A stretch of 64,000 nucleotides of DNA from Oscillospiraceae bacterium. GTDB lineage: Bacteria > Bacillota > Clostridia > Lachnospirales > Lachnospiraceae. Positions 1-64,000 of this stretch are shown here, piece after piece (positions within the stretch are counted from its first letter, which is position 1; every line of letters begins with the position of its first letter). The stretch is from positions 62,001 to 126,000 of the forward strand of contig JAETOO010000005.1 of NCBI GenBank assembly GCA_021771715.1. Reading direction: 5' to 3'. Position numbers and translations under genes: made by a program. Below the pieces are notes generated by a model. It was not told the origin of the DNA. It saw only the letters and a list, made by a program, of their open reading frames with translations, and did no database searches.

Positions 1-75
1 TTTGTCTGTGATTAGTTAAGAATTTATTAAAGAACTGTTCATGAAAATACGTTATTATGGTACACAGGAGCCAGG

Positions 76-125
76 GCACTGGCACGCTCACGGTACTGTT
101 CATCCGGACATGAACGAGTCAGTGC
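76..125 (+). other. Possible leader hairpin upstream of the PAP2 gene
   Basis: An inner perfect 6-bp stem, GTTCAT (98-103) with ATGAAC (110-115) and loop CCGGAC, sits inside an outer GCACT (76-80)/AGTGC (121-125) pairing. It lies directly upstream of the TTG start at 153. No T-run follows, so it is not an obvious terminator. It may be a leader structure or chance pairing. Confidence 0.25.
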
Positions 126-152
126 ACCGGGAAGGGAAGGGATAGGAATATT

Positions 153-854
153 TTGAGGGCAAATAAGAAAAAATCATTTAGAGTATGGCTTGGAAATGTG
201 ATACCGGAGTACGCTTGGTGTCCGCTGATTTTTGAGTTTACCTTGAATATGCTGGTGTACACAGGGGCAAAGGTCATTGCCAGGAGCTGGAAGCACTTCG
301 ATCTGACGACCGAGCTGGACCGACGGACTCCCTTTTTGCCCTGGACGATCGTGATTTATTTCAGCTGCTATCTTTTCTGGTGCGTGAACTATGTTTTGAG
401 CGTCAGAGAGAACAGAGAGCGCACCTGGCGGTTCCTCAGTGCCGATTTTCTGGCGAAACTGGTCTGCCTTGCGTGTTTTCTGGCGATCCCGACGACAAAT
501 GCGCGGCCGGAGATCGTCGGTCATACGATCTGGGATGAGCTGATGCGGTTTTTGTACTGGATCGATTCTCCGGATAACCTCTTCCCCTCGATTCATTGCC
601 TGACGAGTTGGTTCTGTTACATTGGAATCAGAAAGCGGGAGGATGTTCCGAGGTGGTATCGCACGTTTTCCTGCCTGTTTGCGGTGGCGGTGTTTGTGTC
701 GACGCTGACGACAAAGCAGCATGTCATTGCCGATGTCGCAGGAGGTGTGGCGCTCGCAGAGATTTCCTATTGGATTGCAGGCCGTACGGCTCTTTCCGAC
801 AGGTACGGCTGCACGGCCAACCGGATCAATGCGCGGTTGTTCGAAAAAAGATAG
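153..854 (+). CDS. PAP2-superfamily membrane phosphatase
   Basis: This 233-residue multi-spanning protein carries two PAP2 signatures: PSIH near residues 145-148, and TTKQHVIAD at 186-194, which supplies the catalytic His190 and Asp194. The family removes phosphate from lipid phosphates such as phosphatidic acid, phosphatidylglycerol phosphate or undecaprenyl diphosphate, usually on the outer membrane face. The start is a TTG with a GGAAGGGAAGGGATAGG purine stretch ahead of it; no better ATG is present. It is the first of four lipid-related genes (with a flippase-like protein, pssA and psd), so a phospholipid role is likelier than a glycan role. That assignment is inference, and the substrate cannot be read from the sequence. 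Confidence 0.8.
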   Translation: MRANKKKSFRVWLGNVIPEYAWCPLIFEFTLNMLVYTGAKVIARSWKHFDLTTELDRRTPFLPWTIVIYFSCYLFWCVNYVLSVRENRERTWRFLSADFLAKLVCLACFLAIPTTNARPEIVGHTIWDELMRFLYWIDSPDNLFPSIHCLTSWFCYIGIRKREDVPRWYRTFSCLFAVAVFVSTLTTKQHVIADVAGGVALAEISYWIAGRTALSDRYGCTANRINARLFEKR

Positions 855-981
855 CAAAATGTGTTTTTTTGGAAAAATATGATTGTAGAATGAGTCGGAC
901 CTGTGTTAAACTTGTCTATATGAGCCATTGACGAAAATGACCAGGGATGCGACGACTTTTCGGAGATGGAGGAGGGATGAC

Positions 982-2130
982 ATGAAGCAGAATCGAAAAA
1001 AGGTACTCATGAATGCCCTTCTCTTTTTTGTTATTTTCGGCCTGACGGTGTACGGCGTGTTTCACGGGGAAGATCCGAGGGAACTGAAAGCGGCTCTTCG
1101 GGAATCAAAGCTGCGCTGGCTTGCACCAGCGGTCGTGTGTGTCCTGTTTTTTATCTGGGGCGAGTCGATTATCATATGGTATATGATGCGGTCCTGCGGG
1201 ATTCATCTCAAGGAGCGGCTGTGCTTCCTGATCTCATCGGTCGGCTTCTTTTTCAGCTGCGTCACGCCGTCGGCCTCCGGCGGTCAGCCGATGCAGATCT
1301 ATTTCATGAAAAAGGAAAAAATTCCGATTCCGATCTCAACCGTGATTTTGATGATCGTGACGATCACGTACAAGTTTGTGCTGGTCATGATCGGGCTTGC
1401 CGTGGCGCTTTTTGCGCGGCCGTTCCTTGTGGAATATCTGGGCAGCGTCCTGTTCATCTTCTATCTTGGACTCGCGCTGAACATTTTTTGTGTGACATTT
1501 ATGGGGATTCTTGTGTTTCACCCGTCGCTTGCGAAGTGGTTCATGGTAAAGGGACATCAGATCCTCGAGCGGTTCCATATCCTGCGCCGAAGCGAGGGGC
1601 GGCTGGCGAAGCTTGAGGATTCGATGGATCTGTACAGTGATACGGCGGCGTACATGGGGGCACATCCGCTGCTGATCGTAAATGTCTTCCTGATCACGTT
1701 TGTGCAGAGGCTTGCGCTGTTTGCAGTCACTTATTTTGTGTATCGCGCATTTTCGCTCACCGGTACGTCGGCTTTGGCGGTCATCACCCTGCAGGCGATT
1801 ATCTCGGTCTCTGTCGACATGCTGCCGCTGCCGGGCGGGATGGGGATCAGCGAGACGCTGTTCCTGGCCATTTTTCCGCCGGTATTCAAAGAACTGCTTC
1901 TTCCGGGGATGGTCCTGAGCCGTGGCCTTGGGTACTACAGTGAGCTGCTGATTTCGGCGGTGTTTACGCTGGCCGCAGTTGTCATATTCGGCAGCAGGGA
2001 GCGGACAAGGCAGAAGAAGCATCTGGGAGATGAGAAACATCCGGGTGTGCATGAGAGTGCAGATCTGCGCAGTGTGTCCGGGGTTCGTGTAACTGCTGAT
2101 TTTCGCAGTGCACAATCAGGCAGGAGATAG
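982..2130 (+). CDS. LPG_synthase_TM / UPF0104 flippase-like membrane protein
   Basis: A 382-residue polytopic protein with about eight hydrophobic segments. The early stretch SCVTPSASGGQPMQ and the later PLPGGMGISE are typical of the lysylphosphatidylglycerol-synthase transmembrane family (PF03706, also called YbhN/UPF0104). Members without the cytosolic aminoacyltransferase domain, like this one, are thought to move lipids or lipid-linked compounds. The ATG at 982 was chosen because GGAGGAGGGATGA lies just before it; an in-frame TTG at 928 lacks such a site. The last roughly 35 residues are a charged hydrophilic tail. Neighbours suggest a role with the phospholipid genes; the transported lipid is unknown. 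Confidence 0.75.
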   Translation: MKQNRKKVLMNALLFFVIFGLTVYGVFHGEDPRELKAALRESKLRWLAPAVVCVLFFIWGESIIIWYMMRSCGIHLKERLCFLISSVGFFFSCVTPSASGGQPMQIYFMKKEKIPIPISTVILMIVTITYKFVLVMIGLAVALFARPFLVEYLGSVLFIFYLGLALNIFCVTFMGILVFHPSLAKWFMVKGHQILERFHILRRSEGRLAKLEDSMDLYSDTAAYMGAHPLLIVNVFLITFVQRLALFAVTYFVYRAFSLTGTSALAVITLQAIISVSVDMLPLPGGMGISETLFLAIFPPVFKELLLPGMVLSRGLGYYSELLISAVFTLAAVVIFGSRERTRQKKHLGDEKHPGVHESADLRSVSGVRVTADFRSAQSGRR

Positions 2131-2280
2131 GGCGTATTAGTGAAAAGGGCAGAAGCACTGGATTTGTAAAACGCTTTATTTATAGGACTGTAGGGCTTGT
2201 CTGATATTTTGACGAGTGCGTGGGGCAGCGGAAATTACGGAGAAGTGCAGCAATAGGAAGAGACAAAAAGGGGAAAACGT

Positions 2281-2967
2281 ATGTTAGGATTTTACGATTA
2301 CACAGTGATATTGACTTATATGAGCCTGGCATCTTCGATTATCGGAATGTTTTGCGCTTTCTCGGGACATTTGCATCTGGCGATCACCTGCCTTGCGCTG
2401 TCCGGGCTGTTTGATACCTTTGACGGAAAGGTGGCCCGAACCAAAAAGAACCGGACGGAGGAGGAAAAGCATTTCGGTATTCAGATTGATTCACTGTGTG
2501 ATGTCATCTGCTTCGGCGTGCTTCCGGTCATCATCTGCTATTTTACCGGACTGCAGGACGTTCCGAGCATGGGGATTCTGATCCTGTACTGCCTCGCCGG
2601 CCTGATCCGGCTCGCATACTTTAATGTGATCGAGGAGCGCCGCCAGAAGGAGACAAGCGAGAAGCGCAAATATTACCAGGGGCTGCCGATTACGTCGATC
2701 TCCGTCATTTTACCGCTTGTGTACGTGGGCTCTTTTTTGTACGAGCAGAGCTTTCTGATCGTCCTTCGGCTGGTCATGCTGCTGACCGCAGTTCTCTTCA
2801 TCGGCAATTTCCGCTTCCGCAAGCCAAACAATAAAGAATTGGCCATTCTCATCGGAGTCGTCGCGGTTGCCGTCGTGTACATACTGCTGTTCTTCCGCTG
2901 GCGGCACATACAGTGGAGCTGGCGCGATGTGTTCCATTTGTTCCGCAGAGCGAGGGGAGGAAGCTGA
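2281..2967 (+). CDS. pssA: CDP-diacylglycerol--serine O-phosphatidyltransferase
   Basis: A 228-residue membrane enzyme of the CDP-alcohol phosphatidyltransferase family, which makes phosphatidylserine from CDP-diacylglycerol and serine. The family signature is present as DGKVAR (48-53), followed after a short clostridial-type insertion by G66, D70 and D74 in GIQIDSLCD. Several hydrophobic helices follow. The ATG is preceded by AAAAAGGGGAAAA. The next gene is phosphatidylserine decarboxylase, so the two complete the route to phosphatidylethanolamine. Length and the inserted NRTEEEKHF segment match the Gram-positive PssA type rather than the soluble E. coli enzyme. Confidence 0.92.
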   Translation: MLGFYDYTVILTYMSLASSIIGMFCAFSGHLHLAITCLALSGLFDTFDGKVARTKKNRTEEEKHFGIQIDSLCDVICFGVLPVIICYFTGLQDVPSMGILILYCLAGLIRLAYFNVIEERRQKETSEKRKYYQGLPITSISVILPLVYVGSFLYEQSFLIVLRLVMLLTAVLFIGNFRFRKPNNKELAILIGVVAVAVVYILLFFRWRHIQWSWRDVFHLFRRARGGS

Positions 2968-3137
2968 GAGATATTGTATGCAGAGAAACGGGACTCGCGG
3001 GGATGGATGTGGGGATTGTAAAAGAGAAGCATGGGGAGAGGATATTTGAGAGTGCGCTGATGTAGGGGAACTTGAGATAGGAGATGGATCAATGAGTTTT
3101 GAGCGTTGGTTTTAAATGGAAGTAAAAGATAGAAAAG

Positions 3138-3268
3138 AAAGATAGAAAATATATAGAGAACATAGAAAATATAGAGAATATAGAAAACATAGAGAATATA
3201 GAAAACATAGAGAACATAGAGAACATAAAAAACATAGAAAACATAGAGAACATAAAAAATATAGAGTA
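3138..3268 (+). repeat. 9-bp minisatellite (YATAGARAA)n
   Basis: About 14 nearly contiguous copies of a 9-base unit, CATAGAGAA or TATAGAAAA with small variants such as CATAAAAAA. The array is almost free of C and T except at fixed unit positions. It lies in the 507-bp gene-free gap between pssA and psd. The unit is a multiple of three, but plus-strand frames contain stops or no plausible start, so it is treated as non-coding. Confidence 0.85.
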
Positions 3269-3332
3269 CTGTGTATGAGGAAATGTGGGATAGAAAGAAG
3301 CGTAGAGAAATGAGAAAAAAATGAAGAGATAT

Positions 3333-3533
3333 GAGAAGAGATGGAATTAGACTGACAGGCAAGACAGAGCAGCAATAAGAAAGGCTCTGTGCAGAAAAAG
3401 AGAAGAGATGAAATGATACTGGCTGGCAAAACAGAACAGCAATAAGAAAGGTTCTGTGCAGAAAAGGAGAAGAGATGAAGTTGCACCGACAGGCAAAGCA
3501 GAGCTGTAATAAGAAAAACTCTGTGCAGGATAG
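3333..3533 (+). repeat. Three tandem copies of a 67-bp hairpin repeat
   Basis: Copies run 3333-3399, 3400-3466 and 3467-3533, each beginning GAGAAGAGATG. Each contains an inverted repeat around the same A-rich loop: ACAGAGC/GCTCTGT in copy 1, ACAGAAC/GTTCTGT in copy 2, and GCAGAGC/ACTCTGT in copy 3. The third copy overlaps the predicted start of psd. The 67-base period is not a multiple of three, so the repeat itself is not coding. Confidence 0.88.
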
Positions 3534-4440
3534 GCGGATCGAAGAGGAATCGTCAGGTAAAGTGGATTTTATAAAGGAGAAAGGGCGAGAGGATGCTGTG
3601 TCCTGGCAGAATCGCGTCCTTTCTCTTTTGTATGACCATGTTGCGGGCCGTGTACTGCTACGCCCCCTGGTCAGCCCCTGGTTCTCACAGCTGGGAGGCT
3701 GCCTGCTGGACACGCGTCTTTCCGCACTCGCAGTGCGCCCGTTTGTGCGCGCGCACCATATCGACCTGTCCGAGTGCGAGACGCGGCAGTTTCGCTCCTA
3801 CAACGATTTTTTCACCCGTCGCCTGCGCCCCGGTTCCCGCGCGATCAGTCCGGATCCGGATGTCTGGGTCAGCCCCTGCGACGGCAGACTCTCTGTCTAT
3901 CCGATCACGCAGGACGGCAGCTTCCTGATCAAACACACCAGATACACGGTCAGCGAGCTGCTGCACAACTCCTCGCTCGCGCAGCGCTACGAGGGAGGCA
4001 CGCTCTGGCTCTATCGCCTCTGCGTCGACGACTACCACCGATATATCTACCCCTGCGACGCCCTCAAATCCCGCAACATTCGCATTCCGGGCATTTTCCA
4101 CACCGTCAACCCGATCGCGAATGAGCACTATCCGATCTACAAAGAAAACACCCGCGAGTACTGTCTCCTTGGCTCTGAACAGTTCGGCACTGCCCTGATG
4201 ATGGAAGTCGGCGCCCTGCTCGTCGGAAAAATCGAGAACCACACAAAAGGCCGCGCAGCAGTGCACCGCGGAGAGGAGAAAGGATATTTTGCGTTTGGAG
4301 GGTCGACGATTGTAGTGCTGACGGAGAAAGGAAAGGTAACGCCGGAGGCACGGTTTGCGGAGAATACGCGAAGAGGAATCGAGACGAAGGTGAGATTGGG
4401 GGAACGTGTGGGGAAAATATGCGGAGAGAGATTGAAATGA
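3475..4440 (+). CDS. psd: Phosphatidylserine decarboxylase proenzyme
   Basis: This enzyme decarboxylates phosphatidylserine to phosphatidylethanolamine. With this start it has 321 residues. Visible landmarks are SPCDG (133-137, catalytic Asp136), DDYHRY (His188), FHTVNP, and the self-cleavage motif GGST (275-278), where Ser277 should become the pyruvoyl group. The start is uncertain. ATG 3475 lies in the third copy of a 67-bp repeat, yet only that copy has an AGGAG site before its ATG. GTG 3562 or GTG 3598 would give a protein nearer the usual length, and the recognisable domain starts only near residue 43. It pairs functionally with pssA. The first half of the gene is unusually C-rich (CGCC, CCGC codons) compared with the AG-rich DNA before it. 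Confidence 0.9.
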   Translation: MKLHRQAKQSCNKKNSVQDRRIEEESSGKVDFIKEKGREDAVSWQNRVLSLLYDHVAGRVLLRPLVSPWFSQLGGCLLDTRLSALAVRPFVRAHHIDLSECETRQFRSYNDFFTRRLRPGSRAISPDPDVWVSPCDGRLSVYPITQDGSFLIKHTRYTVSELLHNSSLAQRYEGGTLWLYRLCVDDYHRYIYPCDALKSRNIRIPGIFHTVNPIANEHYPIYKENTREYCLLGSEQFGTALMMEVGALLVGKIENHTKGRAAVHRGEEKGYFAFGGSTIVVLTEKGKVTPEARFAENTRRGIETKVRLGERVGKICGERLK

Positions 4441-4500
4441 AGGTGAGGTTGGTAAGTGTGTGGGGAGAGGATGAGTGAGTTGCAAGGGCAGGAGCGCAGA

Positions 4501-4550
4501 GGGAAAGAAGGACGAGGTATCAGAGAGCGGGTCCCTTTCCCTTGCTTTTC
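4501..4550 (+). terminator. Putative Rho-independent terminator after psd
   Basis: GGGAAAG-AA-GGAC (4501-4513) pairs with GTCC-CTTTCCC (4531-4541), giving 11 base pairs with a two-base bulge and a 17-nt loop. It is followed by TTGCTTTTCT. It overlaps the -35 region of the promoter for the next operon. Confidence 0.5.
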
Positions 4551-4570
4551 TATACGTCCTGTATTATAAT
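4542..4570 (+). promoter_or_regulatory. Sigma-A type promoter of the glycan cluster
   Basis: A perfect -10 box TATAAT (4565-4570) has TTGCTT (4542-4547) 17 bases upstream. Transcription should start near 4577, which leaves room for the AAAGGAGG site at 4602-4609 and the TTG start at 4615. It would leave almost no leader for an ATG at 4591. Confidence 0.65.
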
Positions 4571-4614
4571 GCACAGGAAAGAGAAAAAGAATGGACGGTA
4601 CAAAGGAGGATGCT

Positions 4615-5313
4615 TTGAACCTGCTTATTATGATTCCTGCCTACAACGAAGCAGAAAATATCGAGCGCGTGGTAGACAATCTGATTAAGAATTATTCTCA
4701 GTACGATTATGTGATTATAAACGACGGCTCCACGGATGACACGAGAAAGGTCTGTGCGCGCTGCAATTACAATATGATGGATCTTCCGGTCAATACAGGC
4801 CTGGCGGGTGCGATTAAGAGTGGAATGCGGTATGCGAATTATCACGGCTACGACTATGTCCTGCAGCTCGACGGAGACGGACAGCATGATCCAAAGTACA
4901 TTGAGGATATGATTGCAAAGATGGAAGAAACCGGCTGCGACATCGTGATCGGTTCCCGGTTTAAGACAGAGCGCAAGCCACTCAACTGTCGTATGATCGG
5001 GAGTCAGATACTGACAGCCGCGATCTGGCTGACGACCGGTGGAACCTATATCGGGGATGTCACCTCAGGTATGCGCCTGTTTAATAAAAAAATGATCAAG
5101 CGCTTTGGATATGATATTCATTATAGCCCTGAGCCAGATACCCTCGCCTACCTTTTAAACTGTAACGTCAAGATTGAGGAGATACAGGTAGAGATGCACG
5201 AGCGAATTGCAGGTGTCAGCTATCTCGATTTTAAGGGGTCTATCTGGTATATGATGAAAATGCTGTTTTCTATTTTGCTGTTCCAGTGGGTTCGAAGAAA
5301 GGTAAAGGAGTGA
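4615..5313 (+). CDS. DPM1-like family 2 glycosyltransferase (soluble)
   Basis: A 232-residue GT-A fold transferase. It begins with the typical LLIMIPAYNE strand, has the nucleotide-sugar region IINDGSTDDT and the metal-binding LDGDGQHD. It lacks the C-terminal membrane helices of GtrB/ArnC-type enzymes. TTG 4615 was chosen over ATG 4591: AAAGGAGG sits five bases before it, the predicted transcript start is near 4577, and the protein then begins exactly at the first beta strand. Four bases downstream is a DUF2304 membrane protein, a common partner of such enzymes, which may supply the membrane anchor. A likely product is a polyprenyl-phosphate-linked sugar (inference). Confidence 0.85.
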   Translation: MNLLIMIPAYNEAENIERVVDNLIKNYSQYDYVIINDGSTDDTRKVCARCNYNMMDLPVNTGLAGAIKSGMRYANYHGYDYVLQLDGDGQHDPKYIEDMIAKMEETGCDIVIGSRFKTERKPLNCRMIGSQILTAAIWLTTGGTYIGDVTSGMRLFNKKMIKRFGYDIHYSPEPDTLAYLLNCNVKIEEIQVEMHERIAGVSYLDFKGSIWYMMKMLFSILLFQWVRRKVKE

Positions 5314-5317
5314 GAAG

Positions 5318-5722
5318 ATGTCGTATACACTCAGGGTACTGCTGCTGATCGCAGCGCTTGCGACAGCGGGGTGGATTTTGTATAAAATACGCAAGCTAAA
5401 GGTGAAAATGGAGGATGCGATCTTCTGGATTATCTTCGCAGGCATTCTTTGCGTGCTTGGCATTTTTCCTGAATTCACCTATTGGCTGACAGAGAAGATG
5501 GGAGTAATGTCACCGGCAAATTTGATTTTCCTGGTGATCATTTTTCTTTTACTGGAAAAAGTATTTACCTTGTCGATTATTGTGTCCCAGTTAGAAGAAA
5601 AAATTACTGTCCTGTCCGCTGAGGTGGCACTTCGGTCGCATGATGCGGCAAGAAGGCTGAAAGAAGGGGAACAGGCGAGTGGAGAGACGGAGAAAGCAAC
5701 AGATGAGAGTGAACTGCGTTGA
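5318..5722 (+). CDS. DUF2304 small membrane protein
   Basis: A 134-residue protein with three hydrophobic segments (about 4-20, 32-50 and 66-90), followed by a polar tail. The tail's LSIIVSQLEEKITVLSAEVAL looks helical and coiled-coil prone. The pattern matches DUF2304 proteins, which regularly sit next to DPM1-like glycosyltransferases in surface polysaccharide loci. Here it starts four bases after such a gene, so translation is probably coupled. A role as membrane partner or anchor of that enzyme is inference; no catalytic residues are evident. Confidence 0.75.
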   Translation: MSYTLRVLLLIAALATAGWILYKIRKLKVKMEDAIFWIIFAGILCVLGIFPEFTYWLTEKMGVMSPANLIFLVIIFLLLEKVFTLSIIVSQLEEKITVLSAEVALRSHDAARRLKEGEQASGETEKATDESELR

Positions 5723-5788
5723 GTTTCCGGTTTGAATCATGCGAGAGATACTTACGCGGGAAACAGGAATCTCGGAGGGAGTTTTTCT

Positions 5789-6772
5789 ATGTCGATGGTA
5801 TCGGTCATCATCCCTGTATATAATACGAAGCTTTTCGTTGAAAAATGCATTCGCTCTGTAATGCGCCAGACACATCATGATCTGGAAATTTTAGTCATTG
5901 ATGACGGCAGTACGGACGGATGTTCTGAGTGTCTCGATCTGCTTGCAGAAGAGGATCGCCGAATTCAGGTGTTTCATCAGGAAAATGCAGGTGTGGCGGT
6001 TGCGCGCAATCGCGGCATTGATGCAGCGACCGGGGAATATCTCGTATTTATTGATGGAGATGATTATGTCGGGGAGCGCTATATTGAGGCTCTGTATGAG
6101 TGTGCGGAAAAGAACCAGGCGGAGCTGGTCATCTGCGGTCTGACATTTGTGGATGAGAAGGAACATATCTTAAAAGAAATTATTCCAGGCCCGTATATAA
6201 AGGGAGAGCATGAAGAGTGGACGTTCAGAATTTCAGCAGTTTGTTCCCATTTATACCGCCGCGAGCTCTGGGACAGATATCATATCCGGTTCTATCCGGG
6301 AGAACGAGGGGAGGATATGCCGATTTCCTTGTTTTTCAGTACCGTATGTGATAGAATAGCCACGTTGCCGAAAAACGATTATTTTTATGTGCAGCATGCA
6401 TCATCGGCCAGCCATAATTTTGCCGGGCTTAAAAAATATAGCCCGCCATATCATGCGCTGGAACGTGTCATTATTAAGATACAAACGTTGAATAAGATTA
6501 ACTGCTTTGAGTTTTATGAGTTATTTGTGCTCCGGATTTTGGGGACGTGTTATTTTACCCTTGGAAGGGGAGCGTCAAAACAGAGAGCAAGGGAATTAAG
6601 TGATTATATATCGCGAATTCTTCGGACGTATTTTAAAGGATTTGAAAAAAATTCTCTTACGAGACTGCAGTCGGGTTTGGATATTCCTTTTGCTCAGAAG
6701 CTCGCGGTCAAGGTGTTGATTTTATTGGTGAGAACGAATCTGTTATATCCTGTGTTGCGCCTGATGCGATAA
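5789..6772 (+). CDS. Family 2 glycosyltransferase
   Basis: A 327-residue cytoplasmic transferase with an N-terminal GT-A domain: VSVIIPVYN at the start, VIDDGSTDG near residue 40, ENAGVAVARNRGID, then FIDGDDY as the metal-binding DxD site. The C-terminal third is less conserved and rich in aromatic and basic residues, as usual for acceptor-binding regions. ATG 5789 is supported by GGAGGGA eight bases upstream; an in-frame TTG at 5732 only adds a non-family extension. It probably adds one sugar of the chain exported by the ABC transporter downstream. Donor and acceptor cannot be told. Confidence 0.85.
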   Translation: MSMVSVIIPVYNTKLFVEKCIRSVMRQTHHDLEILVIDDGSTDGCSECLDLLAEEDRRIQVFHQENAGVAVARNRGIDAATGEYLVFIDGDDYVGERYIEALYECAEKNQAELVICGLTFVDEKEHILKEIIPGPYIKGEHEEWTFRISAVCSHLYRRELWDRYHIRFYPGERGEDMPISLFFSTVCDRIATLPKNDYFYVQHASSASHNFAGLKKYSPPYHALERVIIKIQTLNKINCFEFYELFVLRILGTCYFTLGRGASKQRARELSDYISRILRTYFKGFEKNSLTRLQSGLDIPFAQKLAVKVLILLVRTNLLYPVLRLMR

Positions 6773-6845
6773 CGGCGGATAGTCTTTGATGGTCAGGAAG
6801 ATTGGACAGAGGAAAATAGTATGTGCAGACAGAGGATGCAAATAG

Positions 6846-7727
6846 ATGAGAGTTATTAGTTTTGTTGTATTGCATTACGGAGACCAAAATATAACATATG
6901 CGTGTGTGAATTCTATTTTGGCGTTGGATCAGCAGGAACGCATACGTGTTGTCATTGTGGATAACGACAGCAATGCAGCGGACGACGAGCGTGACAAGCT
7001 GGCAAGAATATATCAGAATAATCCCAGAATTGCAGTGTTGTCTATGAAAAAGCAACGGGGCTTTTCCTATGCAAATAATTGCGGATATCGTTATGCGAAA
7101 GAGAAACAGAAGGTGGATTGTATTATTTTATTGAATAATGATATCGAATTTCCGGACGGGGATTTTATACGAAGACTTGAACTATCGTATACAAGGGAGC
7201 ATTGTCATATTTTGAGCCCGGACATTGTTCGGCGTAGAGACGGAGAGCATCAAAGTCCTGTAGATATTCGTACACGCACGAAGCAGGAGGCGGACAATAC
7301 GATCCGGTTGAATCGGATTGCATTGAGATATTACTCCGTGCTGTATCCCATCCTTAGATTTAAATTGAACTGGGATGAGAAAGTCAGTTCTCAGAAACGA
7401 AAGAAAAATGTAGCTTATTACACTGCAAAACAAGAAGGGATCGTACCGTTTGGAGCATGCTTAATTTTTACTCCGAGCTTTGTGAAAGAGCAGAGCGAGG
7501 CTTTTGTACCCGAGACAGAATTTTATTATGAAGAATATATTCTCGCGTATCGTTGTCAAAAGATGGGGTATCGAATTGTGTACGATCCAACCATGAGGGT
7601 ATTCCACGAGAGTGGTATTGCTACAAAAAAAAGAAACTCCAGTGAATGGAAGCGGCTCTACTTTATAATAGAGAGAACGTTGAATGCATGTGAAATATAC
7701 AGGAAGTTAATAGATGAAAATGAATAG
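6846..7727 (+). CDS. Family 2 glycosyltransferase (rhamnosyltransferase-like)
   Basis: A 293-residue GT2 enzyme. It has ISFVVLHYGD at the N-terminus, VIVDNDSN, RGFSYANNCG, LLNNDIEF as the metal site, and GACLIF followed by the EEYILAYRCQKMGY acceptor region with the usual acidic pair. The NND form and late region resemble rhamnosyl- and galactofuranosyl-type GT2 enzymes, but the donor is not provable. Its 3' end overlaps the next glycosyltransferase by 14 bases, a sign of coupled translation. From here onward the DNA is noticeably AT-richer than the lipid genes. Confidence 0.82.
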   Translation: MRVISFVVLHYGDQNITYACVNSILALDQQERIRVVIVDNDSNAADDERDKLARIYQNNPRIAVLSMKKQRGFSYANNCGYRYAKEKQKVDCIILLNNDIEFPDGDFIRRLELSYTREHCHILSPDIVRRRDGEHQSPVDIRTRTKQEADNTIRLNRIALRYYSVLYPILRFKLNWDEKVSSQKRKKNVAYYTAKQEGIVPFGACLIFTPSFVKEQSEAFVPETEFYYEEYILAYRCQKMGYRIVYDPTMRVFHESGIATKKRNSSEWKRLYFIIERTLNACEIYRKLIDENE

Positions 7728-8940
7728 AAAAAAAATACTTTGGCTTTCGCCGTATGCACCGTATGATGAAGTGGCGCATGGGGGCGGAAAGTCTCATAAT
7801 TTTTATGTTAAATATCTCCATAAAAGCGGGCTCTTTGACATTACTTTGCTGACCTTATGTATGGAATTTGAAAAGGACAAATTAGACCTCGAGGAGTACG
7901 GGATTAAAAATCAGGTATTTGTGCTGGATCGGAACAGGCTGCAAAAAATGTGTCGTCTGCTGTTTAGCGGGTGTGCATACCGAAATCCGTTTGACAAGTC
8001 AGGTGGGATTTGTCTGAGCTATGAAAAGCACAGGATGAAGCAGATGCTGGCACACTATGCTGGCGAGGGAAATATGCCTGATATAATTATTTTACAGTGG
8101 ACATTTTCTCTTATGCTGATTGATGAGATAAAGAAGTACTTTCCGGACAGTCGAATTATTGCAATCGAAGAAGACGTGACATTTCTGAACTATTGGAGAA
8201 AATACAGGGGAGCGCATGTTGGGTATGAACGATTTTTCTGGAAACACCGCTATGATATCATGCACCGGGAAGAACTTCACTGTCTGAAAAAAGTGAATCT
8301 GATCGTTACGAACAATCCGAAGGATACAAGGCTTCTTGTAGATAACGGTATTTCCGAGCAGTGTATTTTTACGTCTTCCCCGTATTTTCAAAGCTATCAT
8401 GAAAATAGAAGAACCGCATACGGAAAAGATATTCTCTTTTATGGGGCGATGTCAAGACCCGAAAATTATGAGAGTGCGGTTTGGTTTATTGAAAAAGTAC
8501 TGCCTCTTATACCGGATAAACAGGTTCGCTTTGTCATAGTGGGAGCAAATCCGGATCCGGTATTATATAAATACAAAAATGAGCGCGTCGAAATTACTGG
8601 TTTTGTAGAGGATATCGGACAATATTTTTCCGAGTGTATGTGTATGGTTGCTCCGCTGGTTGGGGGAGCAGGAATTAAGATAAAAATTTTGGAGGCATTG
8701 TCGGCAGGAGTCCCCGTGTTGACAAATCAGATTGGTATAGAAGGAATTGATGCAAAAGATAAAAGAGATTATTTTTATTGCGAGAAACCGGAAAGCTATG
8801 CGGACTATATCAATGAGATGGCTGCTGGCAAACTGGATACAGTGACGCTGTCGGAAGCTGCAAAGAAATTCATAGAGAAAAATTATGATCCGGGAAAGAA
8901 GCTGGATGAGTTAAAGGAAATCATGAGTTCTATGCCGTAA
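7714..8940 (+). CDS. Family 4 glycosyltransferase (GT-B fold)
   Basis: A 408-residue transferase of the GT-B class. The N-terminal half begins ILWLSPYAPYD and includes HGGGKSH, the usual glycine-rich acceptor loop. The C-terminal half contains LFYGAMSRPEN, FVIVGANPDP, and PLVGGAGIKIKILEALSAG, the nucleotide-sugar binding region with the conserved glutamate. It overlaps the preceding GT2 gene by 14 bases. GT4 enzymes in such loci often transfer mannose from GDP-mannose, which fits the GDP-mannose genes downstream, but that is inference. Confidence 0.82.
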   Translation: MKMNRKKILWLSPYAPYDEVAHGGGKSHNFYVKYLHKSGLFDITLLTLCMEFEKDKLDLEEYGIKNQVFVLDRNRLQKMCRLLFSGCAYRNPFDKSGGICLSYEKHRMKQMLAHYAGEGNMPDIIILQWTFSLMLIDEIKKYFPDSRIIAIEEDVTFLNYWRKYRGAHVGYERFFWKHRYDIMHREELHCLKKVNLIVTNNPKDTRLLVDNGISEQCIFTSSPYFQSYHENRRTAYGKDILFYGAMSRPENYESAVWFIEKVLPLIPDKQVRFVIVGANPDPVLYKYKNERVEITGFVEDIGQYFSECMCMVAPLVGGAGIKIKILEALSAGVPVLTNQIGIEGIDAKDKRDYFYCEKPESYADYINEMAAGKLDTVTLSEAAKKFIEKNYDPGKKLDELKEIMSSMP

Positions 8941-8965
8941 CCATGTAGTCTAAAGTCTGTAAAAC

Positions 8966-8994
8966 TTGTTTTTTGAGTATGCATGTGATATTAT
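8966..8994 (+). promoter_or_regulatory. Possible promoter for the ABC export genes
   Basis: TTGTTT (8966-8971) and TATTAT (8989-8994) are spaced by 17 bases in the 89-bp gap before the permease gene. The -35 match is weak, and the gene could equally be read through from upstream. Confidence 0.4.
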
Positions 8995-9029
8995 TATGCT
9001 ACTATATTTGCTTTGAGGTGAAGGATAAA

Positions 9030-9806
9030 ATGATAAATCGCGTAAAGGAAATATATGAGTACAGGGATATGATATACAGCCTTGTCAAACGTGAATTGCG
9101 AGGGAGATACCAGAAATCTGTGTTGGGTATGCTATGGACGTTATTAAATCCCTTTTTCCAAATATTAATTTATACGTTTGTATTTACAGTGATATTTCCA
9201 AGCAGTATTGAAAATTATTATATTTATTTAATGACTGGAATGATCCCGTGGACTTTTTTTTCAGAGGCCTTAGGCCAGGGAGCGGGAACAATCGTCAGCA
9301 ATGCGGATATGACAAAAAAAATCTATTTTCCGAGAGAAGTGTTGACGATCGCTTCCGTAACAGCAAAATTTGTAAATATGCTGTTGGCTTTTGTGGTAAT
9401 ATTTGTATTTTTACTCACTTCGCCGCTGAAATTTAGTTATCATATTCTTTTGCTTCCACTGGTCATGATCTTTGAGTATTTTATAGCGCTTGGATTTACA
9501 CTGTTTTTTTCTGCAATTACAGTCTATCTCAGAGATATGGAATATATTGTGGGAGTTCTTTTGATGGCGTGGATATGGGCGACGCCGATTATGTATGATA
9601 TCAGTTCATTGGATCCTGTGATAGGGCATATTTTGCTTCTGAATCCAATGACATTGGTTGTATCCGCATACCATAATATACTATATTATCATTGTGTGCC
9701 TACTCTTTGGACAATGACTGCGCTCCTCTTGGAGGGAATTGTGTTCGCCCTAATCGGATGGGGGATTTTTGTGCATTTGGAAGGAAACTTTGCGGAGGAA
9801 TTGTAA
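9030..9806 (+). CDS. wzm: ABC-2 type polysaccharide export permease (Wzm/TagG-like)
   Basis: A 258-residue permease with six predicted membrane helices. It begins with the characteristic cytosolic segment before the first helix: LVKRELRGRYQKSVLGMLWT then LLNPFFQ, a hallmark of O-antigen and teichoic acid exporters (Wzm, TagG, RfbA). It pairs with the ATPase gene that starts at its stop codon. ATG 9030 was chosen because GAGGTGAAGGAT precedes it; an ATG at 8973 adds a non-family extension. The complex should move a lipid-linked glycan made by the cytoplasmic transferases across the membrane. Confidence 0.9.
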   Translation: MINRVKEIYEYRDMIYSLVKRELRGRYQKSVLGMLWTLLNPFFQILIYTFVFTVIFPSSIENYYIYLMTGMIPWTFFSEALGQGAGTIVSNADMTKKIYFPREVLTIASVTAKFVNMLLAFVVIFVFLLTSPLKFSYHILLLPLVMIFEYFIALGFTLFFSAITVYLRDMEYIVGVLLMAWIWATPIMYDISSLDPVIGHILLLNPMTLVVSAYHNILYYHCVPTLWTMTALLLEGIVFALIGWGIFVHLEGNFAEEL

Positions 9807-11314
9807 TGAAACCAGGAAATGCGATAGAGGTACGGAACGTAAAAAAATATTTTAAAGTGTATGTAGACAAAGGTCATATGCTCAGGGAGCGTATCGTTCA
9901 TTTTAACAGGAATCGTTATGAAAATCGTGAGGTATTAAAGGGGATCAGTTTTGAAGTAAAAAAGGGGGAGTCTGTCGGTCTGATTGGACGCAATGGTTGC
10001 GGCAAGAGTACCACACTTAAACTGTTGACCAGGATATTGCGCCCAAACGGAGGAACGATAGAGATGGATGGCCGTGTCTGCAGTCTGATTGAGCTCGGTG
10101 CCGGCTTTCACCCTGATATGAGTGGTCGAGAAAATATATACATCAATGCATCTATTTTTGGAATTAAGGCAAAAGAGGTAGATGAGAGAATTAACGATAT
10201 TATTCGCTTCTCAGAACTTGAAGAGTTTATTGATAACCCGGTTCGAACTTATTCTTCCGGAATGTATATGCGTTTGGCATTTTCGGTTGCAATTAATGTG
10301 GATGCGGATATTCTTTTGATTGATGAGATATTAGCCGTCGGAGATAATGCTTTTCAGACAAAATGTTTTAATAAGCTGAAGAGCATGAAGGATCAGGGAA
10401 CGACGATCGTGATTGTATCACATGCGTTAGGACAGGTGGAGAAGCTGTGCGACAGGGCAATTTGGATTGAAGACGGGCTAATCCGAAAAGATGGGCCGGC
10501 AAGATTGGTTTGTAAAGAATATTTAGACAAAATGGAATCGTCTAGGTTAGAGCGAGCAGAGTTGGAATATCGTATGCACTTGGATGAGGAAAAACAACGT
10601 AAGGCTGCAGAAGAGGAAGCTCGTAAAAGGGAGAAAGAGGAAGCAGAGCGCCGTAGAAAAGAAAATGATCGGCAAAAAAGAGAAGCAGAAAGACGTCAAA
10701 AGGAAGAACGAAGACGAAATATAGAAGAAAAGAAAAGGAAGGAAGAAGAGGAAAGACGAAAAAAGCAAGAGGAGGAAGCTTTACAAAAAAGAAAAGAAGA
10801 GGAACGAAGAAGAAATGCAAGCTGTAGAGCGGTGGCTGTACAGTGCAGTCCTGATGCGCGTAGGGAAGGAATGGGAAAGATATTTTTTACAGAAGTAAAG
10901 ATGCTAGACCATTTAGGAAAAGAACAGACAAAGTATAATATTGGAGATGAAATGACTGTCTCTATGAAATATTTTAGTGAAATTCCAGGGACGAGTGCCA
11001 ATTTTGTTATTGGAATTAATAGAAATGATTGGATATATTGCTATGGTACTTCTCTGCAGCATGAGGGCGGAAATTTTTTGGTAACTAAAAAGGAAGGATA
11101 TATTTCCGTGACGATTAAAAAACTAAATTTGCTCCAGGGCAAATACAGTTTAGAGGTACGTATCCAAAATATTGAGAAGATTCCTTACGATTATTTGATA
11201 TCATTGATCGATTTCGAAGTGAGGAGTGATGAAAAGAAAGAGACCGGGATTCTAACTATGCCTTATGAATGGAGAACGAACGATACTCAGATAAAGATAG
11301 GAAAAATTAAGTAG
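9806..11314 (+). CDS. wzt: ABC exporter ATPase with charged helix and Wzt-type C-terminal domain
   Basis: A 502-residue ATPase. Residues 1-245 form the nucleotide-binding domain: Walker A GRNGCGKST, signature TYSSGMYMRLAF, Walker B ILLIDEILAVGD, and the switch histidine in VSHAL. The SLIELGAGFHPD loop is typical of polysaccharide exporters. About residues 246-338 are almost entirely Glu, Lys, Arg, Gln and Ala with no proline, predicting a long single helix or coiled coil. Residues 350-502 resemble the Wzt C-terminal beta-sandwich that reads the glycan end. The ATG overlaps the permease stop by one base (TAATG), so the two are translationally coupled. The charged linker is much longer than in ordinary Wzt proteins. 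Confidence 0.88.
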   Translation: MKPGNAIEVRNVKKYFKVYVDKGHMLRERIVHFNRNRYENREVLKGISFEVKKGESVGLIGRNGCGKSTTLKLLTRILRPNGGTIEMDGRVCSLIELGAGFHPDMSGRENIYINASIFGIKAKEVDERINDIIRFSELEEFIDNPVRTYSSGMYMRLAFSVAINVDADILLIDEILAVGDNAFQTKCFNKLKSMKDQGTTIVIVSHALGQVEKLCDRAIWIEDGLIRKDGPARLVCKEYLDKMESSRLERAELEYRMHLDEEKQRKAAEEEARKREKEEAERRRKENDRQKREAERRQKEERRRNIEEKKRKEEEERRKKQEEEALQKRKEEERRRNASCRAVAVQCSPDARREGMGKIFFTEVKMLDHLGKEQTKYNIGDEMTVSMKYFSEIPGTSANFVIGINRNDWIYCYGTSLQHEGGNFLVTKKEGYISVTIKKLNLLQGKYSLEVRIQNIEKIPYDYLISLIDFEVRSDEKKETGILTMPYEWRTNDTQIKIGKIK

Positions 11315-11339
11315 CTTGTTTTAAAGAGAGGGTAAAAAT

Positions 11340-14300
11340 ATGGGATATGCAGTTGCTGTTTTTGGTGCATTTAATATTAAAAGCTTCGGCGATACAATGT
11401 TTCCGAAAGCGTTGCTCAATGAAATGTCAAAAAGAGTTCCTATAGATGCATTTGTTATGTTTTCGCCAGGAAGACTTAGTGTTGGTTATGAAGATAATAG
11501 GCAGGTATATTCTTACGAAGAATTTGAAGAAGTGTATGAGCGTATCAAATTTGACGTTATTGTTATAGGCGGCGGAGAATTGCTGCATAATAAACCAATT
11601 ACTTTTAAAGAAGGAAACATTGTTTACCCGGCTGGTGAAATATGGAAAGTTCCTATTCAATATGGGAAAAAATATAATATACCTGTTATCTTAAATAGTG
11701 TTGGAATGCCATTTGAATTTACGGAAGATGAGAGAAAAAAGGTAAAGCCCCTATTTGAACAGGTAAATTATATATCATTACGGGATAATTTTTCCTTTGA
11801 GAGATGGAACAAATCTTTTGGATGCTGTTCGAATGTTCAATTGGTTCCAGACTCTCTGTGGAGAATCCAAGATTATATGAGCGTTTCTGAACTTAACGAG
11901 TGCAGACAAGCGTTAAAAAAGAAGTATGGGATCGGATCGGATTATTTGATTTTTCAATATGGAACCACGAAAGAGTGGCAGGAAGCTGCAGAGATAGTAG
12001 AGCGCTTTGGTAAAAATAATAAACTTCAAGTAATTGCAATCATGGTAAATGCATGCCATGATGATTTTGTCGTTGTTAAACACTTGAAAAAGGATATGCT
12101 CGGGATTATTTCTGTTACAGATGTATTGTCTCCAACAGAAATAGTAGCACTTATTTCTGGAGCAAAAATGTTTATAGGAACAAGTTTGCACGGAAATCTT
12201 GTTGCAACAGTATATGGAGTTAGAAATGTTATTATTGATATGTATCCTGATTTTGTGAGCAAGATGGATGGCTTTTCTGAAATGATAGGTTATACCGATA
12301 ATTTTGTGAATGAAATACGGGATTTTTGGTATGTTCTCAATAAAATATATGCGGAGGATATCTCTTGCCTTAAGAACAGGATCGAGAAGTTGAAGTCACA
12401 GACTAAAGCTCATTTTGATAGGATTTGTGAAATTATCCAAAGTAATGCAATTTCTCCATTATCCTTGCCTGACGAGCAACAGATTGATGCCGGAGTATTA
12501 TTTAGAAAAGCTTACTTGAAGATATCAAATGAGGATGGAATAAGACATATTCATAAGGTGATTGCTAAATGTATAGGAGATAGGTTTAAGTTTTCATTTA
12601 CGTGTCCTGAAGTGCGTGAGGATGATGTTGTTGAGTTTGTGGAACCGATAAGCGGCGTAGTACAGGTAGAAGTTGAAAATGAAGCAAACATAGTTGCTTC
12701 TAGCAATAAATTTGAAAATGATTTGTATGTAGCACCTATGGTGCGCTGGAAATTAGTTCAACAGAACAGGTATGACTTTGTTTGTCGTTATGAACAGATG
12801 GAACTGGAAAAAGTGGTAAATACTATTTTTACTGCTTATTATAATGAAACAATTCATTGCGATCAGCTAATGATGAAGGAGCGAGAATACAGGAGAGAGC
12901 TGGTTGATTGGAAAGACATAAATGATAATACAGTAGAGGCATTGGAAATAAAGAATGCAGAGTGTGAACAATTAGAAGAACAATTAGTAAAAAAAGAAGT
13001 GCAATATAAAATAGAAGTAGAAGGTCTGACAGTAAGGAGAGAAAAATTAGAAGAAACAATATCGCAATTAGAAGCGCAGATCAAATCGGATGAGTTGGAA
13101 TTTATACAGCTTAGACAGGAAATTTTAAATAAGGAAGGCCATATCGAACTTTTATTGCCCGCGGAGAGAGAATACAATAAGATTATTCATTCGAAAATGT
13201 TTAAAATAATGAGGGCTTGTTGCAGAACAATTGATATTATTTTAGTCGTACCTAAATATGTTGCGAAAAAAATGATAGCCTTCATAAAGATGCTTAGCCA
13301 TGTTAATATACCTAAATTAAAAATTGCACTTGGATATGTAAAACATGAAGGTCTAGGAGGAGCATATCGACATTTGATGAGAGATTACCATCAAGGGGAG
13401 TTGCCTAAGATAGAGGTCGATGTGGACAATAAAATATATGAAGAAATCAGAGATATAAAAACTTGTGAGGTTTTGGAGTTCCCAACTTGTGACAATCCGA
13501 TAGTTTCTATTGTTATTCCTGCGTATAATCAGTTTACTTATACTTATTATTGCTTGAAGTCGATTTTGGATAACAGTGGCGATGTCGGGTATGAAGTCAT
13601 TTTGGCAGATGATTGTAGTACAGATATAACGACTCAGATTACTGAAGTAGTAAAAAATATTATTGTTGCGCGGACAAAGACGAATCTTTTGTTTTTGAAA
13701 AATTGTAATAATGCAGCATGTAGAGCAAGGGGAAAATACATTTTATTCTTGAATAATGATACGCAGGTGCAGAAAGGATGGTTAAAACCGCTGGTTGATA
13801 TTTGCGAAAAGGATGATTCTATAGGTCTGACAGGTTCTAAATTGGTTTATTCTGATGGAACTTTACAGGAGGCTGGCGGCATTATTTGGAATGATGCAAG
13901 TGGTTGGAACTATGGAAGAAATTGTGATGCAATGTCTCCAGAATATAATTATGTCCGAGAGGTAGACTATATTTCCGGAGCGGCAATAATGATTCGAAAA
14001 GAGTTGTGGATAAAGTTAGGCGGATTTGACGAGTATTTCGCGCCTGCTTATTATGAGGATTCTGATTTGGCGTTCCAAGTAAGAAAAGCAGGATATCGGG
14101 TTGTGTATCAGCCGCTTTCTGTAGTAGTCCATTTTGAAGGGAAATCAAATGGAACCGATTTAAATGTTGGTGTAAAGAAAAACCAGGTTGAAAATCAGGT
14201 TAAGTTCAGAAAAAAGTGGAAGGAGATTTTGGAAAAAGAACAATATCCAAATGCACAGGAAGTTTTTTTGGCTAATGATAGAAGCCGCTTTAAGAAAAGA

Positions 14301-15389
14301 ATATTGGTGGTAGATCATTATGTCCCACATTATGATAAGGATGCGGGAGGAAGATGTACCTATATGTATTTAAAGCTTTTTGTCAAATTGGGATTCAAGG
14401 TTGTATTTATTGGGGACAATTTTTTTAAACATGAACCATACACAACGGAATTAACACAGATGGGGATTGAAGTTCTCTATGGCAATTATTATTTTGAGCA
14501 TTGGCAAGAATGGTTGAAAGATAATTTGCATTATTTTGATTATATTTATTTGCAGAGACCACATATTGCAATTAAGTATATTGATCTTGTGAAAAAATAT
14601 GCGACTGGAAAAGTATTCTATTTTGCGCATGATTTACATTTTTTGCGGTTGACAAGGGAATACGAGCTTACTCACGATGAAAAATATTTAGTAGAAGCTG
14701 AAAAGTTTAAAAAGGATGAGTTTTATCTGTTTGAGAAAGCAGATGTAGTGCACGTAGTTGGAAGTTACGAGCAGGCAGTTCTTCAAAAAGAATTACCGTC
14801 CAAAGCAGTTCGTAATATCCCATTATATATTTATGAAGAATTGCTGGAGAATATCAATAAAGATTTTGCTAAGCGGAATGATATCGTGTTTGTAGGTGGA
14901 TTTGGGCATCCTCCAAACATAGATGCTGTTTTGTGGTTTGCAAAAGAAGTTTTTCCGAAAATATTGCAGGTGTATCCAGATTTAGTTTGGCATATAGTAG
15001 GAGGCAAAGCGCCAAAGGAAGTTACGGATCTTGCATCTGATAATATTGTTTTGGAAGGGTTTCTATCTGATGAAGATTTGGACAAGATGTACCGCAAATG
15101 TAGGATGGCGGTAGTCCCGCTGCGTGTAGGCGCAGGTGTAAAAGGAAAGGTGGTGGAGGCTGCTTATTATCAAATCCCATTGGTGACAACCACTATTGGA
15201 GAAGAGGGAATCAGTAATAAAGAAGGGGCTTTTGCCGTAGAAGATGACGCAGATAAGATGGCAGATTTGATTATTTCTCTTTATACTGATTATGATAAAT
15301 TGCGGGAAATGTCTGATGCAGGGGTAGAGTTAATCCGTAATCATTATATGTTGGACGAAGCAGAGCGGGTTTTGCGTTTAGATTTGTAA
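11340..15389 (+). CDS. Pyruvyltransferase-like / GT2 / GT4 fusion
   Basis: A 1349-residue multidomain protein. Residues 1-330 resemble the polysaccharide pyruvyl transferase family: FGAFNIKSFGD at the start, VIVIGGGELLHN, YISLRDNFS, and MFIGTSLHGNLVAT near the domain end. Residues 480-620 are rich in Glu and Lys heptads and predicted coiled coil. Residues about 714-975 form a GT2 domain (VSIVIPAYNQ, ILADDCSTD, FLNNDTQ, YYEDSDLAF). Residues about 986-1349 form a GT4 domain (HYVPHYDKDAGG, VFVGGFGHPPN, PLRVGAGVKGKVVEAA). The GT2-GT4 tandem is a known arrangement; the pyruvyltransferase-like front is unusual. AAAGAGAGGG precedes the ATG. It probably adds and caps chain sugars next to the exporter (inference). 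Confidence 0.83.
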   Translation: MGYAVAVFGAFNIKSFGDTMFPKALLNEMSKRVPIDAFVMFSPGRLSVGYEDNRQVYSYEEFEEVYERIKFDVIVIGGGELLHNKPITFKEGNIVYPAGEIWKVPIQYGKKYNIPVILNSVGMPFEFTEDERKKVKPLFEQVNYISLRDNFSFERWNKSFGCCSNVQLVPDSLWRIQDYMSVSELNECRQALKKKYGIGSDYLIFQYGTTKEWQEAAEIVERFGKNNKLQVIAIMVNACHDDFVVVKHLKKDMLGIISVTDVLSPTEIVALISGAKMFIGTSLHGNLVATVYGVRNVIIDMYPDFVSKMDGFSEMIGYTDNFVNEIRDFWYVLNKIYAEDISCLKNRIEKLKSQTKAHFDRICEIIQSNAISPLSLPDEQQIDAGVLFRKAYLKISNEDGIRHIHKVIAKCIGDRFKFSFTCPEVREDDVVEFVEPISGVVQVEVENEANIVASSNKFENDLYVAPMVRWKLVQQNRYDFVCRYEQMELEKVVNTIFTAYYNETIHCDQLMMKEREYRRELVDWKDINDNTVEALEIKNAECEQLEEQLVKKEVQYKIEVEGLTVRREKLEETISQLEAQIKSDELEFIQLRQEILNKEGHIELLLPAEREYNKIIHSKMFKIMRACCRTIDIILVVPKYVAKKMIAFIKMLSHVNIPKLKIALGYVKHEGLGGAYRHLMRDYHQGELPKIEVDVDNKIYEEIRDIKTCEVLEFPTCDNPIVSIVIPAYNQFTYTYYCLKSILDNSGDVGYEVILADDCSTDITTQITEVVKNIIVARTKTNLLFLKNCNNAACRARGKYILFLNNDTQVQKGWLKPLVDICEKDDSIGLTGSKLVYSDGTLQEAGGIIWNDASGWNYGRNCDAMSPEYNYVREVDYISGAAIMIRKELWIKLGGFDEYFAPAYYEDSDLAFQVRKAGYRVVYQPLSVVVHFEGKSNGTDLNVGVKKNQVENQVKFRKKWKEILEKEQYPNAQEVFLANDRSRFKKRILVVDHYVPHYDKDAGGRCTYMYLKLFVKLGFKVVFIGDNFFKHEPYTTELTQMGIEVLYGNYYFEHWQEWLKDNLHYFDYIYLQRPHIAIKYIDLVKKYATGKVFYFAHDLHFLRLTREYELTHDEKYLVEAEKFKKDEFYLFEKADVVHVVGSYEQAVLQKELPSKAVRNIPLYIYEELLENINKDFAKRNDIVFVGGFGHPPNIDAVLWFAKEVFPKILQVYPDLVWHIVGGKAPKEVTDLASDNIVLEGFLSDEDLDKMYRKCRMAVVPLRVGAGVKGKVVEAAYYQIPLVTTTIGEEGISNKEGAFAVEDDADKMADLIISLYTDYDKLREMSDAGVELIRNHYMLDEAERVLRLDL

Positions 15390-15395
15390 AGTGGT

Positions 15396-15443
15396 ACTAA
15401 AATGTTTGGGCAGGGGTTCTGTGTCTGCCCAAACAATTTTAGT
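15396..15443 (+). terminator. Strong intergenic hairpin terminator
   Basis: GTTTGGGCAG (15404-15413) and CTGCCCAAAC (15425-15434) form a perfect 10-bp stem with an 11-nt loop. It is followed by AATTTTAGT, which also pairs with the upstream ACTAAAAT. The A/T flanks fit a bidirectional Rho-independent terminator just after the fusion gene. Confidence 0.75.
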
Positions 15444-15486
15444 GTCTAAAGGAATTGTTGTAAGCTGTTTTGTGGAGGAATTATCA

Positions 15487-16104
15487 GTGAGTAGACCCAG
15501 AAATGTAATTCGAATAAAAGGTATTTTGATTGGCAGCATAATATTATTGTATGTGTTTGTGGTAGTTCCATATGTGTACATTAGAGATGCAAGAGAAAAA
15601 AACAGTTCGGAAATCAATCCGTCAGAGAGCGTACGGATGGAGACAAATGAAATGTCCAAAGGCATGAATTTGTTAAAGAAAGACAATTTGTTATTTTTCG
15701 GAGACCAGACAACGGAAGATAATCCGTGGAAAATGACAGCGGGGTTGATTAGTAGTGAAGAATATGGCGAGTGTATTTTTCTGACACCGGAAACGAGTGT
15801 AAAAATTAAAGAGATAGAAGTAACAGGAAAATATTTGAACTTTTCGTATATGCTATATCCGCAGGTGCGAGAAAAATCGGATGGAGCAAGTATTATTGCA
15901 GAAGTTTATTTAAACAATACAGAAAAGGCGGAAATAACAGAAAAAATTAATATTTCACCGGAAGAGGATTGGACACAGAAGAATATTGATGTTTCAAGAT
16001 ATAAAGGTTCGACGATTTCTGTTAGATTTATAGGTGGAAATGGCGAAAATGGAAATGATGATGCTGATTGGGTGATTATAAATAATGTGAGAGTTGAAGA
16101 GTAG
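15487..16104 (+). CDS. Membrane-anchored beta-sandwich protein, function unknown
   Basis: A 205-residue protein with one N-terminal membrane helix (about residues 13-32, ILIGSIILLYVFVVVPYVY) and an outside domain of about 160 residues rich in beta-prone, Thr/Asp/Asn stretches. It ends DADWVIINNVRVEE, reminiscent of the last strand of carbohydrate-binding jelly-roll folds. The GTG start has GGAGG eight bases upstream. Upstream in-frame starts from 15391 lie inside a terminator hairpin and were rejected. I do not recognise a named family. Its place between a glycosyltransferase fusion and GDP-mannose genes suggests it binds or guides the exported glycan, but this is a guess. Confidence 0.6.
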   Translation: MSRPRNVIRIKGILIGSIILLYVFVVVPYVYIRDAREKNSSEINPSESVRMETNEMSKGMNLLKKDNLLFFGDQTTEDNPWKMTAGLISSEEYGECIFLTPETSVKIKEIEVTGKYLNFSYMLYPQVREKSDGASIIAEVYLNNTEKAEITEKINISPEEDWTQKNIDVSRYKGSTISVRFIGGNGENGNDDADWVIINNVRVEE

Positions 16105-16143
16105 TATTTGCTATTATTTATAATGAAAGGGGAATTTTGAACT

Positions 16144-17214
16144 ATGAAGAGAACGGCATTAATTATGGCAGGTGGCCGAGGAGAGCGATTTTGGCCTAAA
16201 AGCAGGAAAAATCTTCCGAAGCAGTTTTTGTCTTTGACGGATGATGGAAAGACGATGATTCAGCTTACAGTAGAAAGAATTCTTCCTATTGTAAGGCTGG
16301 AGGATATTTATATTGCAACAAATAAGAATTACAGACATCTCGTAATGGAGCAACTTCCCGGACTTCCGGTAGAAAATATTTTGTGTGAGCCTGTGGGAAG
16401 AAATACAGCTCCCTGTATTGGACTTGGTGCGGTGCATATTTTAAAAAAATATGAAGATGCCGTGATGTTTGTGTTGCCGTCAGACCATCTGATTAAATTT
16501 AACGATGTGTTTTTGACTGTACTTAAAGATGCGGCGGAGATAGCAGAAAAAGGAGAGAATCTTGTTACGATTGGCATCACTCCGGATTATCCAGAGACAG
16601 GATATGGATATATTAAGTTTAATCCGGGTATTACAGAAGGAAGAGCATATAAAGTAGCTCGTTTTGTGGAAAAACCGAGTGTGGAAGTAGCAAAGGAATA
16701 CCTTGCAACGGAGGAGTACCTTTGGAATAGCGGTATGTTTACGTGGAAAGTATCTTCTATTTTAAAGAATATGAAGAGGTTTATGCCGGATACATATGAT
16801 AGACTAATGATAATCAGGGATGCGATAGGAAGCTGCGAAGAAGAAATTATTTTAGAAAAAGAATTTTATGGGATGCAGTCGCAGTCCATAGATTATGGAA
16901 TAATGGAAAAGGCAGATTATATTTATACGATACCAGGGGCATTTGGATGGGACGATGTTGGATCTTGGTTAGCAATCGAGAGAACAAAGAAGAAAAATGA
17001 TGACGGCAATGTAGTTGACGACAATGTTATTACTGTTAATACCCATGAATGTATTATTCAGGGAGGAAAAAAATTAATTGCTGTTGTAGGTCTCGAAAAT
17101 GTAGTCGTGGTTGATTCGGATGATGCAATACTAATATGTGCAAAAGATAGTGTTTCCGATATTAAGAAGGTTGTAGAAAATTTAAGAGTTTGTAATAAAG
17201 AAGAATATATTTAA
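16144..17214 (+). CDS. manC: Mannose-1-phosphate guanylyltransferase
   Basis: A 356-residue nucleotidyltransferase that joins mannose-1-phosphate and GTP to give GDP-mannose. The signature GGRGERFWP with Arg15, followed by PKQF, is intact. Other family segments are FVLPSDHLI, TGYGYIKF, FVEKPS, LWNSGMF and GAFGWDDVGSW. It is the stand-alone form without a fused isomerase domain. AAAGGGGAATTTTG precedes the ATG. The phosphohexomutase and the GMP/PMI fusion follow directly, completing a route from fructose-6-phosphate to GDP-mannose, which presumably feeds the transferases around the exporter. Confidence 0.92.
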   Translation: MKRTALIMAGGRGERFWPKSRKNLPKQFLSLTDDGKTMIQLTVERILPIVRLEDIYIATNKNYRHLVMEQLPGLPVENILCEPVGRNTAPCIGLGAVHILKKYEDAVMFVLPSDHLIKFNDVFLTVLKDAAEIAEKGENLVTIGITPDYPETGYGYIKFNPGITEGRAYKVARFVEKPSVEVAKEYLATEEYLWNSGMFTWKVSSILKNMKRFMPDTYDRLMIIRDAIGSCEEEIILEKEFYGMQSQSIDYGIMEKADYIYTIPGAFGWDDVGSWLAIERTKKKNDDGNVVDDNVITVNTHECIIQGGKKLIAVVGLENVVVVDSDDAILICAKDSVSDIKKVVENLRVCNKEEYI

Positions 17215-17257
17215 AGAGATTTGATTGCTGTACTTATTATATTGAGAGAGGGAAAAC

Positions 17258-18985
17258 ATGGATTATAGAGAAAAGTATGATTTGTGGTGTACGAACAAAT
17301 ATTTTGATGAAGCGACCAGAGAGGAATTGAAGGATTTAGAGGGAAAGGAATCCGAGCTAGAGGATCGTTTTTATAAAGATCTCACATTTGGAACAGGTGG
17401 ATTGCGAGGGGTAATCGGCGCTGGTACAAATCGAATGAATGTCTATACGGTGCGGAAAGCAACACAGGGCTTGGCTAATTATATTATTCAGGAAAATGGG
17501 CAGAAAAAAGGTGTGGTAATTGCATTCGATTCTCGTCGCATGTCACCGGAATTTGCCGATGAGGCTGCGCGCTGTTTGGCGGCAAATGGCATTAAAGCTT
17601 ACATTTTCGAATCGCTCCGACCGACACCAGAGCTTTCTTTTGCAGTTCGCGAACTGGGATGTATAGCGGGAATTGTGATAACAGCCAGCCATAATCCGCC
17701 GGAATATAATGGATATAAGGTGTATTGGGAGGATGGTGCGCAGATTACTTTCCCGAAGGATAAACAAATTATCTCAGAAGTAAATAAAGTAACAGATTTC
17801 GCTTTGGTAAGGACAATGGAAAAAGAAGAGGCTGTAAAAAGAGGCCTTTATCAGATTGTTGGATCAGAAATTGATGACAGATACATTTCAGAGCTGAAAA
17901 AGTTGATTATTCATCCTGAGATTATTCAGGCAGTTGCTAATGATATAACGATTGTATATACTCCGCTTCATGGTACAGGTAATTTGCCGGTAAGGCGTAT
18001 ACTGAAGGAGCTTGGATTCAAGAAAGTATATGTGGTTCCGGAACAGGAGAGACCGGATGGAAACTTCCCGACAGTGTCTTATCCGAATCCGGAAGATCCG
18101 AAGGCATTTACATTAGCGATCAAGCTGGCAAAAAAAGTGGATGCGGACATCGTATTGGCTACAGATCCGGATGCTGACCGCCTTGGTGTTTATGCAAAGG
18201 ATAGCAAAACAGGGGAGTTTATGCCATTTACGGGCAACATGTCGGGGGTTGTAATTGCAGAATATATCTTGTCCAGAAAGAAAGAAAATAAAACACTGTC
18301 TAAAAAGTCAGCGTTAGTAAAAACGATTGTGACAACAGATATGATAGACATGATTGCTGAAAAATATCAGGTAAATCTGATTGAAGTGTTGACCGGTTTC
18401 AAATACATCGGTGAACAGATTAAGTTCTTTGAACAGCAGCACACATACGAGTATGTATTTGGCATGGAAGAAAGTTATGGCTGCCTGGTTGGCACACATG
18501 CAAGAGATAAAGATGCCATAGTTGCCGTGATGGCTTTATGCGAGGCAGCAGCTTATTGTAAGAGCAGGGGAAAGACATTATGGGATCAGATGATTGAGCT
18601 GTATGAAGAGTATGGATATTTTCGCGAGGGGTTGGAGTCTGTTACTTTGAAAGGAATTGATGGAAGTCAAAAAATTCAGGCGATGATGGAGAAAATGAGA
18701 AAGACACCGCCGCGTGAATTGGCAGGACTTAAAACTCTGGAAGTCAGAGACTATAATGCAGATACTATATGTGAATTGCAAACTGGTGTGGTTTCTTCGA
18801 CGGGGCTTCCGAAATCGAATGTGCTGTATTACAAATTAGAAAATAATGCGTGGTGTTGTGCGAGACCATCTGGCACAGAGCCTAAAATTAAATTTTACAT
18901 GGGCGTGAAAGAAAAAAGCCTTGAGGAATCTTTGCAAAAACTGAATGAATTGAAATCGGCTATGTTAGCGTTTGCAGAAGTTTAA
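17258..18985 (+). CDS. Phosphohexomutase (phosphoglucomutase/phosphomannomutase)
   Basis: A 575-residue enzyme of the alpha-D-phosphohexomutase family. It contains the active-site serine loop TASHNPPEYNG, the metal-binding DPDADRLG, the sugar-binding GMEESYG, and the phosphate-binding RPSGTEPKIKFY at the end. The length and the FGTGGLRGVIG segment match the long PGM2-like type of Firmicutes, which acts on glucose and often mannose phosphates. Between two GDP-mannose genes it most likely turns mannose-6-phosphate into mannose-1-phosphate (inference); activity on glucose phosphates cannot be excluded. Confidence 0.92.
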   Translation: MDYREKYDLWCTNKYFDEATREELKDLEGKESELEDRFYKDLTFGTGGLRGVIGAGTNRMNVYTVRKATQGLANYIIQENGQKKGVVIAFDSRRMSPEFADEAARCLAANGIKAYIFESLRPTPELSFAVRELGCIAGIVITASHNPPEYNGYKVYWEDGAQITFPKDKQIISEVNKVTDFALVRTMEKEEAVKRGLYQIVGSEIDDRYISELKKLIIHPEIIQAVANDITIVYTPLHGTGNLPVRRILKELGFKKVYVVPEQERPDGNFPTVSYPNPEDPKAFTLAIKLAKKVDADIVLATDPDADRLGVYAKDSKTGEFMPFTGNMSGVVIAEYILSRKKENKTLSKKSALVKTIVTTDMIDMIAEKYQVNLIEVLTGFKYIGEQIKFFEQQHTYEYVFGMEESYGCLVGTHARDKDAIVAVMALCEAAAYCKSRGKTLWDQMIELYEEYGYFREGLESVTLKGIDGSQKIQAMMEKMRKTPPRELAGLKTLEVRDYNADTICELQTGVVSSTGLPKSNVLYYKLENNAWCCARPSGTEPKIKFYMGVKEKSLEESLQKLNELKSAMLAFAEV

Positions 18986-19059
18986 AGGATTTCAGTAGAA
19001 ATAAAGTGGTAAGAAGCTGAACTGACTGAAAAATGTAAGAGAAGGAGATCCTGGTATCA

Positions 19060-21384
19060 ATGAAATGTTTGATTCTGGCAGGTGGAAAGGGTAACAGTCT
19101 TTGGCCGTTATCGAGAGAAGAATATCCAAAACAGTTTATGAGTATTAGAAAGAATCGTTCTCTGCTGCAGGAAACAGTGGCACGGAATATCCCGTTTTGT
19201 GATGAATTTCTAATCGCCACAAATTCTTCTTATCATTTTATTGTAGAAGGACAGATGAAAGTATTTCAAGGATTGCGGTATCGCTGTATTCTGGAGGAGG
19301 AATGCCGGAAAACGGCACCAGTGGTAGCGCTTGCTTGTATGTATCTTAATCCGTCAGAATACGTTTTTGTTGTTTCGGCGGATCAGATCATTGAAGGGCA
19401 GGAGTATAAAGAAACCATTATGCGTGGTCGCGAGCTTGCTAAGCAGGGACAGCTTGTAACTTTTGGCATGGAAGTGATGAGCCCACACACAGGATACGGA
19501 TATATACGTAACGATGGTGAGCGAGTACTGGAATTTAGGGAAAAGCCGGATTACTGGGTTGCAAAGCAGTATTTTGAAAGTGGTAATTATCTTTGGAATA
19601 GCGGTAATTTTTTGTTTTGTGCAGGAGATTATTTAAATGAATTGAAAAGAACGGCAGCGGATGTGTATGAGGCCTGTATGCGAGTTCAAAAACGACTGAA
19701 GATGTCGGGAAGTGTGATGGCACTTCCCGCGGAGGTAATGCATACAATTCCTGCTATTTCGATTGAAAATGCGGTGTTTGAAAGATCAGAATGTGTAAGT
19801 GTGGTGAAAGCATCGTTTCATTGGTGGGATATAGGTAATTTGGATGCGTTATCTAATTTTATGGAAAATGAAACGGGAAAGAATGTTATTTGTGAAGATT
19901 GTGAAAATGTAACTGTTATTAATCAGGCAGAAAATCAGTTAGTGGTAACGGACAGTGTTCGTGATTTTATGGTGATTAATACAGAGGATGCATGTTATAT
20001 TACTAAGAAGGATACGGATCAGACCATTAAACAAATAATAAAAAAACATCCGGAGTACAAGAGCTTTTTTGAAAAGTCAAGACTAATGTATCGTCCGTGG
20101 GGGACATATGAGATTTTGAATTACACATCGAATTATAAGGTTAAAAAGGTAACTGTTTATCCGGGAAAAGCGTTGACAACGCATCGGCATCTGATGCGGA
20201 GTGAGCAGTGGTCTGTCGTTCAGGGAATAGCGACAGTTACCCTTAATGGTGAGAAACAGGAAGTTCCGACATATAGCAGCATCGAAGTCGCGGCTGGAGT
20301 TGATCACTCATTGGCAAATATGACGGACGAACCCCTGGTTATTATAGAAGTTTCTTTTGGACCACAGGTTACTGAAGAGGATATGCAGAATGTGGTGAAG
20401 AATGAACGAAATATAAGGGTAGAAGAGCAGTTTGTTAAATGTGAACCGATCTACAAAGATTATCTCTGGGGAGGTACGAAGTTACGCGACATCTATGGTA
20501 AAAAATGTGATTACGATATTATAGCCGAAAGCTGGGAATTGTCTGCGCATGAGGATGGTCAATGTCGTGTTGCGTCAGGAAAGCATAAAGGGATGCTGTT
20601 TAAGGATTATCTTCAATTAATAGGCGAAGATGCTTTAGGCTGGAAATGTCAGTCATTTGAAAAATTTCCTTTACTCATTAAGTTTATAGATGCGAAAAGG
20701 GATTTGTCGATTCAAGTACATCCAGATGACAATTATGCCTTATCGAATGAAAATGAGTATGGAAAAAATGAGATGTGGTATATTATGGATTGTGATCCGG
20801 GTGCAACAATTTATTTTGGATTGAAGAAAACTATATCATCTGAAGAATTGAGAGAGAGAGTTTTAAATAATACAATTTTAGAAGTGTTGAATGAGATTCC
20901 GGTAAAAAAGGGAGATACTTTTTTTGTTAAAGCGGGTACAATTCATGCAATCGGAAAGGGAATCCTTATTTGCGAAATTCAGCAGAATTCTAATTGCACG
21001 TATCGTTTGTATGATTATGGGAGAAAGGATAAGTTTGGTAATTTAAGAAAATTGCATCTTGATCAGGCGATTGCTGTGGCTAATACAGAAAAATGTGTAG
21101 GGTGTGGTGACCAGTATTTAACAGTGGAAATGAGTGGTCATCAGGTTCGAAAATTATGTGAAAACAAGTATTTTACAAGCATACTGTATAGTGTTAAAGA
21201 CGAAATGGGCTTTGATGTGAATAATACTTCTTTTATAGTAATTGTGATATTAGAGGGAAGAGGCAGGCTTGAAGTTAATGGGGAAAAAATGGACTTTAGC
21301 CCTACGGATACCTTTTTTGTGCATGCAGGTGAGCGAAAAGTAAATATGGTGGGGCAATGTGAATTTATTTTGACACATATATAG
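19060..21384 (+). CDS. GMP-like / cupin / type I mannose-6-phosphate isomerase fusion
   Basis: A 774-residue fusion. Residues 1-340 match GDP-mannose pyrophosphorylases, 341-447 match the cupin domain of type II PMI/GMP enzymes (RPWGTYEIL, HRHLMRSEQW), and 448-774 match type I mannose-6-phosphate isomerase (LWGGTKLRDIYGK, IQVHPDD, FFVKAGTIHAIG). It would link fructose-6-phosphate to mannose metabolism. The first domain has GGKGNSLWPLSR, where the family almost always has an Arg; here Ser13 takes its place, so GDP-mannose formation by this domain is doubtful. The intact manC at 16144 may cover that step. Two isomerase domains of different evolutionary types in one chain are uncommon. Confidence 0.86.
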   Translation: MKCLILAGGKGNSLWPLSREEYPKQFMSIRKNRSLLQETVARNIPFCDEFLIATNSSYHFIVEGQMKVFQGLRYRCILEEECRKTAPVVALACMYLNPSEYVFVVSADQIIEGQEYKETIMRGRELAKQGQLVTFGMEVMSPHTGYGYIRNDGERVLEFREKPDYWVAKQYFESGNYLWNSGNFLFCAGDYLNELKRTAADVYEACMRVQKRLKMSGSVMALPAEVMHTIPAISIENAVFERSECVSVVKASFHWWDIGNLDALSNFMENETGKNVICEDCENVTVINQAENQLVVTDSVRDFMVINTEDACYITKKDTDQTIKQIIKKHPEYKSFFEKSRLMYRPWGTYEILNYTSNYKVKKVTVYPGKALTTHRHLMRSEQWSVVQGIATVTLNGEKQEVPTYSSIEVAAGVDHSLANMTDEPLVIIEVSFGPQVTEEDMQNVVKNERNIRVEEQFVKCEPIYKDYLWGGTKLRDIYGKKCDYDIIAESWELSAHEDGQCRVASGKHKGMLFKDYLQLIGEDALGWKCQSFEKFPLLIKFIDAKRDLSIQVHPDDNYALSNENEYGKNEMWYIMDCDPGATIYFGLKKTISSEELRERVLNNTILEVLNEIPVKKGDTFFVKAGTIHAIGKGILICEIQQNSNCTYRLYDYGRKDKFGNLRKLHLDQAIAVANTEKCVGCGDQYLTVEMSGHQVRKLCENKYFTSILYSVKDEMGFDVNNTSFIVIVILEGRGRLEVNGEKMDFSPTDTFFVHAGERKVNMVGQCEFILTHI

Positions 21385-21420
21385 AATAATATTGATTATG
21401 GCAATAATATTGATTATGGC
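21385..21420 (+). repeat. Perfect 18-bp tandem duplication
   Basis: AATAATATTGATTATGGC occurs twice in direct succession (21385-21402 and 21403-21420), just after the isomerase fusion stop codon and before the next gene's ribosome site. It may be a replication slippage product. Confidence 0.85.
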
Positions 21421-21454
21421 ATAAGGAAGAATTGTTGAACAACGAGGAGATATT

Positions 21455-23755
21455 GTGGATATGAATAAGAAGGCTATTATATATAAGAAAGATGATAAAA
21501 AAAAGATTCTGATAGGGAATGTCTTTTTACTGACTGCTCTTTTTCTTGTAGGGGGCGTTTGCATTTTATTTTGGGAAGGCTTTATGAGGGGAAGTGATTT
21601 TTCTTGGACGGTTCAGCAGCCAGATTATTGGAATGCTGTTGTTGAGATGCTATTAGTGTTTTGGGTTTATGTTATATGTTTGACATTACCTGTTAACAAA
21701 GCAATTTATCGATACATAGGGATAATTTTGTCGTTTTTGGTGTTAATGTACATGCATGCCTTTATCTTTGCAATATTGGTAAGTGTTTTGTATGCACTCA
21801 TGATTTACTTAACAGGACATTTAATTTGTAAATCTATATATCGTTACGATAAAGATATAGCGAATGAATTTCATTTTTGTTTTACTATAGGAGTTGCAGG
21901 AATTATTTGTTTGGTTGCAATAGCTTCTTTGCTAAAATGTGGTACTCCAAGTAAGCTTCGTCTCATTTTTCCTATAGTTTTTATTAGTGAACTAATTCTG
22001 GAAAGAAAACAAATAAAACAAAAAATTACTAAAATTGGCGAGGGCTTTGAACATAGATTTAATGCAAAGGGTGATTTTATTGTAGCCGCTATCCTTGCAT
22101 TAATTTGTACGATGGTGACAGTTCAAGCATGTAGAGCTAATCTTGGCATAGATTATGATTCGATCTGGTATGGGCTTAGATCGAATTATGTGTTGGCACC
22201 GGAAAATGGTATATATGATAAGCTTATAATGATGGCTTGTGTATACACATATTCTAAAGGTTTTGAAGTGTTGTCTCTGGTGTTTTCGGGTCTACCATCA
22301 TATAGTTTTACTATTTCTGTAAATGTTATGATGGGAGTATTGACTTTGCTGGCTATATATCGATTAGGACAGATAGCAGGAAGAAAGAGAACAAGTTTAT
22401 TTTTTGTTCTCTTAGTCTCACTTACCCCCTCGATAATGAATATGATGGTGACAGCAAAGTCTGATACGGTGACAATATACCTTCAGGTTGTGGTATTGCT
22501 TTATGCGGCATTGGCCTTAAAAGAAAAAAGGGGGCAATATTTACTCTTATCTTTTTCTGTTTTGCTTTTATCATTTGGTTTCAAACCATCCAGTATTGTT
22601 TTTTCAACGATGATAGCAGTTATTTTGCTAATTATGATAGGCATTGTAAGGATCAGACCGAGCAGAAAGGATTTTTGTTTATTTATAATGCCATTAGCGA
22701 GTATATGTTTTTTGTGGGGACGAACAGTACTAATAACTGGTTATCCAATTACTTCTTTGGTTGTTCCACTATTTGAAAAAATGGGATATTACCCTAAATA
22801 TCCATATACATTGCCGCCAAACGCTACTATGTCGTTAAAAACACTTTTGACAACGGAAGCATTTTGGGAGCGCTTGCTTCGGTTACCAAAAATATTTTTT
22901 TATCCGAATACAAGCGATGTATATACTTTGGAAATGACTTGGTGGGGCCCATTATTTTCAGTTATCTGGATAGTTTCGTTGTTTTCTATTTTATTGAAAC
23001 CGATTAAAGCTATAATGAGGATAAAAGAAGATTGTATATATGGTTTTCAAGTTATTTGTTTTTTAGTTTGCAGCGGAGTAAGTTTAGGTTGTATGATGCT
23101 GTTATCGACACCAGATGGTAATTATTTTGTTTTGATGCATATCCTGACATATTGGTATGCTTCGACTGAACTTTGTAGATTTTGTTTTAAAGGAAAGAAA
23201 CTTGCTGGAATTATTGCAGTTCCTTTAGTTGCGTGTAACTTTTTGCTCTGTATTGCTATCAGTTGGGCTTGGTCAGTAGGATTGACCCCAATTGAAATGG
23301 ATAATTATGGTTATTACAATCATGAAGTCAAGCAAGTCAATCCACAAATGCAAGCGAATGAGCTTACGGAGGTTTATGAATATTTAAAGAGCAGCGAGAT
23401 TCAGAGGATGATTGTTTGTTCTGAAAAAGAAGCGGCGATGTTTAAATTGCCTGCTGTAGTGGAAAGTTATACTCATCAAAAAGTTTGGGCACCTGAAACT
23501 ATAAAAACAGTTGAAGAGCTTTATGGTTTTTTAAAGTATGCAGATGTAGATAGTATATTGTTTGATGAGGCATATTCTTCAGTAGATAGCCATTGTACAG
23601 AACTAGTAAAAGCACTTATAGATCAAGGAAAGCTAGAGATGGAATTTAGTGCATATGGCTATGCAATATTTCATGTTGTGGATAATAATGAACCAGATGG
23701 CGCTGCGGTACAATATATGAATAATGTACTTGCAAGTTTAGAGAATAATAGTTAA
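21455..23755 (+). CDS. GT-C fold polytopic glycosyltransferase candidate
   Basis: A 766-residue membrane protein with about 12 to 14 hydrophobic helices and a roughly 150-residue polar C-terminal domain. After an early loop it carries NLGIDYDSIWYGLRSNYV; this acidic motif in the first outside loop is typical of GT-C enzymes (ArnT, PMT and relatives) that take sugars from polyprenyl phosphates. GTG 21455 was preferred since GAGGAG lies five bases ahead; ATG 21461 is possible. The gene directly precedes an amino-sugar set with an ArnC-like GT2 and EmrE-like pair, so it may transfer that sugar to the surface glycan. No exact family could be named, so the call is cautious. Confidence 0.65.
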   Translation: MDMNKKAIIYKKDDKKKILIGNVFLLTALFLVGGVCILFWEGFMRGSDFSWTVQQPDYWNAVVEMLLVFWVYVICLTLPVNKAIYRYIGIILSFLVLMYMHAFIFAILVSVLYALMIYLTGHLICKSIYRYDKDIANEFHFCFTIGVAGIICLVAIASLLKCGTPSKLRLIFPIVFISELILERKQIKQKITKIGEGFEHRFNAKGDFIVAAILALICTMVTVQACRANLGIDYDSIWYGLRSNYVLAPENGIYDKLIMMACVYTYSKGFEVLSLVFSGLPSYSFTISVNVMMGVLTLLAIYRLGQIAGRKRTSLFFVLLVSLTPSIMNMMVTAKSDTVTIYLQVVVLLYAALALKEKRGQYLLLSFSVLLLSFGFKPSSIVFSTMIAVILLIMIGIVRIRPSRKDFCLFIMPLASICFLWGRTVLITGYPITSLVVPLFEKMGYYPKYPYTLPPNATMSLKTLLTTEAFWERLLRLPKIFFYPNTSDVYTLEMTWWGPLFSVIWIVSLFSILLKPIKAIMRIKEDCIYGFQVICFLVCSGVSLGCMMLLSTPDGNYFVLMHILTYWYASTELCRFCFKGKKLAGIIAVPLVACNFLLCIAISWAWSVGLTPIEMDNYGYYNHEVKQVNPQMQANELTEVYEYLKSSEIQRMIVCSEKEAAMFKLPAVVESYTHQKVWAPETIKTVEELYGFLKYADVDSILFDEAYSSVDSHCTELVKALIDQGKLEMEFSAYGYAIFHVVDNNEPDGAAVQYMNNVLASLENNS

Positions 23756-23799
23756 AATAAGCGTAAATGGAAATGTAGTATTAGAAAGGGAGAGAAGAA

Positions 23800-24927
23800 G
23801 TGATTCATTTTAATATACCACCATATCTTGGAAATGAAATTGAGAATATTAAAAAGGCAATAGAGAATAAAAAGATTTGCGGTGACGGTGAATTTACGAA
23901 AAAGTGCAATAAGTGGCTGGAGGAGAAAACGGGAACTCCTAAAGCGTTATTAACTACATCCTGTACACATGCTACAGAGATGGCCGCATTGTTGTGCGAC
24001 ATTGCTCCTGGAGATGAGGTGATTATGCCCTCCTATACGTTTGTGTCAACGGCGGATGCATTTGTGTTAAGGGGAGCAAAGGTGGTTTTTGTTGATATTC
24101 GCCCGGATACTATGAATATTGACGAGACGTTGATTGAGAATGCAATTACAGATAAGACAAAGGCGATTGTGCCGGTACATTATGCGGGCGTAGCCTGCGA
24201 GATGGATACAATAATGGAAGTGGCTGAAAAATATCATCTTGCGGTTATTGAGGATGCTGCCCAAGGGATTATGTGTACTTACAAAGGAATGCCTTTAGGG
24301 ACTATTGGAGATTATGGATGCTATAGTTTTCATGAGACCAAAAATTACTCTATGGGTGAGGGCGGTGCACTTCTCATAAAAAATGAGGAGAAAATAGAGG
24401 AGGCAGAGATCCTGAGAGAAAAAGGGACAAATCGCAGCAAATTTTTCAGAGGACAAATTGACAAATATACGTGGGTGAATTTTGGCTCTTCCTATCTGCC
24501 AAGCGATATGAATGCTGCCTATTTATATACGCAGTTGGAGGAAGCAGATAAAATAAATAATGACCGGTTAAAAACGTGGTCGCATTATAAGGAAGGTTTA
24601 TCTGACTTGCAGAACAGAGGAATTATTGAGTTGCCATTTGTGCCAGATGGCTGTGTTCATAATGCGCATATGTTTTACGTGAAAGCAAAGGATCTTGAGG
24701 AGAGGACAAGGTTAATCGAATTTTTGAAAGAGAATGGTATTCAGGCTGTATTTCATTATATTCCGTTACATACAGCACCGGCAGGTATAAAGTATGGAGT
24801 ATTTCGAGGTGAAGACAGATATACTACAAAGGAGAGTGAGCGCTTGTTGCGTTTACCGATGTATTATGGACTCAAGGAAGATGAAACAGAGTATGTGATC
24901 GATAAAATAAAAGAGTTCTATAGATAG
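23800..24927 (+). CDS. rffA: dTDP-4-amino-4,6-dideoxygalactose transaminase-like (WecE/RffA)
   Basis: A 375-residue PLP-dependent aminotransferase of the DegT/DnrJ/EryC1 family, nearly the same length as E. coli WecE. It includes FNIPPYLGNE, TTSCTHATEMAAL, the cofactor Asp in VIEDAAQG, and SFHETKNYSMGEGGAL, whose Lys should bind PLP. The HETKN form is typical of WecE/RffA rather than ArnB. WecE aminates dTDP-4-keto-6-deoxyglucose to dTDP-Fuc4N. GTG 23800 follows AAAGGGAGAGAA. The next genes are an SDR and an ATP-grasp ligase in a tight operon. No rmlA/rmlB is in the window, so the keto sugar would come from elsewhere. Confidence 0.88.
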   Translation: MIHFNIPPYLGNEIENIKKAIENKKICGDGEFTKKCNKWLEEKTGTPKALLTTSCTHATEMAALLCDIAPGDEVIMPSYTFVSTADAFVLRGAKVVFVDIRPDTMNIDETLIENAITDKTKAIVPVHYAGVACEMDTIMEVAEKYHLAVIEDAAQGIMCTYKGMPLGTIGDYGCYSFHETKNYSMGEGGALLIKNEEKIEEAEILREKGTNRSKFFRGQIDKYTWVNFGSSYLPSDMNAAYLYTQLEEADKINNDRLKTWSHYKEGLSDLQNRGIIELPFVPDGCVHNAHMFYVKAKDLEERTRLIEFLKENGIQAVFHYIPLHTAPAGIKYGVFRGEDRYTTKESERLLRLPMYYGLKEDETEYVIDKIKEFYR

Positions 24928-24938
24928 GAGGATAAAAA

Positions 24939-25955
24939 ATGATTATTGTAATGGGCGCGACGGGATTTGTCGGTATGTATACTGTGGAAAAGCTGATCTC
25001 TGAAGGGGAAAGGGTGATAGCTACCGGGAGAAATAAAAAGCTGGGAGCAGTATTGGAAAATATGGGAGCTGAGTTTATCACTTTAGATATTACACATAAG
25101 GAGGACTTTGAAAAGCTTCCGCAGGATGGCGTGGAAGGAGTAATTTTGCTTGCGGGGCTGCTTCCTGCTAATGCGAAGGTAGATATAAATGAGGATGAGA
25201 ATGCTGCGGATTATTTTGAGGTAAACGTAATTGGCACAATAAATGTCCTCGAGTATTGCAGAAAGAATAATATCAGGAAAGTAATTTCGTGCTGTTCCTA
25301 TTCGGATGTAGCAGGTGCTTGGAAAAAAGGAGTCGCAATAAAAGAAACAGAGCCAAGAGATTTTCATTTTACGGGAGATCATGCAGTCTATGTTATTTCA
25401 AAAAATGCTGCAAATGATGTAATGGAGTATTACAATCAGCAGCATCATATGCAGTGTGCCTCTTTTAGATTTCCGCCGGTATATGGTGTAGGACCGCATT
25501 CTGCAATTTATGTAAATGGAAAATATTATAAATCGGGTGTTCAGACGTTTATTGAGAATGCAGAAAAAGGGGATGATATTGAAATCTGGGGAGATCCGCA
25601 TATCACAAGAGATATTATTTATGTAAAGGATGTAGCCAAGGCTTTTTCAATGGCGTTAAAGAGCGATAAAACATATGGCCTATATAATATGACATCAGGT
25701 ACGGAATTAGACTTGGAAGAGCAGGTAAAAGCAATCATTGAGGTATTCGGCGGAGAAAAGAAATCGAATATAGTTTATAGACCTGACAAGCCTAATAATA
25801 CACCATCCTTCTTGTTTGATATGACGAAGGCAAAAGAAGATTTTGGTTTTGTTCCGGAATATACTTCCTATATTGAAATTATGAGGGATTATAAGAAAGA
25901 ATTGGAAAGCGGAAAATGGACACAGTTGATCGAGAACCGGCAGAAGGAGCAATAA
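24939..25955 (+). CDS. NAD-dependent sugar epimerase/dehydratase (SDR)
   Basis: A 338-residue extended short-chain dehydrogenase. The nucleotide-binding motif is GATGFVGMY at the N-terminus and the catalytic Tyr-Lys pair is YVISK. The middle contains FRFPPVYGVG and RDIIYVKDVAKA, usual in sugar-nucleotide epimerases. AGGAGG precedes the ATG 11 bases after the transaminase. It may epimerise, reduce or dehydrate a nucleotide amino sugar or its keto precursor; the substrate is not readable. Its 3' end sits nine bases before the ATP-grasp start, so the three genes are likely co-translated. Confidence 0.85.
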   Translation: MIIVMGATGFVGMYTVEKLISEGERVIATGRNKKLGAVLENMGAEFITLDITHKEDFEKLPQDGVEGVILLAGLLPANAKVDINEDENAADYFEVNVIGTINVLEYCRKNNIRKVISCCSYSDVAGAWKKGVAIKETEPRDFHFTGDHAVYVISKNAANDVMEYYNQQHHMQCASFRFPPVYGVGPHSAIYVNGKYYKSGVQTFIENAEKGDDIEIWGDPHITRDIIYVKDVAKAFSMALKSDKTYGLYNMTSGTELDLEEQVKAIIEVFGGEKKSNIVYRPDKPNNTPSFLFDMTKAKEDFGFVPEYTSYIEIMRDYKKELESGKWTQLIENRQKEQ

Positions 25956-25963
25956 AGAAACAG

Positions 25964-27106
25964 ATGAAGAGGATAGCGATAATAGGGGCAAATGATTTTC
26001 AGAATCCTTTGATTATAAAAGCAAAAGAAATGGGATATGAAACTCATGTGTTTGCATGGGAAGATGGCTCGATTGGTGAAAAAACGGCAGACTATTTTTA
26101 TCCCATCAGCATTGTTGAGAGGGAAAAGATATATGAGGTTTGTAAACAAATCGAGCCAGATGCGGTTGTGACAATTGCTTCGGACTTGGCTGGGATAACG
26201 GTAAATTATGTCGCCAGACGATTGGGACAGGCTTGCAATAGTGAAAGAAGTGTTGTTATCTCTACAAATAAATATGAGATGCGCAAAGCATTTAAAGCGG
26301 CGGGAGTCCCGATACCAGAGTTCCATGAGATTACTTTGAATTCAGATTTCGAAGAAGTAAAAAAAATGAGGCTGCCTGTTATTGTCAAGCCAACCGATCG
26401 TTCAGGAAGCAGGGGAATAACGAAACTGGATAGCTTTGAGGGGTTGGAAAAAGCTGTATTAGACGCAGTTGAAAATTCATTTGAAAAAAAGGCTATCGTC
26501 GAGGAATATCTGGAGGGCAGCGAATATAGCTGTGAGTGTATTTCTTTTAAAGGAAAACATTATTTTTTAACTTTGACTAAAAAGTTTACGACAGGTGCTC
26601 CGCATTTCATTGAGACAGGGCATTTGGAACCCTCTGATTTAGACCCTGAGATGGTAGAACGAGTTAAAAACGAAATATACAAAGCGTTGGATGCTTTGGA
26701 GATTGAGTATGGTGCTTCACATTCTGAATTTAAAATTGATGGGGAAGGAAATATCAGAATTATTGAGATAGGAGCCAGAATGGGAGGAGACTGTATTGGC
26801 TCTGACCTGGTTCAGATTTCTACAGGGTATGATTTTGTTAAAATGGTGATACAGGTTGCAACTGGCTGTGAGCCGGATTTGCAGAAGGTATCTGAACCGA
26901 AGGTCGCAGCTATAAAGTTTATTTTTTCTGAGAGTGATTATGAGAATCTGAAAACGCTTCAGAGAGAATGTCCTGACAAAATATACTATGTAAGCGACAT
27001 TCATATATCAAAAGAAAATAGAATTGTCGATAGCGCATCCAGATATGGTTTTTACATTTTAGCATGCGATTCGAAAGAGGAGGCAATGGAATTAGCTCAG
27101 TTATGA
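25964..27106 (+). CDS. ATP-grasp carboxylate-amine ligase
   Basis: A 380-residue ATP-grasp enzyme. It has an N-terminal pre-ATP-grasp fold (IAIIGANDFQNPLI), the lysine segment VIVKPTDRSGSRGI, the EEYLEGSEYSCE clamp, and the metal-binding IIEIGARMGGD. Such enzymes activate a carboxylate as acyl phosphate and join it to an amine. The start at ATG 25964 fits the family; a longer in-frame start overlaps the preceding gene. Between an amino-sugar transaminase and small EmrE-like proteins, a plausible task is attaching an amino acid or other acid to the 4-amino sugar (inference). A carbamoyl phosphate- or biotin carboxylase-like role is less likely given the context. Confidence 0.8.
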   Translation: MKRIAIIGANDFQNPLIIKAKEMGYETHVFAWEDGSIGEKTADYFYPISIVEREKIYEVCKQIEPDAVVTIASDLAGITVNYVARRLGQACNSERSVVISTNKYEMRKAFKAAGVPIPEFHEITLNSDFEEVKKMRLPVIVKPTDRSGSRGITKLDSFEGLEKAVLDAVENSFEKKAIVEEYLEGSEYSCECISFKGKHYFLTLTKKFTTGAPHFIETGHLEPSDLDPEMVERVKNEIYKALDALEIEYGASHSEFKIDGEGNIRIIEIGARMGGDCIGSDLVQISTGYDFVKMVIQVATGCEPDLQKVSEPKVAAIKFIFSESDYENLKTLQRECPDKIYYVSDIHISKENRIVDSASRYGFYILACDSKEEAMELAQL

Positions 27107-27459
27107 AGAAAGAAAGAAATATTCGAATAAAGGATATTGTTTTGCTACAGGCGATCGTAGTGATCTACACATTGTCCGGTGTAGCAGCAAAGTTTGCATC
27201 TGGAAATGGCTTTTTGTCGTTTAAATTTATTTTGTTTTATGGAGTAGAGATCGGAATACTCGGTGTGTATGCGGTATTATGGCAGCAAATTATAAAGAAA
27301 TTTGATTTGTCTATTGCATATGCAAACCGTTCGATTGCGTTATTGTGGTCTATGGTGTGGGCTGTCGCTTTTTTCCATGAGAGTGTCACAATAAAAAATG
27401 TAATAGGAGTATTGATTGTCATTACAGGGACAATCATAATTAATAGCGATGATAGATAA
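27103..27459 (+). CDS. EmrE/EamA-type small membrane protein (ArnE-like)
   Basis: A 118-residue protein with four hydrophobic helices, matching the short multidrug resistance/EamA fold. It includes LSGVAAKFAS and the closing segment IKNVIGVLIVITGTIIIN, typical of the last helix in this family. The ATG overlaps the ATP-grasp stop (ATGA) and the gene overlaps the next by 11 bases. A pair of such proteins next to an ArnC-like GT2 recalls ArnE/ArnF, which flip undecaprenyl-phosphate-aminoarabinose. A flippase role here is inferred from context. Confidence 0.78.
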   Translation: MKKERNIRIKDIVLLQAIVVIYTLSGVAAKFASGNGFLSFKFILFYGVEIGILGVYAVLWQQIIKKFDLSIAYANRSIALLWSMVWAVAFFHESVTIKNVIGVLIVITGTIIINSDDR

Positions 27460-27787
27460 ATATATTTGCTTGTTGTTATTGGCGGTTCTGGTGTCCTCTT
27501 CATCCCAAATACTATTGAAAAAGAGTGCTCAAAAAAAATATGACACATTTTGGAAAGAATATCTTAATCCATATGTTGTTGTAGGATATGGCATGATGGT
27601 GCTGTCTACGTTACTGATTATTCTGGCATATCATGGTACTGCTTATAAAAATGGACCGATGATTGAATCACTGGGATATATTTTAATATTATTTTTGAGC
27701 TATTTGTTCTTTAAAGAGCCGATTACGAAGAAGAAGATACTTGGAAATTTGTTAGTGCTTTTAGGAATATTTATATTTTACGTTTAG
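27449..27787 (+). CDS. EmrE/EamA-type small membrane protein (ArnF-like)
   Basis: A 112-residue, four-helix protein, the partner of the previous gene, which it overlaps by 11 bases. It has LVSSSSQILLKKSA in the first helix, the usual loop-Lys of small multidrug resistance proteins, and LGYILILFLSYLFFKEPIT followed by ILGNLLVLLGIFIF. Two unequal small subunits encoded in tandem point to a heterodimer, as for ArnE/ArnF. The GT2 gene begins 15 bases later. Confidence 0.78.
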   Translation: MIDKYICLLLLAVLVSSSSQILLKKSAQKKYDTFWKEYLNPYVVVGYGMMVLSTLLIILAYHGTAYKNGPMIESLGYILILFLSYLFFKEPITKKKILGNLLVLLGIFIFYV

Positions 27788-27801
27788 AATGAGGGATTGT
27801 T

Positions 27802-28740
27802 ATGGATATATCAGTTGTAGTGCCGGTATACGGGTGTAAAGCAGCACTCAGAGAGTTATATGAACGATTAACGGTAACACTTGGCAAATTAGTAGATACT
27901 TATGAGATAATTTTGGTCAATGATAAATGTCCGCAGAATTCCTGGGAAGTGATTGAAAAAATCTGTGAAGAAGATGTACATGTTGTCGGAATTGAGATGG
28001 CTCGGAATTTTGGACAGATTCAGGCTATTACAGCGGGATTGGATTATAGTTCTGGTGATTGGGTTGTAGTCATGGATTGTGATTTGCAGGATCGGCCGGA
28101 AGAGATAGTTAATTTATACAACAAGGCGCTGGAAGGATATGATGCAGTTTTTGCCAGAAGAAAGAATCGAAAAGATTCGTTTTTGAAGGTTTTTGTTTCA
28201 AAAATGTTTTATAAGGTTTACAATTTTGCTTCCGGGGGAAATTATGACCCGGCTATTTGCAATTTCAGTATTTGTAAAAGAATTGTGATTGACAATTATT
28301 GTAAAATGCGTGAGTTACATCGGGCATATGTTATCTATATAAAATGGTTAGGTTTTAATCAGACGGCTATTGATGTTGAACATGATGAGAGAAAAGAGGG
28401 AAAATCATCCTATAATTTCAAACGGCGAATGAAAATGGCCGGAGAGATTTTAACGTCCCAGTCAGATAAATTGTTGAAGCTTACAGTGGGAGTGGGCTTT
28501 ATAATTACATTGGCATCGTTGATTGCTATTCTCGGGATTATTATTCAGCATTTTACAGTACATGTCCCGGCGGGGTGGTCTAGTATGTTAGCAACGGTAT
28601 GCTTAATGGGTGGCCTTACAATAATGTGCATTGGGGTTGTAGGCATATATGTAGGAAATATCTTTATGCAGTCGAAGGAAAGACCGCTTTATGTTGTAAG
28701 GAATGTGCTGAATGGTACAAAATATGATAAAAATAATTAG
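27802..28740 (+). CDS. ArnC/GtrB-like polyprenyl-phosphate glycosyltransferase
   Basis: A 312-residue protein: an N-terminal GT2 domain (ISVVVPVYG, ILVNDKCPQ, MARNFGQIQAITAGLD, VMDCDLQDRPEE) followed by two C-terminal membrane helices (about 227-250 and 264-290), the ArnC/GtrB architecture. These enzymes move a sugar from a nucleotide to undecaprenyl phosphate on the inner face. It follows two EmrE-like genes and precedes a strong terminator, so it closes the operon. The likely substrate is the amino sugar made by the three upstream enzymes (inference). Confidence 0.88.
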   Translation: MDISVVVPVYGCKAALRELYERLTVTLGKLVDTYEIILVNDKCPQNSWEVIEKICEEDVHVVGIEMARNFGQIQAITAGLDYSSGDWVVVMDCDLQDRPEEIVNLYNKALEGYDAVFARRKNRKDSFLKVFVSKMFYKVYNFASGGNYDPAICNFSICKRIVIDNYCKMRELHRAYVIYIKWLGFNQTAIDVEHDERKEGKSSYNFKRRMKMAGEILTSQSDKLLKLTVGVGFIITLASLIAILGIIIQHFTVHVPAGWSSMLATVCLMGGLTIMCIGVVGIYVGNIFMQSKERPLYVVRNVLNGTKYDKNN

Positions 28741-28763
28741 ATTCTGTTAAGATTAACATTAGA

Positions 28764-28822
28764 ATAGGTGCAAAGACGTTAGTATAGATTTAGACTGTTT
28801 CGTTTTTGTACCTATATTTTTG
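28764..28822 (+). terminator. Hairpin terminator closing the Arn-like operon
   Basis: ATAGGTGCAAAGACG (28764-28778) pairs with CGTTTTTGTACCTAT (28801-28815) over 15 positions, two of them G-U, with a 22-nt loop. It is followed by ATTTTTG. The outer ATAGGTGCAA recurs at 28851-28860 with TGTACCTAT at 28866-28874, forming a second shorter inverted repeat. Confidence 0.6.
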
Positions 28823-28850
28823 AAAAAGCTAAACGGGCCAGATAAAATGC

Positions 28851-28874
28851 ATAGGTGCAATGTAGTGTACCTAT
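28851..28874 (+). repeat. Second ATAGGTGCAA / TGTACCTAT inverted repeat
   Basis: ATAGGTGCAA (28851-28860) faces TGTACCTAT (28866-28874), repeating the arms of the terminator 36 bases upstream. Whether it is an operator, a mobile-element end or a decayed duplicate is unknown. A further GCTCAG/CTGAGC inverted repeat lies at 28915-28948, before the DUF2971 gene. Confidence 0.55.
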
Positions 28875-28972
28875 ACGTAAACAGTATGATAGATTTTGTA
28901 AAAACAAGAGAAAAGCTCAGCCATTTTTATCTTGGTTTGTACCTGAGCAGGATGAAAGGAATGTAAGGTAGT

Positions 28973-29926
28973 ATGGATAGTTATTTGATTGATTTATGTG
29001 AATTGAGTAATAGTATTGAGTACACATCCTTTTTTTCGAATGCGAGCAAAGATATATATCATTATACTTCTCCGCTTGCTTTTCAAAGCATAATCGAAAA
29101 TCAAAAGCTTCGTTTTTCGGATAGATATTATCTTAATGATGGCAGTGAAGGAAAAGCTATTATGCAACTCTGTTTAGACGAGTTAGATGAGGTTGCTCCT
29201 GATGATCCTAAATTTAAAGAGTGTTTGAAAGAGGAATGCAATAAGCGCTACAAGAAACCACAACGGGATAATTTCTATGTTTTTCAGTGCTCGTTTTCTG
29301 TCGATCAAGATAGTCTGTGCCTGTGGAATTATTACACGAAAGGTGATTGCCTTAGAGGTTATAATTTGCATTTTAAGTCTGGGGAATTAAGAAGAAAAAT
29401 AGAGATGCAGCCTGATAAGTGTTGTGATAAAGGAACCAGTGGAAGGCCTAAGGGACGAACTCCGCAGATAATTAGCGCAAAGGTAGTTTATAAAAAGAGA
29501 GAACAAAAGAAAATTGTTAAGCAGGTGATTCAACAATTTTATAATTTTTCTGTTGCACATAGTCGATGCGATGAAAAGTTTACAATAGAAATTCTTGTTG
29601 ATAAATTGATGATTTTAGGAGTTTTTTTTAAAAAGGAGTGCTTTGAACCTGAGCATGAGTACAGATTTGCTATATCTCTTTATTTAAATAACGACGGAAC
29701 CTATGCAGCGATAAAAGAGAAACAAGAGTTTTTGGAAAAAGATGGGCTTTTTGTTCCATATGTTGATCTTAAATTTGCACCAGAGGCGCTTAAATCGGTT
29801 TATGTGTCGCCAACTTTAGATTTGGAAAGAGCAAGGGAAAGCATACTTCGTTTATCACAGGGGAAATTCCCGCAGTTTTCCGACGTTAGCCTTATAAAAC
29901 AATCTGGGATACCGCTGAGATATTAA
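28973..29926 (+). CDS. DUF2971 domain protein
   Basis: A 317-residue protein. Early on it has IYHYTSPLAFQSII and LRFSDRYYLND, and later CSFSVDQDSLCLWNYYTKGD, which together match DUF2971. It has no signal peptide or membrane helix. Members are of unproven function and occur often in variable and defence-type regions. It is out of place among glycan genes: flanked on the left by 232 bp of inverted repeats and on the right by 310 bp of AT-rich gene-free DNA, suggesting a separately acquired gene. AAGGAATGTAAGG precedes the ATG. Confidence 0.75.
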   Translation: MDSYLIDLCELSNSIEYTSFFSNASKDIYHYTSPLAFQSIIENQKLRFSDRYYLNDGSEGKAIMQLCLDELDEVAPDDPKFKECLKEECNKRYKKPQRDNFYVFQCSFSVDQDSLCLWNYYTKGDCLRGYNLHFKSGELRRKIEMQPDKCCDKGTSGRPKGRTPQIISAKVVYKKREQKKIVKQVIQQFYNFSVAHSRCDEKFTIEILVDKLMILGVFFKKECFEPEHEYRFAISLYLNNDGTYAAIKEKQEFLEKDGLFVPYVDLKFAPEALKSVYVSPTLDLERARESILRLSQGKFPQFSDVSLIKQSGIPLRY

Positions 29927-30236
29927 TAGTAATTGAAAGTAGAATTTCATCAAAGAATGCAAAGTAAATCAATTGGAGTGTCGAAATATTAATTATTTAA
30001 TGATTTACCCGAAGGGCTGTAGATTCATACACCACTTACTCCAGAAGATATTAAAATACGTGTAATGAGAAAATACGATTGAGATTAAGTAATTTGGCAC
30101 ACGTGTGTGCCGAATTAAGATATGTGATAGGAATAAAATATGAAGACGGTTTTACTTGTGAAGCTACTAAGCGTATTAGACGGCTCTATATTTTAGTTAC
30201 ATGTGTTGTGGTATATGTAGAGGATAGGAAAGAAAA
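29927..30236. other. Gene-poor gap with a palindrome and possible gene remnant
   Basis: No convincing gene in 310 bases. A short plus-strand reading of about 23 codons ending PLTPEDIKIRVMRKYD then TGA (about 30024-30083) has no start and may be the tail of a decayed gene. An 18-codon reading from ATG 30139 is too short to call. A 26-bp palindrome lies at 30091-30116. Confidence 0.5.
30091..30116. promoter_or_regulatory. 26-bp near-perfect palindrome
   Basis: The inner arms GGCACAC and GTGTGCC are perfect around a central GT; the outer AATT arms also match, with one T-G mismatch between. No T-run follows. It could be an operator, a hairpin of a mobile element, or a transcript end structure for either side. 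Confidence 0.6.
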
Positions 30237-33200
30237 ATGAAACTAAGAAAAAATATTGATAGCGGGTGGACAACAAAAATATGGGAAAGGATAGCATGGC
30301 TGATTCTTGAATTCAGTTATTGTTTCATCCTCTTGATTAGTGGCCCGTTAAAACTGTGCATGGAGTATAAGAGCGAATTCTGGTTTTCAGTGACAGATAT
30401 CCTGCCAGTTGTGACGAAGATGTTTTTGTATGTCTTACTTCTGGCATATGTGGGAGGATGGATTTTACGAAAAACACCATTTTCGCAGTTCTTTTATGTG
30501 CTGTTGTTATGCTTTTTGGCTGGCTTTTTTATTCAGGAAAATGTAATTGCAAAGTGTTATAGTATGGTGGAAGGTGGAAGGCTCGTATGGCTTCAGGAAA
30601 AAGCCTACTACACTTCAAGTATACTCCTTTGGGGTGCGGTTGCAGTAGGATTGGGATTAACCTTACTGGTGCTGCGGTCGCAGAAGCGAATTGAGAAGGT
30701 TGGAGTAGGTGTATGTGTTGTTCTTGTGGTTGTGGAATTTGCATTATTAGGGATTGATTTTAGCAATACGGCAAGACTTGAAAATGATAAAAAGCCTCTG
30801 CTTATGGTATCCGATGACGGAGCGTTGAAGCTTTCAAAAAATAGTAATGTTGTTACTTTTATTCTTGGATCATCCAAAGGTTCGGTGGAGTTGGATGATT
30901 TTACCAGTTATCCTGATGCGGTGAGTGGGTATTCAGTTGCTGATGGCAATGTGCCACTTATATTAACTGGGAAATGGTATGAGAGTAATATGCCGTATTC
31001 GGATTATTTGATGGAAGCATATCAAAATACGGCATTGTATTCCGATCTGGAAAGCAGAGGATATTCTGTAGGAGTTTATACGGATAGTAGGTATTTGGCG
31101 GATGATAACTTCGATTTTATGAATGTATCTGATGAAAAGTGCGGGATAGGAGATACGGTTGGATTCGTGATTCAACTGTATAAGTTGATGGCCTATCATT
31201 ATATTCCGCACCAGTGTTTGGATCCTTTTATTGAATATACGGGCGAATTTGAAATCTACAGGATGAACGAGGATGGTGCGTGCAGTTACAGTACGAGAGC
31301 TGAAGATTTCTACAGACGTTTGACGAAAGAAAAACTGTCTGTCGATAAGAGTAAAGGTGCATTTCGGGTTTATTTCCTTGAGGAGGAAAATGCTGGGACA
31401 TGTGCAAGTATAATTGAGGAGTATTGCGAACAACTAAAAAGGCAAAAGGTTTATGATAATACATCCATTGTGATACTGTCTGGAGAAGGAAATACTCAGG
31501 AAGGGGAGCAGAGACCTCTGTTTATGTTGAAGGAGGCAAAAGAGACGCATCCGTTTGCTATATCTGACGAGAGTGTATCCTATGAGGAAGTACAGCCAAT
31601 TTTAAAAACTTTGATTGCGGGAAAGAAGGTAGCAGATTATTTCCAGGAGAAGCAGTGGGAGCAGGAAAAAATCAGGAGATTTTTGAAGTCTACTGATAGA
31701 GGTGAGAAAAGTCGGAATGATAGTTTGGCGAAAATGAAAGAATACTATGTCGTGGGCATCGCAGCAGATGAAGAATCCTGGATTCCGATGGGGAATATTT
31801 ATTCTGCAGATGGACAACGGGATTTAGAAATAGGGCTTTTCATGGATTCTGAAGAGCAGAGAGTTCTGATGGATGAATCAAGTCCGGAATATCAGGCATT
31901 GGTACAAACCGGATTGAGTGTTGAGAAGGCTAAAGAGGATGAATTAGCATGTGCATGGACATCTGGAAAGTATTCTGAGTTCTTGTGGAGATTTCCGGAG
32001 ACATTTTCAGAGGATCTTAAAGTGACGTTTTCAGTTGGGGGTACGTTCGATGGCGCTGAGCAGAGGGTTCTGCCTTTTGCAAATGGGATCCGTCTGCCAG
32101 AACTGCTGGTCAAAGAGGGAAAAGTAGAGATTGAAATTCCCAATTTTTGCATTGATGACAGCAGGCTGGACTTGATACTTTATTATCCAGGCGGTGAGGA
32201 TGTACAGGCAGGAAATGATAATGATAGATCTATTTTTTCGCTTCAGGATATCGTTTGTGAAAAAACAAAATTGTGTCGATATATGATCGAGGACACCTGC
32301 AGTATAAATGTATCAGAGGATAATTCTGATTTTGAGAAAATAGCATGGAAAGGCTTTTCGAATCCAGAGAATTCTGGTGTATGGATAGATGGAAAAGATG
32401 CAGTGCTTTCATTTGCTTTTCCAGAAAATTATGAAGATGACTTTCGCCTGATATTAAGTGTTGGGGATAAAATGGGAGATAGTCAGCCGGTTGTAGTGTA
32501 TGCAAATGGTTTGAAGGTAGATGATGTTTTATGCTTGGATAAAGAGATTGTAATCAATATAGAAAATGCATTGATTAAAGATGGTTCTCTGCTTCTTGAA
32601 CTGTCACTGCCGGGAGCAGTTTCTGCTGTTGAGTTGAAAACGGGGACGGATGAGAGAAAACTGGCATATTTTATTACTGGCATTTTATGCGAGCGTGTTT
32701 CCGCTACAGGACTTGTGTTTGAAGATGATTGTGAAATTGAAGTCTCAAAGGACGGGACGATGTATCAGACTCTGGTGATTGATGGAGGTGAAAAGCCGGA
32801 TGATATAGGAGCGTGGTTTGGAGATAAGGATGTCTGCATGCGGATCAGTTTTCAGGATGACTTTCAAGATGATTTTAGATTGCGGCTGAAAACAGATTAT
32901 GTGATGAATGGCAGTCAGAGCATTTTAGCAAGTGTAAACGGATATGAGATCTATTCAGTGTGGTATATGAATGATGAGATTGTCCTTGATATTCCAAACC
33001 GGTATCTGCTTGCACATAGGAATGATATCAGGTTATCCTTTCCGGATTCTGTGTCAGCCCAAGAATTAGGAACCGGAGCGGATGTTCGGAAGCTTGCTTA
33101 TCGAATAACAAGCATAGCATGTGAGAGACGTTTGAGAGGAGGTTATCTGGTAAAAGAGTCAGAGGAGATTGCAATATCAGATAGTAATCCTGATTTTCAG

Positions 33201-33527
33201 AGATTGATGGTTTCGGGATTTGCCGGAACAGATGGCACAGGGGTCTGGACAACCGGGGGAACAGCAATGATAGCTCTTGCTTTTTCGGAGAATTTTGATC
33301 ACGATGTTTGTGTTGTATTAAAGACGGACAATGAGATTAACGGTACTCAAAAGGTAACAGCTAAGGTAAATGGACGCAAATTAGTTGGTACAGGCTATCA
33401 GGAAGGATGTATCGTAATTCCGATTTTGGAGGAAAGGATAGAGAAATGCTATATGGAAATTAATTTGTCGTTTTCGGGAGATACAGATGTGTTCCATATT
33501 ACTGATATTTACTGTTATGTACTGTAA
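30237..33527 (+). CDS. Membrane-anchored sulfatase-like protein with four repeated beta domains
   Basis: A 1096-residue protein. Residues 1-175 hold about five membrane helices. Residues about 200-480 have the order of an alkaline-phosphatase/sulfatase-like fold (VTFILGSSKG, later NVPLILTGKWYES, YSDLESRGYSVGVYTDS, TSIVILSGEGN), but I cannot see the usual metal-binding set, so it may be inactive. Residues about 549-690, 695-835, 840-980 and 983-1096 are four divergent copies of one domain, each with a GVW or GAW motif, an ANG or VNG turn and paired beta strands; they resemble the DUF7024-type sandwich seen at the ends of surface glycosyltransferases. A role in modifying or holding the surface glycan is inference. 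Confidence 0.6.
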   Translation: MKLRKNIDSGWTTKIWERIAWLILEFSYCFILLISGPLKLCMEYKSEFWFSVTDILPVVTKMFLYVLLLAYVGGWILRKTPFSQFFYVLLLCFLAGFFIQENVIAKCYSMVEGGRLVWLQEKAYYTSSILLWGAVAVGLGLTLLVLRSQKRIEKVGVGVCVVLVVVEFALLGIDFSNTARLENDKKPLLMVSDDGALKLSKNSNVVTFILGSSKGSVELDDFTSYPDAVSGYSVADGNVPLILTGKWYESNMPYSDYLMEAYQNTALYSDLESRGYSVGVYTDSRYLADDNFDFMNVSDEKCGIGDTVGFVIQLYKLMAYHYIPHQCLDPFIEYTGEFEIYRMNEDGACSYSTRAEDFYRRLTKEKLSVDKSKGAFRVYFLEEENAGTCASIIEEYCEQLKRQKVYDNTSIVILSGEGNTQEGEQRPLFMLKEAKETHPFAISDESVSYEEVQPILKTLIAGKKVADYFQEKQWEQEKIRRFLKSTDRGEKSRNDSLAKMKEYYVVGIAADEESWIPMGNIYSADGQRDLEIGLFMDSEEQRVLMDESSPEYQALVQTGLSVEKAKEDELACAWTSGKYSEFLWRFPETFSEDLKVTFSVGGTFDGAEQRVLPFANGIRLPELLVKEGKVEIEIPNFCIDDSRLDLILYYPGGEDVQAGNDNDRSIFSLQDIVCEKTKLCRYMIEDTCSINVSEDNSDFEKIAWKGFSNPENSGVWIDGKDAVLSFAFPENYEDDFRLILSVGDKMGDSQPVVVYANGLKVDDVLCLDKEIVINIENALIKDGSLLLELSLPGAVSAVELKTGTDERKLAYFITGILCERVSATGLVFEDDCEIEVSKDGTMYQTLVIDGGEKPDDIGAWFGDKDVCMRISFQDDFQDDFRLRLKTDYVMNGSQSILASVNGYEIYSVWYMNDEIVLDIPNRYLLAHRNDIRLSFPDSVSAQELGTGADVRKLAYRITSIACERRLRGGYLVKESEEIAISDSNPDFQRLMVSGFAGTDGTGVWTTGGTAMIALAFSENFDHDVCVVLKTDNEINGTQKVTAKVNGRKLVGTGYQEGCIVIPILEERIEKCYMEINLSFSGDTDVFHITDIYCYVL

Positions 33528-33550
33528 AAAAGGGGTTCTTGAGGCAGAAT

Positions 33551-35074
33551 ATGAGGAAGAATGTTATAAAAAAAACATGGCTGGTATTGTTAGCGGGATT
33601 GGTGCTGTTGGTACTGCAGCATCGATTAGTTGGCTTGTATTATGATGATTTTGGCAACACGTCACTTTCCTATGGATATATGGCAGAAGGTGTGGAAGGA
33701 ACAAACTGGACGGTGTCTGATTTGCTTGGCTGGGTAAGATGGTGTTACTTTAACTGGGGCGGCAGGGTTTTGTATGCTGCAATGTTCTTGTTGCCGCTAA
33801 CGCGGTTTGGCGCGTTGCCATATATGCTCTGTCAGGTAGTCGTTCTTCTGCTGATTTTCTGGTTTAGCGTCCGCTTTGTAAATCTGGAAACAGATAAGCA
33901 GGATAATTTCAAAATATTACTGCTATTCTTGATTTTATACGGCCTGCTTGGTCAGGATGTGCATCGCTTTGGAACTTATTGGGCATCGGCATCTGTATTG
34001 TATGTCTGGCCGATGCTGCCGTTGTTTATGAGTGCATTTCTTTATGGAAAGAAAGAAATGCTGCAAAAACAAGGACTGAAAAATGAATGGAAATGGAACC
34101 TTTTGCTTTTAATTCTGGTGTTTTTTGCAACCTTTTCACAGGAGCAAGTGGGGGCTTTTGTTGTAGTTTATTATGTGTTTATGGCCTTGATTGGCCATTG
34201 GAAGGTATGGAAAGAGCATTGGAAGACAGATGTTACTGTAGTAGGCGGAAGTGTTGTGAGCTACCTTGTATTGTTTTTTGCACCGGGTAATTTTGCACGA
34301 TTAAACAGTACAGAGTTCGCCCAATTGAGCCTGATTGAAAAGTTTAAGTACAATTATCCGCAAATTGTGAGAGGCTTTTTCATTTATGGATTGAGCTGGA
34401 TGAATTTGGTTCTTACCTTGCTGCTGCTGTATGCGTCAGTAAGACTGTATAAAGAGTCAAAGAAAGCAATTATTTTGGTGGTATTGTCTGTTTGCAGCGC
34501 TATTTTTTCACTATATAAATTGACAGGAATTAGTTTGTTACCGGAGATTACGGAACTTTTTTGCGAGACGGTTGTAATGCTGAACCTGATTGTGACGGTG
34601 ACAATCTATATGGCTATGAAAAAGAGAATATCAATGATTGCAATGATGTATGCTGGGGGTGCGTCCGTCGTATGCCTGCTTGTCTCGCCGACTGTGAATA
34701 TTCGCTCTTATCTGGGATATATTTTTGCGGCGTTTATTATTATAGCCAGTCTGTTTGCGGATTGGTCATGCGATATGGCACAAATGAAGCGGCAGAAATA
34801 TATTTGTGTAGCGATCGGGTTGCTTGGGCTTTTCTCGTTTCGAAATTACTATAATATTGAGCGAGGATATTCCCGTAATTATGAAAATTTGATGTATAAT
34901 GATAAGGTATTACGAGAGTATGAGAATGAGGAAATGCTTATTCTAAAAAAACTTCCGGAGTCTTACTATGCAGTGCAAATGCCCTATGATGAAGGATTTG
35001 GATATATCGAATACTGGATGAAAGAATACTATGATATTCCAGAGAATGTGAAATTCATTTGGGTTACACTATGA
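33551..35074 (+). CDS. DUF6056-like polytopic membrane protein (putative GT-C)
   Basis: A 507-residue protein with about 11 hydrophobic helices and a short polar tail. The segment after helix 1, GLYYDDFGNTSLSYGY then NWGGRVLY, matches the DUF6056 family, where an Asp pair in the first outer loop suggests a GT-C glycosyltransferase using polyprenyl-phosphate sugars. ATG 33551 was chosen because GAGG lies six bases upstream; TTG 33539 is possible. It follows the four-repeat surface protein by 23 bases, so the two are probably one transcript. Sugar and acceptor are unknown. Confidence 0.68.
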   Translation: MRKNVIKKTWLVLLAGLVLLVLQHRLVGLYYDDFGNTSLSYGYMAEGVEGTNWTVSDLLGWVRWCYFNWGGRVLYAAMFLLPLTRFGALPYMLCQVVVLLLIFWFSVRFVNLETDKQDNFKILLLFLILYGLLGQDVHRFGTYWASASVLYVWPMLPLFMSAFLYGKKEMLQKQGLKNEWKWNLLLLILVFFATFSQEQVGAFVVVYYVFMALIGHWKVWKEHWKTDVTVVGGSVVSYLVLFFAPGNFARLNSTEFAQLSLIEKFKYNYPQIVRGFFIYGLSWMNLVLTLLLLYASVRLYKESKKAIILVVLSVCSAIFSLYKLTGISLLPEITELFCETVVMLNLIVTVTIYMAMKKRISMIAMMYAGGASVVCLLVSPTVNIRSYLGYIFAAFIIIASLFADWSCDMAQMKRQKYICVAIGLLGLFSFRNYYNIERGYSRNYENLMYNDKVLREYENEEMLILKKLPESYYAVQMPYDEGFGYIEYWMKEYYDIPENVKFIWVTL

Positions 35075-35109
35075 TCTATGAGACCAGGATAACTAAGTAT
35101 ATTGTTTGG

Positions 35110-35132
35110 TTTGAACCTTCATTTGAACCTTC
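35110..35132 (+). repeat. Direct repeat upstream of a promoter
   Basis: TTTGAACCTTC occurs twice, at 35110-35120 and 35122-35132, separated by one base, ending 15 bases before a promoter -35 box. The position fits an activator site. Confidence 0.55.
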
Positions 35133-35147
35133 TGAAAGGAAAAGTAA

Positions 35148-35175
35148 TTTACATTTATGTGTACCGTGTTATAAT
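35148..35175 (+). promoter_or_regulatory. Sigma-A type promoter
   Basis: TTTACA (35148-35153) and a perfect TATAAT (35170-35175) with a 16-base spacer lie in the 164-bp gap ahead of the GT2 gene at 35239. It probably starts the operon running to about 41129 or further. Confidence 0.68.
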
Positions 35176-35238
35176 AGTGAGTGTTAAGCGAAAAATAGTG
35201 AATGGTTGAGATGACGGTAAGGAGCATACAGTGATAAA

Positions 35239-36045
35239 ATGAGAAACTATATTAATCTAGGAAAAGAGACAACACATTGCTTTGCAATCTGTGCATATAA
35301 AGACTCTCCTTATTTGGAGAATTGTATTCGTTCGATTGAGAACCAATCGGTTCCGGCGAAGGCGATTTTGGCGACCTCTACGCCAAGTCCCTATATAGAG
35401 AATCTTGCGAAAAAATATGGAATACCGTATTTTGTGAGGGAGGGAGCCAGCGATATTCAGGATGACTGGAATTTTGCTTATAATCACGCGGATGCGGATT
35501 ATGTTACAGTTGCGCATCAGGATGATGAATATGAGCGGGAATATGTAGCTGAGCTGATGCGGGCAGCAAAGCGTTATTCTGATATCAGTCTTTTTATCAC
35601 AGATTATTTGCCAATCAAGAATGGAAAGGTTGGAAGTGATATAAACAGCAGAATAAAGCGGATATTGAGAATGCCGTTAAAGGTCGCCAGGTGGGCGGAT
35701 AAGCGTATGGTTAAAAAGCGGATTTTGTGCCTGGGCAATTGTATCTGCTGCCCTTCGGTGACGTATAACAAAAAAATGCTGGGCGAAACGATATTTACTT
35801 CAGAATACAAATATAATCTTGATTGGGATACGTTTTATAAGTATGCATGCAGAGACGGCAGGTTCTATTATGTAGATAAGCCGCTGACTCATTTCCGTGT
35901 GCATGATGGTGCAACAAGCAAGCAGTTTATCGAGGATCATCGCCGGATTAAGGATGATATCTCAATGTTTGAGAAGTTTTGGCCTGGATTTGTGGTGAAA
36001 GTGATTATGCTCTTTTACAAGTTATCATATCGGACGTACGGTTGA
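35239..36045 (+). CDS. Family 2 glycosyltransferase
   Basis: A 268-residue GT2-like enzyme. It starts HCFAICAYKDSPYLENCIRS, then ILATSTPSPYI and VTVAHQDDEYE, which occupies the position of the metal-binding DxD motif. The later LDWDTFYKYACRDGRFYY and FRVHDGATSK match a subgroup of GT2 enzymes of surface loci. No membrane helix is evident. It is the first gene after a clear promoter and is followed by a GtrB-like GT2. Donor unknown. Confidence 0.75.
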   Translation: MRNYINLGKETTHCFAICAYKDSPYLENCIRSIENQSVPAKAILATSTPSPYIENLAKKYGIPYFVREGASDIQDDWNFAYNHADADYVTVAHQDDEYEREYVAELMRAAKRYSDISLFITDYLPIKNGKVGSDINSRIKRILRMPLKVARWADKRMVKKRILCLGNCICCPSVTYNKKMLGETIFTSEYKYNLDWDTFYKYACRDGRFYYVDKPLTHFRVHDGATSKQFIEDHRRIKDDISMFEKFWPGFVVKVIMLFYKLSYRTYG

Positions 36046-36140
36046 TTCGGAGGAACGTTTATCAGACTGCCAGAATTCTGGGGCTAGGGAGCCGTAGAAG
36101 ATACATTGCATGTAAATGCAGAGAGGGAGAGGAGCCGGAG

Positions 36141-37088
36141 ATGCGGGCATCTGTATTGTATTTAGTGATACCATGTTATAATGAGGAAGCAGTTCTTCAT
36201 GAGACATCCAGGCAGCTGCTTCACAAGCTGGACGTGCTGATCAGTAAGAATCTGATTGATCAGAGGAGTAAGATCGTATTTGTGAATGACGGTTCCAGGG
36301 ATACTACCTGGGAAATTATTAAGGAATTGCATGAGAAGAATCCGATGATACTCGGAATTGATCTTTCACGGAATCGTGGGCATCAGAATGCACTTTTGGC
36401 AGGCTTGATGACAGTGAAAGAGTATGCAGATATGGTGATTTCGCTGGATGCGGATCTGCAGGATGATGTAGACGCGATTGATGAGATGGTAGAAAGATAT
36501 CATGAAGGATTCGATATCGTATACGGAGTGCGGAGCGCGCGCAAGACAGATACATTTTTCAAACGATTTACTGCGGAGGGCTTTTACAGGGTTATGAAGC
36601 TGCTGGGGGCAGATGTTGTCTTTAATCATGCAGACTATCGTTTGATGAGTAAACGGACACTTGACGCGCTCGAGGAGTTCAAGGAAGTGAATCTCTTTCT
36701 CAGAGGTATTGTACCGATGATCGGATTTGACAGCACGAATGTGTATTATGAGCGCAAGGAGCGGTTTGCTGGTGAGTCAAAATATCCTCTGAAAAAGATG
36801 CTCTCCTTTGCGTTTGACGGGATTACGTCACTGAGCGTGAAGCCGATCCGGATGATTAGCATATTGGGAATTTTGATTTTTATGATTAGCGTCATTGCGT
36901 TTTTGTATTTTCTGATTGGCTCGATTGTAGGCGTAACAGAACCGGGATGGCCGAGTTTGATCACGTCAATCTGGGCACTTGGAGGACTGCAGCTGTTGGC
37001 GATCGGGGTAGTCGGCGAATATATCGGAAAGATCTATCTGGAAACGAAGGAAAGACCCAAATATATTGTGAAAGAGTTTTTAAGGTAG
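36141..37088 (+). CDS. GtrB-like polyprenyl-phosphate glycosyltransferase
   Basis: A 315-residue GT2 with C-terminal membrane helices: LYLVIPCYNEE, IVFVNDGSRDTT, DLSRNRGHQNALLAG and SLDADLQDDVD form the catalytic half, and two helices lie at about 232-260 and 272-297. The architecture is that of GtrB/ArnC/DPM enzymes that load a sugar on undecaprenyl phosphate. ATG 36141 has GGAGAGGAG seven bases ahead; a longer in-frame start at 35979 overlaps the previous gene. No flippase (GtrA or EmrE type) is adjacent; the GtrA at 48673 or the small pair at 27103 would have to serve, if any. Confidence 0.88.
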   Translation: MRASVLYLVIPCYNEEAVLHETSRQLLHKLDVLISKNLIDQRSKIVFVNDGSRDTTWEIIKELHEKNPMILGIDLSRNRGHQNALLAGLMTVKEYADMVISLDADLQDDVDAIDEMVERYHEGFDIVYGVRSARKTDTFFKRFTAEGFYRVMKLLGADVVFNHADYRLMSKRTLDALEEFKEVNLFLRGIVPMIGFDSTNVYYERKERFAGESKYPLKKMLSFAFDGITSLSVKPIRMISILGILIFMISVIAFLYFLIGSIVGVTEPGWPSLITSIWALGGLQLLAIGVVGEYIGKIYLETKERPKYIVKEFLR

Positions 37089-37142
37089 ATATTGTGATTC
37101 AGAGTATTATTAGATGACAGAAACGAAAGAGAGAACTGTACA

Positions 37143-38552
37143 ATGCTTTTTAGTTCCATGATATTTCTGTGGGGATTTCTTCCGATTACATTGATTAGCT
37201 ATTACCTGATCCGACCAGAATGGCGAAATTACGTTTTGCTGATTGCCAGCATTGTTTTTTATGCGTGGGGTGAACCGTTTTATATTCTACTGATGCTTTT
37301 TTCCGTTGGATTGAATTATAGTATGGGAATTGTGCTTGATAAAGTGAAAAGGGAGAGGCACCGGAAGGGTGTCCTCTTTTTGTGCATTGTAATAAATATT
37401 GGGCTTTTATGGTACTTTAAATATTCTACAAGATGTTTTATGTTCTTAAACAGAGTATTTGAGAAGGATGTTATAGCGGTACGGAATATTGTTTTGCCGA
37501 TCGGTATTTCATTTTATACATTTCAGGCTATGTCTTATGTAATTGATCTTTATCGAAGAGAGATTTCTGTGCAGAAAAATCCTTTGGACCTGGCTTTGTA
37601 TATCAGTTTTTTCCCACAACTAATTGCCGGCCCTATCGTGAAATACAAGGACGTAAACGATCAGCTCAGAGAGAGATTGGTTACAGAAGAAGGATTTGCA
37701 TATGGTATAAAGCGATTTACGTACGGATTGGGGAAAAAGGTAATTATTTCGAATACCGTAGCTGAGATTGCAGATAGCATTTTTGCAGTTGAAATGACAC
37801 AGTTAAACACGGGGTTGGTGTGGTTTGGGATAGGCATGTATACATTGCAGATCTATTTTGATTTTTCCGGCTATTCTGATATGGCGATCGGTTTGGGAAG
37901 AATGTTCGGATTTCGATTCTTGGAGAATTTTGATTACCCTTATATTTCGGAATCAATTCGGGAATTTTGGCGCAGATGGCATATGTCCTTATCCGGATGG
38001 TTTCGCGATTATGTGTATATTCCACTAGGTGGTAATCGGAAAGGAAAAATTCGTACGTATGTAAATTTGTTTTTGGTTTTTGTATTGACGGGAATCTGGC
38101 ATGGAGCGAGTCTGAACTTTTTGGCCTGGGGTTTATGGCATGGATTTTTCAGTATTTTGGAGCGACTTGGCCTTGGGAAACTTTTGAAGAGGAATCCGGT
38201 GAAGATATTGAATCATGCCTATATGATGTTTGTAGTAGCAGTCGGCTGGGGAATGTTTCGGTGTGATTCTTTGACGGAGGCGTATAGTGTGCTGCGTGCT
38301 ATGTTTCACTGGAAAGTGGAGAGTGCATATGTACTGAGAAATTTTGTGTCGAATCGGGATTGGCTGATCATCGGAGTGGCGCTTGCAGGATGTGGTGTAG
38401 TGCAAAGCCTGATTCCGCGAATGGAAGGCTGGATTAAGTCAGAGAATAGCGGAGGTATGATAGAATTCGGTGTGTTAGTGTTGATTCTGATGCTTAGTAT
38501 TATGTACTTAGTGAGTGGCACATATAATCCGTTTATTTATTTTAAGTTTTAG
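37143..38552 (+). CDS. MBOAT family O-acyltransferase (AlgI-like)
   Basis: A 469-residue polytopic membrane protein of the MBOAT family. It opens MLFSSMIFLWGFLPI, typical of AlgI-type proteins; the middle has FFPQLIAGPIVKY, and the catalytic histidine lies in LTGIWHGASLNFLAWGLWHG. These proteins transfer an acyl group across the membrane to a surface sugar. The next gene, nine bases away, encodes an AlgJ/AlgX-like protein, which fits the known AlgI-AlgJ partnership for acetylating an extracellular glycan. The acyl donor is not shown here; acetyl is the usual case. Confidence 0.92.
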   Translation: MLFSSMIFLWGFLPITLISYYLIRPEWRNYVLLIASIVFYAWGEPFYILLMLFSVGLNYSMGIVLDKVKRERHRKGVLFLCIVINIGLLWYFKYSTRCFMFLNRVFEKDVIAVRNIVLPIGISFYTFQAMSYVIDLYRREISVQKNPLDLALYISFFPQLIAGPIVKYKDVNDQLRERLVTEEGFAYGIKRFTYGLGKKVIISNTVAEIADSIFAVEMTQLNTGLVWFGIGMYTLQIYFDFSGYSDMAIGLGRMFGFRFLENFDYPYISESIREFWRRWHMSLSGWFRDYVYIPLGGNRKGKIRTYVNLFLVFVLTGIWHGASLNFLAWGLWHGFFSILERLGLGKLLKRNPVKILNHAYMMFVVAVGWGMFRCDSLTEAYSVLRAMFHWKVESAYVLRNFVSNRDWLIIGVALAGCGVVQSLIPRMEGWIKSENSGGMIEFGVLVLILMLSIMYLVSGTYNPFIYFKF

Positions 38553-38560
38553 GAGAGACG

Positions 38561-39712
38561 ATGTTCAGATATCGTAATAAAATATTAATTAGTACATTCT
38601 GTGTGATTCTGGTTCTTCCTTCTGTATCTTATCCTTTTGTGAAGCGTTATATTGATACGGAAAATTATGAAAATAGGGAACTGGCAGAAAAACCAGAGCT
38701 TTCGGTAACATCTGTTACTGAGTATCCGGCTGCTTACGAAGCCTGGTTTGACGATCATCTGCCATATAAAAACCAACTGCAGTTTATAAACAGAGCTTTG
38801 GATTTAGTGGTGTTTCATAGTCTGGATTCTGATCAGGTGTTGCTGGGAAAAGACGAGTGGTTGTTTTATAAGGCGGCAGAATGTATTGATAATTATAGGG
38901 GAATTTACTCTTACTCTGAAAATGAACTAAAAGAGATGGAAGAGAATCTGCGGTTTGTCTGGGAGTGGTTTCAGGCGAAGGGAATAGAACTGGTGATTAG
39001 CATTGTGCCAAACAAGGCTGAGGTGTATAGTCGGTTTATGCCGGATGATATTCAGGTAGTGAATCCGGTTAGCCTGAGTCAGCAAGCGGTCGAATATATA
39101 CAGCAAAATACGGATGTCCCTGTTCTGTATGATTTGGATGGATTGCAGACGGCATCGGAACGATATCAGGTCTATTGTAAATATGATACGCATTGGAATT
39201 ATATTGGCGGATACTATGGAGCAAAAGCGATACTTGGTCTGCTTGGAAAAAAATTGCCGGAATGTACGGAGGATATGGTAGTAGAGTGGTCTGAATCTGT
39301 ATTTAAGGCTGCTCCACAGCAGAGAGGAACAACGTATGATCTGTCTATGATGGCCGGCTTGCCGCATCTGCTGGATGTCAGGCGGGATAAAAAGTATATG
39401 GTGAATTATAAACCGGAAGTACAGTATGAGTTTGAGTCATTGGAAAGTTTTTCGGATATTGACACGATGCACTATACATCTGACGCTGCAGATCAGCGAA
39501 GGGTTATGATGGTATGTGATTCCTTCGGCAATCTGGACATGCCTTATATTGCAAAGGAATTCGCAGAGTGCAGTTGTATTCATTATTCGCGGTGTACGTT
39601 AGATTTTTTGACAGAACAGAAGCCAGATATTGTGATCTTTCAGTTTGTGGAACGACAAGCGCAGAGATTTGATCAGACGATTTTGAACATAATAAGCAGA
39701 GACGAGGGATGA
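38561..39712 (+). CDS. AlgJ/AlgX-like SGNH-type (DHHW) acyltransferase partner
   Basis: A 383-residue protein with an N-terminal membrane anchor (about 8-26) and an outside domain. Its motif DTHWNYIGGYYG corresponds to the DHHW/DxHW signature of AlgJ/AlgX proteins (the Asp and His of the catalytic set). MMVCDSFGN near residue 315 supplies the serine in a GDS-like block. The N-terminal ENYENRELAEKPE and WFDDHLPYKNQL also match this family. It directly follows the MBOAT gene and should pass the acyl group to the surface glycan. The next gene follows within two bases. Confidence 0.85.
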   Translation: MFRYRNKILISTFCVILVLPSVSYPFVKRYIDTENYENRELAEKPELSVTSVTEYPAAYEAWFDDHLPYKNQLQFINRALDLVVFHSLDSDQVLLGKDEWLFYKAAECIDNYRGIYSYSENELKEMEENLRFVWEWFQAKGIELVISIVPNKAEVYSRFMPDDIQVVNPVSLSQQAVEYIQQNTDVPVLYDLDGLQTASERYQVYCKYDTHWNYIGGYYGAKAILGLLGKKLPECTEDMVVEWSESVFKAAPQQRGTTYDLSMMAGLPHLLDVRRDKKYMVNYKPEVQYEFESLESFSDIDTMHYTSDAADQRRVMMVCDSFGNLDMPYIAKEFAECSCIHYSRCTLDFLTEQKPDIVIFQFVERQAQRFDQTILNIISRDEG

Positions 39713-39713
39713 G

Positions 39714-41129
39714 TTGAGCGGGATGATTGAGATGATAAAGAAGTGGGAACGAAAAAGGCTTATACTTTTGATTTTGTGTATGATTTGTTCCGGATTGTTT
39801 TTTGTGTCGTTCATGTACAGTGATATTTTGGAAACAACCCGTGATGGAATGACCTTTTGGGATGCACTATTTGCCGGAAGGATTCGGGATTTTTACATCA
39901 TGAATGAGGATGTAGTAATCAGCAGCCGGTTTGGCACGAGCGGTGCAGCCATTTATGATTTCCCGGTGTATTTTGTTTTTGCCGTTTGGAATTTTCCATT
40001 ATGGCTGTATGAACACTTTTCAGGAGAATATGCGTTGGATCGGCTGCTTGGAGTTTTGTGGGCGAAAAGTATTTCACTTCCATTTCTAGCAGGGATCAAT
40101 CTGGTAATGATAAAGATAGGGAAGCAAATCAAAGGAACCGAGTATGATGTGGATTTATCCATACTGATGTTTGGAAGTTCTGTGCTGCTGTTTGTGCCAG
40201 TGCTTGTGATGGGACAGTATGATGCGTTTTGCCTTTTGTTTATACTTTTGGGAGTAGATGCATACATTTCGGGCCGCCAAAAGCAGTTTATTGTGTGGTT
40301 TGCGGTAGCGGCAGCGTTTAAATTATTTGCATTTTTTGTGTTTATCCCCCTTGTCCTGCTAAAAGAAAAAAAGCTGATAAGGATGTTTGCAAAGCTCGGG
40401 GCGGGGTGTTTATTTTTGGCTTTCTGGAAAATTGTACAGAAATTCTTTTTTGTTGTCAGTGATCGCGGGACAGATTATGTGAGTGGGCATCTTCTTACCT
40501 TTATTTTTCAGAGTCAGACAGGAATGGTGTATGGGACCAGTTCCATTTTTGTGGCGGTGTTTTTGCTGGTTTGTATGTATTGTTATTTTAAAGCGCCTGT
40601 GAAAGAAGAAGAGACAGGTATTTGGGCGATATATGTAAGCTTTATGGGATTGGCATCCTTTTTTGTCACGAGCCTGACTCATCCGCAGTGGAGTCTGTTG
40701 CTGCTTCCATTCACTGTGCTGCTGGTTCTCTGCAGAAGTCAGGAGGAAAGAAAAACGGGAATGTGGATTTCTACGATTTTTTCGACGGGCTTGCTGTTAG
40801 CGGAGTTTATATATTATTATTGGGTATTCAATGTAAAGACCAGCGTATATACATTGGCCGGAAAGCTGTTTTATAATGAGAAGACAGATATCGGATATTC
40901 GATACGAAATTCAATCGAAAATAAGCTTGTGGGTTTCGATATAAATTATCTAAATCTAATCGGCGGAGGCATTTTTGTGGGGGGGATACTGTTTTTCTTG
41001 TATTGGGCACACCCGGACACAGGGCGTGCAAAATTTGCCAGACTGGAATGTTCCGTCGAGAGCATTCTGATTGTCAGAGAGCTTGTATTGATAGGATCAG
41101 CAGGGTTACTGATTGCGCTCATGCTTTAG
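39714..41129 (+). CDS. GT-C fold polytopic glycosyltransferase candidate
   Basis: A 471-residue membrane protein with about 10 to 12 helices. The segment FPVYFVFAVWNFP and the later VMGQYDAFCLLFILLG resemble integral membrane mannosyl/glucosyltransferase-like proteins of the GT-C class; the D in GQYDA is the usual landmark. A TTG start at 39714 is two bases from the previous stop; ATG 39723 is equally possible. It lies in the same run as a GtrB-like GT2 and may use its product. Function remains provisional. Confidence 0.6.
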   Translation: MSGMIEMIKKWERKRLILLILCMICSGLFFVSFMYSDILETTRDGMTFWDALFAGRIRDFYIMNEDVVISSRFGTSGAAIYDFPVYFVFAVWNFPLWLYEHFSGEYALDRLLGVLWAKSISLPFLAGINLVMIKIGKQIKGTEYDVDLSILMFGSSVLLFVPVLVMGQYDAFCLLFILLGVDAYISGRQKQFIVWFAVAAAFKLFAFFVFIPLVLLKEKKLIRMFAKLGAGCLFLAFWKIVQKFFFVVSDRGTDYVSGHLLTFIFQSQTGMVYGTSSIFVAVFLLVCMYCYFKAPVKEEETGIWAIYVSFMGLASFFVTSLTHPQWSLLLLPFTVLLVLCRSQEERKTGMWISTIFSTGLLLAEFIYYYWVFNVKTSVYTLAGKLFYNEKTDIGYSIRNSIENKLVGFDINYLNLIGGGIFVGGILFFLYWAHPDTGRAKFARLECSVESILIVRELVLIGSAGLLIALML

Positions 41130-41160
41130 GTGCGCTATAATAGGATGTCAGGGGAGAGAA

Positions 41161-41955
41161 ATGGAGAAAAGAGACATGAAGGTCGTTATTTTAGCCGGTG
41201 GTTTCGGCACGCGGATTTCTGAAGAGTCTGAGTACAAGCCGAAGCCGATGATTGAGATCGGTGGGATGCCGATTCTCTGGCATATTATGAAGGAATACTC
41301 CTACTATGGATTTCATGAATTTATTATCTGTGCGGGGTACAAGCAGCATGTTATTAAGGAATGGTTTGCGGATTATTTTCTTCACACGTCAGATATCACG
41401 TTTGACTTTACACAGGGGAATAAAGTGATCGTGCACAACCAGCATTCGGAGCCGTGGAAGGTGACGGTGGTGGACACCGGGCTCCACACGATGACCGGCG
41501 GGCGGATCAAGCGCGTGCAGCCTTACATCGGCAGCGAGCCGTTTATGATGACGTACGGGGATGGCGTGTGCGATGTAGATATTGAGAAATTGTTGGCGTT
41601 TCACGAATCACAGGGGAAGGTCGCGACGCTGACCTCTGTGCTGCTGGAGCAGCAGAAGGGGATTCTCGACATCGGCGGAGACAATGCGGTGCACTCCTTC
41701 CGAGAGAAGAGCATTTCGGATGGCGCGCCGATCAATGCGGGGTATATGGTGCTGAATCCGGAGATTTTTGACTATATCGACGGGGATGAGACGGTCTTTG
41801 AGAAGCAGCCGCTGGAGCGTCTGGCCCGTGAGGGGCAGCTGATGTCGTATTCGCACAAGGGCTACTGGCAGTGTATGGATACGAAGCGGGAGAAGGATAT
41901 TCTGGAAGGGCTGTGGGCGCAGAATCGGGCGCCGTGGAAGAAGTGGCAGGATTGA
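41161..41955 (+). CDS. rfbF: Glucose-1-phosphate cytidylyltransferase
   Basis: A 264-residue enzyme making CDP-glucose from glucose-1-phosphate and CTP, the first step to CDP-3,6-dideoxyhexoses. The signature LAGGFGTRISEES and KPKPMIEIGG are strongly diagnostic, along with FIICAGYKQHVIKEWF and MTYGDGVCDVD. ATG 41161 has GGGGAGAG before it; ATG 41176 is the next candidate. rfbH follows, and rfbG lies at 47432, so all three early enzymes are present, although not in the usual F-G-H order. GC content rises sharply at this gene. Confidence 0.95.
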   Translation: MEKRDMKVVILAGGFGTRISEESEYKPKPMIEIGGMPILWHIMKEYSYYGFHEFIICAGYKQHVIKEWFADYFLHTSDITFDFTQGNKVIVHNQHSEPWKVTVVDTGLHTMTGGRIKRVQPYIGSEPFMMTYGDGVCDVDIEKLLAFHESQGKVATLTSVLLEQQKGILDIGGDNAVHSFREKSISDGAPINAGYMVLNPEIFDYIDGDETVFEKQPLERLAREGQLMSYSHKGYWQCMDTKREKDILEGLWAQNRAPWKKWQD

Positions 41956-42050
41956 GCAGATGACGGAGGCATAGCAGGAATGTCCGGTTCTGTGCAGACG
42001 AAAGAAGCATACCAAGACAGGGATAGAACAATCTGGAAAGTAAAAAATGC

Positions 42051-42086
42051 GTCAAAGCCTGTAAATTCAATATATTTAGGCTTGAC
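42051..42086 (+). other. Inverted repeat before rfbH
   Basis: GTCAAAGCCT (42051-42060) pairs with AGGCTTGAC (42078-42086) in a 9-bp stem with one bulged A and an AT-rich loop. It sits 20 bases before the rfbH start; no T-run follows. It may modulate translation or be a weak terminator in the 151-bp gap. Confidence 0.4.
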
Positions 42087-42106
42087 AGAATAGGAAGGAA
42101 AACGAA

Positions 42107-43447
42107 ATGGCGAACTGGAAAAATGAAGCGGAGGCGCGCGAGCAGATCAAAGCGCTGGTCGCGGAGTATTATCATGATTTTAAGGAGAAGCGGGAACCGT
42201 TTGTGCCTGGCGACAGGATCAGCTATGCGTCCCGTGTCTTCGACGAAAAGGAAATGTGCAGTCTGACGGACGCGATGCTGGACTTCTGGTTAACGACAGG
42301 GCGCTTTTCGGAGGAATTTGAAACAGAATTTGCAAAATGGATCGGCGTGAAGTATGCGCATCTGGTGAATAGCGGATCGTCTGCGAATTTGATTGCATTT
42401 ACTGTCCTGACGGCCCCGGAGCTGGGAGAACGCAGGATTCAGCGCGGCGATGAAGTGATCACGGTGGCGTGCGGTTTTCCGACTACGGTGGCGCCGATGC
42501 TGCAGTATGGCGCTGTGCCGGTATTCGTGGATGTGACCGTGCCGCAGTATAATATTGATGTGGCGCAGTTGGAGGCAGCACGCTCTGAGCGGACAAAAGC
42601 AGTGATGATCGCACATACGCTCGGGAATCCGTTTGATCTGGCGGCTGTGAAATCGTTCTGTGAGAGACACCATCTCTGGCTCGTGGAGGACAACTGTGAT
42701 GCGCTCGGCACAGAATATACGATAGACGGTGAGACCAGATTCAGCGGGACCTGGGGCGATATCGGGACAAGCAGCTTTTACCCGCCGCATCATATGACGA
42801 TGGGCGAGGGCGGATGCGTTTACACAAATGATGCGAAGCTGCACCGGCTGATTCTCTCGTACCGTGACTGGGGCCGCGACTGTATCTGTCCGTCCGGGCA
42901 TGACAATTTCTGCGGGCATAGATTTGACCGGCAGTACGGCGAGCTGCCACAGGGGTATGACCACAAGTATGTCTACAGCCATCTGGGCTACAATCTGAAG
43001 GTGACGGATCTGCAGGCGGCGGTAGGCTGTGAGCAGCTAAAGAAATTTCCGTCCTTCATCGAGCGTCGCCGCCACAACTGGGAGCGGCTGCGTGAGGCAC
43101 TGGAGCCGGTGGCGGATCGGGTGATCCTTCCGGAGGCTGCCCCGAACAGCCGGCCTTCTTGGTTCGGTTTCCTGATCTCAGTGAGGCCGGAGAGTGGCTT
43201 GGATCGAAATGCAGTCACAAAATATATTGAGGAGCACAATATTCAGACGCGTCTGCTCTTCAGCGGCAACCTGATCAAACATCCGTGTTTTGATGAGATC
43301 AGAGGAACAGATGCCTATCGAGTAGTCGGAGATCTGACAAATACGGACTATATTATGAATCATACCTTCTGGGTGGGGGTCTACCCGGGCATGGCGGACG
43401 AGATGATTGATTATATGGCGAAGATTATTCGAGAGGCTGTTTCGTGA
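42107..43447 (+). CDS. rfbH: CDP-4-keto-6-deoxyglucose 3-dehydratase
   Basis: A 446-residue PMP-dependent dehydratase (E1) that removes the 3-hydroxyl in CDP-3,6-dideoxyhexose synthesis. SSFYPPHHMTMGEGG carries a His where transaminases have Lys, the hallmark of RfbH/DdhC. HLVNSGSSANLIAF and ACGFPTTVAP are also typical. AGGAAGGAAAACGAA precedes the ATG. The reaction normally needs an NAD(P)H-dependent reductase (E3, DdhD), which is not visible in the window. The product would feed the ThDP enzyme and reductase downstream. Confidence 0.95.
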   Translation: MANWKNEAEAREQIKALVAEYYHDFKEKREPFVPGDRISYASRVFDEKEMCSLTDAMLDFWLTTGRFSEEFETEFAKWIGVKYAHLVNSGSSANLIAFTVLTAPELGERRIQRGDEVITVACGFPTTVAPMLQYGAVPVFVDVTVPQYNIDVAQLEAARSERTKAVMIAHTLGNPFDLAAVKSFCERHHLWLVEDNCDALGTEYTIDGETRFSGTWGDIGTSSFYPPHHMTMGEGGCVYTNDAKLHRLILSYRDWGRDCICPSGHDNFCGHRFDRQYGELPQGYDHKYVYSHLGYNLKVTDLQAAVGCEQLKKFPSFIERRRHNWERLREALEPVADRVILPEAAPNSRPSWFGFLISVRPESGLDRNAVTKYIEEHNIQTRLLFSGNLIKHPCFDEIRGTDAYRVVGDLTNTDYIMNHTFWVGVYPGMADEMIDYMAKIIREAVS

Positions 43448-43623
43448 GAAAGAAGGCCTTGCAGACTGCTTAGATGTTTTCACGCAGTACGTGCAAAAAT
43501 CCGGGGAATGCGATCAGGACACTGAGATAGGGAAATATACAGAGAACGTGTGGTGTTATCTGGAGTGGAGAATAAACGGCGAAGAGTCAGCCCGTCGGTG
43601 GACGGGAGAACAGGAGGTACAGG

Positions 43624-45465
43624 ATGAAACAGAGATTATCGGATTATGTTGCGGATTTTCTGGTGAATAAGGGCGTGACAGACTGCTTTATGGTGGTCGG
43701 CGGCGGTGCAATGCATCTGAACGATGCGTTTGGACACAAGGAAGGGTTGAAATGTACCTACAGCCATCATGAGCAGGGCTCTGCGATAGCGGCAGAGGCG
43801 TACGCGCGCGTTCAGAACAAACCGGCGGTGCTCTGTGTGACGACGGGGCCTGGTGGGACGAATGCGATTACGGGTGTCGTGGGCGGATGGCTGGATTCGA
43901 TTCCGATGTTTGTGGTGTCGGGACAGGTGCGCTATGACACGACGGCGCGGTACAATGAGCAATTTACGGATGGTCATCCGCTGCGCGCGGTCGGTGATCA
44001 GGAGTTTGACATTGTAAAATCAGTGGACTGCATGTGTAAGTATGCGGTCATGATTGAGGATCCGAAGCGGATCCGGTATGCGCTCGAGAAAGCGTATTAT
44101 CTGGCGACAACGGGGCGTCCGGGACCTGTATGGATTGATATTCCGGTGAATTATCAGGGGTGCACGATTGAGACAGAGGAGCTGGAGGGTTATGATCCGG
44201 CGGAGGAAGTGAAGTATCTTCCGGATCCGGTGTCCGTGGAGACGGTGAGAACGGTTCTGGACAAGATTCAGCATGCAAAACGTCCGGTGCTGTACGCCGG
44301 AAACGGGATCCGGCTGTCGGGCGGTTTTGAAGAGTTCCGCAGGGCGGTTGAGAAGCTTGGCATTCCGGTGTGTACGTACTGGGATGCAATCGACCTGATT
44401 GAGACGGAGCATCCGCTGTACTGTGGACGCGGCGGCAACATGGGTGACCGCCCGGGCAATTTTGCGGTACAGAATGCAGATCTTGTGCTGGCAGTCGGCA
44501 ATCGTTTGCCGATCCGCGTAGTTGGCTTTAACTGGAAGACCTGGGCGCGTGAGGCTGAGGTGATTATGGTCGACATTGATCCGGCTGAGCTGAAGAAGCC
44601 GACGATCCATGTGGAGATGCCGATTCACGCGGATGCGAAGGATTTCTTTGAGAAGGTGAATCTGGTGCTGGGGCAGCAGGACGGCGCACTTTTCCAGGGC
44701 GAGGAGTGGGTGCAGATCTGTCAGAACTGGAAGAAGGATTATCCGGTTGTGCTTCCAAGGCATTGGGAGGAAAGTGACCATTTTGCAAATGCATATGCAG
44801 CGTTTGACTATATCAGCCGGAAGCTGCCCGAGGACAGCCTGACGGTTACGAGCAACGGAACGTGCTGTGTGGCCGGACATCAGAGCTGGTTTATTCGCAA
44901 GGGCTGCCGTTTCCTGAATAATAATGCGATCGCGAGCATGGGATATGGCCTGCCGGCAGCGGTTGGCGCCTGCATTGCGCATGACAGGAAGGATACGATC
45001 TGTCTGGAGGGTGACGGGAGTATTATGATGAACCTCCAGGAACTTCAGACGGTGGTGACGAACCGCTTGCCGATTAAGCTGTTTATGATTAATAATGAAG
45101 GCTACCATTCGATTCGTCAGACGCAGAACAATCTGTTTAAGGAGCACTGCAAGGTAGGCATCGGACCGGAGAGCGGAGACCTTTCGTTCCCTGAGTTCCG
45201 AAAGATCGCGGAGGCGTTTGGCTGGCCATATTACAGTGCGCACACGAACGACGAGATGAAAGAAGCGGTTGATGCGACATTGAATGCGGAGGGCTTCGCG
45301 TTTTGTGAGATTTTCGTGTCGACGGAGCAGATTTTTGAGCCGAAGAGTGCGACGAAAAAGCTGGCGGACGGTACGCTGTTCAGCCCGTCGCTCGAGGACC
45401 TGGCGCCGTTCCTAGACAGAGAGGAATTAAAGAAGAATCTGTATATTACGCCGATTGAGGAGTAA
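43624..45465 (+). CDS. ThDP-dependent acetolactate synthase-like enzyme (YerE-like)
   Basis: A 613-residue ThDP-binding enzyme with the three-domain layout of acetohydroxyacid synthases: the catalytic Glu in YSHHEQGSAIAAEAYAR, GPGGTNAITGV, a central FAD/nucleotide-like domain, and the cofactor motif GDGSIMMNLQELQ followed by the Asn-Asn pair in MINNEGYHS. AGGAGGT precedes the ATG. In this CDP-dideoxyhexose context it most resembles YerE, which adds a two-carbon unit from pyruvate to C4 of CDP-4-keto-3,6-dideoxyglucose in yersiniose synthesis. Ordinary acetolactate synthase is less likely because no regulatory subunit or branched-chain gene is nearby. Specificity is inference. Confidence 0.8.
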   Translation: MKQRLSDYVADFLVNKGVTDCFMVVGGGAMHLNDAFGHKEGLKCTYSHHEQGSAIAAEAYARVQNKPAVLCVTTGPGGTNAITGVVGGWLDSIPMFVVSGQVRYDTTARYNEQFTDGHPLRAVGDQEFDIVKSVDCMCKYAVMIEDPKRIRYALEKAYYLATTGRPGPVWIDIPVNYQGCTIETEELEGYDPAEEVKYLPDPVSVETVRTVLDKIQHAKRPVLYAGNGIRLSGGFEEFRRAVEKLGIPVCTYWDAIDLIETEHPLYCGRGGNMGDRPGNFAVQNADLVLAVGNRLPIRVVGFNWKTWAREAEVIMVDIDPAELKKPTIHVEMPIHADAKDFFEKVNLVLGQQDGALFQGEEWVQICQNWKKDYPVVLPRHWEESDHFANAYAAFDYISRKLPEDSLTVTSNGTCCVAGHQSWFIRKGCRFLNNNAIASMGYGLPAAVGACIAHDRKDTICLEGDGSIMMNLQELQTVVTNRLPIKLFMINNEGYHSIRQTQNNLFKEHCKVGIGPESGDLSFPEFRKIAEAFGWPYYSAHTNDEMKEAVDATLNAEGFAFCEIFVSTEQIFEPKSATKKLADGTLFSPSLEDLAPFLDREELKKNLYITPIEE

Positions 45466-45510
45466 AGTGTACGGTGTACGGCAAAGAAACGAGATGACAG
45501 AGGAGTCCAG

Positions 45511-46455
45511 ATGAGTAAAAGGATCATTCTTACCGGTCCGACCGGTGCGGTTGGACATGCGTTGATTGAGGAGTGCCTCTCACATGGGGATGAGGTCTAT
45601 GCGGTTTGCAGGCCAAATTCTGCGCGGATGGATACGATTCCGAAGCATGAGCAGGTACATATCGTGGAGGCGGATCTGAGTGATCTGGCTTCTGTCGAGG
45701 CCTGCATTCCCAGCTGTTGTGATGTGTTTTATCATTTCGGCTGGGAGGGCACGATCGGCGATGGCCGGAACGATATGTTTTTGCAGAACCGCAATGTCAG
45801 GTATACGCTGGATGCGGTGGAGTTGGCGTGCAGATTGGGGTGCAAGGCATTTATCGGAGCCGGATCTCAGGCAGAGTACGGCCGTGTGGAGGGCATGCTT
45901 CAGCCTGATACGCCTGCTTTTCCGGAGAACGGCTACGGGATGGCAAAGCTCTGTGCCGGACAGATGAGCCGCGTCAAGTGTCAGCAATACGGAATCAAGC
46001 ATATCTGGGCCAGAATTCTGAGTGTCTATGGGCCGTATGACAGCACGCGCACGATGGTGATGTCGACGATTGTGAAGCTGCTGCAAGGGGAACGCCCTGC
46101 TTTTACAAAGGGAGAACAGCTGTGGGATTATCTGTATTCGAAGGATGCGGCTGGGATTCTGTATGCGTTGGCTCAAAAGGGAGTAAGCGGCAAGGTCTAC
46201 TGCCTGGGCAGTGGCAAGGCGCGGCCGCTCTCGGAGTATATGTATGCAATCCGGGATGCTGTTGACGGCAGTCTGCCCTTGGGGATCGGTGAGCTTCCTT
46301 ACGCGCCAAAGCAGGTGATGTACCTATGTGCAGATACGAAGTCGATTCAGGAGGATCTCGGATATGCGTATCGCTATTCATTTGAGGAAGGGATCGCAGA
46401 GACCGTCGAGTGGTATAAGAATAGGACTGCAGAGAAACGGTCATTTGGCGCATGA
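45511..46455 (+). CDS. NAD(P)-dependent sugar reductase/epimerase (YerF-like candidate)
   Basis: A 314-residue extended SDR: nucleotide-binding GPTGAVGHA, FYHFGWEGT, the catalytic YGMAK, and SVYGPYDS with LWDYLYSKDAAG, usual for sugar-nucleotide reductases and epimerases. It sits directly between the ThDP enzyme and a glycosyltransferase. In yersiniose synthesis the second specific enzyme, YerF, reduces the acetyl branch; this gene is the natural candidate. CDP-paratose or CDP-abequose synthases are related and possible alternatives. Confidence 0.8.
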   Translation: MSKRIILTGPTGAVGHALIEECLSHGDEVYAVCRPNSARMDTIPKHEQVHIVEADLSDLASVEACIPSCCDVFYHFGWEGTIGDGRNDMFLQNRNVRYTLDAVELACRLGCKAFIGAGSQAEYGRVEGMLQPDTPAFPENGYGMAKLCAGQMSRVKCQQYGIKHIWARILSVYGPYDSTRTMVMSTIVKLLQGERPAFTKGEQLWDYLYSKDAAGILYALAQKGVSGKVYCLGSGKARPLSEYMYAIRDAVDGSLPLGIGELPYAPKQVMYLCADTKSIQEDLGYAYRYSFEEGIAETVEWYKNRTAEKRSFGA

Positions 46456-46491
46456 CAGTGTGGCTGCCGCAAGGGCGGCGTAGGAGGAAAC

Positions 46492-47454
46492 ATGCAGAAG
46501 ATAAGCATCATGATTCCATGCTATAATGAAGAGGAAAATGTAAGACCTATGAGCAAGGCGGTGGTCGAGCTGCTGGGCAGGGAGCTTCCACAGTACGATT
46601 ACGAGATTTTGTTTATCGACAACTGTTCGACAGACCGCACGCGGGAGTATCTGCGGGAGGTTTGTGCCGCGAACCACAAGATCAAGGCGATCTTTAATGC
46701 AAAGAACTTTGGACAGTTCAATTCACCCTATTATGGGATGTGTCAGACGACAGGAGACTGTACGATTTGTCTGTGCTGTGATTTTCAGGATCCGGTCGAG
46801 ATGATTCCGGAACTGGTGAGAGAATGGGAGAACGGCTATAAGATTGTCTGTGCGATCAAGACGGCCAGCAAGGAAAATAAGATTATGCGCTTTCTGCGGA
46901 CCTGCTATTACAAGCTGATCAAGAGGATGTCGGATGTGGAGCAGATTGAGCATTTTACCGGGTTCGGACTGTATGACAGGAGTTTTATCGAGGTGCTGCG
47001 GAATCTGGATGATCCGACACCGTTTTTGAGAGGGATTGTGGCGGAGCTTGGCTTCCGGAGAAAGGATATCCCGTATACGCAGGCAAAGCGAGCGGCCGGG
47101 AAGACGCACAATAACTGGTACACTCTGTATGATGCGGCGATGCTGAGTTTCACATCCTACACGAAGATCGGACTGCGGCTTGCGACGATCATGGGATTTG
47201 CATGCTCGGCGATCAGCATTGTGATTGCGGTGGCGTATCTGATTATGAAACTGATCTACTGGGATCGGTTCGCGGCCGGGACCGCGCCGATTCTGATCGG
47301 AGTGTTTCTGATGGGGTCGATCCAGCTTTTCTTTATCGGGTTGATGGGAGAGTATATCCTGAATATCAACCGGCGGGTGATGAAGCGGCCGCTGGTGATA
47401 GAGGAGGAGCGGATCAATTTCGAGGAGCAGAATGGTGATAATTATGAAATTTGA
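46492..47454 (+). CDS. GtrB-like polyprenyl-phosphate glycosyltransferase
   Basis: A 320-residue enzyme with a GT2 domain (ISIMIPCYNEEEN, ILFIDNCSTDRT, NAKNFGQFNSPYYGM, CLCCDFQDPVEM) and two C-terminal helices (about 231-255 and 264-290). It belongs to the DPM/GtrB class, making undecaprenyl-phosphate sugars. The gene overlaps rfbG by 23 bases, and GtrA, the usual flippase partner, lies just beyond. It may load the CDP-sugar made here onto undecaprenyl phosphate (inference; most known GtrB enzymes use UDP-glucose). Confidence 0.87.
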   Translation: MQKISIMIPCYNEEENVRPMSKAVVELLGRELPQYDYEILFIDNCSTDRTREYLREVCAANHKIKAIFNAKNFGQFNSPYYGMCQTTGDCTICLCCDFQDPVEMIPELVREWENGYKIVCAIKTASKENKIMRFLRTCYYKLIKRMSDVEQIEHFTGFGLYDRSFIEVLRNLDDPTPFLRGIVAELGFRRKDIPYTQAKRAAGKTHNNWYTLYDAAMLSFTSYTKIGLRLATIMGFACSAISIVIAVAYLIMKLIYWDRFAAGTAPILIGVFLMGSIQLFFIGLMGEYILNINRRVMKRPLVIEEERINFEEQNGDNYEI

Positions 47455-48508
47455 CTTTGATTTTTACAGAAATCGTCGGGTACTGGTGACGGGGCACACG
47501 GGCTTTAAGGGAAGCTGGATGTGCAAGCTGCTGGTCGGCGCGGGCGCAAAAGTGACAGGCTATGCACTCAAGCCTCCTACAGTGCCGGAGCTGTTTGGGC
47601 TGACCGGTGTGGAGGAGAGTATGCACTCCGTGGAAGGCGATGTGCGGGATCTGCAGCACTTGCGGGAGGTCTTTGAGGCGGCACAGCCGGAGATTGTGAT
47701 CCACATGGCGGCACAGCCGATTGTGAGGGAATCCTACAAAAATCCGGTGTACACGTATGAGACGAATGTGATGGGGACTGTGAATGTCCTGGAGTGCATT
47801 CGGCTGACGGACTCCGTCAAATCCTTTGTGAATGTGACGACGGACAAGGTCTACCGGAACCGGGAGTGGGACTGGGGCTACCGCGAGAATGAGGAGCTGA
47901 ACGGGTACGATCCATACTCGAACTCGAAATCGTGCTCGGAGCTTGTCACGAGCAGCTACCTGAATTCTTTTTTTAAGGAAAAAGATGTCGCGATCTCCAC
48001 GGCGCGTGCCGGAAATGTGATCGGCGGCGGGGATTTTGCGGTGGATCGGATTATACCGGACTGCATTCGTGCGGCGCATGAGAAACGGGATATCATTGTG
48101 CGGAATCCTTATTCCACCAGGCCTTATGAGCATGTGCTGGAGCCGGTGTGCGTGTATTTGATGCTGGCGGCTGCGCAGTATCAGGACAGAGCGTTCGCCG
48201 GGAGCTATAATGTGGGGCCGGATGACGCGGATTGCTGGACAACCGGGGAACTTGTATCCTTGTTCTGTGAGAAGTGGAATGAGCACACGGGGAATGCAGT
48301 GAGCTGGATCGACCAGTATGACGGCGGCCCGCATGAGGCAAATTTCCTGAAGCTGGACTGTTCAAAGCTGAAAAAGACGTTTGGCTGGCGGCCGCGCTGG
48401 AATGTGGAGACCGCGATGGAAAAGATTGTAGAGTGGTATGCGTGCTATTATCAGGGCGGTGATGTGGCTGCGTGCATGGAGCGGCAGATCCGGGAGTTTT
48501 GCGGGTGA
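47432..48508 (+). CDS. rfbG: CDP-glucose 4,6-dehydratase
   Basis: A 358-residue SDR that converts CDP-glucose to CDP-4-keto-6-deoxyglucose. It contains RVLVTGHTGFKGSWM, MAAQPIVRESY, TTDKVYRNREW and the catalytic YSNSK, all characteristic of RfbG. The ATG lies inside the preceding GT2 gene (23-bp overlap) behind GAGGAG. Its position after the glycosyltransferase, rather than between rfbF and rfbH, is a rearranged order compared with enteric loci. Confidence 0.95.
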   Translation: MVIIMKFDFDFYRNRRVLVTGHTGFKGSWMCKLLVGAGAKVTGYALKPPTVPELFGLTGVEESMHSVEGDVRDLQHLREVFEAAQPEIVIHMAAQPIVRESYKNPVYTYETNVMGTVNVLECIRLTDSVKSFVNVTTDKVYRNREWDWGYRENEELNGYDPYSNSKSCSELVTSSYLNSFFKEKDVAISTARAGNVIGGGDFAVDRIIPDCIRAAHEKRDIIVRNPYSTRPYEHVLEPVCVYLMLAAAQYQDRAFAGSYNVGPDDADCWTTGELVSLFCEKWNEHTGNAVSWIDQYDGGPHEANFLKLDCSKLKKTFGWRPRWNVETAMEKIVEWYACYYQGGDVAACMERQIREFCG

Positions 48509-48672
48509 GATAGAGGGTATTGTGTGCCGGTGACATTCATTTGATAATGGTTGGGGCAAAAGGCAGAAATGTGGTTGGCTGCGATTGAGGCAGAGAGTGT
48601 CCTTATGTTGTGGATGCTGTCTTGACCAACATGTACATGTGTGGAAGAAAGAAATGAGGATGAGAGCGGAAC

Positions 48673-49179
48673 ATGGAGCAGGTAATGAACCAACTTTGGA
48701 AGCTGATTGACGGGATTTTGAGATTTATTTTTTTCCGGATTTTGCATTTGAAGATATCGGAAGAGAACTGGGAGAAATTTCTGCAGTTTGTGAAGTTCGG
48801 CATTGTCGGTGTGAGCAACACGGTGGTATCGTATGTGATCTATGTCATTTCTCTGCTTCTGTTTCAGAGACAGGGGCTTTTTCCTGAGGTGGATTATCTG
48901 ATTGCGCAGATGATTGCGTTTGCGCTCAGTGTGCTCTGGTCGTTTTACTGGAATCGAAAATATGTGTTCCAGGACGGCGGGGAGCAGGTGATCTGGTGGA
49001 AGGCATTGATCAAGACTTATATTTCATATGCGTTTACGGGGCTGTTTCTGAATACGATTCTCTCTTATTTCTGGGTTAATTGGCTGCATGTTTCCAAGCT
49101 TGTGGCGCCGATCGCGAATCTGCTGATCAGTGTGCCGCTGAATTTTGTGCTGAATAAGTTTTGGGCGTTTAAGAAATAA
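48673..49179 (+). CDS. gtrA: GtrA family membrane protein
   Basis: A 168-residue protein with four membrane helices. KFGIVGVSNTVVSYVIY and LSVLWSFYWNRKYVFQ are the diagnostic GtrA motifs, with VPLNFVLNKFWAFK at the end. GtrA proteins are thought to flip undecaprenyl-phosphate-linked sugars made by GtrB-type transferases. A GtrB-like gene lies 1.2 kb upstream with rfbG between. A 164-bp gap with a small ACATGTACATGT palindrome (near 48629) precedes the gene; the ribosome site is weak. Confidence 0.9.
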   Translation: MEQVMNQLWKLIDGILRFIFFRILHLKISEENWEKFLQFVKFGIVGVSNTVVSYVIYVISLLLFQRQGLFPEVDYLIAQMIAFALSVLWSFYWNRKYVFQDGGEQVIWWKALIKTYISYAFTGLFLNTILSYFWVNWLHVSKLVAPIANLLISVPLNFVLNKFWAFKK

Positions 49180-49231
49180 TGAGCTGGGCAGCAGAGCTAA
49201 ATTCATAAATTCGTTTTGCCCAAAATCGCGG

Positions 49232-49260
49232 TTGTGTCTTTTCTGATCTCGTAGTAAAAT
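49232..49260 (+). promoter_or_regulatory. Possible promoter for the AAA-ATPase gene
   Basis: TTGTGT (49232-49237) and TAAAAT (49255-49260) are spaced by 17 bases. A start near 49267 fits the ATG at 49316 and argues against an in-frame ATG at 49259. Confidence 0.42.
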
Positions 49261-49315
49261 GGAGATACGGGATCAGAAGAGACGCTTTTTTGTGACAGAG
49301 CAGACGGGAGAAGGA

Positions 49316-51088
49316 ATGGATAAAAATCTGGGACTGGAAGAAACTGCGAAATGGAATCGAGACAGGACAGATTCCTGGCACAGATGGAAGAAGCTCCCGA
49401 TTGGAGTGGAGAGCTTTGAGAAGCTGCGCAGGAATGAGTTCTATTATATTGATAAGACAGGCCTGATCCGGGATCTGCTGAACAGCTGGGCAGATGTGAA
49501 TCTGTTTACCCGCCCGAGACGGTTTGGAAAGTCTCTGAATATGAGTATGTTTCAGAGCTTTTTTGAGATTGGGTGCGACAGGAGTCTGTTTGACGGTCTG
49601 GAAATTGCAAAGGATACAAAACTGTGCGATGCCTATATGGGAAAGTTCCCTGTGATTTCTATCTCGCTGAAAGGCGTAAATGGGAGCAGCTATGAGCAGG
49701 CGGTAGATATGCTTCGGCTGATTCTGAATGAAGAAACCAACCGTGTCGTGAAGAATATGCGGCAGGAGGAGTGGAATCTGTATCAGCAAAGTGCAGTAAA
49801 TCGGCTTTTGGACCATGAGATGAGCGAGGCGGATGTGATGAGTTCCGTTCGGACTCTGTCAGCTGTGCTGAACCAATATTATGGGCAGAAGGTGATTATT
49901 CTCATAGATGAGTATGATGTGCCCCTTGCGAAAGCGTTTGATCGCGGCTACTATGATCAGATGGTGGTTCTGATGCGCAACCTGTTTGAGCAGGCGCTGA
50001 AGACAAATGACAACCTCTATTTTGCGGTGCTGACGGGCTGCATGCGGATTTCCAAGGAGAGCATTTTTACGGGACTGAATAATTTAAAGGTGCTTTCTGT
50101 ATCGGATGTGCGGTTTGACGAGTATTTTGGCTTTACAGAGTCCGAGGTCAGAGCGATGCTGGATGATTATGGGCTTTTGGCATACCTTGACCGCATGAAG
50201 GAATGGTATGATGGGTATCAGTTTGGAAAGGTACATGTATACTGTCCGTGGGATGTGGTAAATTACTGCGATGAGCTGCGGGCGGATCCGGAGGTGCAGC
50301 CTAAGAATTACTGGCTGAATACGAGCGGGAATGATGTGGTGAGGCGTTTTATTGAGCGGGCAGATTCCGGTACGGCAAAGCGGGAGATTGAGCGGCTGGT
50401 CGCCGGCGATACGGTGTCAAAGGAGCTTCATCAGGAACTGACCTACAAGGAACTGTATGACTCGGTGGAAAATATCTGGAGCGTCTTGTTTGCGACCGGG
50501 TATTTGACACAGAAGGGACAGCCGGAAGGGGATCTCTTTTCTCTGAAAATTCCGAATCTGGAGATCCGGCAGATTTTTACGAGGCAGATCATGGTATTGT
50601 TTCGCGAAGCTGCAGGAAAGGATGGAGCGGCGCTGGAAGCGTTGTGCGATTCGCTGCAAAGAGGAGACGCGGCGGGAGTGGAGCGGAGGCTGAATGAGTA
50701 CCTGCGCAAGACCATCAGTATTCGGGACACTTTTGTGAAAAAAGCGACGAAGGAGAATTTCTATCATGGAATTTTGCTTGGGCTGCTGGGCTTCAAGGAT
50801 TCCTGGAGTGTGTATTCTAACAGGGAAGCCGGGGAGGGCTACAGTGATATCCTCGTGGAATGCGAGGAGGATGCGCTGGGGATTGTAATAGAAGTAAAGT
50901 ATGCCGAGAGTGGCGATCTGGAACAGGGATGCCGCGCTGCGCTGGAGCAGATCGGGAGAAAGCATTACGAGGACGAGCTGCGAAGGGATGGGATGGCGAA
51001 GATTCTGGAGTACGGAATCGCCTGTTTCCGAAAGCAGTGCAGGGTTGAAGTGATAAGTAGCCAGGACATTGGAATGATAGCAGAATAG
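49316..51088 (+). CDS. AAA-ATPase-like / PD-(D/E)XK nuclease-like protein
   Basis: A 590-residue protein of a family (AAA-ATPase_like plus PDDEXK_9) present in many copies in anaerobe genomes. The front has PIGVESFEKLRRNEFYYIDKT and FTRPRRFGKSLNMSM as Walker A, with Walker B IILIDEYDVPL. The C-terminal domain carries GYSDILVE and IVIEVKYAE, the nuclease-type D-ExK residues. GGGAG precedes the ATG at 49316; the longer start at 49259 would overlap the -10 box of the likely promoter. Its task is unproven. It lies between gtrA and the acylation genes without apparent link and may be a separately inserted gene, although the next gene starts one base after its stop. Confidence 0.85.
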   Translation: MDKNLGLEETAKWNRDRTDSWHRWKKLPIGVESFEKLRRNEFYYIDKTGLIRDLLNSWADVNLFTRPRRFGKSLNMSMFQSFFEIGCDRSLFDGLEIAKDTKLCDAYMGKFPVISISLKGVNGSSYEQAVDMLRLILNEETNRVVKNMRQEEWNLYQQSAVNRLLDHEMSEADVMSSVRTLSAVLNQYYGQKVIILIDEYDVPLAKAFDRGYYDQMVVLMRNLFEQALKTNDNLYFAVLTGCMRISKESIFTGLNNLKVLSVSDVRFDEYFGFTESEVRAMLDDYGLLAYLDRMKEWYDGYQFGKVHVYCPWDVVNYCDELRADPEVQPKNYWLNTSGNDVVRRFIERADSGTAKREIERLVAGDTVSKELHQELTYKELYDSVENIWSVLFATGYLTQKGQPEGDLFSLKIPNLEIRQIFTRQIMVLFREAAGKDGAALEALCDSLQRGDAAGVERRLNEYLRKTISIRDTFVKKATKENFYHGILLGLLGFKDSWSVYSNREAGEGYSDILVECEEDALGIVIEVKYAESGDLEQGCRAALEQIGRKHYEDELRRDGMAKILEYGIACFRKQCRVEVISSQDIGMIAE

Positions 51089-51089
51089 T

Positions 51090-52916
51090 ATGGAGAAAAA
51101 TGTGGAAAGACTTAGGATAGGAGCAAGAGCGTGTATTTTTTGCGGAATAGCGTGCCTGCTGTTCGGCGTGGTGAACGTCATTGCGAGTCCGGTCTGGTTG
51201 GACTGGAACAATTATAATACGACATACGGTTTCTACGAGGAGCCGGACAATACGATCGAGACGATTTTTCTGGGCTCCAGTGTGACGGTGAATGGGATCA
51301 TTCCAATGGAGTTGTACGAAAAATATGGGATCAGCAGTTATAATCTGGGCACGGAGCAGCAGCCGATGCTGGCGTCTTACTATTGGCTGGAGGAGGCTTA
51401 TCGGCTTCATTCGGATACGCTGGACACGGTTGTGCTGGATGTCTCTATGATGAGAAGGACGCCGGACGAGGCTTTCTTTCATAAGGCATTGGATGCGATG
51501 CAGTTGTCCAAGGTAAAATACCATGCGGTGAAGGAATACACGGATGACTTCAAAAAAATGCTGTCGGAGCTGATTCCTGTATTATCCTATCATGATCGTT
51601 GGAAATCTCTGGCGGATAGTGATTTCCTGAAGATGGATTATGACGCAGAACTGTATACACGGGGATACAATTACAATGCGGGAAGATACCTTTCTTATAT
51701 TGGCGATGCAACTCTGATTGCGCAGCCTCCGTATCTGGAGGATGCACAGGCGGGGGAGACGGTTCTTGACAGTTATTCTCTGCTCTATTTAAAGAGAATG
51801 ATGCAGTTTTGTGCGGCTCATGAGATTCGATTTGTTTTGATGAAAACTCCGATTTTCAGTGATGCATCCTGGGCGAGGGGCTGGACCTCAGCGGATCACA
51901 ATGCGGTGCAGAAGATTGCGGATAGCTATCATCTGGACTTTTTTGATTTTAATTTCTGGCCGTACATAGATGAGATCGAGTACAGCAATGCGACAGATAC
52001 CTTTGACGGATATCATTTAAATTATTCCGGTGCGAGAAAGTTGACGAGCTGGTTTGGGAGATACCTTACCCGCAGCTGTGGAAATCGGGATGTCCGGGGC
52101 GAGGAGCGGTACGCGTTTCTTGAGGAGGAGTTGATGCAGTATAAGCGAAGCATCGTAGGAGCAGGGCTTGGCAGGATCACGGATCCGGCGGCGTACCTTT
52201 CCTATTTTGCGGATAAGGAGCAGTATACGGTTTTTGTTTCTGTCATGGATGATGCGTCGGAGAGTCTTTCTTCTTGGCAGAGAGAAAAATTTGCAGACTT
52301 GGGTTTGAAAGAGCTATCCGGGTTAGCATACCGCGACGCTTATTTAGGAATTATTAATAATAATACAATAGAAATCGACGAAGTAAAGCGGTATAATGAG
52401 GAGAAAATTCTGGAAAAATCAGAAGAGGCCTCCGAGCAGTATGAGATCAATGATCTGGAGCATATCGAGGAATTGATTGCCCTTGAGGAGGCCAAAAAGG
52501 ATGCGGAAGAAGATGCGGCAGAGGAAGAGCAGCTGTTGCAGGAGGACACTCTTCCGCTGACGGTTGAGGGGAGATTGCCGGATGGGAAGGAATATAAATT
52601 GACCAGCGGAGGCTTTGCCTCTGGCTGCATTGCTTCCTGCGAAATTGACGGTGTAGAGTATGCACCGAACCAGAGGGGCTTGAACATCGTGGTGTACGAT
52701 CATGTGCTGAAAAAGGTGGTCGATACGGCGGTGTTTGACACGTTTGCGTCTCCGGTGAGGGAGTCGAAGATCATCGAGGAGTCTTTAGATCAGGCGCTGG
52801 CGGAAGGGAAAACATTTTCTGAGCTGTCGCCTCTGGAGCAGCAGCTGTGGCTGTACAATCAAGCATGTGAGGAGAGACGGTCGGTGTTGCTGCAGTCTCT
52901 TGCTACGGTGGGATAG
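51090..52916 (+). CDS. Membrane-anchored SGNH-type acyltransferase partner (DltD/AlgX-like role)
   Basis: A 608-residue protein with one N-terminal membrane helix (about 13-34) and an extracytoplasmic SGNH domain: the serine block IFLGSSVTVNG, TEQQPMLASYY, and the Asp-His pair in DGYHLNYSGARKL. A coiled-coil-like acidic stretch (about 440-490) is followed by a beta-rich C-terminal domain. It starts one base after the AAA gene and is followed by an MBOAT gene. In the Dlt system the equivalent place is held by DltD, so it probably receives or transfers the acyl group at the surface (inference). Confidence 0.78.
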   Translation: MEKNVERLRIGARACIFCGIACLLFGVVNVIASPVWLDWNNYNTTYGFYEEPDNTIETIFLGSSVTVNGIIPMELYEKYGISSYNLGTEQQPMLASYYWLEEAYRLHSDTLDTVVLDVSMMRRTPDEAFFHKALDAMQLSKVKYHAVKEYTDDFKKMLSELIPVLSYHDRWKSLADSDFLKMDYDAELYTRGYNYNAGRYLSYIGDATLIAQPPYLEDAQAGETVLDSYSLLYLKRMMQFCAAHEIRFVLMKTPIFSDASWARGWTSADHNAVQKIADSYHLDFFDFNFWPYIDEIEYSNATDTFDGYHLNYSGARKLTSWFGRYLTRSCGNRDVRGEERYAFLEEELMQYKRSIVGAGLGRITDPAAYLSYFADKEQYTVFVSVMDDASESLSSWQREKFADLGLKELSGLAYRDAYLGIINNNTIEIDEVKRYNEEKILEKSEEASEQYEINDLEHIEELIALEEAKKDAEEDAAEEEQLLQEDTLPLTVEGRLPDGKEYKLTSGGFASGCIASCEIDGVEYAPNQRGLNIVVYDHVLKKVVDTAVFDTFASPVRESKIIEESLDQALAEGKTFSELSPLEQQLWLYNQACEERRSVLLQSLATVG

Positions 52917-52935
52917 GATCATGGTTACAACGATT

Positions 52936-52963
52936 TTGGAGAAAATAATACGAAATGTACAAT
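52936..52963 (+). promoter_or_regulatory. Possible internal promoter before the MBOAT gene
   Basis: TTGGAG (52936-52941) and TACAAT (52958-52963) are spaced by 16 bases within the 67-bp gap before the MBOAT start at 52984. Support is moderate. Confidence 0.35.
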
Positions 52964-52983
52964 ATATCATAGAAGGGACGACA

Positions 52984-54558
52984 ATGTCCTACAATTCCCT
53001 GATTTTCTTTCTCTGTGTCGTCTTTTTTCTGGCGGTCTATTTTCTGCTGCGCCATCAGGCGGCGAAGAGAATCTGGATCCTGACGGCGAACATTGTCTTC
53101 TATGTCTGGTCGGGCTGGGCCGCGCTGTGGATTGTCGTGGCGACGGCGCTGATCGTGTACGGGATCACGAGAAGGATGGAACAGATCTACAGCCGGTACG
53201 AGACGGAGAAGGAAGGGCTGAAGCCGAAGGAGCAGACGGTTCTGCTTGCGGGCTACAAAAGAAAGACGAGAAAGTACATGTGGCTTGGACTGTTTTTGAT
53301 CCTCGCTGTGTGGATTTATGTCAAGGTGGGAAAGCTGCTCGACTTTGACTCAGTTGATACCTTCCGGGAGTGGGGCAGTGGAAAAGGTATTTTGGTTCCG
53401 CTTGGAATTTCCTATTACAGCCTATCGGCAATCGGGTATCTGCTGGATGTCTACTGGAGAAAGGCAAAGCCGGAGCACAATTTTCTCTCCCTGTTCACGG
53501 TGATGACATACTTTCCGCATATCGTTCAGGGGCCGATCAGCAAGTACAGCAAGCTGCTCGCACAGCTGCATGCGCTTCCGGCCTTTCAGTATGACCGGGT
53601 GTGCTTTGGACTGCAGCTGATGATCTGGGGCTACGTGAAGAAGCTGGTGATTGCGGACCGGCTGGTGATCTTCACGAATGCGGTGTTCACGGCTCCTGCG
53701 GATTATGCGGGGGTGGAGATTGTTCTGGCCGTGGTGCTCTGTGTGTTCCAGCTGTATGCGGATTTCAGCGGCTGTATGGATATCGTTTGCGGTATATCGC
53801 AGGCGATCGGGATTGAACTGGACGTCAATTTCAGGCAGCCGTTCTACGCGAGGAGCGCGTCGGAGTTCTGGAGCCGGTGGCATATCACGCTGGGAGCGTG
53901 GACGAAGGAGTACCTCTACCTGCCGATTGCGATGAATCCGAGGTTCATGAAGTGGACGCGGCAGCTGAAAAAGGATGGGAAGGCGTGGTTTTCGTCGTTC
54001 ATCAAAGCGCTCTGTCCGCTGTTTGCGGTGTGGCTGTTCACCGGACTGTGGCATGGGACAGGCTGGGACTATCTGGTGTGGGGCCTTTACTGGTGTGTTC
54101 TGATGACGATCGGGAAGGAGACGGCCCCGCTGTGCGGAAAGCTGACAGCACGGCTGGGGATCAGCACGGGAAGAAAATACTTTGCGCTGTGGCAGTCGAT
54201 CCGGACCTTTCTGATTTTTGGAATCGGCAGGATGTTTACGGTGGCCGGTGGCTTGGCGGGCTGCAAGACGCTGTGGAATCAGCTGTTTGCGGAGCACAGG
54301 CTCTGGGTACTGTTTGACGGAAGCCTGTACACGCACGGGCTGGATCGGAAGGACTGTTATGTGGCGATTGCGGGGGTGATCCTGCTCCTGGTGGTGGATG
54401 CGATCCACGAAAAGGGGACGGCAATCCGCCGCACGATCGCGGCGCAGCCGCTGCCGGTCCGGTGGCTGGTGTACTATGCGGCGATCTTCGCGATCGTGAT
54501 TTTCGGAATGTACGGGCCGGGGTATGACGCCTCCAGTTTTGTGTATGGGGCGTTTTGA
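52984..54558 (+). CDS. MBOAT family O-acyltransferase (DltB-like role)
   Basis: A 524-residue polytopic acyltransferase. It begins MSYNSLIFFLCVVFFL, has YFPHIVQGPISKYSKL, and the catalytic histidine in FTGLWHGTGWDYLVWGLYW. ATG 52984, with AAGGG upstream, was preferred; longer starts at 52867 and 52921 add sequence not expected for the family. In Dlt-type systems the MBOAT protein takes the acyl group from a carrier protein and passes it across the membrane. A carrier protein and adenylating ligase follow, so this is more Dlt-like than AlgI-like. The residual gap after it (54559-54719) holds imperfect repeats. Confidence 0.9.
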   Translation: MSYNSLIFFLCVVFFLAVYFLLRHQAAKRIWILTANIVFYVWSGWAALWIVVATALIVYGITRRMEQIYSRYETEKEGLKPKEQTVLLAGYKRKTRKYMWLGLFLILAVWIYVKVGKLLDFDSVDTFREWGSGKGILVPLGISYYSLSAIGYLLDVYWRKAKPEHNFLSLFTVMTYFPHIVQGPISKYSKLLAQLHALPAFQYDRVCFGLQLMIWGYVKKLVIADRLVIFTNAVFTAPADYAGVEIVLAVVLCVFQLYADFSGCMDIVCGISQAIGIELDVNFRQPFYARSASEFWSRWHITLGAWTKEYLYLPIAMNPRFMKWTRQLKKDGKAWFSSFIKALCPLFAVWLFTGLWHGTGWDYLVWGLYWCVLMTIGKETAPLCGKLTARLGISTGRKYFALWQSIRTFLIFGIGRMFTVAGGLAGCKTLWNQLFAEHRLWVLFDGSLYTHGLDRKDCYVAIAGVILLLVVDAIHEKGTAIRRTIAAQPLPVRWLVYYAAIFAIVIFGMYGPGYDASSFVYGAF

Positions 54559-54656
54559 CGGATAAAAACTGTCGGCTGTTTTGACGGGGGAAAGCCGGAA
54601 TGGGTGAATGGCCGGTTATTTTGACTGATAAAAGTCAGAATGGGTGACTGCCGATT
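54552..54656 (+). repeat. Imperfect repeats between MBOAT and carrier-protein genes
   Basis: Three related copies begin GTTTTGACGG (54552), GTTTTGACGG (54578) and ATTTTGACTG (54618). The last two share about 38 bases, including GAATGGGTGA. The first overlaps the MBOAT stop codon. Each contains a small inverted repeat, for example TGACT/AGTCA in the third. Confidence 0.6.
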
Positions 54657-54719
54657 GCCTTGGTGGTGGTAGCGAGTGAAAAAATCAGGCAGAGAATCTG
54701 CGGAAAGGAATGAAAAATT

Positions 54720-54941
54720 ATGAGAGAAAAAGTATTGGCAGTGTGTGAAGGTGTGGACGCGTCGATTGATTTTTCTTCGACGGAGCTGATCGACGGAGGA
54801 CTTCTGGACTCGGTGACGCTGGTGGAGATCGTCTCGGAGCTGATGGATGCGTTTGAGATCGACATCCCGTATGAGGACGTGGTGCCGGAGAATTTCAACT
54901 CGATTGACGCGATGGTCAGATTGGTGGAAAAGTATGTGTAG
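54720..54941 (+). CDS. Acyl carrier protein (DltC-like)
   Basis: A 73-residue acidic carrier protein. The phosphopantetheine site is Ser31 in DGGLLDSVTLVEIV. Size, helix pattern and high Asp/Glu content match stand-alone carrier proteins such as DltC. GGAAAGGAATGAAAAATT precedes the ATG. The gene overlaps the adenylating ligase by eight bases, so the two are translated together; the ligase should load its acid onto this carrier. Confidence 0.88.
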   Translation: MREKVLAVCEGVDASIDFSSTELIDGGLLDSVTLVEIVSELMDAFEIDIPYEDVVPENFNSIDAMVRLVEKYV

Positions 54942-56508
54942 GTCGATCGCGGAGGCCGTACTGGCTCATGGAAGAAAACAGCCCGGCAAGCTGGCGGTGG
55001 CGGATCCGGAGAGAACGTACTCGTACGGAGAGCTGGCGAAGGCTGCAGTGATTGCGGCAGGTGTATTGCATGACAGGTCCGTGGAGCGGGGAGACTATGT
55101 GTTGGTGGAGTGCACGCAGAAGGCGGAATTTCTGATTCTGGATCTCGCGTGCGAGCTGCTCGGCGCAGTCTTTGTGCCGCTGGAGAAAAAGATGACGGAG
55201 AGCCGTGTCCGGTCGATTTATCAGGATACCGGAGCAAAATGTGTGATCTCGGAGACGGATTACGCGGCGGTGGGCGTCAGTTATGGGATTGCGCAGATCA
55301 TGGAGGATGTTGGGGAGCGGTATGGACAGGGTACAGATACCGTTAAAGAGCCGTTTGATCGGAGTGTAGAGATTGCCGGGAGGCAATCTGGTAAGAGATC
55401 AGATACAGGTCCGGAGAGTTTGGGAAATGGTGAAAGTGCCGGGCCGTCGAAGGACTCTCTGGCCGAAATTCTGTTCACGACCGGGACGACCGGGCAGCCG
55501 AAGGGGATTATGATCTCACACCGGGCGAACCTCGCGATCGCGGAGAATATCAGCTGCGGGACAAAGATGTCGGAGGATACGGTTGAGCTGATTCCGATGC
55601 CGCTCAGCCATTCGCACGGCCTTCGCACGTGCTATGCGAATCTCCTGAACGGCAGCGCGGTGGTGATCGTCGACGGTGTAATGAATATCGCCCTGCTGTT
55701 CCGGCTGATTGACGAGCTGCAGGTGAACGCTCTGGACATTTCGCCGACGCTTGCGAAGCTGCTTCTGAAGATCGCGCGCAAGGGATTGGCAAAGTGCAGT
55801 GAGCGGATGGATTACATCGAGATCGGCACAGCGTTTCTGGACGATGAGCTGAAGACTCAGCTGAAAGCACTGTTCCCGTCCACGCGCCTCTACAATTTTT
55901 ACGGTTCGACCGAGGCAGGCAGGAGCTGTGTGCTCGATTTTAATGAGATGGATTTTTCCGGCTGCATCGGATATCCGTCAAAGAATGCGTCCTTCTTGAT
56001 CGTGGATGACGAGCGCCGTCCGATCGAGAGCTCGAAGGAGAATCCTGGACTGGTAGCGGTGAGCGGGAGCATGATGATGGACGGCTATTTTGGCAGCGAG
56101 GAGCTGACGCGTGCGACGCTGGTGGACGGCGTGCTGTATACCAGCGATCTGGGGTATATTGACGAGGCGGGCAGAGTCTACGTGCTCGGGCGCAGGGATG
56201 ACATCATCAACTACAAGGGAATCAAGATTGCGCCGGAGGAGATCGAGACGGTAGCGATGCAGTATGCGGATATCACAGACTGCGCGTGCGTTCCGGTGGA
56301 GGACGGCGTGCGGGGACAGGTGCCAAAGCTGTTTGTGTCGGTGCGGTCCGGAGCGGATTACAGGGAAAAATCACTGTTTGATTTCCTGAGAGCGCATCTG
56401 GAGGCGACGCGTGTCCCGGTCTACATCGAGGTGATCGACGAGATTCCGCGCAGCTCGAACGGGAAATTGCAGAGAAAGCGACTGAGAGAGAATGAAGCAA
56501 CAAAATAG
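54934..56508 (+). CDS. AMP-forming acyl/aminoacyl ligase (DltA-like role)
   Basis: A 524-residue adenylate-forming enzyme. It carries LFTTGTTGQPKGIMIS (P-loop, about 178-193), NFYGSTEAGR (about 321-330), DLGYIDEAGRVYVLGRRDD and the late catalytic Lys in SNGKLQRKRL. It should activate a carboxylic acid with ATP and load it on the neighbouring carrier protein. The ATG overlaps the carrier gene. The overall scheme is that of DltA-DltC, but substrate identity is unknown and the associated transporter argues for an organic acid rather than D-alanine (inference). The 3' end overlaps the transporter gene by 17 bases. Confidence 0.85.
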   Translation: MCRSIAEAVLAHGRKQPGKLAVADPERTYSYGELAKAAVIAAGVLHDRSVERGDYVLVECTQKAEFLILDLACELLGAVFVPLEKKMTESRVRSIYQDTGAKCVISETDYAAVGVSYGIAQIMEDVGERYGQGTDTVKEPFDRSVEIAGRQSGKRSDTGPESLGNGESAGPSKDSLAEILFTTGTTGQPKGIMISHRANLAIAENISCGTKMSEDTVELIPMPLSHSHGLRTCYANLLNGSAVVIVDGVMNIALLFRLIDELQVNALDISPTLAKLLLKIARKGLAKCSERMDYIEIGTAFLDDELKTQLKALFPSTRLYNFYGSTEAGRSCVLDFNEMDFSGCIGYPSKNASFLIVDDERRPIESSKENPGLVAVSGSMMMDGYFGSEELTRATLVDGVLYTSDLGYIDEAGRVYVLGRRDDIINYKGIKIAPEEIETVAMQYADITDCACVPVEDGVRGQVPKLFVSVRSGADYREKSLFDFLRAHLEATRVPVYIEVIDEIPRSSNGKLQRKRLRENEATK

Positions 56509-57904
56509 ATGGATGTACCTGGGGCTTGGCCCGCTGCTGTTTGTACTGTGTGTGTTCTGTCTGCCGCAGAGCGTGTTTGCTTCCCTGACGGCGAGGGCGG
56601 CTGTCGGCACGGTGGCCTGGATGGCGTTCTGGTGGGTGACCTCGCCGGTGGATTACGCCGTCACGGCATTTTTGCCGATCGCCTTGAATGCAGTGATTCC
56701 GATGACAGAGATGAAATCGGTCATCGCCAATTATGCGTCTGAGACGATCCTGCTGCTGCTGGGTGCGTCGATCCTGACGGCTTCCTGGGAGAAAACAGGG
56801 CTGGAGAGACGGATCGCGATCCGTTTTCTGAATCTGATCGGGAACAATCTGCGAAGACAGGTGATCTTCTGGTTTCTCCTCTCCGCAGCTTTGTCGGCCG
56901 TGCTGCCGAATGCGGTGGTGTGCGCGACGATCACGCCGATTGCGGTGTCGATGCTGAACTATGCGGGCGAGAAGAACGTGAGCGAGAGCCGGGTCGCGTC
57001 GAAGCTTCTGCTGACGATCGCGTATGCGACCGGAGTGGGAGGATTGGCGTCACCGCTCGGTGGGGCGATGAATCTCGTGGTGGTGGACTATATTCAGCAG
57101 CTGACGGGGCAGGAATATATGTATACGGCATGGGTGGTCAGGCTTCTGCCGATCATGATTTTGCTTGTGATCAGCAATGTGGTTTTCATGATAAGAGATG
57201 TCAGGGGGACGGAAGAGCTGGGCGGATCCCAGGAGTATTTTGCACAGGAGCTCAAAAAGATGAGCCGGATGAGCTTTGAGGAAACATGTTCTCTGGCGGT
57301 ATTTTTGATCGCGACGGCGCTGTCGTTTACGAGGCAGCTGTACCAGAATTATCTGCCGGGACTCAAGCCGGCGTATATCTTTATTATCTGTGCCATTGTT
57401 TCTTTCCTGATCACGGATCGGGAAGGAAACCGGCTGCTGATGTGGAAATCCGTGGAGTCGAAGATTATCTGGGAGCTGATTTACATTTTTGCCGGGGGAC
57501 TGGCTGTCGGCACCTTGATCAATGAGTCCGGTGCGGCAGCGTCAATCGGCGCCGTGGTGGCGAGAATGGGGCTGAGCGGCGGCATCGCGACGGTGCTGGC
57601 GATTCTCACGCTGACGCTTCTGCTCTCCGATGTAACCTCGAACACGGCGACCGCGGCGGTTGCGATGCCGATTGTGATTTCGATCATTCAGGGAATCGGC
57701 GAGAACCCGATTCCGTATATCTATATTGCGGCGGTCGGCGTGAATCTCTCCTACATGCTGCCGACGTCGATCCGGGCGATCCCGGTCGGCTACGGGCTGA
57801 GCCCGAAGTATATGCTGCAGGAGGGCTGGAAACTGACGGTGCTGGTCATTCTGCTGATGACCGGAATCTGCTATGTGCTGCTGCGGGCCGGTTATTTACT
57901 ATGA
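56492..57904 (+). CDS. SLC13/DASS-type anion transporter
   Basis: A 470-residue membrane protein with about 12 helices of the divalent anion:sodium symporter family. Landmarks are LLLLGASILTASWEKTG in the first half, LPNAVVCATITP (first hairpin), ATGVGGLASPLGGAMN, and DVTSNTATAAVAMPIV, where the SNT motif binds sodium and substrate. These carriers move succinate, malate, citrate, tartrate-like acids or sulfate. It overlaps the adenylating ligase gene by 17 bases, a strong sign of linked function: it may import the acid the ligase activates. A named substrate cannot be given. Confidence 0.88.
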   Translation: MKQQNRWMYLGLGPLLFVLCVFCLPQSVFASLTARAAVGTVAWMAFWWVTSPVDYAVTAFLPIALNAVIPMTEMKSVIANYASETILLLLGASILTASWEKTGLERRIAIRFLNLIGNNLRRQVIFWFLLSAALSAVLPNAVVCATITPIAVSMLNYAGEKNVSESRVASKLLLTIAYATGVGGLASPLGGAMNLVVVDYIQQLTGQEYMYTAWVVRLLPIMILLVISNVVFMIRDVRGTEELGGSQEYFAQELKKMSRMSFEETCSLAVFLIATALSFTRQLYQNYLPGLKPAYIFIICAIVSFLITDREGNRLLMWKSVESKIIWELIYIFAGGLAVGTLINESGAAASIGAVVARMGLSGGIATVLAILTLTLLLSDVTSNTATAAVAMPIVISIIQGIGENPIPYIYIAAVGVNLSYMLPTSIRAIPVGYGLSPKYMLQEGWKLTVLVILLMTGICYVLLRAGYLL

Positions 57905-58012
57905 AAGTAAGCCAAGTGGGCATAGCTGCGACGTGCTGGCACGAGAGCAGCTATGGACATTTGGCGCACCCCTGGTATGAGCATGCAAGTTTACTATGAA
58001 AGTAAGCCAAGT
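57895..58012 (+). repeat. 23-bp direct repeat flanking a strong hairpin
   Basis: A perfect 23-base direct repeat, starting TTTACTATGAAAG, lies at 57895-57917 and 57990-58012. The first copy contains the transporter stop codon. Between them CATAGCTGC (57921-57929) pairs with GCAGCTATG (57947-57955), and inside it CGTG/CACG closes a CTGG tetraloop. No T-run follows. Confidence 0.85.
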
Positions 58013-58043
58013 CGTCATAAGAGGCGGCGGAATGGAGCGTAAT

Positions 58044-59792
58044 ATGAAGAAAAAACGGATTGTCGGGATCTGTCTCTTTGTTCTTTTGCTGGCGATGACT
58101 GTCGTGCCGGTAAATGCATATAATTTTTTCAGAGATTATTCTGCGCGTCCGGCCACGCCTGTGACGAACCATCCGAGAATTCTGATGATCGGAAACAGCC
58201 TGACCTATACGAACAATCTTCCGAAAATGCTCGCGCGCATGTGTGCGGATTCGGGCATTTCTGCCACGGTGGACAGTGTCACGGTCGGCGGGCACTCGCT
58301 GACGCAGTACGTATTTCCGTCGAATGATGCGGAGCGTGCGATCAGCCAGCGGCTGATAGACAAGCTGAAGAAGGAGAAGTGGGATTATGTGATCGTGCAG
58401 GGCAGACGGGAGGAGCCGGTGTCGCAGGAGGCGTCGATGCGGAGTGCCGTGGCGAAGCTGTACCCGCTGATCCGCGATTCGGGGGCCCAGATGGTATTGT
58501 ATATGACCTGGGCGGCGGATTTCCGCACGGCGGGATACGACATGGACCGGGTGCAGGGGAAGGTGGCGGATGTGTACTACAGCCTGGCGAAGCAGTATTC
58601 GTGTGCGCTGGCGCCGTCCGGGATCGCCTTTGCCCGGGAGCGGAATCTGTACCCGGAGTATGACCTGTACTTTAGCCCGTCGGACCGGGTTCACCCCAAT
58701 CTGTCCGGCAGCTATCTGTCGGCGTGCTGCATTTACGGGACGTTGTTTGGAAAAAGTCCGGTGCAGCTGAGCTACACGGCCGGGATACCGGATGCGCAGG
58801 TCAAGATTCTGCGCGCTCTGGCCGCGGATGTTACGACGGGCGGCAGTGGCGGCAGCGGGCAGAATGAGGTGATGGCGAAGGCCGCGAAGAGTGACTATCA
58901 GCTGCAGCCGGGTACGGTGAAGCAGCTTTCGTACAGCGCTACCCATACGAATGTCCGGATTATCCGCTGTTCGAGCAGCAATCCGAGCGTGGCGGAGGTC
59001 GATCAGAACGGACGCGTGCTCGCAAAAGCGGCCGGGATGGCCACGGTGACCATGCGGCTGAGTAACAATCAGACGCTGGGCTGGGACATCGTGGTGACAA
59101 AGTACGGCAAGCTGACGCTTGGCGCAGGCGATAAGCAGAAGCTGGATTTCAGCCCGGTCGGTTATACGTGGAAGACATCGAATAAGAAAGTTGCTGTCGC
59201 AAAGGGCGGTGTGATCACCGCGAAAGCGAAGGGCAGGGCGACCGTGACCGGGGAAGGCATCAATGGGACGGAGGTCACGGTGCAGGTCACGGTAAAGGCT
59301 GCGCCGAAAAAGGTGACAGTGAAGAATGTGCCGAAGGCCCTGGCGGTCGGCCAGCAGTATCGGTTGAAGCTGAATGTCTCGAAGGTTCGTGTGGCGTACA
59401 AGTCGTCCAGGCCGAAGATTATCTCCGTCTCGGAGGATGGCGTGCTGCAGGCAAAGAAGGCCGGGACGGCGAAGATCACAGTGACGGCGTATAACGGGAA
59501 AAGCGTGTCCTTTAAAGTGACTTCCCGGGTGATGACGAAGAAGCTCAAGGTGACGAACCTGGAATCCGGCGATGTGCTGCGCGTGGGCCAGAAAAAGAAA
59601 ATCCGATTGAGCTTCGCGCCGACAAACGTGACGAGCAGAAAGGTCACGTACAAATCCAGCAATAAAAAGGTGTTGACGGTTGATAAGAAGGGCGTGATTA
59701 AGGCTGTCGGGAGAGGGACGGCGAGAGTTACGGTGACGGCTGCGGATGGGTCGAAGAAAAAGGTGATCGTGAAGCTGACGGTAAAAAAGTGA
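58044..59792 (+). CDS. Secreted SGNH hydrolase with Big_2-like domains
   Basis: A 582-residue exported protein. It begins with a signal peptide (KKKR, then a hydrophobic core, likely cleaved after PVNA). Residues about 40-245 form an SGNH/GDSL-type domain: ILMIGNSLTYTNNLP with the serine, VQGRREEP, and the Asp-His pair in SDRVHPNLSG. The rest contains about four bacterial Ig-like (Big_2) units, each with a WKTSNKKVA- or YKSSNKKVL-like motif and VTV endings. ATG 58032 is an alternative with GAGGCGGCGGA ahead; 58044 gives the classic signal peptide and GGAG six bases upstream. It may deacylate the surface glycan acylated by the upstream set (inference). Confidence 0.85.
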   Translation: MKKKRIVGICLFVLLLAMTVVPVNAYNFFRDYSARPATPVTNHPRILMIGNSLTYTNNLPKMLARMCADSGISATVDSVTVGGHSLTQYVFPSNDAERAISQRLIDKLKKEKWDYVIVQGRREEPVSQEASMRSAVAKLYPLIRDSGAQMVLYMTWAADFRTAGYDMDRVQGKVADVYYSLAKQYSCALAPSGIAFARERNLYPEYDLYFSPSDRVHPNLSGSYLSACCIYGTLFGKSPVQLSYTAGIPDAQVKILRALAADVTTGGSGGSGQNEVMAKAAKSDYQLQPGTVKQLSYSATHTNVRIIRCSSSNPSVAEVDQNGRVLAKAAGMATVTMRLSNNQTLGWDIVVTKYGKLTLGAGDKQKLDFSPVGYTWKTSNKKVAVAKGGVITAKAKGRATVTGEGINGTEVTVQVTVKAAPKKVTVKNVPKALAVGQQYRLKLNVSKVRVAYKSSRPKIISVSEDGVLQAKKAGTAKITVTAYNGKSVSFKVTSRVMTKKLKVTNLESGDVLRVGQKKKIRLSFAPTNVTSRKVTYKSSNKKVLTVDKKGVIKAVGRGTARVTVTAADGSKKKVIVKLTVKK

Positions 59793-59847
59793 TGGGACAG
59801 AAACTCCTGAGCGGTAATCATATTACAACAAATAAAAAAGCAAAGGA

Positions 59848-61857
59848 ATGAAATTAGATATGTTTTTTATAGAAATGTTGGCTGCTTTTTTAGTTTTGGG
59901 TGGTTTAGTAATACTGGTGCGAAGTCTTTTGCGGGTAAATTCCGGAGAAGGAATGTTTTTGTCTGTGGCTCTGATTGTACTTTTGTTTTGGCTGAGCAGC
60001 CGGATGGGAAGTTTTATTTATGGATTTTATTGCATTTTGGGACTAGCGCTCTTAGGAGGGATTGTCGGAGTAGCCAGTCTTCTTAAGAGAGAGCACAGTC
60101 GTGAGGATAGATTATTTTCACCGGTGTTTGTATTATTGGCCGGCTTGTATGTTTTTGCGCTGATTACGCTGTATCATGATTTCATACAGCATATTGATGA
60201 GTTTCATCACTGGGCGGCAGCGGTAAAGTACCTGTTAGAGCGTGATGCCATGCCCACAGGTTATGATTTCCTTGGTGGCGGTGGAAATTATGCGTTTGCG
60301 ACAAGCTTGTTTCATTTGTTTTTTCAAAAGTTCACAGGATATAATGAGCAGGGAATGTACGTATCTGCGTTCCTTTTGATGTGGGTAGGCTTTTTGCTTC
60401 CCTTTTCGGAGTACGGCTGGAAGGATTGGAAGAAGATCGCAGTTTATGTTGTGATTATCTATATCTCATTATTCTCTCTTTATATGTATGGGTCCAAGAG
60501 CCTTTACGTGGATGTACCGACTGCAGCATGGGCGGGCGGGCTCGCCGGATGGTGGGTAAATCGTAAAAAGAAGAGTTCCAATGCGCTGATTGCTGCGGTG
60601 GGGTTTGTTATGCTGCACTTTTTTAAGGCGTCTGCGGGATTGCTGATGGCAGTGCTGGTCGGTTTCTTCATGATGGTGCATACTTGTTTGATTGAAAAAG
60701 GATGTGCGGAGGAGGAAGACGGGAGAAAGAAAATTGTGATAGGCAGTGTTGTAGCATGCCTGCTTGTCCTTCTTTGCAGTGCTATGCTTTTGGGGGCGGC
60801 TCTCTGCCTGAAACCTGCGAAATCAGAGGCGGTGAACGAGACGGCTGTGTCAGAGGTATCTGGTGAGTCGGAGGGGGAGAATCTGCCTCCAGCTGGTTGG
60901 TCGATCGCAGGGGTACGATTGCCGGATTTTGTTTCCGATCAGATTAATATAGTGAAGCTCTCAAAAGATAAAATAATTCGAACATTGGGGGCTTTCTTTA
61001 CGAAGAGTATCGGGGCAGGCATGTCGACAAGGTCTAATTTAAGCTTGTCATTTGCCACGTTTGTGATTTTCCTGTTATGGCTGTTAAAGTTTAGCGGAAC
61101 GATAAACGGACAGAAAAACAGAGCGTTTGTCTACGTTTTATATGGTGTTGTTGCAACGCTCTGCTATTCCGCCGCGGTATTTTTTTCCTATTTGTTCATG
61201 TTTGCGTATGAACTCAGTATAGATTTACGCTCCTGTACACGTTATTTTTCAATATGGGCAATTTTTCTATTCATCGTGGTATTAACGGAGCTGATGCAGA
61301 GAGGCGCAGATAGAAAGAATCGGATGTGTGATTATGTGCTTGCCGGCGTTTTGGCTTTCTTCCTGCTTGGTTTGAACGAGGAATTTATACCGAATACAAC
61401 AGCACTGGATAAGACAAATACCTCAGGGTATGAGAAGATTATGGGGACAGTAGAAGAAATTCATCAGTTGGAGGATATTTTGACTGAGACGGATAAGGTA
61501 TATTACCTTTGTCAGTATCCTGCGGATAATTTGGGGGGTGCAGAACTTTATAATGCGTCTGCTTTGTATTATCTTGATGGAAGAATCAGTAACTACTTGC
61601 AGACCCCCTGGAAATTTACAAGCACAGGATCGAATCTCCGGCTTGAGGAATTTGACACTTCAATTAATGAGCTGCCTTCCTTGCTGGCGCAGGGCGGTTA
61701 CACGTACTTGTGGGTGCACACGACGAATCCGTATTTGACGCGTGAACTGCCGCTGGTGCTGTCATGTGATGAGGTGGCAGATGGATATTTGTATAAGGTG
61801 GTATATGAGAACGGCGTGGCGACGGGTCTGGAATTTGTGAAGGCTTTGGCCGGATAA
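59848..61857 (+). CDS. GT-C fold polytopic glycosyltransferase candidate
   Basis: A 669-residue membrane protein with about 12 to 13 helices and a polar C-terminal domain of about 150 residues. The first large outer loop has FIQHIDEFHHWAAAVKYL, an acidic motif at the position expected for GT-C catalytic residues. An insertion of low-complexity acidic sequence (about 325-350) splits two helices. ATG 59848 was kept; ATG 59860 is possible, as the ribosome site AAAGGA is very close to the first. It is the last glycan-type gene of the window. Donor and acceptor are unknown. Confidence 0.6.
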   Translation: MKLDMFFIEMLAAFLVLGGLVILVRSLLRVNSGEGMFLSVALIVLLFWLSSRMGSFIYGFYCILGLALLGGIVGVASLLKREHSREDRLFSPVFVLLAGLYVFALITLYHDFIQHIDEFHHWAAAVKYLLERDAMPTGYDFLGGGGNYAFATSLFHLFFQKFTGYNEQGMYVSAFLLMWVGFLLPFSEYGWKDWKKIAVYVVIIYISLFSLYMYGSKSLYVDVPTAAWAGGLAGWWVNRKKKSSNALIAAVGFVMLHFFKASAGLLMAVLVGFFMMVHTCLIEKGCAEEEDGRKKIVIGSVVACLLVLLCSAMLLGAALCLKPAKSEAVNETAVSEVSGESEGENLPPAGWSIAGVRLPDFVSDQINIVKLSKDKIIRTLGAFFTKSIGAGMSTRSNLSLSFATFVIFLLWLLKFSGTINGQKNRAFVYVLYGVVATLCYSAAVFFSYLFMFAYELSIDLRSCTRYFSIWAIFLFIVVLTELMQRGADRKNRMCDYVLAGVLAFFLLGLNEEFIPNTTALDKTNTSGYEKIMGTVEEIHQLEDILTETDKVYYLCQYPADNLGGAELYNASALYYLDGRISNYLQTPWKFTSTGSNLRLEEFDTSINELPSLLAQGGYTYLWVHTTNPYLTRELPLVLSCDEVADGYLYKVVYENGVATGLEFVKALAG

Positions 61858-61932
61858 GCTGCAGCATGAAATTCCGGGACGGCTGTAACAATGACAGTGG
61901 CAGTGCCGTCAGGTGAGCAGGGAGAGAGTCAT

Positions 61933-62523
61933 ATGGGAAATATCAATCGGGAAGACATGCTGGAGCTGACGCGGCGCATGACCTTGAAGCGAAATTGTTT
62001 TGACCGGATCGCCGGAGCGTATTTTGACGAGGACGGATACGTGGACGGGACGTTTAACACGCATTTTCTGAAGCTTGACCAGGCGGAGCGCGCGGCGAAG
62101 CTCGAGATTGCAAAGGCGATTCCGTTTGCGGAGACGAACGTAAAGTTGAAGGAGTACGCGTTTTCAGACGATGCGAGGAAGACGGGGGGTATCCGGCAGC
62201 TGCTCTTGGCGCTGAGGGACTGCGAGCTGAAAAATGATGCGCTGCTGGATCTGCTCTATGAGAGAATCGGGGAGGAGTACCGTGCGGCAGGGCCGTTCGG
62301 AGTCTTTTTCTTTCACGGCAGCTACGATGTGCCTAGAAGGGCGTCGGACAAGGCAGAGCAGTGGGAGTCAGAGGAGGTCTATCGGTTCCTGATCTGTGCC
62401 GTCTGTCCGATCAGCGGGGACTATGAGCCGGGCAGGCCGGAATGCGGGTTCCTCTTTCCGGCATTTACGGATCGCTGCCCGAATCCGGACTGGATCGATG
62501 TGTATGCGGCGATGCGGGAATGA
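61933..62523 (+). CDS. DUF4317 domain protein
   Basis: A 196-residue cytoplasmic protein. Features typical of DUF4317 are CFDRIAGAYFDEDG near the front, LLLALRDCELKNDALLD, FFFHGSYDVPRRASDK, ICAVCPIS and GFLFPAFTDRCPNPDW. The family is widespread in Clostridia and has no known function. ATG 61933 was chosen because GGGAGAG lies before it; an upstream in-frame ATG (61891) lacks a site. It has only one roughly 190-residue unit, shorter than many family members. It marks a return to ordinary chromosomal genes. Confidence 0.82.
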   Translation: MGNINREDMLELTRRMTLKRNCFDRIAGAYFDEDGYVDGTFNTHFLKLDQAERAAKLEIAKAIPFAETNVKLKEYAFSDDARKTGGIRQLLLALRDCELKNDALLDLLYERIGEEYRAAGPFGVFFFHGSYDVPRRASDKAEQWESEEVYRFLICAVCPISGDYEPGRPECGFLFPAFTDRCPNPDWIDVYAAMRE

Positions 62524-62527
62524 GCAC

Positions 62528-62690
62528 GTGTATGCGGCTGTGTCGGGATAAAACATGCATACAGTGATGTAGGAATGAATATGTACGTGCAGCAGTGCCG
62601 GGATGAATATGTGTATACAGTTGTGCCGGGATGAATATATGCGTGCAGCGGTGCCGGGATGAATGTGTATACGGTTGTGCCAGAACCGGG
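62528..62690 (+). repeat. Degenerate tandem repeat of about 28 bp
   Basis: Five to six imperfect units, each built on GTGCCGGGATGAAT followed by a TATGTGTATAC- or ATATGCGTGC-like segment, fill the gap between the DUF4317 gene and the helicase. The units alternate in their second half, suggesting duplication of a dimer. No gene is seen in it. Confidence 0.7.
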
Positions 62691-62779
62691 GAAGAGGAAA
62701 GAGAATCTTTGCGTCTGATTCGGAAGAGATGGCGGGTCTTTATATCTAACCCGGAAGAGATAGGTGGGGGAGGAGACGC

Positions 62780-64000
62780 ATGCGGACGAGAGAGAGTCTG
62801 TGCGGAGCGAAAGATACGGCGGACGTAGTTCAGGCTGAGAAGAGACGGGATAGTGATTCTGTGAACGAGATGTATCAAGATACCTTTTTTGGGAAGAAAA
62901 TAGATCAGACTGCGCCCCCAGAATATGAAAAAAGTCAGACTGCCTATATCGGGCGTGTGGAAGTGCAGGCTGGCGGGTTTCTGTATGAGGAAGGCGGGGA
63001 GGATCTGTTGGATGACCTGAATCCGTCTCAGCGGGAGGCGGTGACGGCGACGGAGGGGTATATCCGCGTGGTTGCGGGGGCGGGCTCCGGCAAGACGCGC
63101 GCGCTTTCGAGGCGCTTTGCGTATCTGGTCAACGAGCTGGGGATTCTGCCGGGCAATATCCTCTGTGTCACATTTACGAACAAGTCTGCAAACGAGATGC
63201 AGCGCCGGATTCACAACCTGACCGGGGACAATGACACGGGCTATATCAACACCTTTCACGGGTTCTGTGTCTCGATCCTGCAGGAGGACAGCTACGCGGT
63301 GCAGTATCCGAAGAGTTTTCTCGTGCTCGACAATTCCGATATCGACGAGATGCTGAAGCTGATCTATGAGGAGCGCGGTCTGACACTGCGGGATATGACG
63401 TTTGGGAATGCGCGCGATATGATCGAGCAGCGGAAGCTGTTCAAGGAGCCGGAGTATTATCTGGATCTGATTACGATGTCGCTCGAGACGCTGCGGCAGA
63501 AATATCAGAATGCGTCCGAGCCCGGGGATATCATTTTCTATGGCTATCTGTATCAGGAGAAAAAGTGCTTCGGGCTTGACTACAATGATCTGATTAAATT
63601 TTCCCTCTATATTTTTGAACAGAGCGAGGAAATCCGGCTCAAGTGGCAGCAGCGGCTCGAATATATCATGATTGATGAGTTTCAGGATATTGACAGACTG
63701 CAGTATCAGCTGATGGAGGTGCTGTGCGGCTACCATAAGAATCTGTTTATTGTGGGTGACCCGGATCAGACGATCTACACGTGGCGCGGCGCGAATGTGA
63801 GATATCTGCTCGACTTCGACCGGGTGTTCCCCAAGGTGCGGACAATCATGATGATGCAGAACTATCGGTCGACGCCGCAGATTCTTGCTGCCGCAAACTC
63901 CTTGATTGAAAAGAATACACAGCGGTTGAAGAAAGAGCTGCTCCCGGTATTGCCGGATGGCCCGGAGGTGTACTGCCATCATGCGGCCAACGCAGAGGCA
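62780..64000 (+). CDS. UvrD/PcrA-type ATP-dependent helicase (5' part)
   Basis: The first 407 codons of a superfamily 1 helicase, cut by the window end. It has LNPSQREAV (Q motif), AGAGSGKT (Walker A, about residue 97), CVTFTNKSANEMQRR (motif Ia), INTFHGFCVSIL, IMIDEFQDID (Walker B, about residue 295), GDPDQTIYTWRGA and MMQNYRSTPQIL. The ATG at 62780 follows GGAGGAG and is in frame; the first 70 to 80 residues are a variable, polar leader. It unwinds DNA in repair and replication; it is unrelated to the glycan genes. Confidence 0.9.
   Translation, partial: MRTRESLCGAKDTADVVQAEKRRDSDSVNEMYQDTFFGKKIDQTAPPEYEKSQTAYIGRVEVQAGGFLYEEGGEDLLDDLNPSQREAVTATEGYIRVVAGAGSGKTRALSRRFAYLVNELGILPGNILCVTFTNKSANEMQRRIHNLTGDNDTGYINTFHGFCVSILQEDSYAVQYPKSFLVLDNSDIDEMLKLIYEERGLTLRDMTFGNARDMIEQRKLFKEPEYYLDLITMSLETLRQKYQNASEPGDIIFYGYLYQEKKCFGLDYNDLIKFSLYIFEQSEEIRLKWQQRLEYIMIDEFQDIDRLQYQLMEVLCGYHKNLFIVGDPDQTIYTWRGANVRYLLDFDRVFPKVRTIMMMQNYRSTPQILAAANSLIEKNTQRLKKELLPVLPDGPEVYCHHAANAEA

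Follow-up and report, generated by a model that had tools for sequence, protein, structure and literature searches.

A candidate ATP-grasp route to an acid-capped, polyprenyl-linked 4-amino sugar in a Gram-positive bacterium

Seven genes and a terminator-like hairpin

In a relative of gut Clostridia, seven open reading frames, all on the + strand, occupy positions 21455..28740 of the window (the whole 64-kb stretch of DNA that was analysed), exactly where the initial annotation had placed them, and comparative counts of locus composition indicate that this gene set is far from chance. The run begins with a glycosyltransferase of 766 aa (21455..23755), followed by a WecE-type dTDP-4-keto-6-deoxyglucose transaminase (23800..24927), an extended SDR (24939..25955; Epimerase PF01370, 137.8 bits), a predicted ATP-grasp carboxylate-amine ligase that resembles L-amino-acid ligases (25964..27106), two EamA/SMR-type small membrane proteins (27103..27459 and 27449..27787), each a putative half of a flippase, and a GT2 protein that resembles polyprenyl-phosphate-sugar synthases of the GtrB/ArnC/PgfS type (27802..28740; Glycos_transf_2, 86.5 bits). 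For the ATP-grasp gene we prefer the ATG at 25964, 8 bases past the SDR stop codon, to the listed ORF start at 25916, because relatives start likewise. The first small protein likely starts at 27103, where ATGA is common to its start and the ATP-grasp stop. The reading frames of the small pair overlap at 27449-27459, as had been claimed, and a comparable overlap is found in 60/60 pairs of one set and 15/16 of another. Folding also confirmed the closing terminator on the same strand, with a hairpin at 28764..28815 (stem 28764-28778/28801-28815, -21.6 kcal/mol, z -5.4) that is followed by AUUUUU and that none of 200 shuffled sequences equalled in stability. A consensus terminator scan of 28740-28973, which allows loops of up to 8 bases, did not list the hairpin, whose loop is longer. 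A Pfam scan of the seven proteins found neither a formyltransferase nor a deacetylase, in agreement with the initial annotation, and the two Formyl_trans_N genes in the genome both lie on other contigs.

The transaminase is readily assigned, with scores of 647 bits for TIGR02379 (cut-off 434.85) and 641.3 bits for NF008687 (cut-off 375) among the NCBIfam models, and its solved relatives include 4piw/4zah and 6blg. With the ArnB model NF008658 it scores only 194 bits against a cut-off of 631. By sequence, the enzyme is therefore of the WecE type rather than ArnB, and its predicted product is dTDP-Fuc4N. RmlB (493 bits) is encoded away from the operon on contig C17, adjoined by an RmlA-like gene. 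In Longicatena caecimuris DSM 29481, RmlB, RmlA, WecE, ATP-grasp, GT2, the small pair, and a multi-TM protein are encoded in a single run (locus L064). This strain and Hespellia stercorisuis DSM 15480 (L031) are cultured carriers of such loci. The SDR is harder to place: of its 34 NCBIfam matches, the 25 listed all fall short of their cut-offs. We rejected its assignment as a dTDP-glucose 4,6-dehydratase, for which it scores 88 bits against 365 in a genome that has a true RmlB.

The ATP-grasp protein has a predicted fold closest to those of L-amino-acid ligases, two amino-acid ligases being among its best solved relatives. PurK, PurT, and carboxylases are also among the closest folds, so that the substrate cannot be read from the fold. 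The protein shares 22-23% identity with the L-amino-acid ligases BL00235 (3vot) and BacD (3wnz), which have the same fold, but its proposed acceptor is a sugar amine. Its ETGH and GARMGGD stretches align with ETSH and AARFAG of a BacD chain (W332A mutant). In BacD, the glutamate and histidine of ETSH and the arginine that follows are residues with functional roles. The LAL_C2 domain (PF18603) is absent from the window ligase (Pfam, E 0.001), and we therefore call it LAL-like rather than a LAL member; other ATP-grasps match this domain at 50.2 bits (locus L176) or, below cut-off, 24.0 bits (L219). Across 397 genomes of the family, the core ATP-grasp subfamily is sharply bounded, with a gap in scores from 508 to 262 bits, and is carried by 29 genomes. 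A few relatives bear the source names 'ATP-grasp domain-containing protein' or 'biotin carboxylase'.

The membrane-associated genes fit an export-and-attach route by resemblance, which supports that part of the initial annotation. The small proteins match EamA (PF00892) at 27.0 bits, slightly below the cut-off of 28.2, and at 35.6 bits, above it. For the first, the NCBIfam ArnE and ArnF models score 38.2 against 92 and 28.6 against 99, respectively, while the second has no NCBIfam match. Their description as EmrE-like holds only loosely: the EamA likeness stands, but the SMR model PF00893 matches nothing anywhere in the genome (E 0.001). The TM1 glutamate of SMR drug exporters was not found, with acidic residues in at most 6/61 sequences in any column, and that column at the edge. 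Instead, lysines are conserved, with K30 in 60/61 sequences of the first protein and K24 in 61/61 of the second. Together, the two look like polyprenyl-phosphate-sugar flippases. The GT2 protein scores 191 bits for PgfS (cut-off 500) and 171 bits for ArnC (NF007986, cut-off 529), and thus has no equivalog match, but aligns over residues 2-302 with PDB 5ekp (sll0501, a GtrB protein) at 165.7 bits, and with the ArnC structure 9hwj at 145.6 bits. It is GtrB/ArnC-like in sequence. The product of the first gene has the GT-C fold expected of an attaching enzyme. No homologue of it was detected among 80 ATP-grasp loci (E 1e-4), where other multi-TM proteins, some without any Pfam match, are found. 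The window also encodes a Wzm/Wzt polysaccharide export pair.

Gene context of the ATP-grasp ligase

Genomes with the core ATP-grasp ligase usually carry WecE (27/29, compared with 107/368 other genomes; p 6e-12 by a statistic that ignores phylogeny), with WecE absent from 8 of 31 core loci drawn regardless of partners. The initial annotation had expected the transaminase and ligase to keep the GT2 protein and small pair as partners. This expectation stands for GT2, present within 8 kb in 28/31 of these unbiased loci, and is only half borne out for the small pair, present in 16/31 and absent from 15. Neither obligatory partnership nor a fixed seven-gene unit describes the family, since gene order varies and about half of the unbiased set is missing the pair. 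Among core loci of the best relatives the pair is within 8 kb in 59/80 and absent in 21, and when only loci with both flanks reaching 8 kb are counted, it is absent in 9/22 of the unbiased set and 11/40 of the best relatives. The pair also occurs in 7/40 WecE loci without the core ligase, and near WecE a GT2 gene is little more frequent in the presence of the core ligase (20/22) than in its absence (27/40; p 0.06). Nine out-group ATP-grasp loci have neither GT2 nor the small pair within 8 kb.

Of 40 WecE loci that lack the core ligase, 15 have a PseH-like GNAT within 5 kb, compared with 0/22 and 0/70 loci that have the ligase, in a search that covered this one GNAT family, used a non-random draw for the 40 loci, and counted related genomes. 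None of the 40 combined a GNAT with any ATP-grasp within 5 kb, and 16 had neither a GNAT nor another ATP-grasp; at 9 kb, two loci (L189 and L197) showed a GNAT together with a weak ATP-grasp match (61 and 71 bits). Out-group ATP-grasps also occur in a second sugar route. In six of 10 loci examined, the cluster includes a PseI-like gene, which adjoins the ATP-grasp gene in four, and two of these six loci carry the same SDR. No PseH above cut-off was found in 12 genomes. From the WecE and PseI contexts, and from the absence of loci with both enzymes within 5 kb of WecE, GNAT and ATP-grasp, the ATP-grasp enzyme seems to take the slot of a 4-N-acetyltransferase, and these comparative counts back its earlier placement in the expected N-acylating position. 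Its place in the pathway would be that of PseH/WecD-type 4-N-acetylation of 4-amino-4,6-dideoxy sugars. In contrast to those enzymes, the ligase would use ATP and a free acid rather than acetyl-CoA, and its fold is unrelated.

The SDR is a frequent partner of the ATP-grasp enzyme. Close relatives occur in 6/397 family genomes, adjoining an ATP-grasp gene in five, with the sixth ending at a contig edge. WecE-type or GT2/small-pair loci account for three of these five and pseudaminic clusters for the other two. Its presence in pseudaminic clusters makes it less likely that the SDR acts on the sugar ring in the Fuc4N route. In another set of five loci, it abuts the ATP-grasp gene in two and lies 0.4-1.7 kb away in three.

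Proposed pathway and alternative explanations

We propose, with a probability of about 0.63, that the operon makes an N-acylated 4-amino-4,6-dideoxy sugar, capped with an acid by the ligase, and exports it on undecaprenyl phosphate. Family identities, the fold classes of the ligase and GT-C protein, gene co-occurrence, and the separation of the PseH-like GNAT from the ligase were computed directly; from these we infer what the enzymes act on, the sequence of the reactions, and the identity of the acid and of the acceptor. In this pathway, RmlA and RmlB, encoded elsewhere in the genome, would supply dTDP-4-keto-6-deoxyglucose, which the transaminase would convert to dTDP-Fuc4N. The ATP-grasp enzyme would then spend ATP to amidate the 4-amino group with a free carboxylic acid, for which an amino acid is the likeliest choice, standing in for the acetyl-CoA enzyme of other clusters, with the SDR aiding acylation, perhaps by readying or finishing the acid. 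GT2 would transfer the capped sugar onto undecaprenyl phosphate, the small pair would flip the lipid-linked product, and the GT-C protein would join the sugar to an acceptor outside the cell, which may be the polysaccharide that the Wzm/Wzt proteins of the window export.

The same pathway could instead install a hydroxy acid or other non-proteinogenic carboxylic acid, with the SDR responsible for making or completing it, a possibility that we consider less likely. The SDR accompanies the ATP-grasps of two sugar routes, adjoining in 5/6 family genomes as described above; moreover, locus L064 has a ketopantoate-reductase-like gene (209 bits, cut-off 141) flanked by two ATP-grasps, and L131 has MaoC and hexapeptide genes downstream of GT2. 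However, the SDR is 1.7 kb from the ATP-grasp gene in L014, where it lies between WecE and GT2, and 1.1 kb away in L020. Extended SDRs of PF01370 act mostly on nucleotide sugars, and the amino-acid ligases among the best solved relatives of the ATP-grasp enzyme also favor an amino acid as the cap.

It is unlikely that the ATP-grasp enzyme acts later, once the sugar is linked to Und-P, or that its substrate is a different small molecule, with the 4-amino group otherwise free. The genome's own second GT2-ATP-grasp-small-pair set lacks WecE in the 11-kb stretch read, and therefore such ligases can travel with lipid-carrier genes rather than a transaminase. WecE abuts the core ATP-grasp gene in just 8/23 same-strand cases of the unbiased set, but does so in 45/71 cases of the other set. 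Further, pseudaminic clusters L163 and L207 place the ATP-grasp among soluble sugar enzymes, and the nine out-group ATP-grasps without GT2 or the small pair within 8 kb also argue for action on the soluble sugar. Least probable is an ordinary Fuc4N capsule cluster with a drug or polyamine exporter there by chance: EamA/SMR proteins have many roles and the Pfam scores are weak, but chance does not account well for a pair found at 59/80 and 16/31 core loci and at 0/9 out-group loci.

Relationship to known systems

The Arn pathway, which produces Und-P-Ara4N, shares with this locus a GT2 protein, small pair, and GT-C protein, and we infer an Und-P-linked 4-amino sugar here as well. However, the locus has WecE instead of ArnB, includes an ATP-grasp ligase, and has no formylation or deformylation genes (ArnA, ArnD) in the run. 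No Arn model tested (ArnB, ArnC, ArnE, ArnF) reaches its NCBIfam cut-off, which rules out assigning the locus to Arn on these models. The label 'Arn-like' proved too narrow, given the WecE-type transaminase and a GT2 protein that scores higher for PgfS than for ArnC. Three-component Und-P-sugar systems such as GtrA/GtrB/Gtr and CsbB/GtcA/YfhO comprise a GT2 synthase, a small flippase, and a multi-TM attaching enzyme (PMC7389260, PMC11127046). We regard the locus as a three-component decoration system for a 4-amino sugar rather than an Arn operon because of its WecE-type transaminase, its GT-C protein, and a small pair and GT2 protein that reach no Arn model. It shares the GT2, small putative flippase, and multi-TM attaching enzyme of those systems, but differs in that the putative flippase is an EamA/SMR-type pair and the sugar is purpose-made, probably an acylated amino sugar.

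The nearest experimental precedent, by analogy, is the type B flagellin peptidylamido-glycan of C. difficile. This glycan is Fuc3N-Gly-Ala-taurine, specified by CDR20291_0244-0247, with N-3 of Fuc3N acylated by glycine (PMC5207245, PMC5207246). The two Gram-positive systems share a DegT transaminase (FdtB-like in C. difficile) and an ATP-grasp gene, and C. difficile offers an amino acid amide-linked to an amino-dideoxyhexose; it differs in using a 3-amino sugar placed on flagellin, and in having extra cyclodeaminase-like and FemAB-like genes. The same papers report that mutation of the ATP-grasp gene removed the whole terminal moiety, sugar and peptide together, and that the authors' candidate sugar acylator is the FemAB-like protein, not the ATP-grasp (PMC5207245, PMC5207246). 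This preference lowers the odds of our main reading. We found no paper combining an ATP-grasp enzyme with Fuc4N or Qui4N in one open-licence library, and such papers may exist in print elsewhere.

If the acid-capping pathway is correct, many gut bacteria could vary a surface sugar by its N-linked acid, beyond the identity of the sugar, and the ligase gene would mark where to look for such variants. Amide caps alter charge and antigenicity, which is relevant to contact with phages, antibodies, and host lectins. The pathway would further explain in simple terms what a widespread, generically named group of ATP-grasp proteins does, and would provide a testable source of N-acylated variants of Fuc4N and pseudaminic acid. 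More tentatively, the ATP-grasp gene, with or without the SDR, may form a swappable amide-capping cassette that replaces acetyl-CoA 4-N-acetyltransferases in both of two unrelated routes, the dTDP-Fuc4N and pseudaminic routes, of gut Clostridia and Erysipelotrichia. Loci with two or three ligases in a row, such as that of Longicatena caecimuris, might then build up a short peptide- or depsipeptide-like chain on the sugar, for delivery to the cell surface by Und-P, the small pair, and the GT-C protein.

The gene run and its spread

Seven genes form one run on the forward strand (21455-28740), as the initial annotation had observed; they encode a GT-C protein, a WecE-type transaminase, an SDR, an ATP-grasp ligase, two small EamA/SMR-type membrane proteins (the small pair) and a GT2. 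The preferable start of the ATP-grasp gene is 25964 (its residues are numbered with the K after the start as 1) and that of the first small gene is 27103, where one ATGA serves both this start and the ATP-grasp stop. The small genes overlap each other by 11 bases, and folding indicates that a strong hairpin followed by a U run closes the operon. The run had been interpreted as an Arn-like amino-sugar decoration system with the ATP-grasp in the place of the formyltransferase; the centre of that interpretation holds, but the label is too narrow.

Among the best 80 of 302 ATP-grasp relatives in genome_contigs, 40 of which had 8 kb on both sides and some of which lay on short contigs, WecE (counted when above 400 bits and no more than 8 kb away) was found near the ATP-grasp in 71 loci and a GT2 within 8 kb in 63; 59 loci had the small pair at that distance, and 52 combined all three. 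Because of the short contigs, whole genomes were drawn too (291 from the class, 397 from the family). Here the scores split into a core subfamily of at least 493 bits and the next matches at no more than 299 bits. Near the core ATP-grasp in this unbiased set are WecE in 23 of 31 loci, GT2 in 28 and the small pair in 16, and none of the three is near any of nine loci of more distant, out-group ATP-grasps. Of the 29 core genomes, 27 have WecE above its cut-off, vs 107 of the 368 others, a comparison that ignores kinship; in G291, one of the two exceptions, the gene is severed by a contig end, as locus L035, on a contig of equal length, shows. Same-strand cases in which WecE directly adjoins the ATP-grasp number 45 of 71 in the first set and 8 of 23 in the second, again with kinship ignored. 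Near WecE, core ATP-grasp loci are enriched in the small pair (within 5 kb, 13 of 22 vs 7 of 40 other WecE loci; p 0.0015) and barely in GT2 (20 of 22 vs 27 of 40; p 0.06).

A ligase in the presumed acetyltransferase position

PseH is a 4-amino N-acetyltransferase. Forty WecE loci that lack the core ATP-grasp, a non-random draw, were searched for one GNAT family; in 15 a member lies within 5 kb of WecE, and two of these members match PseH at 72 bits (cut-off 93). Another ATP-grasp (>100 bits) lies within 5 kb in nine, that of L176 bearing an L-amino-acid-ligase C-terminal domain. The two enzymes never occur together within 5 kb in the 40 loci, weak matches included; at 9 kb both are present in two, L189 and L197, with ATP-grasp matches of 61 and 71 bits. 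Where WecE and the core ATP-grasp occur together, no GNAT of that family is present (none of 22 loci in the unbiased set, none of 70 in the other). Counting against replacement, 16 of the 40 loci have neither such a GNAT nor another ATP-grasp.

Pseudaminic-acid clusters, which belong to an unrelated sugar route, supply the second comparison. Close relatives of the window's SDR, many in a large protein collection, occur in only six of the 397 family genomes and adjoin an ATP-grasp in five; in the sixth the contig stops inside the SDR, which is preceded by a WecE-like end, a multi-TM gene and a GT2-like gene. Among the five SDR loci of the 80, the SDR adjoins the ATP-grasp in L028 and L058 and lies 0.4 kb (L022), 1.1 kb (L020) and 1.7 kb (L014) away in the others. 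In two of the six SDR genomes, G137 (locus L163) and G515 (locus L207), a pseudaminic-acid operon closes with the SDR and with an ATP-grasp less closely related to the core. L163 has PseC, PseF, PseI and PseG over their cut-offs and a dehydratase of the FnlA/PseB kind below its cut-off, and L207, by likeness, has the same set. Of ten out-group ATP-grasp loci, six include a PseI-like gene in the cluster, and in four it directly adjoins the ATP-grasp.

PseH, the only acyltransferase searched for in the pseudaminic loci, is over its cut-off in none of 12 genomes, our own included. Eleven weaker matches (43-88 bits) occur in nine genomes, and five of the 11 are no more than about 4 kb from a WecE gene; in the genomes of the six PseI-like loci, the matches sit on a different contig from the ATP-grasp or are separated from it by 12 kb or more. 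In L163, a hexapeptide-type protein is a possible rival acyltransferase. Judged from gene content, the same kind of ligase thus appears to stand where a 4-N-acetyltransferase is expected, in each of two routes with a 4-amino-6-deoxy sugar in common. We regard this result, which is comparative and not biochemical, as the main new evidence.

Proposed precursor, caps and acceptor

In our own genome, RmlB (493 bits) adjoins an RmlA-like gene on contig C17. One run in Longicatena caecimuris DSM 29481 (L064) encodes RmlB, RmlA, an NDP-hexose 2,3-dehydratase, a GFO/IDH/MocA reductase, WecE, the core ATP-grasp, a ketopantoate-reductase-like protein, two more ATP-grasps, a GT2 and the small pair, together with a multi-TM protein that matches nothing in Pfam. 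By likeness, the order in Massilimicrobiota sp. An134 (L087) is almost the same. These runs connect the system with a dTDP-linked sugar, and they have a gene of an acid-making type amid the ligases. In 11 of the 80 loci and 6 of the 31, the core ATP-grasp has a second or third ATP-grasp (>50 bits) no more than 5 kb away; on the simplest reading, the extra ligases add further acids to the first acid.

Clostridioides difficile type B flagellin bears an Ala-Gly dipeptide and taurine on Fuc3N, with glycine on the sugar nitrogen; an ATP-grasp gene is located near a DegT (FdtB-like) gene, and its mutant bears the core trisaccharide only, so both sugar and peptide are gone (PMC5207245). A Clostridium acetobutylicum sugar cluster was listed earlier with an 'ATP-grasp amino acyl ligase', and the neighbouring DUF4910 protein was suggested to move a peptide or glutamine onto an amino sugar (PMC4000134). 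Amino-acid-capped amino sugars in Clostridia are thus already known; the cited passages contain no link to WecE and Fuc4N, to the small-pair Und-P route or to pseudaminic operons without PseH.

The window further encodes a Wzm/Wzt exporter whose Wzt has a Wzt_C domain, as well as a large multi-domain glycosyltransferase and GDP-mannose-type enzymes just upstream, which make an exported polysaccharide a natural candidate for the acceptor of the decoration sugar; a protein or teichoic acid is possible.

Other surface-sugar and ligase sets

At 41113-48508 are ORFs for a nucleotidyltransferase, a DegT-like PLP enzyme, a TPP enzyme and SDR-like proteins (DegT and SDR-like assigned by eye), a set that, also by eye, looks like a CDP-3,6-dideoxyhexose route in which TPP chemistry adds a branch, as for yersiniose. 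A GT2 (46492-47454) and a GtrA-family flippase (48673-49179) make a second set of the Und-P-sugar type in the window. An MBOAT and an AlgX-like SGNH protein (37143-39712) are a pair of the O-acetylation type, and at 51090-56508 a gene for a 608-aa protein is followed in sequence by those for an MBOAT protein and for an AMP-binding ligase, a make-up reminiscent of a dlt operon.

Elsewhere in our own genome, C41:103937-105061 (L167) is a second WecE gene (614 bits), with a c8-group multi-TM gene on one side, two weakly GT2-matching genes on the other and no ATP-grasp match nearby. At another of the loci, L131 (10841-16233), WecE, ATP-grasp and GT2 are followed by a MaoC dehydratase, a hexapeptide protein, a CDP-glycerol-type transferase and an asparagine-synthase-like protein, and the small pair is absent from the locus. 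In our own genome, a second GT2-ATP-grasp-small-pair set lies at C31:261210-264765 (L219:5211-8766); its ATP-grasp differs from the window's (430 aa, weak LAL_C2), no WecE occurs in the 11 kb read, and a PALP-family enzyme adjoins it. Ten loci (L037, L045, L054, L060, L062, L063, L065, L069, L075 and L077) carry a compact WecE-ATP-grasp-small-pair unit next to a gene of one and the same group, c14; in L037, the locus whose c14 gene was scanned, Pfam makes it an Orn/Lys/Arg decarboxylase. The C31 set likewise has an Orn/Lys/Arg decarboxylase gene, about 3 kb off.
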